Shown in pieces: positions 1-23,218 of a stretch of DNA of 23,218 nt (the first letter of the stretch is position 1; the number at the start of each line of letters is the position of its first letter). Source of the DNA: a virus; the IMG/VR virus record IMGVR_UViG_3300047661_000048, positions 1 to 23,218 of that record. The stretch is one strand, 5' to 3'. The position numbers were made by a program, and so were the translations under genes. Below the pieces are notes generated by a model that searched no databases, was not told the DNA's origin, and saw nothing but the letters and a program-made list of their open reading frames with translations.

Positions 1-298
1 CGATCATCGCCGAACCCAGAGCACCCAGCGCGGCCTGCGCAACTTTGCTTTCGGCGACGATGCCGCGGAATGCGCGCGGCAGGCGGATGCCGAATTCCTC
101 GGTAAGCAGATGGACTTTTTCCTTGGCACTCATTGCCCCAGTGCCAGCCTCTTCCATACCCTGCTTCATGCGCTGGCCAGTGGTTGCTCCGGCCGCGCCG
201 AGCTGGTTGATGTTCTGGGCGACTTTCGCCACCGTCTCGCCGGAGTTGGTATCAACGACGTTGATCGAGATTTGGACCGCAGAGGTTTCTACCGCCAT
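1..298 (-). CDS. Phage tail tape measure protein, N-terminal part (cut by window edge)
   Basis: Only the first 99 codons are in the window; the gene continues past base 1. The visible part begins MAVETSAVQISINVVDTN and continues with a small-residue-rich, helical stretch (AKVAQNINQLGAAGATTGQ). This is typical of tape measure N-termini, which carry short repeats of this kind before the long coiled coil. Tape measure proteins set tail length and are ejected through the tail tube during infection. Position supports the call: it is the third gene after the tail tube gene, where long-tailed phages keep it. The ATG at 298 has AAAGGAAG about 7 bases upstream and starts 3 bases after the preceding stop. 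The call is an inference from position and N-terminal style, because the diagnostic central domain is outside the window. Confidence 0.7.
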   Translation of the reverse strand, partial: MAVETSAVQISINVVDTNSGETVAKVAQNINQLGAAGATTGQRMKQGMEEAGTGAMSAKEKVHLLTEEFGIRLPRAFRGIVAESKVAQAALGALGSAMI

Positions 299-301
299 GC
301 A

Positions 302-700
302 TCACTTCCTTTTGCGGAACTTGACTCCGCATCCGCTGCATTCGACTCCGAACCGGTTAAGCTGACGAGCGCCGCAAGCTGAGCAAGCTGGATGACGGCC
401 TTCAAATGCGCTACGAGCCTGCCCCAGCGCCACAAGTCCCTTGATCTCAAAGACTGCAACGTCGTGTCTTGAAAGAGGCAATCCAATCTTTTGCTCGGCA
501 TCAAGGCGAAGTAGATGAGAACCAAACTCGTAATAGCCAGGCGAGAGGGTGCGTGGAGGAATCTGAAAAGCCATCCGCTCGCGCGTCTCTTCGTTTGCCC
601 CGGCTGATTCGCGCTCGATGCGGGAGCGCACGAAGTCCTGCTCGAAGATTTCTTCGAGAGCCATCCGCACGCCTTCCGCATCCTGGACAACATCAATCAT
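302..700 (-). CDS. Pre-tape-measure protein with C-terminal zinc ribbon
   Basis: A 132-aa protein. The start chosen is the ATG at 700, which overlaps the stop of the upstream gene by 8 bases; a longer reading from 817 would bury 39 codons in that gene. Residues 1-100 are a mixed alpha/beta region with no family I recognise. The last 30 residues hold two CxxC pairs (CSACGARQLN then CSGCGVKF) and end in a basic tail (RKRK), which is a compact zinc-ribbon pattern. The place between tail tube and tape measure is that of tail assembly chaperones, which coat the tape measure protein before tail polymerisation. Whether this protein does so is inference; the metal-binding end is unusual for that role. 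Function otherwise unknown. Confidence 0.7.
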   Translation of the reverse strand: MIDVVQDAEGVRMALEEIFEQDFVRSRIERESAGANEETRERMAFQIPPRTLSPGYYEFGSHLLRLDAEQKIGLPLSRHDVAVFEIKGLVALGQARSAFEGRHPACSACGARQLNRFGVECSGCGVKFRKRK

Positions 701-1430
701 TGTCCTCACTGAAGTTGGCGGCGGCCGGGGAGAAGAGAATGTCGGCGGCGGCAACCTTGTGGTAGGTGTCCATTTCGGCGACGATGGCGTCGCGATCCGC
801 GCCCAGTTCCACGCCATTCACCTGGTAGCCGTCCACGCTCACGATCAGCTCATCGTAAAGTTCCACCAGTGTCGGTTGCGGACCAATCCACAGCGTTTTA
901 CCTTTGCGCGATCCGCCCACGATGCGCGAGCGGCTGGAGTCGCGCGAGAAGCGATGCTGCTGCTCGCCGTTGGGTGTCTTGAACCGGTGGCAGAGGCCGC
1001 GATATTTCTGCATGATGCCTTTGTCGTCGGCGCTCCACACCGCGTCGAGGTAGACCGCCTCCGCACCGAGCACGATTGGTTCATCATCGCCAGGCTCGGC
1101 GCGCTCGATGGACACAATCGCATTGGCAGCGCCCAGGCGGTGCGAGAGCGGCAGCAGCGATTGCCAGTCTGCCGTGGCCGTCACCGGCGAGCCGTCCGCC
1201 GTGACGTAGCCCTGGGCGTCGATCAGGCTTTTTTCGACCAGTTCAAGGCGCGCGGTGCTGGAGTCGAAACTGTCTACGCGCTTGCCGCCCTGATTTTCAG
1301 AGGTGGAGACAATGCCGTCGAAGTAATGCATCCACTGCTTTTTGGTGATGCGCGAGAGAGTGAGGGTAAACTGCTTTCCGCGTTCTTCAATCACGATGAC
1401 GCGGGGCGTTGCAAGCTCGATGGCTGGCAT
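693..1430 (-). CDS. Putative tail assembly protein downstream of tail tube
   Basis: A 245-aa soluble protein starting MPAIELATPRVIVIEERGK. The ATG at 1430 has AAGGA about 8 bases upstream. No catalytic motif, signal peptide or membrane segment is visible; the sequence is mixed alpha/beta and acidic at the C-terminus (FSEDND). It is the first gene after the tail tube gene and the terminator-like hairpin behind it, and overlaps the next gene by 8 bases, so the two are probably translationally coupled. In siphophages this slot holds the first tail assembly chaperone. I do not recognise the family by sequence; the role is inferred from position. I saw no obvious slippery heptamer at the junction, so two separate proteins are more likely than a frameshifted G/GT pair. 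Confidence 0.7.
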   Translation of the reverse strand: MPAIELATPRVIVIEERGKQFTLTLSRITKKQWMHYFDGIVSTSENQGGKRVDSFDSSTARLELVEKSLIDAQGYVTADGSPVTATADWQSLLPLSHRLGAANAIVSIERAEPGDDEPIVLGAEAVYLDAVWSADDKGIMQKYRGLCHRFKTPNGEQQHRFSRDSSRSRIVGGSRKGKTLWIGPQPTLVELYDELIVSVDGYQVNGVELGADRDAIVAEMDTYHKVAAADILFSPAAANFSEDND

Positions 1431-1569
1431 AGAGAGTCCTTCTTTCTGGAATGGGATTTGTACTGTCTGTGCTGCTGCGTTCCAGGGTGAAGAACCCTGT
1501 CTTGCCTGAGGTTCGCGGAGTGGGGCGAAGCCTCGCCGCGGCGAAGGGGTGCCACGGCTACTGCGGAAA
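1431..1569. other. Intergenic leader upstream of the 1430 gene
   Basis: About 140 bases between the terminator and the next gene. It contains a small hairpin, 1483-1488 with 1494-1499 (CAGGGT / ACCCTG, 5-base loop), and a GC-rich stretch with self-complementary CGCCGCGGCG around 1533-1542. I see no convincing promoter. The leader ends in the ribosome binding site of the gene starting at 1430. Confidence 0.4.
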
Positions 1570-1602
1570 AGAGGGCGCGTCGCTCTGAATAAACGCGCCC
1601 CT
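1570..1602 (-). terminator. Rho-independent terminator after the tail tube gene
   Basis: An 8-bp perfect stem, 1573-1580 pairing with 1593-1600 (GGGCGCGT / ACGCGCCC), with a 12-base loop. Read on the minus strand it is followed by TCTTTTCC. It lies 15 bases beyond the stop of the tail tube gene. The T-tract is short, so termination may be partial. It would lower transcription of the chaperone and tape measure genes relative to the tube protein, which is needed in many copies. Confidence 0.65.
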
Positions 1603-1614
1603 TAGAGAAACTTG

Positions 1615-2631
1615 TTACGCGCCCACTAGATACGCAGGCACGGCGTTGACGACGCTGACCGAAACCGCAGGAACGCCCGCCACGCTGTAGCAGGTGGTCT
1701 CATCCGCTTCAATCTGCCAGATAGTCATATCGCCGTCGAAGCCCACCTTGGTGGTCTTCAGATGCGCCTGGGGAACCGAGATCACCAGTTGCGCAGCCGC
1801 GCCCGAGTTGGCGGTCAGCGTGTACGCCGAGGCGGTGTCGTTTTCGAAGAGCGTGAAGATGTCGTCCACATCCTTGGCTGCGATAGTCGTCGTGATGGAA
1901 AATTTCGGATTGCCCTTGCGAACGTAGACTCCGTACTGGCCGCCGCCGGGCGCTTTGTGCACGACAAGCTGATTTTCCGCCTTGAACGTTGTGCTCATGT
2001 GGCGACCAACCATGGAGGCTGCCGCGCCGACCGGGCCAAGAGTGAGAACAGAGTCGGAACCCAAGATATAGGAGTCCGAGGGCAGCGCGGGCAGAGGAAC
2101 GATGGCGCCCTTCACCTGGCGTCCAGTTCCCATCAGCGTGGCCTCGGCCATGATGGAGCCAATGTCGTTGATGGTGAGCGTGACGTCGTTGACGCACATA
2201 TCCGGGCACTTGTATTTGATGTCCTCGGTGTCTTCGAGGTAGATGGTCGTGGGCACCGCGGTGCGCGTGCTCTCATCAAAGGCGAAGGTGTGCGTGTAGG
2301 GCGACGCCGCGCCCACCACCGTGTCTTTGCCCATCAGGAAGCCAAACAACCAGCCCCCCAGCCACGGGGTCAGTTCCGCCTTAAAGCCAGAGAACTTGGT
2401 GTCATTGCTGGTGACTTGGCCGTTGGTGGCAAATGCCGTCTGCTTGCCGGCATAGTCGATGTCGGAGCGCTGCGTCTCGGTCAGCTCCAATACCGCACCA
2501 CCATCGAAGCGCTGCGCCTGGGTGAGAGCCGCGGAAGCGAGCGGAGTATTCCACGCGAGCTGCGAGTTGATGCTGAGCAGCAGGTTGCGTGCGCTTTTCC
2601 ACTGGGAATTGAAATTGAACGGTCCGGCCAT
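1615..2631 (-). CDS. Major tail tube protein
   Basis: A 338-aa protein. The N-terminus (MAGPFNFNSQWKSARN) and the long run of beta-strand-like segments rich in T, V, S and A fit phage tail tube proteins, which stack as hexameric rings to form the tail channel. Supporting details are the pattern KFSGFKAELTPWLGGWLFGF near residues 80-100 and a central segment LYLEDTED-like (IYLEDTEDIKYKCPDMCVND), common in tube proteins of Mu-like siphophages. No sheath gene lies upstream, which argues for a non-contractile tail. The ATG at 2631 directly follows the upstream TAA and has GGGGAG 7 bases before it. A terminator-like hairpin follows the gene, as expected for an abundantly expressed structural gene. 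The family call rests on position and fold-like composition. Confidence 0.75.
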   Translation of the reverse strand: MAGPFNFNSQWKSARNLLLSINSQLAWNTPLASAALTQAQRFDGGAVLELTETQRSDIDYAGKQTAFATNGQVTSNDTKFSGFKAELTPWLGGWLFGFLMGKDTVVGAASPYTHTFAFDESTRTAVPTTIYLEDTEDIKYKCPDMCVNDVTLTINDIGSIMAEATLMGTGRQVKGAIVPLPALPSDSYILGSDSVLTLGPVGAAASMVGRHMSTTFKAENQLVVHKAPGGGQYGVYVRKGNPKFSITTTIAAKDVDDIFTLFENDTASAYTLTANSGAAAQLVISVPQAHLKTTKVGFDGDMTIWQIEADETTCYSVAGVPAVSVSVVNAVPAYLVGA

Positions 2632-2955
2632 TTACTTGCTCCCCTTTGCTGCGGATTTCGGTTGAGTTTCGACCTGCGTATCGAGCGCGGCTTCTTCGGT
2701 TTTGAGCGCACTGCCTGCGCCTTGCGGCACGGCAACGACGACGGCGGGCGTCAGTTCGAGGATTTTCTGGCCATTGACTGTCTCTTTCGAGAGCGTTTTA
2801 GCCCATTCGCTGGTCAGCACGCGCGTTCCGCCAGCCGCCGTGAATGCATAGCTGAAGTGCGGTGTGATAACCGTGATCGAACCGCTTGCGCCCGCCACCA
2901 GGACGCCGGCGGCGCTGAGCTGTACATCGACGAAATCGGATTGAGCGGTTGCCAT
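2632..2955 (-). CDS. Small protein between gp37-like and tail tube genes
   Basis: A 107-aa protein, MATAQSDFVDVQLSAAGV. I chose the ATG at 2955 because GAGGAAG lies just upstream. A GTG at 2967 overlaps the previous stop as GTGA and would add MRKN; it is possible but has a poorer ribosome site. The N-terminal 65 residues alternate hydrophobic and small residues as in a beta-sandwich (GVLVAGASGSITVITPHFSYAF), and the last 40 residues look disordered and end in basic KSAAKGSK. I do not recognise the family. Its place, immediately before the tail tube gene, suggests a tail-terminator or tail accessory protein. Confidence 0.7.
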   Translation of the reverse strand: MATAQSDFVDVQLSAAGVLVAGASGSITVITPHFSYAFTAAGGTRVLTSEWAKTLSKETVNGQKILELTPAVVVAVPQGAGSALKTEEAALDTQVETQPKSAAKGSK

Positions 2956-2963
2956 ATTCTTCC

Positions 2964-3461
2964 TCACTGCTCCGGTTGGGCATTCACGCCGCTGAATTGG
3001 GCGATGCCTTTGACGAGCACCACGATTGAAAACAGTTGATCCACCGGTCCCTCTTCTGACGCCACGAGCGAAACTCTTTTCATCTCGGTTGGCATCGTCC
3101 GCGCCCCGTCGGCCAGCACCAGGCGTGCTCCGGCGAGTTGATCCTGAACCGTTGCCACCAGCACCAAAGTCTGCCTGCGCTCGTCAGCCTTGGAGCGGAG
3201 CGAAGACTCGAAGCACAACAACTCAAACGGCAAGCCACCCTCGTAAGTCAGGCGCTGGTTATCATGCAGATTTCCGTAATCTGCGGCGGCAAAACGCACA
3301 CGGACCGATGGCGGCTGCAACACCAGACGTCCGTCATCATCGAAATCCTTGTCGCCCAGAGAGTCGATATTGACCTTAGCGCCATAGGCCGTGGCCAACT
3401 TGGAATTCAGAAGCGCCAACAGGGCAGCTTCGACATAATCGATGCGGAAGGTCGAACTCAC
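2964..3461 (-). CDS. Mu gp37-like (DUF1834-type) tail/neck protein
   Basis: A 165-aa protein, MSSTFRIDYVEAALLALLNS. The N-terminal helix followed by a statement-like beta region (PPSVRVRFAAADYGN) and a QRLTYEGGLPFELLCFE segment fit the Gp37/DUF1834 family found after gpG in Mu-like phages, thought to act in head-tail joining or tail completion. It starts with GTG at 3461, overlapping the stop of the gpG-like gene (GTGA), with GGGAGG 7 bases upstream, and its own stop overlaps a possible GTG start of the next gene. That tight overlap on both sides shows an operon. The family assignment comes from gene order plus general pattern and could be a neighbouring tail-completion family instead. Confidence 0.65.
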   Translation of the reverse strand: MSSTFRIDYVEAALLALLNSKLATAYGAKVNIDSLGDKDFDDDGRLVLQPPSVRVRFAAADYGNLHDNQRLTYEGGLPFELLCFESSLRSKADERRQTLVLVATVQDQLAGARLVLADGARTMPTEMKRVSLVASEEGPVDQLFSIVVLVKGIAQFSGVNAQPEQ

Positions 3462-4123
3462 TGTGCGCCTCCCAGTCCGGCATCGTGCTTGGCCTTGTTC
3501 ACGTACTGCACGACGATGCCGCGAATCCGCTGCGGATCTTCTGGCCTAAAGACAAGATAAGGACGCGGCGGAATATTCTGGTGGCGCTCATGCGCCGCCG
3601 CGAGGCGCTTGGGGCCAATTGTCCGCACTCTCAAACGCGGATGATTTCTACCTTCCAACGCCGGTCCCTCCAAGCGAAGGCTCGCATAACCCGGTCCTTT
3701 GAGCCGTGCGAATGACTGACCTACCTTAATGGTCGAGCCCGCTTGCTCCTTCGTTTGCGGACCAATCGCCACGCCGCGATCGCGCGAGCCAAACTGATGC
3801 ACGGCCGCGTACTTCAGGACGGTCCCAATCACCACACCGTTTCCCTGAACCGCATACGTAATCAAGTTCAACAGCGTGCCTTTGCCGATCAGTAGCTTAT
3901 GGCCAGGTCCGTAGCGTTTCGGATCGCGCTTGATGGTGTTCGGCGAAAGCGGAACCCAAGAGTTGGCCGGCGAACCCTGCTCGCGAAAGGTACGACGAAC
4001 CGAGACGAGCTGCGAGGCACCGATCTCCCGCATCAGCTCGTAGTGCTGCTGAAGCGACAAGCGGAACTTGCCCAGCGCCACCACCACGCTGCTGTCATCG
4101 ACTTGGATTACTTCCGTCGCCAT
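3458..4123 (-). CDS. Phage virion morphogenesis protein (Mu gpG-like tail completion)
   Basis: A 221-aa protein with the hallmarks of the phage virion morphogenesis family: an N-terminal region ending in a helix (YELMREIGASQLVSVRRTF), then WVPLSPNTIKRD, the turn GHKLLIGKGTLLNLITYAV and the strand-rich VIGTVLKYAAVHQFGSRDRG. In Mu, gpG and relatives act at the neck, needed to join tails to filled heads. The C-terminal 90 residues are basic and end in RPYLVFRPEDPQRIRGIVVQYVNKA, also typical. The ATG at 4123 follows the upstream stop by 3 bases, and the gene overlaps the next by 4 bases. Length is a little above the usual 150-200 residues. The family call is one of the firmer ones in the tail-joining group. 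Confidence 0.88.
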   Translation of the reverse strand: MATEVIQVDDSSVVVALGKFRLSLQQHYELMREIGASQLVSVRRTFREQGSPANSWVPLSPNTIKRDPKRYGPGHKLLIGKGTLLNLITYAVQGNGVVIGTVLKYAAVHQFGSRDRGVAIGPQTKEQAGSTIKVGQSFARLKGPGYASLRLEGPALEGRNHPRLRVRTIGPKRLAAAHERHQNIPPRPYLVFRPEDPQRIRGIVVQYVNKAKHDAGLGGAQ

Positions 4124-4126
4124 CGC

Positions 4127-4615
4127 TTACATCCCATTCCAATAAGGAAAAGAGCCGCCACGCTGATCGTGATCGCTGCCCGTGTATCCGTCCAGGTTGC
4201 GATCACTGAAGCGCTCCGGCTTGCGCGTTACTACAGCCTCGCCGGATGCCGATTGAGCCTGCTGCGCCGTCACGGGCTGATCGAGCGATGCCTTTCCAGT
4301 CGAAATGTCTTTCAGAAATGCAATTGCCTGGTCAAAGCGCTGCTGGACCGTGTCAGTGATGCGCGTCTCACGCCGACGGCTGAAAAGCAGATACAAGGTG
4401 ATGTCAAGCACAAGCGCTTTCACGTCGTCGGATTGCTGCAGCGGCGTGATATACCGCTGTCGGCAGTAACTGTCTACACGGCCCGACGCTTCTTCGAGAG
4501 CTGCGGTGACAACATCCGTGTTCACCTCTCCGGTGCTCTCGTCGTCGGTCAGCTGAACAAGATCCTTCTGCGTAAGCCGCAGGGGGACAAGATCGTCTTG
4601 GGTCGCGTAGGCCAT
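4127..4615 (-). CDS. Mu gp36-like DUF1320 head-tail connector protein
   Basis: A 162-aa protein beginning MAYATQDDLVPLRLTQKDLV, with EEASGRVDSYCRQRYITPL and VLDITLYLLFSRRRE. This succession (N-terminal YAT..DL, central A..E..GRVDSY...RY..PL, then a hydrophobic helix ending in R) is the DUF1320/gp36 signature, an all-helical adaptor that docks beneath the portal. The last 50 residues (FSDRNLDGYTGSDHDQRGG) look flexible. The ATG at 4615 is 2 bases after the upstream stop, and the gene ends 3 bases before the gpG-like gene. Neighbours are in Mu order: capsid, small gp35-like, gp36, gpG. Confidence 0.88.
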   Translation of the reverse strand: MAYATQDDLVPLRLTQKDLVQLTDDESTGEVNTDVVTAALEEASGRVDSYCRQRYITPLQQSDDVKALVLDITLYLLFSRRRETRITDTVQQRFDQAIAFLKDISTGKASLDQPVTAQQAQSASGEAVVTRKPERFSDRNLDGYTGSDHDQRGGSFPYWNGM

Positions 4616-4617
4616 GG

Positions 4618-4812
4618 TTACTTCGCTTCCTCGGGAGCCGGAGCAGGGGCAACGTAGAGGGCAATCACTTTCAGCGCCAGCAATGGCTGTGCTTGCGATG
4701 GAGTGAGGTCGATCTGCTCGCCGCGCTTGTAGGGCTCGTTATCATGCGAAACCGGATGCAGCACGGTATAGGTCGCCGGCACACCATCGTCAACTTTCTT
4801 TTTGCCTGCCAT
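4618..4812 (-). CDS. Small gp35-like protein between capsid and gp36-like genes
   Basis: A 64-aa protein: basic start (MAGKKKVDDG), then YTVLHPVSHDNEPYKRGEQI and DLTPSQAQPLLALKVI, ending in an AP-rich acidic tail. The pattern hydrophobic-PV.HD...Y..GE.I.L....A..L is that of the small proteins encoded after the major capsid gene in FluMu-type prophages (gp35-like). Its precise role is not known; it is thought to belong to the capsid or neck. AAGGAATC precedes the ATG at 4812, and a stable hairpin in the 87-base gap separates it from the capsid gene. Confidence 0.75.
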   Translation of the reverse strand: MAGKKKVDDGVPATYTVLHPVSHDNEPYKRGEQIDLTPSQAQPLLALKVIALYVAPAPAPEEAK

Positions 4813-4848
4813 GATTCCTTCTTTCTAAGCGTGGTGTTATGAGGACAT

Positions 4849-4879
4849 GCCGGCCAATTGCACGAAGCATTTGGCTGGC
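4849..4879 (-). other. Stable hairpin after the capsid gene
   Basis: An inverted repeat, 4849-4857 with 4871-4879 (GCCGGCCAA / TTGGCTGGC, one G.T position), whose loop holds a second 3-bp stem (4859-4861 with 4867-4869) around ACGAA. It sits 21 bases beyond the capsid stop on the minus strand. No T-tract follows on either strand, so it is not a standard terminator. It may protect the 3' end of the capsid message or slow RNA polymerase. Confidence 0.5.
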
Positions 4880-4899
4880 GCATCTTACGGCTTATAGTC

Positions 4900-5874
4900 T
4901 TAGGCGCAATTCGTAAACAGGAAGCCCGCTTCGGGAGCAGTTAGCTTCTCATCCGAATACCAATCGACGCCGACAATATCGGCCTTGGCTGTTACATCAG
5001 GGTGCCGACCGATGACCACACCATATCCGTCGATGGTCAGGGGGGCACTGGTCCACACAAAGCTCTTGCCGAAACAGATAGTCTTTGGACCCACGAGGCC
5101 TTCCTGCCCAATCACACCCGCAGCCAATTGCGTCTTGTCAACATAAGCCAAAATTGCGACATTGCCCCAAAGGAACGTCTGAGTTCCGTCACCGTTATCT
5201 TTGACTGCTGCTGCTTCAACGACTTGATCCACGCCAAAAAGGGTAGCGAGCTGCTGGACAGTGACCACGCCACCCGCCGTGTATTTGAAATGATCGACAA
5301 CGACCGGATGCTTCCGCAATGCCACAATTGTCGCTCGCCCCAGAACCAACAAGTTAGCAGGAGATCCAGTAGTCAAAATCGAGGTTTTGGCGGTCTCTAT
5401 ATCAGAGATTGGATCTGATGCGGCATTGGACCACATAGAGCCGCTCGAAAGTGCGAGTGAATTGCCTTTATAGTTGGCGGGATTCGTCGCCAAGGCAACC
5501 GCACGCGCTTCGCGATCGAGCATAAGTTTCTGCTGAAGGACATCAACAGATGCCTGATTCAGATCGCCGATCGAATAGTCCGACTTTTCTTCGTCGGGAA
5601 CCACATCGCTCAGTGCGTGGCTTGGCGTGAAATAGTTGTCGGTCGAGAGTGCCCAACTGATGCGCTCAGAAGGACTGCCCGGCGCACGAAGCGTATTGTT
5701 GGTGAGTTGCTGTGCTTCGCGTCCAAACACCCAATATCTATCCGTGCGCCTCTTGACCGGCAGACGCGGAAAAAGCAGATCGGTCACCAATTGATTGTTG
5801 CGATAGCCCTTCGCGTAGTTCGAAAGGGCCATGTTTAACCGCCCGGTTAAGGGCAAAACCACGGAAGTTGCCAT
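4900..5874 (-). CDS. Major capsid protein
   Basis: A 324-aa protein starting MATSVVLPLTGRLNMALSNY. Features of the major capsid family seen in Mu-like phages with a GTA-like shell are an N-terminal stretch with DLLFPRLPVKRRTDRYWVFG, a long helix (LNQASVDVLQQKLMLDREARA, the spine helix), a conserved middle NLLVLGRATIVALRKHPVVVD, and a C-terminal DVTAKADIVGVDWYSDEKLT. It assembles into the icosahedral shell, using the scaffold and protease encoded upstream. No cleavage site can be fixed. The ATG at 5874 has only a poor ribosome site; a second ATG at 5832 (MALSNYAKGY) has none either, so coupling to the decoration gene 23 bases upstream may matter. The gene looks slightly AT-richer than its neighbours. 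Confidence 0.85.
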   Translation of the reverse strand: MATSVVLPLTGRLNMALSNYAKGYRNNQLVTDLLFPRLPVKRRTDRYWVFGREAQQLTNNTLRAPGSPSERISWALSTDNYFTPSHALSDVVPDEEKSDYSIGDLNQASVDVLQQKLMLDREARAVALATNPANYKGNSLALSSGSMWSNAASDPISDIETAKTSILTTGSPANLLVLGRATIVALRKHPVVVDHFKYTAGGVVTVQQLATLFGVDQVVEAAAVKDNGDGTQTFLWGNVAILAYVDKTQLAAGVIGQEGLVGPKTICFGKSFVWTSAPLTIDGYGVVIGRHPDVTAKADIVGVDWYSDEKLTAPEAGFLFTNCA

Positions 5875-5897
5875 TGCTTAAGCGCAACGGAGTTGTG

Positions 5898-6302
5898 TTA
5901 CTTGACCGACGGGGCGAAATCGATGATGAATTCGTCGCCGATGACCGCCGCGCTCGACTGCGCGCGGCCGGCAATCTCTTCGCCGGACCCGGCAGCGCCA
6001 ACCGCGGGAATAAACCGCGATGTGGCATCCGCCTTCACGTACTGCCCAGCGGCAATCACCGCGCCGGCAATCGCCGGCGTCTCGCCGTCCTGGACGACCG
6101 GGAAAGCATCGCCCACATTCGCGCCAGCCAGCGGGACATCCCCCGCCACGCCGACCACGCGCGTATTGGCGACGGTAATCAGCTTGCCGCCGTTGTCGGC
6201 CACGCCCTGGCCTACCGCGTAGCCCGACAAGATCCCGGCCGTCTCGGCTGTTCTGGTGCGGATCGCGGGAAGCCCCACAGGCCCCATCACTCGCATTGTC
6301 AT
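5898..6302 (-). CDS. Head decoration / capsid cement protein (DUF2190-like)
   Basis: A 134-aa protein, glycine- and alanine-rich, with a repeated strand-turn pattern: AGILSGYAVGQGVADNGGKL, VVGVAGDVPLAGANVGDAFPV, GAVIAAGQYVKADATSRF and IAGRAQSSAAVIGDEFIIDF. This matches small beta-barrel decoration proteins that sit on capsid hexamers or trimers and stabilise the shell. Location between the protease/scaffold gene and the capsid gene is the usual one. The ATG at 6302 has GAGGA 9 bases upstream; an unusual structured leader precedes it (see the alternative hairpins at 6322-6360). Confidence 0.78.
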   Translation of the reverse strand: MTMRVMGPVGLPAIRTRTAETAGILSGYAVGQGVADNGGKLITVANTRVVGVAGDVPLAGANVGDAFPVVQDGETPAIAGAVIAAGQYVKADATSRFIPAVGAAGSGEEIAGRAQSSAAVIGDEFIIDFAPSVK

Positions 6303-6321
6303 GACTTAAATCCTCGTTTCT

Positions 6322-6360
6322 TTGGAATCGCGCGCCTCGGTCCGATTCCAACCGAGGCGC
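6322..6360 (-). promoter_or_regulatory. Two mutually exclusive hairpins in the leader of the decoration gene
   Basis: Two perfect stems interlock. Stem B pairs 6332-6341 with 6351-6360 (GCGCCTCGGT / ACCGAGGCGC, 10 bp). Stem A pairs 6322-6330 with 6343-6351 (TTGGAATCG / CGATTCCAA, 9 bp). The 3' arm of A lies in the loop of B, and the 5' arm of B lies in the loop of A. In the minus-strand message they end 9 bases before the GAGGA ribosome site of the gene at 6302. Connecting loops of 0-1 base make a full pseudoknot unlikely, so these are best read as alternative folds. Confidence 0.6.
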
Positions 6361-6397
6361 TATTCGCTGGCACCAACAACCTCCAGCTCGAAAAAAG

Positions 6398-7045
6398 CTA
6401 GACCGCGCCCGCCGTGCTGGCGCCAGGTGTCGAGGGCTTCCAGTCCTCGGCCTTGAGTTCCTTGAAGGCGTCGTTGTAGCCGATTTTCTTTTCCTTGGCG
6501 CGCTGTTTCACCGCCTCGTCGAAGAGGATGGAGTCAGGGTCAACGCCTTCCTTGAAGGTCAATCCGCCAGGAACTCCCGAGATGGAGAGAGCGCCCTCGG
6601 GCACGATCTGGCCCAGGCCATCGAGCACGTCGGTGAAAAGCTGCAAGGCATCTTTCTTCTGCTTCTTGTCGCCCTCGCCGAACTCGATCTCGACGATGTT
6701 GGCGGTGCCCAATGCGTGAAAGAGCTGCGGCACGCCCATATGCTCATAAGCGGGCAGCCAGTGCTTGTTGGCTTTCAGGGTAGCTACCGCATCCTTGGCG
6801 CGCTGAGAAAGCCCGGCCAGCGTCTGCGTTTTCTGGAACTCAGCAAACTGCGCTTCAACCGCTTCGCGCTTGGTGCGCTCGGCTGCCAGATCCGCAGCAA
6901 ACTTGGTTTGGATTTCCTTTTGCCCGGCGAGGATCAGGTCATTGACGCGATCTTCGCTGAATGTCGGCTGCGGGGCTGAGCCGCCGAGCAGTTCTCTCAG
7001 CGCCTCTTTTACCCTGTCCGCGATGGACTTGTTGTCGTCTGCCAT
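6398..7045 (-). CDS. Nested in-frame scaffold protein (Mu gpZ-like)
   Basis: An internal start in the same frame as the protease gives a 215-aa scaffold, MADDNKSIADRVKEALRELL to the shared stop. The ATG at 7045 (codon 168) has GAGGAG 7 bases upstream, far better than the ribosome site of the full-length gene. In Mu, gpZ is made from the 3' part of gene I in the same way, giving many scaffold copies per protease. The position of the start at the boundary between the protease domain and the helical region supports the reading. Independent expression is inferred, not shown. Confidence 0.72.
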   Translation of the reverse strand: MADDNKSIADRVKEALRELLGGSAPQPTFSEDRVNDLILAGQKEIQTKFAADLAAERTKREAVEAQFAEFQKTQTLAGLSQRAKDAVATLKANKHWLPAYEHMGVPQLFHALGTANIVEIEFGEGDKKQKKDALQLFTDVLDGLGQIVPEGALSISGVPGGLTFKEGVDPDSILFDEAVKQRAKEKKIGYNDAFKELKAEDWKPSTPGASTAGAV

Positions 7046-7546
7046 TGTGCTCTCCTCGTCAAAATCAATTGATTGAAATTCCGCCTGGCTAAATGCGGCA
7101 TCTGCCAAGCCCTTCACTTCTGGAACATCGGCGCCCAGAAAGCCCAGGTGCCGCAGACCATACCCGTCGGCGGACTTATAGAGCGCCACAGACCGCTTCT
7201 TATAACGTCCAGCAAGGACGCTCTCACGGAATGCGGGTTCCACTTGGTGGAGCTTCGCCATCAGCGTGCCGGCCACGTTCTTCAGCTTCGACACCCACGC
7301 ATAAGCAGGAGCGCCGCCCGCGATCTTGGGATGGCCCAGGACCACCGGCGCTTCGTGCTTCGCCGGGTCATAGTTGTTGGCGAGCTGCTGAACGTCGGCT
7401 TCGGAGTAGTTCCCCTTTTCGCCGTAATTACCGGCGCGGAAGATCTCCATCCACGGCGTTTCATCGTCGGCAGGCTGCGTAGTTACTGGTTGGAAAGGTT
7501 TGGCCACGAGATGAATATATAGGTCTAAAGGAGCAGGCAGGGACAC
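6398..7546 (-). CDS. Mu gpI-like prohead protease with C-terminal scaffold
   Basis: A 382-aa protein. Residues 30-165 fit the Mu-like prophage I protease: WMEIFRAGNYGEKGNYS, NNYDPAKHEAPVVLGHP, YAWVSKLKN, then RYKKRSVALY and LRHLGFLGADVPEVKGL. The histidine in VVLGHP and the serine in KKRSVAL are likely catalytic positions for this serine protease group, which cuts the scaffold and itself during head maturation. Residues 168-382 form the scaffold part: SIADRVKEALRELLGG, long charged helices (AADLAAERTKREAVEAQFAE) and a flexible end. The start used is the GTG at 7546, with a poor ribosome site; the exact N-terminus is uncertain within the first 30 residues. A 10-bp hairpin follows the gene, and an 80-base gap with a possible promoter precedes it. 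Confidence 0.88.
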   Translation of the reverse strand: MSLPAPLDLYIHLVAKPFQPVTTQPADDETPWMEIFRAGNYGEKGNYSEADVQQLANNYDPAKHEAPVVLGHPKIAGGAPAYAWVSKLKNVAGTLMAKLHQVEPAFRESVLAGRYKKRSVALYKSADGYGLRHLGFLGADVPEVKGLADAAFSQAEFQSIDFDEESTMADDNKSIADRVKEALRELLGGSAPQPTFSEDRVNDLILAGQKEIQTKFAADLAAERTKREAVEAQFAEFQKTQTLAGLSQRAKDAVATLKANKHWLPAYEHMGVPQLFHALGTANIVEIEFGEGDKKQKKDALQLFTDVLDGLGQIVPEGALSISGVPGGLTFKEGVDPDSILFDEAVKQRAKEKKIGYNDAFKELKAEDWKPSTPGASTAGAV

Positions 7547-7626
7547 TCAGGGCTCAGTGGAAAGAGATGACTAAGATGGCATACTTATAGCGTCGGCAGA
7601 GCAGGCGAAGCAGAAAACTCCAGTAT
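7547..7626 (-). promoter_or_regulatory. Intergenic gap with possible late promoter
   Basis: This 80-base gap is the longest in the head module upstream of the decoration gene. On the minus strand it has TATAAG at 7589-7584 as a possible -10 with no good -35, and a 13-base sequence at 7555-7567 (plus strand CAGTGGAAAGAGA) that recurs at 16307-16319 ahead of the lysis genes. The lack of a -35 would fit an activator-dependent late promoter, but this is speculative. Confidence 0.3.
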
Positions 7627-8454
7627 TTATGCAGCCATCAGACTATGGAAGTCCGTCTGCTTTAGCTCAAGCAGTGTGAAAGGCTTCGTGCCCAGCCGCT
7701 CGATGCCGCCTTCAGAGCAGCCAGGATCGATCTCAAGAGCTTCTTCTTCGGTGAGAGGAACCACGGAACAACGGCAGTTGAAATCCCATGGTGGGTAAAT
7801 CTTACGCCAGACCGGATCGATGGCGCGAGCAATGAAGCCGTCAAGCTCCGCGTGGCCAGGGCGCACATGCAAATCGCCCACCGTCCAATATTGCCAGAAC
7901 GGAAGAGCCTCCATCATATGCGGCTCTTGCATTTGTTCGAGCCGGCCTGCGGAGTATGCTTTGGCCGTATTGGTATGAAAGACGGTGTCTAACTCAAATG
8001 CGGTCAGATCGGAGACGCCGGCGTCCGTGGTGATTTGGTGGACTTCCCTTTCGAAGTCGGCGCGGGTTCCACCGTGAGCCACTATTTCTGTCAGCGCATC
8101 GCGCACCTTGCCAATCACGCGCTGATCGTTCACTCCGGCGATGGTGAAGGCGTCACTGCGATATTGCCGCGAGAGGCCGTCGAAGACTTCTCGCGTGACC
8201 GGAGTCAGATCGCGCAGAAAATCGACAGCTCCGGTCGAAGGAAGATCAAACGAAAAGCCAACGTCGAAACTGGCTTTCTCCGTATTCTCCTGGTCTTGGG
8301 CGAAGGTGTGGATCAGGTGCGACCCGGTCGCCATCCGCACCGGCCGGCGCGTCTTCGCCAGGCCCACGCGCACAATGTGCAGACGGCCCAGCAGATTCGA
8401 GGCCGCCATGTAGCGGGCTAGCATGTCGCCGATCTTGACCTGGGATGAAATCAC
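7627..8454 (-). CDS. MuF / SPP1 gp7-like minor head protein
   Basis: A 275-aa protein of the phage head morphogenesis family (Mu gpF/gp30, SPP1 gp7). Visible landmarks are GFSFDLPSTGAVDFLRDLTP (residues 65-85), a helical region with HGGTRADFEREVHQI, the FHTNTAKAYSAGRLEQM motif (159-175), and the C-terminal box LPFWQYWTVGDLHVRPGH (184-201), IYPP (219-222), CRC (227-229) and TEEEAL. The protein is present in few copies near the portal and helps DNA entry or head assembly. It starts with GTG at 8454 in a GTGA overlap with the portal stop. Gene order portal-MuF-protease is as in Mu. A diverged second copy of this domain occurs at 16405-16980. Confidence 0.93.
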   Translation of the reverse strand: MISSQVKIGDMLARYMAASNLLGRLHIVRVGLAKTRRPVRMATGSHLIHTFAQDQENTEKASFDVGFSFDLPSTGAVDFLRDLTPVTREVFDGLSRQYRSDAFTIAGVNDQRVIGKVRDALTEIVAHGGTRADFEREVHQITTDAGVSDLTAFELDTVFHTNTAKAYSAGRLEQMQEPHMMEALPFWQYWTVGDLHVRPGHAELDGFIARAIDPVWRKIYPPWDFNCRCSVVPLTEEEALEIDPGCSEGGIERLGTKPFTLLELKQTDFHSLMAA

Positions 8455-9953
8455 TTGCCGCTCACGTTCGCCGCGATCATGCTCTCGGCCAACTCATGAA
8501 TGCGAGTGCGGTAGATCTTCGTCGATTCACCTTTCATCTGGTCGAAGACCCGGTCAAAATCCTTTTGCTCGTGGAGGACGGAATGCGGAGCCTTCGATTC
8601 CGTAAACGGGGTTCCACCGCTATCCTCATCACTTTCGTCGTCTTCCTCGTCATCGTCATTCCCGGCTGGATCTTCGCCGGGAACTGGAGGCGCAGGCGCG
8701 GCGGCAGGCTTCAGAATCACATCGCCAGCCTTTGGCTCGGGCAGTCCATAGGTTTCCTGCACATAACTCTGAGTGATCGGCATCCCCATTTTTTGCAAGG
8801 TGGAGTCAACGGTCGAGCGGTCGCCCAGGTCGGTTTCGTCCGCGTTGCTCAGTACCGCCTTGGGCATGGGAGCATCCGGGCCATAGTTCCACATCACCAA
8901 GTTGCGTACAACTTGGTCGTTCAGTACATCACCGAGCGATTTGGCCAGGCGCGCAGCCTTCTTTTCCTTCACGCCTTCGTGAACCGTTCCCAGTGCCTGT
9001 GTGCCTTTGCCGCCCTCACCACCGTGGCTGGTCAATGTCTCGCCCACCAGGTTGCGATAGATGGCCAGCTCACAGCGCATGCAGAGCTTCTCGTACACGT
9101 CCGGGTCTTGCGAACGCGCAATCTTCAGCAGATCTTCCATCAGGCCAAAGTTTTTAGGAACGGCAATCGCCACGCGCTCAATGATAGCTTCGGCGGCGGC
9201 CAGAGCCTCTTGCTTCTCGCTCTCATCCGCGCCTTGCTCGTATTGCACAACGGCTGTGCCTGGGCCTTTCTCGGCAAACCGCAGCCAGAACCGCATCGCC
9301 TGACGCTTGAACCAACTTGGCCAGAAGACCTTGCGGAGCAGCGGGCGGCCGCGCCGGTTGCGAGCACGCGGCCGATAACTGAAGATGGCGAACTTCTGCT
9401 CGGGTACTTCTACGCCCATGAGGTCGTATGGTGTGGTAAGCAGCCGCAGGTTCCCGGTCTGCGGATAGAACGGCAATGCAAACGTGAACAGCTCCTGGGG
9501 GGAGTCCTTTGCGTCCGTCAGCGAGACCTGGCCGGCGCTGACGTCGTACATCAGTTCCACGAGCGAGAACCCGTAGAACGGAGCATCCATGAGGCTGTCG
9601 AGCATCGACTCAAAGCCGGGCATCGCATCGAACTGCGACTGAACAAACTGCGCAATATCGATTGCGCGGCCGCTCTGGTCAGCGGGCTGCACGGTGAAGT
9701 TGCGATCCAGCACCGCCAGCTTTAGCTCTTCCATGGCCGCGCCCACGTCTTCATCTTTCTCTTCCAGCTCGCGATAGAACTGCACGGCAAAGGGCGTGTC
9801 CATCACCATCTGCTGCCACATGGCCGTGGGGTCGCTCATGCCGGTGAAGGCTTGCGCCAACCGCCAGGTGGTGTATTGATGCAGGTACAGGACATCCTGG
9901 GTAACGACTTCATCCTTCAGCGGCGCTTTCGATGGAACTTGAATATCGGCCAT
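8451..9953 (-). CDS. Portal protein (Mu gp29-like, DUF935)
   Basis: A 500-aa protein matching the DUF935 portal family: FYRELEEKDEDVGAAMEELK and LAVLDRNFTVQPAD near residues 58-95, then APFYGFSLVELMYD, the RPRARNRRGRPLLRKVFWPS segment, the WLRFAEKGPGTAVVQYEQGA core, and LTSHGGEGGKGTQALG ahead of the C-terminal helices. The portal is the dodecameric ring through which DNA is packaged. Around residues 420-445 there is a proline-rich then strongly acidic linker (EDPAGNDDDEEDDESDEDSG) that separates a small C-terminal helical domain. The ATG at 9953 shares a base with the terminase stop (TGATG), and the end overlaps the MuF gene by 4 bases. Confidence 0.94.
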   Translation of the reverse strand: MADIQVPSKAPLKDEVVTQDVLYLHQYTTWRLAQAFTGMSDPTAMWQQMVMDTPFAVQFYRELEEKDEDVGAAMEELKLAVLDRNFTVQPADQSGRAIDIAQFVQSQFDAMPGFESMLDSLMDAPFYGFSLVELMYDVSAGQVSLTDAKDSPQELFTFALPFYPQTGNLRLLTTPYDLMGVEVPEQKFAIFSYRPRARNRRGRPLLRKVFWPSWFKRQAMRFWLRFAEKGPGTAVVQYEQGADESEKQEALAAAEAIIERVAIAVPKNFGLMEDLLKIARSQDPDVYEKLCMRCELAIYRNLVGETLTSHGGEGGKGTQALGTVHEGVKEKKAARLAKSLGDVLNDQVVRNLVMWNYGPDAPMPKAVLSNADETDLGDRSTVDSTLQKMGMPITQSYVQETYGLPEPKAGDVILKPAAAPAPPVPGEDPAGNDDDEEDDESDEDSGGTPFTESKAPHSVLHEQKDFDRVFDQMKGESTKIYRTRIHELAESMIAANVSGK

Positions 9954-11419
9954 CAGAGAATCCCTCCGGAACTTGCATAAGTGGAGCGGCCACCCGGCAC
10001 GGTGACTTCATTGGAAACCGTGCCGGTATCGGCGGCTAGGTCAGCCAGTGCTTTGGCCCAGAACACGTCGGAGTGAGCGGTAGCTTTTTTCTTTCCTCCG
10101 CCGGCGACGGCCGTATCAATTTCGATTCGCGGAGCGTCGAAGGTGACGCCCGTCGAAGTGGCCTGGCGTTTAATCGCCTGCATCTCGGTCCGGATACGGC
10201 CGTCATACGGAATGCGGGAGCGCATCTGTTCGAAGCGTTTTTTGATTCTGATCGCCAAATCAGTTTTCATTCGCACCCCATTGTCGTTGGTTCCACCGAA
10301 ACTCACCCCAAGCAAGCGTCCTTCGTTCGTCACGTTCAGCAAGTCATACAGGCCAACACCCATGCCGGTTTTATCGATCGCCGCCCGGGCGCACAATCGC
10401 ACGATAGGATTGAGCGCGGCATTTTGATTCGGGAATGTGATGTTGTGAAGCCAGAACACGCCCCGCGTATACGCGACATCGCCTACCTTTTCATCGAGCC
10501 AGAGGCAGGTGGCATCATGATCGCGCCCAACATCGATTCCAGCGAACAGTGGGCCGCGTGGATTGAAGCGCGGATCAAGAAGCACGGTAGTATAGGAGTC
10601 CGGACCGATCTGGACGAGCTTCGCGTCGAGGGTATTATCCTCGCACGCCGAAATCAGATCGAGCGTGAGCCATGCGCCGGTGGACTTGCGGAAGACACAG
10701 CAGAACTCCTGATTCCAGGTGTCGTCGTCATTCAGGCCGCGCCGCATCTCCTCGATGTTGATCGGGCAGCCTTCGGCCACCGCCGCATACACATCCACAA
10801 AGTGGCCGCTCCATCCATCTTTTTTTACCGGCAATGCGGATGGGGCCACGCCATCGGCCAGGCCGAGGTTGCGGGCAATATCGTAGAACTTCCCCTGCTC
10901 GCCGTTCGGCGTGGAAAGCACTTCCAGGCTATTGCCCAGTGCAACTTGGCGAAAGACGGCGGCGAAGATTGCATAGCTGTCTTCGTGGTGTGCAAACTCG
11001 TCAAGCACCGCGTCGCCGGGATAACCGCGCGCGGTGCGCGGGTTGGCTGGTAGAGCGATGATGCGGCTGCCGTTAGGAAAAGAAATCCTGCTCTGGATAG
11101 CCTCAATGCGGCCAAGCGAATCGACAAAGTCTTCATTGGCGATGTGCTGGGCTGTGCCGCCCATCAATTGGCAGAGCTTCGCGCAGGTCTCGACAAACTC
11201 GACCGATTGCGCCTTTGAGGCGGAAAGCACTGTCGTTGTGCGCCCAGGAATCCGCATCGAGATCTCGACGCGGCGATAGGCGGTGGCGAACGAATAGCCA
11301 ATGCGCGCCGACTTCACCGTGCATTTGAAGCGCGTATCGTCGTCGATCCAGCGTTGCTGATAGGGCCGCATTTGCAGCACGGCCGGTAATTTGATTTGAT
11401 GGTCGAGAACTTCAATCAT
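9953..11419 (-). CDS. Terminase large subunit (Mu gp28-like)
   Basis: A 488-aa packaging motor. ATPase motifs: a deviant Walker A KSARIGYS (36-43), Walker B AVLDEFA (137-143, with catalytic E141) and the coupling motif STPNG (169-173). Nuclease domain of RNase H fold: D296 in AGIDVGRDHDAT, probably D349 in AIDKTGMG, and D451 in HSDVFWAKA. This enzyme cuts concatemeric or integrated DNA and drives it into the prohead; in transposing phages it cuts in flanking host DNA, giving headful packaging. Start ATG at 11419, overlapping the small terminase by 8 bases. Length and motif spacing are usual for this family. Confidence 0.94.
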   Translation of the reverse strand: MIEVLDHQIKLPAVLQMRPYQQRWIDDDTRFKCTVKSARIGYSFATAYRRVEISMRIPGRTTTVLSASKAQSVEFVETCAKLCQLMGGTAQHIANEDFVDSLGRIEAIQSRISFPNGSRIIALPANPRTARGYPGDAVLDEFAHHEDSYAIFAAVFRQVALGNSLEVLSTPNGEQGKFYDIARNLGLADGVAPSALPVKKDGWSGHFVDVYAAVAEGCPINIEEMRRGLNDDDTWNQEFCCVFRKSTGAWLTLDLISACEDNTLDAKLVQIGPDSYTTVLLDPRFNPRGPLFAGIDVGRDHDATCLWLDEKVGDVAYTRGVFWLHNITFPNQNAALNPIVRLCARAAIDKTGMGVGLYDLLNVTNEGRLLGVSFGGTNDNGVRMKTDLAIRIKKRFEQMRSRIPYDGRIRTEMQAIKRQATSTGVTFDAPRIEIDTAVAGGGKKKATAHSDVFWAKALADLAADTGTVSNEVTVPGGRSTYASSGGIL

Positions 11420-12119
11420 GAGAGATCACCAGTGGCGGCAAACCAAAGGTGCGCTCGCGCAGCAAGTTGATGTCGTCGATGGAGAACTGCCCCGTTCCCT
11501 TCTTTGCGGCCTGTTGCGTAGCCTGATCGACACGTTCGCGCGCCAGCTTCTCGCGCTCTTCCAATACACGGATGCGGCGCTCATCCACTCCCACCTTGCG
11601 TTCCTTGATCGAATTCGTGCGCGCGCCCTGCATGACCTCAGCCAGAGCGATCAATCCCTTGGTCGCGTTGAGACGGCCTTTGGGAGTCGCATCCTCCGCC
11701 AAAATCGCCATTAACTGATCGCGCGCGGCATTGACCACGGCCTCGTCCGCGCCTTTCACCACCGACTTGGCGAAGGCCGTGGCAATTTCACGAGCCTGGG
11801 CGGATCGCATCATGGTTTCGGCGATGACCTGACTGACGCGCAGGTCGTACCACCGGTGCAGGTTGCTGTGCGGCAGCTTCAGATCCGGGAAAAGCTCAAG
11901 CACCGGGGTGGGCAAGCCTTCCCAGTTCACGAAACCGCCGCCCTGGCTCTGCCACTTCCGGTTGTACGGAAGCGCCGACAGCTCCTCGATCTCCGGCCAG
12001 GTCTTGCCGGCGTCGCGTAGCGCGAGGATGGCATCGCGCACCTCGACCGGCAACCGGTCGATCTTGAGCGGCCGGTTCAGTTCGCGCTTTTCTCCGGTTT
12101 TGGGCCTGGACTTGGTCAT
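11412..12119 (-). CDS. Terminase small subunit (Mu gp27-like, DUF3486)
   Basis: A 235-aa protein. After a basic start (MTKSRPKTGEKRELNRP) comes LPVEVRDAILALRDAGKTW, a HTH-like region ending LPHSNLHRWYDLRVSQVIAE, and then long helices with RQ/E-rich coiled coil (VGVDERRIRVLEEREKLAR). That order, DNA-binding N-terminus then coiled-coil oligomerisation, is as in DUF3486 proteins encoded directly before gp28. It would recognise the packaging start site and stimulate the large subunit. An insertion of about 25 residues (ALPYNRKWQSQGGGFVNWEG) lies within the HTH region and makes the protein longer than typical relatives. The gene begins 2 bases after the preceding stop. Confidence 0.85.
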   Translation of the reverse strand: MTKSRPKTGEKRELNRPLKIDRLPVEVRDAILALRDAGKTWPEIEELSALPYNRKWQSQGGGFVNWEGLPTPVLELFPDLKLPHSNLHRWYDLRVSQVIAETMMRSAQAREIATAFAKSVVKGADEAVVNAARDQLMAILAEDATPKGRLNATKGLIALAEVMQGARTNSIKERKVGVDERRIRVLEEREKLARERVDQATQQAAKKGTGQFSIDDINLLRERTFGLPPLVISHD

Positions 12120-12121
12120 GG

Positions 12122-12454
12122 TTAGCTGAACAGCACATCCTCATTGCTTTTGCGTGCGACCATGAAGCGCAGCCCCGCTGCTGTCAGCGCGATCTGCGCA
12201 ATCTCGATGCGGCCCGTGATGTCGTTCATGGACTGTTTGAAGTCGATGTATTCGAGCACCTGCAAATCCTGCAACAGGGTGAGCGCCTGGTCGCGGCCAA
12301 GAGTCTGCCCCATCTTCAGTAGCATGGTCCACACCTCAAAATCATCCATGCGCGAGAGCTGATTCTCATGCCCTTCGCGCACCAGCTTCAGAATGATGCC
12401 CCGGCGACGCCGCGCCTGGACTAACCTCCGCTCAGCTTCCATTTCCGTGTCCAT
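12122..12454 (-). CDS. Winged-helix-like phage protein (VpaChn25_0724-type, Mu gp26 position)
   Basis: A 110-aa protein: basic N-terminal helix (EAERRLVQARRRRGIILKLV), MLLKMGQTLGRDQALTLLQD, LQVLEYIDFKQ and a C-terminal IEIAQIALTAAGLRFMVARK. This helix-helix-wing layout with a terminal 'LTAxGL' phrase is seen in small proteins just upstream of the terminase genes of Mu-like phages (VpaChn25_0724 family). A role in DNA binding during packaging or late regulation is plausible but unproven. The ATG at 12454 has GGAGG 5 bases upstream, and the gene overlaps the previous one by 23 bases. Confidence 0.72.
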   Translation of the reverse strand: MDTEMEAERRLVQARRRRGIILKLVREGHENQLSRMDDFEVWTMLLKMGQTLGRDQALTLLQDLQVLEYIDFKQSMNDITGRIEIAQIALTAAGLRFMVARKSNEDVLFS

Positions 12455-12974
12455 CCCCGCCTCCGTTATTGCGGCTATCCAGTCGAACGCAAATCGCCTT
12501 CATCCCGGATTGCAAGTCCTGTAGTACTGCATCCTGTTTGTCGAACCGCTCATAGACAAACGGAAATTCCTGTGTGGCGTAGATCGCCAACCGTTCCACC
12601 TGCTCCGCCTGGCGACCGCCCTGGTCAGCCAGCCTGCTCAGCGCGTCGGCTGTCTTCGATTGCGCCTCGACTCCCTGATGGACGCTGGTCACGACAGCTC
12701 CAAAGGTGGTCTGGATGGTGTCGTTCATTCGCGACAAGAATCGGCCAACAAAGGCCAGCGCCACCAGCGCGACAATCGGCCATGGTCCCCACAGCCCCAG
12801 CAGTCGGAACCCTTCAAGCGGCTGCTGCTGCAACAGTTCAAAGACCGCCAGGATGATCGCCGCACCTCCAGCCGAGCTGAGCGCCACCCGCACATGCCGG
12901 AGCCAGCCGAGACGAAAGCTCGCCGCCACCTCGCCCTTGGACGTATCCGCCAAACCTATTCCCAGGCTCGTCAC
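12432..12974 (-). CDS. Two-TM protein with C-terminal coiled coil
   Basis: A 180-aa protein. I use the GTG at 12974, which overlaps the upstream stop as GTGA; a reading from 13145 would run through most of the holin-like gene. Two hydrophobic segments lie at about residues 28-48 (RVALSSAGGAAIILAVFELL) and 63-80 (WPIVALVALAFVGRFL). The rest is a soluble helical region (VEAQSKTADALSRLADQGG, RQAEQVERLAIYATQEF) and a Gly/Asn tail. It fits an inner-membrane protein with a cytoplasmic or periplasmic coiled coil, such as a holin partner or inner spanin, given the holin-like neighbour, but no specific family is recognised. Confidence 0.7.
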   Translation of the reverse strand: MTSLGIGLADTSKGEVAASFRLGWLRHVRVALSSAGGAAIILAVFELLQQQPLEGFRLLGLWGPWPIVALVALAFVGRFLSRMNDTIQTTFGAVVTSVHQGVEAQSKTADALSRLADQGGRQAEQVERLAIYATQEFPFVYERFDKQDAVLQDLQSGMKAICVRLDSRNNGGGDGHGNGS

Positions 12975-13303
12975 TTGGCGGCGGCTCCGTTGGCTAGAAG
13001 TTCTGGCGCATCCGCCTCGACCACCGCCTCGGCGACTTTGATCGCCGATTGTCCGTTGCCCGCTCTCACATCCGCCCCGGCCTGCGCCACAGCTTCCAGC
13101 GCCGCCAGCAGCTCGGCCTGGTGCCGGTTTGCCTTGTCGCCCCACCCGATCACGGACAGGCCAACTCCGGCCAAACTTGCGGCCGTGGCCGGATCAAACT
13201 TGCCGTACCAGACCCCGGCCACCGCCGCTGCCAGAATCACCGCTCCGCCCAGGATCGTTTTCTTGCCCTGGAACCACCCGAAGATTGCCGCGCCAAACCC
13301 CAT
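12971..13303 (-). CDS. Holin-like small membrane protein
   Basis: A 110-aa protein with a short amphipathic start (MGFGAAIFGWFQGKKT), a membrane segment ILGGAVILAAAVAGVWYG (about 17-34), a second weaker one SLAGVGLSVIGWGDK (about 43-57) and a charged, alanine-rich helical tail. Size and layout (charged turn, one or two TMs, conserved GxGLxxIGWGDKANR phrase) match phage holins, which open the inner membrane and release the endolysin. GGGGG lies a few bases before the ATG at 13303. The endolysin gene is about 2.3 kb upstream in the same orientation, with a regulator gene in between. Confidence 0.65.
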   Translation of the reverse strand: MGFGAAIFGWFQGKKTILGGAVILAAAVAGVWYGKFDPATAASLAGVGLSVIGWGDKANRHQAELLAALEAVAQAGADVRAGNGQSAIKVAEAVVEADAPELLANGAAAK

Positions 13304-13319
13304 AAAACCCCCAACAAAA

Positions 13320-13325
13320 CTTATA
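13320..13325 (-). promoter_or_regulatory. Possible -10 element before the holin-like gene
   Basis: TATAAG on the minus strand, 16 bases before the ATG at 13303, in a locally AT-rich 46-base gap. No fitting -35 is seen. The same hexamer occurs in the gap before the protease gene (7589-7584). Two occurrences of a six-base word are weak evidence. Confidence 0.2.
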
Positions 13326-13349
13326 TTTGGCTCAGAACTACAAAGACCG

Positions 13350-13721
13350 TTATTTGGTATCAGCTTCCTTCAGGGCTTTCCGCCCTGGTTTGCGCGGAGG
13401 CCCAATGCTGGACTGTGAGACCCACACACCCACCTCCGCTGCATCTATTTGTGCCCAGTCCGGCTCAAACAGCTCCTCCAATTCAAGGCGGCTTGAACAG
13501 CTTTTCACCTGCATCGCTCCCTTTACCAAGGCGGCAACTTGTCTCACAGGTATGCCAAGCTGAATAGAAATTTTGCCGTTCGAAAATCCCCGTCCAACCC
13601 AAACAGCAATCTCGTACTGACGAGGAGTCAAAGAAGCAGATCCCCGATACTCAAACCACTTACCTTCCGGCACAGACATTCCGTGCCTCTTTTTTGCCAG
13701 CCTTTTCGTTAAACTCTCCAT
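13350..13721 (-). CDS. LuxR/GerE-type HTH protein, candidate late regulator
   Basis: A 123-aa protein. The middle, LTPRQYEIAVWVGRGFSNGK then ISIQLGIPVRQVAALVKGAM, reads directly onto the LuxR/GerE DNA-binding motif (LTPRExEVL...GxSNKxIAxxLxIsxxTV). No receiver or ligand domain precedes it, only about 30 residues; the C-terminus is a 50-residue acidic then basic tail. A free-standing LuxR HTH is a DNA-binding transcription factor or sigma-like activator. It lies at the junction between the lysis block and the head module, so it may activate late promoters, the role of Mor and C in Mu, which belong to a different family. The ATG at 13721 is chosen for GGGAGGG 5 bases upstream; an ATG at 13733 is inside that ribosome site. 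Confidence 0.78.
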   Translation of the reverse strand: MESLTKRLAKKRHGMSVPEGKWFEYRGSASLTPRQYEIAVWVGRGFSNGKISIQLGIPVRQVAALVKGAMQVKSCSSRLELEELFEPDWAQIDAAEVGVWVSQSSIGPPRKPGRKALKEADTK

Positions 13722-13790
13722 AGTCCCTCCCATATACCCAGCCGAGCATCGGGACCGGCCGCCGTCATCCTCCCTGATGACCCGTAATCG

Positions 13791-13822
13791 CGCGAGAACG
13801 CTGTTCTCGATTTTTACTCGCG
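13791..13822 (+). terminator. Hairpin with T-tract on the plus strand
   Basis: A 7-bp stem, 13793-13799 with 13803-13809 (CGAGAAC / GTTCTCG, 3-base loop), followed on the plus strand by ATTTTTA. It looks like an intrinsic terminator for plus-strand transcription, though no plus-strand gene ends here; it might stop antisense transcripts. An alternative stem pairs 13791-13796 with 13817-13822 (CGCGAG / CTCGCG). The element lies in the 184-base gap ahead of the LuxR-type gene, so a role as leader structure or binding site on the minus strand is also possible. The rest of the gap shows nothing clear. Confidence 0.45.
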
Positions 13823-13905
13823 AAAAAGGATCTACCCCACCCCCAGAAAAAACCGACGCCTCAGAAAGGCTCCTACGCCGTTTTCGGCCTTCGGCCAGAA
13901 ACCCC

Positions 13906-14520
13906 TCACTGCACCGCCTGGTTCGAGGTCCGGTTCCAGATCGCCTCGAAGTCCGACTCGAACCTGCTCACCACGCCCGGCTCCCGGATCATCACCAGGG
14001 AATTGTCCTGGACTTTCAACCCCTGCGGCGACCAGTTCGCCGACCCCTCGCGCAGCAGCTTGCCGTCCACGGCGTATGCCTTCAGGTGCGCCAGCGCCAC
14101 CACGCCCTTGACCCGGACGTGGATATTGGGCTGGCCGCAGAACAGTGCGTTCAGGTTCGTGCCCCCCTTGACGCCGCGCGCCAGCTCGCCGGAGTATTGC
14201 GTCTGGTCGCGATAGATCCTGACCACCACGCCGCGCTGGGCCAGCTTCACCAACTCCTCGGCAACCGGCTTGTCGTCCATGGCAAAGCTCGAAATATCCA
14301 CGGCGCTCTTGGCCGTATCCAGCTCGACCAGGTCAATCGCCTCCAGATCCTCGGCCGGCGAGTAATGCACCTCGACAGCCGGCGCGGCCGCCGCCTGGGC
14401 AAACACATAGGTTGGGGCGCCCCCGCATCCCCGCGCCAAAAAGCAGCCCAGCATCGACCCGGCACAAAGTAGGAGCGCCTGCGCAACGCCGCGTATCAGT
14501 TTTGGCAAAGTCTTCATCAT
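13906..14520 (-). CDS. Exported phospholipase D-family (HKD) nuclease
   Basis: A 204-aa protein with one HKD motif: H145-x-K147-x4-D152 (HLKAYAVD) followed by GSAN (159-162) and WS. A single motif with about 150 residues of domain is the Nuc/EndA-type endonuclease arrangement, which works as a dimer and cuts DNA without metal. The first 43 residues form a signal peptide: KTLPK, hydrophobic core GVAQALLLCAGSMLGCFLA, and a possible cleavage site after VFAQA. The mature enzyme would therefore sit in the periplasm or outside. The start chosen is the ATG at 14520, overlapping the upstream stop as ATGA; a longer reading from 14598 would add 26 residues within the previous gene. An exported nuclease in a lysis block is unusual. 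Specificity (DNA, RNA or lipid) cannot be read from sequence. Confidence 0.85.
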   Translation of the reverse strand: MMKTLPKLIRGVAQALLLCAGSMLGCFLARGCGGAPTYVFAQAAAAPAVEVHYSPAEDLEAIDLVELDTAKSAVDISSFAMDDKPVAEELVKLAQRGVVVRIYRDQTQYSGELARGVKGGTNLNALFCGQPNIHVRVKGVVALAHLKAYAVDGKLLREGSANWSPQGLKVQDNSLVMIREPGVVSRFESDFEAIWNRTSNQAVQ

Positions 14521-14774
14521 CTGCTCCACTCCCCCACCACATCGCGGATTTTCTCCGCAACCAATCCTTCCGACATAAAAAACGGTTTCCGCGTGCATTG
14601 AATCGTCAGCGCCTGGCTGGGCTCGTCATAGATCCAGGTAGCCTCAAAGCCACCGCCACTGGCGGTGCCCGTGTCGCCCACGACGTTCACATCCGCCTGC
14701 GCCCTGATCCGCGCCCGGACGGCCTGGAAGCGCTCCCGCGTAATGCCCTTGAATACGACCGGCTTGCAAGCCAT
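14517..14774 (-). CDS. Small conserved-looking protein, unknown function
   Basis: An 85-aa soluble protein, MACKPVVFKGITRERFQAVR. The start is the ATG at 14774 with GGGAG 8 bases upstream; the longer reading from 14861 crosses a hairpin. Predicted layout is helix (ITRERFQAVRARIRAQ), turn with GDTGTASGGG, then strands (FEATWIYDEPSQALTIQCTR) and a final helix. The helix/two-strand/helix form resembles small domains found next to lysis genes but I cannot name a family. It overlaps the PLD nuclease gene by 4 bases, so the two are likely co-translated. Confidence 0.65.
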   Translation of the reverse strand: MACKPVVFKGITRERFQAVRARIRAQADVNVVGDTGTASGGGFEATWIYDEPSQALTIQCTRKPFFMSEGLVAEKIRDVVGEWSR

Positions 14775-14798
14775 CGGCTTCTCCCCGTTTTGCGCCGC

Positions 14799-14828
14799 CG
14801 GCATCCAGCTTGGTTGGTCTGGATGCCG
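14799..14828 (-). other. 10-bp hairpin between lipoprotein and small-protein genes
   Basis: A perfect inverted repeat, 14799-14808 with 14819-14828 (CGGCATCCAG / CTGGATGCCG), with a 10-base loop. It lies in the 144-base gap between the lipoprotein stop and the ATG at 14774. There is no T-tract on either strand, so it is probably an RNA processing, stability or pausing element. Nothing else is evident in the gap. Confidence 0.5.
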
Positions 14829-14918
14829 CCGGGTTGGTTGAGTTCCCCAGGTACGCGCCACGTATTTCTGTTTCAGGCAATCTGGGGCAGTTCGCTCGTT
14901 TTGGGTTATCTCTTGCCG

Positions 14919-15647
14919 CTATTCGTCGGCCTTGGCTTGCGTTTCGGCGGCGGCGTCCTCGGTTGCCGCGTCGGCCAGCAGAGCCGCATCGCTCTCTGAC
15001 TTCATGGCGAGCAGCTTCTGCACCAAGGCCGCTCCCTCGCCTAGCACCTCGGTAGCCAGCGCAATCAGCGCTGCAATCTCATCCGGCGTCAGCGCCAGGG
15101 CCGCAAAGGCCAAGTAGCCGCCATGGTTCGGACTGCGCGCCGGACTTCGGTTCTGGCTGGTTGACGAGCCAATCACCGTTTGCAGCACGGTCACCTCGGT
15201 GCGGATCGCGTTGATGACCGTCTCAAACTGCGCCTGGGCCGCCGTCGATTTCAAATGCAGCACGCCATTGGCTTCGAGCGTGTTGAGCTGCCCCAGAAAA
15301 GTGTTGAAGGCCGCCAGAACCGTCGCGGTATTGACGGTTCCACCGCTGGCCTCGGCAGCCTTCAACTGCGCGACCAGCACGCCATTGGCCTGCGCGGCCT
15401 GGTCAATCAGCAGCGCAACCTGTTGCCGCTCAGCAACGGTAATCTGGCCACTAACAGCCAGGCTATGGTTCAGGTCGGCCGCCGTCTTCAGGCTGTTGGC
15501 GATCGAGTCGGCCGCCACAGTCCCCTTATGCAGATCGGTGCCACAGCCCCCGGTCCACCCGCACATTACCACCATGGCGGCCACTGCCACCACGCAAACC
15601 ATGCTCAAGCGCCGCAACGGGCGCGCCATCGAAAAATTCAGCTTCAT
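14919..15647 (-). CDS. Secreted or lipid-anchored protein next to the endolysin
   Basis: A 242-aa protein. N-terminal export signal: MKLNFSMARPLRRLSM, hydrophobic VCVVAVAAMVVMCGW, then TGGCGTDLHKG. The TGGC could be a lipobox, placing the mature protein on a membrane, but the match is imperfect. The mature part is almost wholly helical and alanine-rich (AERQQVALLIDQAAQANGVL, IAALIALATEVLGEGAALVQ), with an acidic end. It starts 4 bases after the endolysin stop with AGGAT in front of the ATG at 15647. The outer spanin is one possibility because of position and lipoprotein style, but the length is large for that. No family recognised. Confidence 0.7.
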   Translation of the reverse strand: MKLNFSMARPLRRLSMVCVVAVAAMVVMCGWTGGCGTDLHKGTVAADSIANSLKTAADLNHSLAVSGQITVAERQQVALLIDQAAQANGVLVAQLKAAEASGGTVNTATVLAAFNTFLGQLNTLEANGVLHLKSTAAQAQFETVINAIRTEVTVLQTVIGSSTSQNRSPARSPNHGGYLAFAALALTPDEIAALIALATEVLGEGAALVQKLLAMKSESDAALLADAATEDAAAETQAKADE

Positions 15648-15651
15648 CGGG

Positions 15652-16140
15652 TTATCCTTCCGCCGACGCTGTCGGCACATCGTATTGCGTTAAGTCGAAC
15701 TCGCGCACCAACTGCATGAGCGATTTCGCGTAGTTGGGATTGGTGGAGTAGCCGCACCGCTGAATTGCATTGGCAAACTCGGCGGCAGAACGTCTAACAG
15801 CCATGGCCGGGATATAGCGGCTAGCGCCAGAGAGCAGCTTGGCGTGAGCCGTAAAGCCTGCGGCCTGGCTCGGATACCGGGCAAAGCGGGCCTCCTCCTC
15901 GATGGAGTGGCCATTGACCACCTCATGCGTGGGCAGCTCGATGTATCTTTCCGGATTCGCGGCCTGAACGGCCTTGATGCCAAAATAGTTGTTGGCTTTG
16001 CGCGCCAGCGCTGAGCACCCCCAGCCCGATTCCAAAATGGCCTGGGCGATGGTGATCGAGGCAGGCACGCCCGTCGCGCCCTGCGAGGCAATCGCCGCCG
16101 GTACCGCCGCCTGCAAAAATCTGGATTGAATTTCGTTCAT
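15652..16140 (-). CDS. Endolysin: glucosaminidase (GH73, FlgJ-type)
   Basis: A 162-aa single-domain peptidoglycan hydrolase. Motifs: FLQAAVPAAIASQGATGVPA, SITIAQAILESGWGCSALAR with the likely catalytic Glu in AILESGWG, then NNYFGIKAVQA, and AAGFTAHAKLLSGASRY, ending in the family phrase IQRCGYSTNPNYAKSLMQLV. These are the conserved blocks of the mannosyl-glycoprotein endo-beta-N-acetylglucosaminidase family, which cuts the glycan strand. There is no signal peptide, so export through the holin is expected. The ATG at 16140 is chosen; a TTG at 16158 is the only in-frame alternative. The ribosome site is weak, and a strongly folded leader precedes it. Confidence 0.92.
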   Translation of the reverse strand: MNEIQSRFLQAAVPAAIASQGATGVPASITIAQAILESGWGCSALARKANNYFGIKAVQAANPERYIELPTHEVVNGHSIEEEARFARYPSQAAGFTAHAKLLSGASRYIPAMAVRRSAAEFANAIQRCGYSTNPNYAKSLMQLVREFDLTQYDVPTASAEG

Positions 16141-16160
16141 CGCCGTCCCCGCCTTCAATC

Positions 16161-16242
16161 AGGAGGCCGGGCACAACAGGTGGTTACAAAGCACCTGTTG
16201 CGCCACGGACACTCTGCTCTGGTTACTTCATACCGGCCTCCT
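16161..16242 (-). promoter_or_regulatory. Folded leader RNA of the endolysin gene
   Basis: Two nested structures. An outer 10-bp stem pairs 16161-16170 with 16233-16242 (AGGAGGCCGG / CCGGCCTCCT). Inside it a 9-bp stem pairs 16174-16182 with 16192-16200 (CAACAGGTG / CACCTGTTG), which extends to 12 bp with one G.U. On the minus-strand message the 5' arm of the outer stem begins with AGGAGG, a perfect ribosome site, followed after 5 bases by ATG AAG TAA. The leader ends 20 bases before the endolysin ATG. It could be an attenuator or a translation-dependent switch. Confidence 0.55.
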
Positions 16243-16261
16243 TTCGGATGGACTCGGTCAT
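16223..16261 (-). CDS. Leader peptide ORF ahead of the endolysin
   Basis: ATG at 16261 gives MTESIRKEAGMK and stop. Within it AGGAGG (16242-16237) precedes an ATG at 16231 whose ORF is only Met-Lys-stop. A ribosome on either start would occupy the 5' arm of the outer leader stem. Too short to judge by sequence; listed because of the near-perfect ribosome site. Confidence 0.3.
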   Translation of the reverse strand: MTESIRKEAGMK

Positions 16262-16330
16262 GCGTTCAGATGCCAGAGTAAGGCGCGGCAATGCCACACT
16301 GGGATGCAGTGGAAAGAGAAGAAACAGATG

Positions 16331-16370
16331 CAATAAAAGCAATCGCCGCCCGTGAATTCGGGCGGCGATT
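16331..16370 (-). terminator. Strong rho-independent terminator between accessory and lysis genes
   Basis: A 12-bp perfect stem, 16341-16352 with 16359-16370 (AATCGCCGCCCG / CGGGCGGCGATT), 6-base loop, followed on the minus strand by GCTTTTATT. It lies 34 bases beyond the stop of the MuF-like accessory gene. It should insulate the late lysis genes from transcripts that begin at the repressor promoter. Confidence 0.85.
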
Positions 16371-16404
16371 GGGGAAGAATCGAGGGTCTTATTTAGCTAT
16401 AAGA

Positions 16405-16980
16405 TCATATGAGATCGTATTGATAATCCGGCCTTACATCGAGCCAATTTTTACATGCAGCGAGAATTTCAGGAGGTACTTTTATGTCGATCCCTTTCTC
16501 TTCTAGTGCTTCTTCTTCACACATTGAGACCACTCCACATCCACATGCCCATCCATTCGGCGGATAAATTGATTCCCAGATAGGGGCATCAAACCGTGCG
16601 ACTAGCCCGTCGAGCATGGAATGCGAAGAGCAGAAGCGAGTCATACAGTCTAACTGCCAATAAGGCAGTCCCTCCGAAACAGCAAGCGAATCCTGATGGC
16701 GGTGATATGAGCAAATAGCTGAAGAAACGCTACTGAAAAGCAGATTGGCCCATTTTTTATCGAGACTGGCTACGCAGACCGGAGCATCCGATGATTGAAG
16801 CCATTTAATGAAATCGCGATCGATTGATCCGTCGCGGACAAAGCCAAGAATTCGATCAGCAATTAACGGTGCAGAATCGTTTGCGTCAATTCCATCCCAT
16901 CGAAGCACCCTCTCGACCATCGCCACCGAAAGAGGAGCAGGGGCATACTCAGTTCTTAGATTGAAGGAAAAACCAGACAT
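16405..16980 (-). CDS. Diverged MuF-domain paralogue in the accessory block
   Basis: A 191-aa protein that I can align by eye with the phage's own MuF head protein over its core: GFSFNLR near the start (versus GFSFDLP), a middle helix RILGFVRDGSIDRDFIKWL, LLFSSVSSAICSYHRHQDSL in place of the F-T-N-AY-GR motif, then LPYWQ (105-109), H120, LDGLVARFDAPIWESIYPP (to 141), CGC (146-148) and EEEALE. It lacks the first 65 residues of the head protein, has lost the Arg of RPxH, and has CGC instead of CRC. It is not in the head module but between repressor and lysis genes, and is followed by a terminator. The DNA is more AT-rich than the head genes. It might interfere with head assembly, or be a decaying duplicate from another phage. 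The alignment is seen; the role is inference. Confidence 0.75.
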   Translation of the reverse strand: MSGFSFNLRTEYAPAPLSVAMVERVLRWDGIDANDSAPLIADRILGFVRDGSIDRDFIKWLQSSDAPVCVASLDKKWANLLFSSVSSAICSYHRHQDSLAVSEGLPYWQLDCMTRFCSSHSMLDGLVARFDAPIWESIYPPNGWACGCGVVSMCEEEALEEKGIDIKVPPEILAACKNWLDVRPDYQYDLI

Positions 16981-16982
16981 CT

Positions 16983-17102
16983 TTATGCTCTCACTTTCAG
17001 GTTCGACAGGTGTAGGGCTTCGTTTAACTCGCGGTTGACGATAGCGTAGTCGTGCACTCCGGCCTCATGCCAATCATCATAAACGGCGGTAATGCTTCCC
17101 AC
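16983..17102 (-). CDS. Small ORF or gene remnant before the MuF-like gene
   Basis: A 39-aa reading frame from a GTG at 17102: VGSITAVYDDWHEAGVHDYA then IVNRELNEALHLSNLKVRA. The stop lies 2 bases before the ATG of the MuF-like gene, which suggests a real upstream cistron. The open frame continues a few codons upstream of the GTG without an ATG, and there is no good ribosome site, so it may be the 3' end of a longer, truncated gene. The sequence looks protein-like (balanced, amphipathic helix). No family recognised. Confidence 0.35.
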   Translation of the reverse strand: MGSITAVYDDWHEAGVHDYAIVNRELNEALHLSNLKVRA

Positions 17103-17135
17103 GGGTATTTGAACTAGGCATCTCCGCTTGTTTGT

Positions 17136-17498
17136 TTATTTAGCGCTAGCCAGGCACGTTTCCGCATCCCCGCGAAGATTAGCCTTCGGAGGATTGTCGC
17201 GCACCAACTCATAGGAGCCTGATTTCTGGATCATCTGTTGCCCGTCCACAAACTTGAGATAGCGATCCAGACAAACTATCCGATCTGCATTTCTGCTTCC
17301 CTCGAAGCGCCTCAACCTCTGGACTGATTCTCTCGCAGTCAGGTCTGCGGTATCACCGAAAGTCTCAGCGTTCTGAATCGAATCGAGCGCCTCAAGCGTC
17401 AATTGCTGTTCAATATGTTGGCGTCGTAGGTTGTGTCCCCATAAAGCGACAAGAAAAACCACGACGACGGGAAAAATCACCCATCTCCATATTTTCAT
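17136..17498 (-). CDS. Membrane-anchored accessory protein
   Basis: A 120-aa protein: one N-terminal hydrophobic segment (IWRWVIFPVVVVFLVALWGH, residues 3-22), then a soluble part of about 95 residues beginning NLRRQHIEQQLTLEALDSIQ and containing two Cys (IVCLDRYLKF, ETCLASAK) that could form a disulphide outside the cytoplasm. The first residues are only weakly charged, so orientation is not certain. The gene lies in the repressor-proximal, AT-richer block. Single-TM small proteins in this position are often lysogenic conversion or superinfection exclusion proteins; here that is inference from place alone. Confidence 0.65.
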   Translation of the reverse strand: MKIWRWVIFPVVVVFLVALWGHNLRRQHIEQQLTLEALDSIQNAETFGDTADLTARESVQRLRRFEGSRNADRIVCLDRYLKFVDGQQMIQKSGSYELVRDNPPKANLRGDAETCLASAK

Positions 17499-17562
17499 CG
17501 ACTTTCACTTTCTGACCGGCAGCGGATAGCCGATTCACTTCGTTATGTTCTCACTTTCCAGG

Positions 17563-17844
17563 CTAGAAGTTAGCCAAGGTCGAGGATGTCTCACTGGAAG
17601 CCGCCATATCCTTTCCATGCACTTTGTGACGTCGTTCGACATCATCGTCGGAATGATAAATGTTGATTTCTATACAGTCGCGGTCATAAATCGAGATATG
17701 ATTCCCAGGGGAATTTACATGGATAGATACGCCGCGGCGCTCTTGATCTTTCTCCAACTCGGGTTCGACTGCGTCCATAAATTCTCCTAGCTGCTCAACC
17801 AGATGCAATCTTTCTCTCTCTGTCACCAAGGCCCTCGGAGTCAT
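17563..17844 (-). CDS. Small soluble protein immediately after the repressor
   Basis: A 93-aa hydrophilic protein, MTPRALVTERERLHLVEQLG, followed by EFMDAVEPELEKDQERRGVS and a strand-rich IHVNSPGNHISIYDRDCIEI. It begins 15 bases after the repressor stop, so it is probably co-transcribed with it and made in the lysogen. The ATG at 17844 has no clear ribosome site, so translation may depend on ribosomes ending at the repressor. I prefer this strand to the overlapping plus-strand frame because of orientation, spacing and composition. Function unknown. Confidence 0.6.
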   Translation of the reverse strand: MTPRALVTERERLHLVEQLGEFMDAVEPELEKDQERRGVSIHVNSPGNHISIYDRDCIEINIYHSDDDVERRHKVHGKDMAASSETSSTLANF

Positions 17845-17859
17845 GATATTGATCGCTAG

Positions 17860-18330
17860 TCATGCGGTCATTAGGAATTTTTCCACCATACCAGGGTCCT
17901 CGGTCTTCATTTTGTGACACAGCTCATAGTAAAAAACGACCTTTTCTGCAAATTCGCGACCGGAGAGCGTACCCGTAGTCACACTGAACTTTTTAGTTAG
18001 AGCCTCCATCACCACCGCTAGCAACTCCGGATCCCATCTAGGGCGTGGTTCTGGCCGGTCGTCATTGACGTCACGCATTCTTCGGGCTACCTGCTCAAAT
18101 CCCCCATCAATAATCAACTGTTTCTGAACATCGCTATGCGGGGCGGCCAGTTTCGCCAGGTCAAGATACGTCCGGCGGCTGGGCGTGATCTCACCGCTCT
18201 CCCATCTAGAGACAGTCGCTTGTTTAACGTCGAGGCGCTTGGCGAATGCTTGCTGGTCGAGTTTAAGGCTCTTCCGTAGCTGGAAAATCCGCTCGGCCTG
18301 CGACGACCGCATTTTTTGTGGTCTGGGCAT
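17860..18330 (-). CDS. XRE-family phage repressor
   Basis: A 156-aa protein with an N-terminal XRE HTH at about residues 12-66: AERIFQLRKSLKLDQQAFAK, RLDVKQATVSRWESGEITPS, RRTYLDLAKLA. The recognition-helix region QATVSRWESG is the family hallmark. The C-terminal 90 residues (WDPELLAVVMEALTKKFSVT, helical LSGREFAEKVVFYYELCHKM) probably mediate oligomerisation; no Ser-Lys autocleavage pair of the LexA/CI type is evident. It would repress the early operon that diverges from it and hold the prophage silent. The ATG at 18330 is used because it directly precedes the HTH domain and has AGGG upstream; a frame open back to 18654 crosses the operator and the divergent gene and is not credible. Confidence 0.87.
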   Translation of the reverse strand: MPRPQKMRSSQAERIFQLRKSLKLDQQAFAKRLDVKQATVSRWESGEITPSRRTYLDLAKLAAPHSDVQKQLIIDGGFEQVARRMRDVNDDRPEPRPRWDPELLAVVMEALTKKFSVTTGTLSGREFAEKVVFYYELCHKMKTEDPGMVEKFLMTA

Positions 18331-18341
18331 ACAAATTTCCC

Positions 18342-18382
18342 TTGACGGGAACATACGCGCCGTATATTCTTCACGTATATTC
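18342..18382. promoter_or_regulatory. Early promoter and repressor operators (genetic switch)
   Basis: Plus-strand promoter: -35 TTGACG (18342-18347), 17-base spacer, -10 TATTCT (18365-18370), and start about 18377. Three half-sites of one 9-base motif: GAACATACG (18349-18357) and CGTATATTC (18361-18369) form a dyad with 3 central bases and one mismatch, lying exactly between -35 and -10; a second CGTATATTC is at 18374-18382. On the minus strand TTGAAA (18392-18387) is a possible -35 for the repressor promoter, with a poor -10 (GAATAT, 18369-18364) over the same half-site. Binding at the dyad should block the early promoter and could also affect the repressor promoter. Confidence 0.7.
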
Positions 18383-18393
18383 GAGGTTTCAAT

Positions 18394-18600
18394 TTGTACA
18401 CCCATTTTAGCCCGACACAGCGGAAGATCCGCGCTATTCAGAGCCGCAGGCTCAACTACAGCTCGCTGGCGCGGGAACTTGGCGTTACGCCACAACATGT
18501 TCGGCGAGTCGCTCTGGGGATGAGCGTCTCGGAGCGGGTGCTTAAGCGCATTGAACGCGAGTACCGCAGGATCGAGCGGGAAGCCGAGCGCGCGGCATGA
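18394..18600 (+). CDS. Ner/Cro-like early HTH regulator
   Basis: A 68-aa basic protein starting at a TTG (18394) that has GAGG 7 bases upstream, with no ATG alternative before the HTH. The core SSLARELGVTPQHVRRVALG is a compact helix-turn-helix, followed by a highly charged helix (RVLKRIEREYRRIEREAERA). In Mu, Ner occupies this place, directly opposite the repressor, and turns down both early and repressor promoters during lytic growth. By sequence it is a small HTH only; I infer the Ner/Cro role from position. The rare TTG start may keep its level low. It overlaps the next gene by 4 bases (ATGA). Confidence 0.72.
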   Translation: MYTHFSPTQRKIRAIQSRRLNYSSLARELGVTPQHVRRVALGMSVSERVLKRIEREYRRIEREAERAA

Positions 18601-19103
18601 GCAAATCGTTTCCATCACGTACTCAGTCTCCCGCCAGAGCATCCGGTGTGTCACCGGCTAATTTTGGAGGGATTTCGACCGTCCAGACCCATCCTTCTCT
18701 CTTCGAGAACCATCTGGATGCACTTCCTGGCAGTCTGAACGATTCCGCTATGGTCCGTGCGGTCCTCATTGAGTCCATCCGCAAATGCGACAAAAGCCGC
18801 GCCCAGATTGCCGAAGACGTCACTTTTTTCTCTGGCCGAGAGGTGACGGAAATTTCCCTGAACAAATTTACCGCCGAGAGCCGGACAGACTACCGCTGGC
18901 CCGCTGAACTCGACCGCACCTTCTGCCGCGCCGTCGGCGACGATACGCTGTTGCGCTGCCGCGCCGAGCTGGCCGGATACCACGTCATTGACTCCACCGA
19001 AGCTGAACTGCTCGACCTCGGGCGGGAATACCTCCGCCAGAAACGTGCTAGCGAAAAAGTAGCTCTTCTGGAAAAGAGACTCGCGGGGATGGAACTGGCA
19101 TGA
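18597..19103 (+). CDS. Conserved early phage protein of unknown function
   Basis: A 168-aa protein. The first 45 residues are Ser/Pro-rich and look disordered. Then comes a helical region: MVRAVLIESIRKCDKSRAQI, AEDVTFFSGREVTEISLNKF, TAESRTDYRWPAELDRTFCR and AVGDDTLLRCRAELAGYHVI, ending in a coiled coil (LGREYLRQKRASEKVALLEK). The order 'KSRxQIAExx...SGxEVTxxxLNxFTAES' has the feel of a diverged HTH plus linker, and such proteins occur next to transposase genes in Mu-like phages. It may bind DNA and help early regulation or transposition. I cannot name a family. It overlaps both neighbours by 4 bases, so translation is coupled. Confidence 0.7.
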   Translation: MSKSFPSRTQSPARASGVSPANFGGISTVQTHPSLFENHLDALPGSLNDSAMVRAVLIESIRKCDKSRAQIAEDVTFFSGREVTEISLNKFTAESRTDYRWPAELDRTFCRAVGDDTLLRCRAELAGYHVIDSTEAELLDLGREYLRQKRASEKVALLEKRLAGMELA

Positions 19104-19873
19104 GAAAACCTACACGTTTCTCTGTGGCTCTCGACTTCGCTTGCGCGGCTATGACTGTGCTGATGTCGGGTTATGTGGCTGACAAGGTTCTCCGCGAAGC
19201 AAAAAACAGAAAGCGCCCTCTGAAACCGAAGTCAACAGTTTCCGGTCCCGGCCCGCTTCAAAACATCGACCGCAAAGAATTCCGAAATGGAGGACGCTAC
19301 CACGGCCTTCTTACCCGTGTAGCAAAGACACTTGGAGTATCCCCTTCATCTGTGCAGTTGTCTTCTCGCGGGGCCTGCCATTCCAAACGGATCATCGATG
19401 CAATAGTTGCAGAAATTCGTCGGACTGACGCTGAACTTGAAAATTCACCGCTCCCCGTGCCTCTCACTGCATTAGAACGCGCGGAATTTTCCTTCGGCGG
19501 AAAATACTATGGCGTCTCTGGCCGCGTTGCAAAATCGCTTGGAATGCTCAATTCAAATATGCACCGCATTGTCCGTGGAAAATTGCGCACTCCGCGAGTT
19601 CTCGCGGCCCTTCGTAAGGAGATGGCCCGCGTAGATGCTCTTCCTCGTGATCCGCTACCCGAGCCACTTACGAAAGAAGAAATAGCTCAATTCAAAAACG
19701 GTCGCAAATACTATGGCCTCTACACGCGAGTAGCTCAAGCCGTAGGAATGAGAGCAAACGCTTTTTATCACATGTCAGCTAGAAGTAGCGTTTCGCAGCC
19801 CGAAATGATCAGGGCACTTCGCGCCGAGATGGCCCGCGTGGATGCCGAGCTTGCCGCAAAGGGGAGCAAATGA
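19100..19873 (+). CDS. Protein with three tandem HTH-like repeats beside the transposase
   Basis: A 257-aa protein made of three repeats at about residues 60-113, 129-180 and 197-250, spaced 68-69 residues. Each has the form F..GG.YYG...RVAK.LGM (for example EFSFGGKYYGVSGRVAKSLG), then a HTH-like turn and basic residues, then ALRxEMARVDA. Linkers are proline-rich (SPLPVPLTALE, DPLPEPLTKEE). Residues 8-25 are hydrophobic (SVALDFACAAMTVLMSGY) and could be a membrane anchor or packing helix. The ATG start overlaps the previous stop, and the end overlaps the transposase start (ATGA), so it is made with the transposase. Codons are more AT-rich than in the transposase. Three DNA-binding units in a row suggest recognition of repeated sites such as phage ends; that is inference. 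Confidence 0.75.
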   Translation: MRKPTRFSVALDFACAAMTVLMSGYVADKVLREAKNRKRPLKPKSTVSGPGPLQNIDRKEFRNGGRYHGLLTRVAKTLGVSPSSVQLSSRGACHSKRIIDAIVAEIRRTDAELENSPLPVPLTALERAEFSFGGKYYGVSGRVAKSLGMLNSNMHRIVRGKLRTPRVLAALRKEMARVDALPRDPLPEPLTKEEIAQFKNGRKYYGLYTRVAQAVGMRANAFYHMSARSSVSQPEMIRALRAEMARVDAELAAKGSK

Positions 19874-21912
19874 GCGCCTTCCCACAACTAGCGATGACGC
19901 CCCAGCTCGGCCCCTGGGTGAGCAAAGACGAGGCGCTGCGCCTCTGTGGATGCAGCGAAAACTGGCTGCGTCGGATGACCGTCTACGGCAAAGTGATCAG
20001 CCGCCAGACAGATAGGCGCGCTGCCAATGGGCGGTTAATCCGTGAATACCTAAGCGCTTCGTTTCCAGCGCCCGCGCCCCAGACACAGCTTTCGATTGTT
20101 CCTGCTCCAAACTCCAGCTTTGGCCCGCTCTTTGCCAATGTGCCCGCTGATCGATTGCAGAGGGTGATTCTGCCCAGTCCCGAGGCCCAAAGGCAAGCCG
20201 AGTATCGCTTCTCGGTGATCCAACCGCTCCTCGACTACGCGCAGAACGCGGAGCGTCTTGCGCGTCTGCAACTGCCCGACCGTCGGCCTGTCACCTCGCT
20301 CAGTCGGTTGATTGAGCATATCGCAGCCAGCAACCCGCAGCCTGTCAGCGTTCGTACATTGAAAAGCTGGCTCGCGCGTTATCGGAAAGGGGGCTTTGCC
20401 GCCCTGGCTGACTTCGTGCGCTCAGATAAGAATGTCGCGCGCTGGGCCACTCAGAGCCCCCAGCACGCCGAGTTAGCTGATCTGGCAGCTTACGCCTACC
20501 TCAAAGAGCAGCTCAACAAGAAAATGTCTTGGGAAATTGTTGTGTGCCGAGCCCAGCAGCTTGAGATCGAGCCGCCCAGCTACGAATCCCTGCGCACCTA
20601 CTTGGAGAAGTTGCCCCCTGCCGTCAAGACGCTGGCTCTCAAAGGCCGCGACAAATACGACGATCTTTTCGCGCCTTACCTCCGGCGCGGTTACACGGAT
20701 ATTGAAGCGGGAGAAATTTTAGTCAGCGACCACGCGTGGGTCGATATTCTCGTTCAGAATGACCTCTTCGACGCTAAAGACCGCGAGCATATGAGGCTGC
20801 GCTTCACTGGCCTTCAGGACATGCGTAGCCGGAAAATTCTGGCTTACAGTTTCTCGCAGGATGGCTCTTCGCGATCTATCAATACCTGCCTGCGCCACAT
20901 GCTCGAAACCTATGGCACCTTCCGCGAATTTTACTGCGACAACGGCAAGGACTACCTCAAGGTCGGCAAAGGCGCACGCGGACCTGAAGCGGAATATCTA
21001 CCGCCGGAAGCGCAGGGCGTTTTGGCGCGGCTGGGTTGCAGGGTCACTTACTGCCAGCCCTATCACGGACAGAGCAAATTGATTGAGAGCTTCAATCACA
21101 TTCTGCACCAGCGCTTCGACCGCCGCTGGGCGACCTATTGCGGGCCGACCTTCGAGCAGCGCCCCGACCGCTGCACCGCTGCGCTGGAGCGGCACAAGAA
21201 ACTGCTAGCCCAGGGCCGCGCCGACGAATCCGAACTGCCCCTGGCCAGTGAATTCATCCGCGCCGCCATTTTGTGGATAGAAAGCGAATACAACAACCGG
21301 CCCAAGAACGTTCCAGGCATGGATGGCCTCTCGCCCAACGAGGCTTTCGAAAAGTTTCGCTGGCACGGCTCGAAGCCTGCTCCTGAGCCGCACATCCTGG
21401 CCTCGCTGCTGGCTGAGCGCGCTCTGCGTATTGTTCACGAGTGCGCCGTGAAAATGGCTAACCGCCGTTTTGTCGGCGTTGATGAGCCCAGCCAGCGGGC
21501 GCTGCATGATCGCACCGGGCAACAGATCATCGTGGCCTATGATCCGCTCGACCTCAATGCACTGGCAGCTATTGATGAAGACGGCTGCGTCTTTGCCTAC
21601 CTGGAACCGGAAACCTTTCTGCGCCAATCCCGAGACGACGAGACGCAAGAGGCCATCGCCGCCAGTATGCGCGAGCGCCAGCACCGTTACCACGAGACGC
21701 GCGATCAGCTCAACGATCTGGGCCGCCGCGTACTCGGCACCGGCTACATGCCGCAGCACAATCAGATGCTTCAGCTCGGCCGTCTGCCTATCGATATTGA
21801 GCAGCTTGTCGTCCATCGCCCGCAATCCACCAAACTGCAACCCACCACCATCACAGCGCCGGCCACACCGGCGGAAGCCGCTCGACTCTTCAGGGAGGGA
21901 CTCAAAAAGTGA
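19870..21912 (+). CDS. Mu-type DDE transposase (MuA-like)
   Basis: A 680-aa protein with the MuA layout. Residues 15-60 are a HTH-like N-terminal domain (VSKDEALRLCGCSENWLRRM); residues 105-260 are helical DNA-binding domains with a second HTH (VSVRTLKSWLARYRKGGFAA). The catalytic core of RNase H fold spans about 280-420: D287 in LVSDHAWVDIL, D357 in FYCDNGKDY and E406 in GQSKLIESFNHIL. A Mu C-terminal beta-barrel (540-600, including QRALHDRTGQQIIVAYDPLD) and a final region that would contact the ATPase partner follow. It cuts phage ends and joins them to target DNA, for integration and replicative transposition. ATG overlaps the previous gene; the end overlaps the ATPase gene. Confidence 0.95.
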   Translation: MSAFPQLAMTPQLGPWVSKDEALRLCGCSENWLRRMTVYGKVISRQTDRRAANGRLIREYLSASFPAPAPQTQLSIVPAPNSSFGPLFANVPADRLQRVILPSPEAQRQAEYRFSVIQPLLDYAQNAERLARLQLPDRRPVTSLSRLIEHIAASNPQPVSVRTLKSWLARYRKGGFAALADFVRSDKNVARWATQSPQHAELADLAAYAYLKEQLNKKMSWEIVVCRAQQLEIEPPSYESLRTYLEKLPPAVKTLALKGRDKYDDLFAPYLRRGYTDIEAGEILVSDHAWVDILVQNDLFDAKDREHMRLRFTGLQDMRSRKILAYSFSQDGSSRSINTCLRHMLETYGTFREFYCDNGKDYLKVGKGARGPEAEYLPPEAQGVLARLGCRVTYCQPYHGQSKLIESFNHILHQRFDRRWATYCGPTFEQRPDRCTAALERHKKLLAQGRADESELPLASEFIRAAILWIESEYNNRPKNVPGMDGLSPNEAFEKFRWHGSKPAPEPHILASLLAERALRIVHECAVKMANRRFVGVDEPSQRALHDRTGQQIIVAYDPLDLNALAAIDEDGCVFAYLEPETFLRQSRDDETQEAIAASMRERQHRYHETRDQLNDLGRRVLGTGYMPQHNQMLQLGRLPIDIEQLVVHRPQSTKLQPTTITAPATPAEAARLFREGLKK

Positions 21913-22856
21913 CCCAACTCGCCAACACCACCGCCGATCTTCGCCCGCTCGTAACCGATTACCTGCGCCGCTCTGGCATGTCATCGGAAGATTTTGCGCT
22001 CCGCATCGGCTACAACTACAGCACCGTGGCGCAATACCTTTGCGGTCGTTACAGCCGCATCGCCAAAGCCGACCAGATCAATGCCGCGATTCTTGCCTTC
22101 ATCACAGGCAACCCAATCACCTCAGATCAACTCACGACCAAGATCTACGAAACCAGCGCCGTCCGGACAATGCGCAGCCTCTTCCACAAAGCGCTGGAGC
22201 GACCCCAGGTCTACATGGTCTATGCGCCTCCGGGCTCGGGCAAAACCGACGTGGCGCGCCACCTGATCGCCGAGCACAACGCCCAGAGCGCCGGGCAGCC
22301 CAGCTACATCTTCCGCGTCTACTGCCGCGCCCGCATCTGCCCCCGCGATCTGCTCAAGCGCGTGGCCACGGCCTGCGGCGCACACTCCAGCACGGCTATC
22401 GACCGCGCCATCCACAATCTGCGCTGGGACTTTCGCGGCGCGCGCGTGGTGCTCTACTTCGACGAGTCGCAGCATCTGAGTATTCCCGCATTCGAAACGG
22501 TACGCGAGCTGCTCGACGAAGAGCCGCGCTTCTCGCTGATCTTTGCCGGATCGCACGAACTGGAAAAGACCTTCAACGACTTCAGCGGCACCCTCGAACA
22601 ACTCCAGCGCCGCATCACCGACAAGGTTCATCTGCCCGCGCTTACCGCCGACGAAGCCGCTGGCATTCTGCGCACCGAGCTGGCCGAGTTCTCGCTCGAT
22701 GCCGCAACCATCCGCCAGCAGATTGAATTGGCCACCATCACCGTGCGCGTGGACAAGCGCAATCAGCGTTACATCTCCATCGGCCGCCTCATGGCCGCGA
22801 TCCGCGAGATCCGCGACGGCTTGGCCGCCACTGCCGAACCCGCTTTGCAGAACTAG
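21909..22856 (+). CDS. Transposition ATPase (MuB-like, AAA+)
   Basis: A 315-aa ATPase. The N-terminus has a HTH region (MSSEDFALRIGYNYSTVAQY, about 24-45). The Walker A is YAPPGSGKT (105-113) and Walker B VVLYFDESQ (180-188, D185 and E186), followed by a likely sensor 1 FSLIFAGSHEL and an arginine-containing C-terminal lid domain (LQRRITDKVHLPALTADEA). MuB-type proteins polymerise on DNA, choose the target site and activate the transposase; they also give target immunity. GTG start at 21909 overlaps the transposase stop (GTGA). The length is normal for MuB (312 aa in Mu). The assignment by motifs and position is firm. Confidence 0.93.
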   Translation: MTQLANTTADLRPLVTDYLRRSGMSSEDFALRIGYNYSTVAQYLCGRYSRIAKADQINAAILAFITGNPITSDQLTTKIYETSAVRTMRSLFHKALERPQVYMVYAPPGSGKTDVARHLIAEHNAQSAGQPSYIFRVYCRARICPRDLLKRVATACGAHSSTAIDRAIHNLRWDFRGARVVLYFDESQHLSIPAFETVRELLDEEPRFSLIFAGSHELEKTFNDFSGTLEQLQRRITDKVHLPALTADEAAGILRTELAEFSLDAATIRQQIELATITVRVDKRNQRYISIGRLMAAIREIRDGLAATAEPALQN

Positions 22857-22865
22857 GAGGCAACC

Positions 22866-23156
22866 GTGAATCAGATTCCGCTTGAAGAGGAATGTGCCAG
22901 CCTGCGCCAGATGCTGAATCTGGATTTCAGTCAACCACTGGAAGTGCATGAGAGCCGCTGGCAACGGCTGGTGCACTGGACGCCCACCGACGCCCAGCTC
23001 CGCCGCGCTGCCGACAGGATGCGCCGTGCCGAACGCATCCTAGATAACGCGGTCAAGGTGGTTGTGGTCCTTATCGCCTGCTACTTGATCGGCGAAATCA
23101 TCTGGGCGTTCTGGCCCGGTCATATCGTTTCACGAGTAACTGGAGGTTTGCGATGA
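22866..23156 (+). CDS. Small membrane protein in the early operon
   Basis: A 96-aa protein starting with GTG at 22866; AGGAGG lies 5 bases before it. The first 65 residues are soluble and charged (LDFSQPLEVHESRWQRLVHW, LRRAADRMRRAERILDNAVK). A single membrane segment follows (VVVVLIACYLIGEIIWAFW, about 66-84), with a short tail. Basic residues before the membrane segment suggest the N-terminal part is cytoplasmic. It follows the ATPase gene by 9 bases and overlaps the next gene by 4 bases. No family recognised. Confidence 0.72.
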   Translation: MNQIPLEEECASLRQMLNLDFSQPLEVHESRWQRLVHWTPTDAQLRRAADRMRRAERILDNAVKVVVVLIACYLIGEIIWAFWPGHIVSRVTGGLR

Positions 23157-23218
23157 CTGAAAAAGCTGCTATCACCTGCGATGTCTGCGGCCGTACCAAG
23201 GGAGAAACCAACCACTGG
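23153..23218 (+). CDS. Zinc-finger-like early protein (cut by window edge)
   Basis: The first 22 codons only: MTEKAAITCDVCGRTKGETN then HW. It has a CxxC pair (CDVC) near the start that would form half of a zinc site; the rest lies beyond the window. GGAGG is 6 bases upstream, and the ATG overlaps the previous stop (ATGA). The gene continues the early operon to the right; function cannot be judged from the visible part. Confidence 0.55.
   Translation, partial: MTEKAAITCDVCGRTKGETNHW

Follow-up and report, generated by a model that had tools for sequence, protein, structure and literature searches.

We analysed an IMG/VR virus record of 23,218 bases (the window), which comes from an uncultivated Mu-like phage; it had no DNA match among 50,697 annotated phage records and no match in an Rfam search. 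Its plus-strand early operon diverges from a minus-strand repressor block, which is followed by a terminator and then by the late genes (Table 1). An earlier, sequence-only reading had described this block as a single-orientation series of a repressor, a 93-aa protein (g93), a 120-aa membrane protein (g120), a 39-aa ORF and a MuF-domain protein (F2). All five were found on the minus strand, and no terminator was detected within the block. Related phages, given L numbers below, were collected with TerL as bait, and TerL also served as a control gene. Two genes elsewhere in the window deserve mention: the 257-aa early protein shows internal repeat-like self-similarity (residues 119-249 match elsewhere in the same gene with 45%), and a late-region protein (13906-14598), homologues of which occur in the late region of several relatives, carries a PLD-like domain (PF13091, E = 5.5e-18) and weakly matches DrmC.

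Table 1 Genes and sequence features of the window discussed in the text.
Feature	Positions	Strand	Evidence or remark
Head maturation protease (Mu I-like)	6398..7546	-	phrog_976, E = 2e-55
True late MuF minor head protein	7627..8454	-	PF04233, E = 4.8e-19; phrog_220, E = 9e-47
Portal protein	8451..9953	-	phrog_113, E = 1.5e-81
TerL (terminase large subunit)	9953..11419	-	phrog_2, E = 7e-30
Glucosaminidase, probable lysis gene	15652..16158	-	PF01832, E = 6e-34; first late gene past the terminator
Intrinsic terminator	16340..16371	-	13-bp stem; marks the right end of the exchangeable cassette
F2, stand-alone MuF relative, 191 aa	16405..16980	-	phrog_220, E = 8.5e-14; closes the cassette
Junction linker / ribosome-binding stretch CTGAAAGTGAGAGCATAAAG	16981..17000	-	conserved upstream of F2 in relatives
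39-aa ORF	16983..17102	-	3'-terminal relic of an older repressor
g120, 120-aa protein	17136..17498	-	one N-terminal transmembrane segment
Junction linker copy GGAAAGTGAGAACATAACG	17541..17559	-	pattern search; between g93 and g120
g93, 93-aa protein	17563..17844	-	homologues directly after the repressor in relatives
XRE-type phage repressor, 156 aa	17860..18330	-	HTH_3, E = 3.3e-11; phrog_8, E = 8e-11; leads the cassette
Candidate operator	18361..18382		two direct copies of CGTATATTC, 13 bp apart; putative function
Early operon	18597..22856	+	regulator, 257-aa protein, MuA-like transposase, MuB-like ATPase; divergent from the repressor
Early regulator	18597-19103	+	phrog_2345
257-aa early protein	19100-19873	+	
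MuA-like transposase	19870-21912	+	
MuB-like ATPase	21909-22856	+	

The block ends at a terminator as first described, with a stem of 13 rather than 12 base pairs. This hairpin exceeds chance expectation because compensating changes preserve it in two relatives, L173 and L145: the arms read GCCGCCCG/CGGGCGGC in the window, GCCGCTCG/CGAGCGGC in L173 and GCCGCCTG/CAGGCGGC in L145. The repressor promoter that the genes had been thought to share was not recovered, as no minus-strand site upstream of position 18330 scored above chance. The candidate operator covers the -10 end of a promoter-like site of the early operon (18342-18370, +), which itself scores at chance level. AT-richness had been read as a sign of acquired cargo. 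The block is indeed AT-richer than its flanks and forms the lowest-GC part of the window (0.496 versus 0.591 for the rest); the post-repressor slot is similarly AT-rich in all eight F2-bearing phages (0.50-0.57 versus 0.58-0.64). We therefore rejected AT-richness as a mark of recent acquisition and regard it as a general property of the slot.

Comparison with L173 delimits the block as a unit of exchange. Both flanks of L173 are 88-94% identical to those of the window, and the repressor and cargo are different: between the early regulator and the terminator, L173 carries another repressor, a 206-aa relative of g93 and a 193-aa membrane protein. Homology returns no more than 2 bases from the start of the terminator stem, while on the left the swapped block extends into the operator region. 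The L145 cassette (repressor, g93 and a member of the tm125 family) finishes at the same terminator as that of the window. The return of homology at the terminator, together with paired changes that keep the stem in three phages, therefore indicates that the cassette was swapped whole, and the L173 swap and shared terminator make the block boundaries drawn in the sequence-only reading biologically meaningful. The interpretation given there is supported in part. Its central proposal, an accessory lysogeny cassette, is well supported in the form of an operator/repressor-to-terminator block swapped as one unit between phages that are 88-94% identical in their flanks. Accessory genes are present or absent among close relatives at this one locus, as seen both in a survey of the slot and in the L173 swap; they encode mostly small membrane, secreted or regulator-like proteins, and they are not uniformly conserved as virion parts. 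As a transcription unit, the cassette has the terminator with compensating changes, and the promoter search returned nothing. Taken together, the block is very probably an exchangeable, repressor-led lysogeny cassette whose genes would be expressed in the lysogen. Moron or immunity cassettes are a known kind, and F2 is the unusual part of this one.

L173 differs from the window elsewhere as well. It lacks ~10.7 kb, including TerL, portal, MuF and protease, and has an ORF at 3876-4427 (-) (13584-14135 reversed) in which the N-terminal ~61 residues of the glucosaminidase are joined to the part of the 324-aa late protein (window 4900-5874) that begins at about residue 195. L173 is a deletion derivative that has lost its packaging genes or else a chimeric contig.

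Cargo of the g93/g120 kind, a small repressor-associated protein and a membrane protein, often confers superinfection exclusion, which is a candidate role here. At least 15 of 18 relatives with a called repressor, a count that includes the window, encode a strong hydrophobic segment in one of the first two post-repressor genes. Members of the g93 family lie just after the repressor in the window, L095, L096, L145 and L170, with longer relatives in L022 and L173; their matches include antirepressor PHROGs, and the longer relative in L022 has an ORF6C domain. The tm125 family occupies the slot in L004, L009, L145, L165 and L177. With its N-terminal hydrophobic segment (19-aa mean hydropathy 2.1) and its alignment to the tm125 profile (hhalign, E = 1.4e-4, probability 52%), g120 is probably a distant, divergent member of this family, and the repressor-g93-tm125 order of L145 parallels that of the window. 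Other occupants include a 201-aa secreted family (L003, L099, L156, L175), adenine-methylase-like proteins assigned by eye from the sequence start (L101, L174, L176, L182) and small CxxCG proteins (L101, L108, L165, L168, L176). The last of these, with the pattern CxxCGxxAG...H...C, are encoded immediately downstream of either the repressor gene or the first cargo gene and are probably zinc ribbons. PADLOC identified no known defence family among the cargo.

The 39-aa ORF proved not to be a cassette gene. It shares 53% identity with the C-terminal 38 residues of the L004 repressor, and its DNA is ~72% identical to the end of the L020 repressor gene, the similarity running on into F2. The repressors of L020, L004, L005 and L009 all end in NRKV(R/K)(A/T), and F2 follows, directly or past one inserted gene. 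This homology to the repressor tail of relatives led us to reject the ORF as cargo; a newer repressor with g93 and g120 has displaced an older repressor, of which the last codons remain. These codons contain (C/G)GAAAGTGAGAACRTRATG, the stretch preceding F2 in relatives, where the linker upstream of F2 doubles as codons for the last repressor residues. We searched for this linker with the pattern GGAAAGTGAGAACGTGATG, allowing up to 4 mismatches and using shuffled sequence, which gave 0 matches, as a control. The pattern occurs at the window g93/g120 junction and recurs in seven other relatives at post-repressor gene junctions (two copies each in L004 and L009; also L005, L020, L101, L138 and L176), and three other matches lie near early regulators of the window, L004 and L173. 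It may act in the translation or coupling of the gene that follows, and may also offer short homology for cassette exchange.

The assignment of F2 as a MuF-domain paralogue was borne out by profile searches, with the strongest match to phrog_220 (Table 1); PF04233 matches at E = 9e-6, just below its curated cut-off (26.8 versus 29.6 bits), and the NCBIfam model TIGR01641 falls further short (18.3 versus 39.65). An AlphaFold2 model built from 35 F2 and MuF rows, an alignment that thus contained MuF sequences, reached a pLDDT of 82.6, and its best viral matches were phage head-morphogenesis models; prediction from the eight F2 relatives alone was poor (pLDDT 55). The predicted structure shows the MuF fold with its conserved core. 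Comparison of sequence and fold with the PDB matched no MuF structure, an absence that is uninformative. F2 lacks the first ~65 residues of MuF and retains F4, G51, P106, H120, LD 123-124, W135, PP 140-141 and CxC 146-148. It ends soon after the CxC motif, with no further domain of the kind found in polymorphic toxins. Only 14 of 85 MuF-invariant columns are kept, and F2 has 13 invariant positions of its own, among them C117, G147, C176 and W179; with 71 columns lost and others gained, binding of F2 to the MuF site is therefore not assured. In a tree with 37 MuF proteins F2 is monophyletic and stands apart (support 100/100, long branches flagged); the family is old and has a single origin. Purifying selection acts on F2 (dN/dS 0.10 and 0.22), the L004-L009 pair being too close for such a judgement.

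F2 orthologues are present in eight lineages: the window, L003, L004, L005, L009, L020, L022 (the same type as L021) and L142 (the same contig as L023). Searches started from L022, L142 and L020 added no new lineage. We found no orthologue in annotated phages or GTDB genomes; annotated-phage matches were partial, and among the matches listed the annotated ones were late MuF proteins. Whereas true MuF genes follow the portal gene, the F2 gene of every one of the eight lineages comes immediately after the repressor or the cargo behind it. Its start overlaps the repressor stop in L005 and L020, lies within 6 nt of it in L142, and in the window is 2 nt from the repressor relic; terminators follow F2 in the window, L003 and L142. 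Gene order, stop/start overlap and terminators thus suggest that F2 belongs to the transcript of the repressor. F2 is missing from about 27 related contigs in which the slot is covered, including L145 and L095, despite late MuF proteins similar to that of the window (91% and 85% identical, respectively). F2 is therefore neither a core gene nor obligatory in the virion, and its absence from close relatives led us to reject the latter role.

The tm125-F2 pair was recently exchanged between L004 and L009, which share a head type: dS is 0.09 and ~0.02 (0.024 for F2) versus 1.18 for MuF. The L009 TerL is only 35-41% identical to that of the other F2-bearing phages, in contrast to 85-96% identity with L004/L005 for portal, MuF and F2; this is a clean terminase swap.

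We compared F2 distances with those of other genes using Mantel correlations over eight phages and exact permutation P values; three of the phages are close for F2. The correlation was highest with MuF (r = 0.88, P = 0.0004), followed by portal (r = 0.76, P = 0.0008) and protease (r = 0.71, P = 0.0015). Values were near zero for TerL (r = -0.02) and a 110-aa late gene (0.02), as well as for MuB (-0.01) and lysozyme (0.01; six phages each), and the adjoining repressor gave r = 0.30 (P = 0.14, seven phages). Eleven genes were compared at first, and the F2-MuF value survives correction for these comparisons. With four late genes controlled, the partial correlation was 0.81 (one permutation in eight used). 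When the set was restricted to six well-separated phages, F2-MuF was still highest (0.79-0.81, P = 0.022), and TerL rose to 0.26-0.53, so that shared vertical history is a possible contributor. Gene conversion between F2 and the MuF gene of the same phage was rejected as a source of the signal, since F2 resembles its own MuF (25.0%) no more closely than it resembles others (24.8%). The type of F2 matches the head type and not the type of the adjoining repressor.

Our best reading, offered tentatively, is a lysogeny-expressed moron cassette with a neofunctionalised MuF decoy that acts on heads of the same type. F2 would be produced together with the repressor in the lysogen and, as a MuF core without the N-terminal part, would still engage the portal/MuF site of own-type heads. 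There it would compete with the real MuF, of which it may be a partner or competitor, and leave such heads poorly infectious. The heads in question could be those of a superinfecting phage that is heteroimmune but shares the head type, or those arising from leaky late expression of the prophage, and the effect should be greatest against heteroimmune relatives with swapped repressors. We lean towards an action of F2 on head components, presumably through portal/MuF binding; that this action is that of an interfering decoy, with the phenotype it implies, is a guess we make with less assurance.

The co-divergence might instead reflect a shared vertical backbone within which other genes were exchanged, F2 having left head function to become a neofunctionalised host- or phage-directed lysogeny protein. 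The few MuF-invariant columns kept, the 13 positions invariant in F2 alone (C117 and C176 included) and the moderate TerL correlation with six phages fit such a history. However, the repressor, MuA/MuB, lysozyme and TerL have been exchanged around F2 while F2 stayed with its head type, and even the recent move of F2 with tm125 between L004 and L009 was within one head type; we consider this account unlikely, though it is the weightiest alternative. Less probable again is an accessory virion role, in which F2 would enter the head as a second MuF, for example as an optional ejection protein. Such a role would explain the MuF fold and the co-divergence with portal and MuF, but F2 sits in the repressor operon with a terminator between it and the late genes, and phages with near-identical heads (L145, L095) do without it. 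Finally, F2 could be a safety catch that serves just the prophage carrying it, neutralising leaky portal/MuF in the lysogen, with no role against other phages. Co-expression with the repressor, as predicted from gene order, and the match to its own head genes agree with this proposal, to which we nevertheless give the lowest probability, since F2 is absent from most relatives with the same slot and has moved between phages within the cassette, as weapons and shields do.

The interfering decoy can be set against several known systems. The MuF prototype, SPP1 gp7, binds the portal strongly and is dispensable for assembly, with ~25% of gp7-less virions being infectious (PMC6316719). F2 resembles it in the MuF fold and the H-x2-LDG ... 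PPNGW-C-x-C core, and differs in standing alone without the N-terminus, in belonging to a repressor operon rather than a post-portal position and in its own invariant residues. In the Pseudomonas aeruginosa transposable phage Fc02, the repressor-transcript genes olg1/sie1 give superinfection exclusion (PMC9936078). In both cases accessory genes of a Mu-like phage lie in the repressor transcript and are made in the lysogen, as described there and predicted here. The Fc02 genes, however, precede the repressor and overlap gene 10, and no MuF relative is described there; a search of the phage collection also gave no DNA homology to the cassette. Fc02 is thus a precedent for the position of the cassette and not for F2. 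MuF has been turned to conflict in the MuF polymorphic toxins of temperate phages (PMC5576092). Unlike these, F2 has no C-terminal toxin extension and lies outside the head module.

A MuF gene adjoining a repressor is a simple marker for finding more F2-like proteins. Superinfection exclusion usually relies on membrane or entry blockers and repressors. If the decoy reading is true, a lysogen-made relative of a head protein that is matched to head type, not immunity type, would form a different layer of prophage defence, one that would guard against recombinant phages escaping by the repressor swaps that are frequent in this lineage. In its strongest and rather doubtful form, a temperate phage lineage would have recruited its minor head protein as a restriction factor, made in lysogeny together with the repressor, that blocks the portal/MuF function of same-head-type superinfectors. 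Fv1 and similar proteins are retroviral capsid-derived restriction factors. They belong to another domain of life and have another fold, and interference by F2 is proposed; the suggested logic is nonetheless alike, in that a relative of a structural protein, made from an integrated copy, restricts related viruses. On this view, which we rate as less likely than not, F2 would be a phage counterpart of Fv1 that is exchanged within immunity cassettes.
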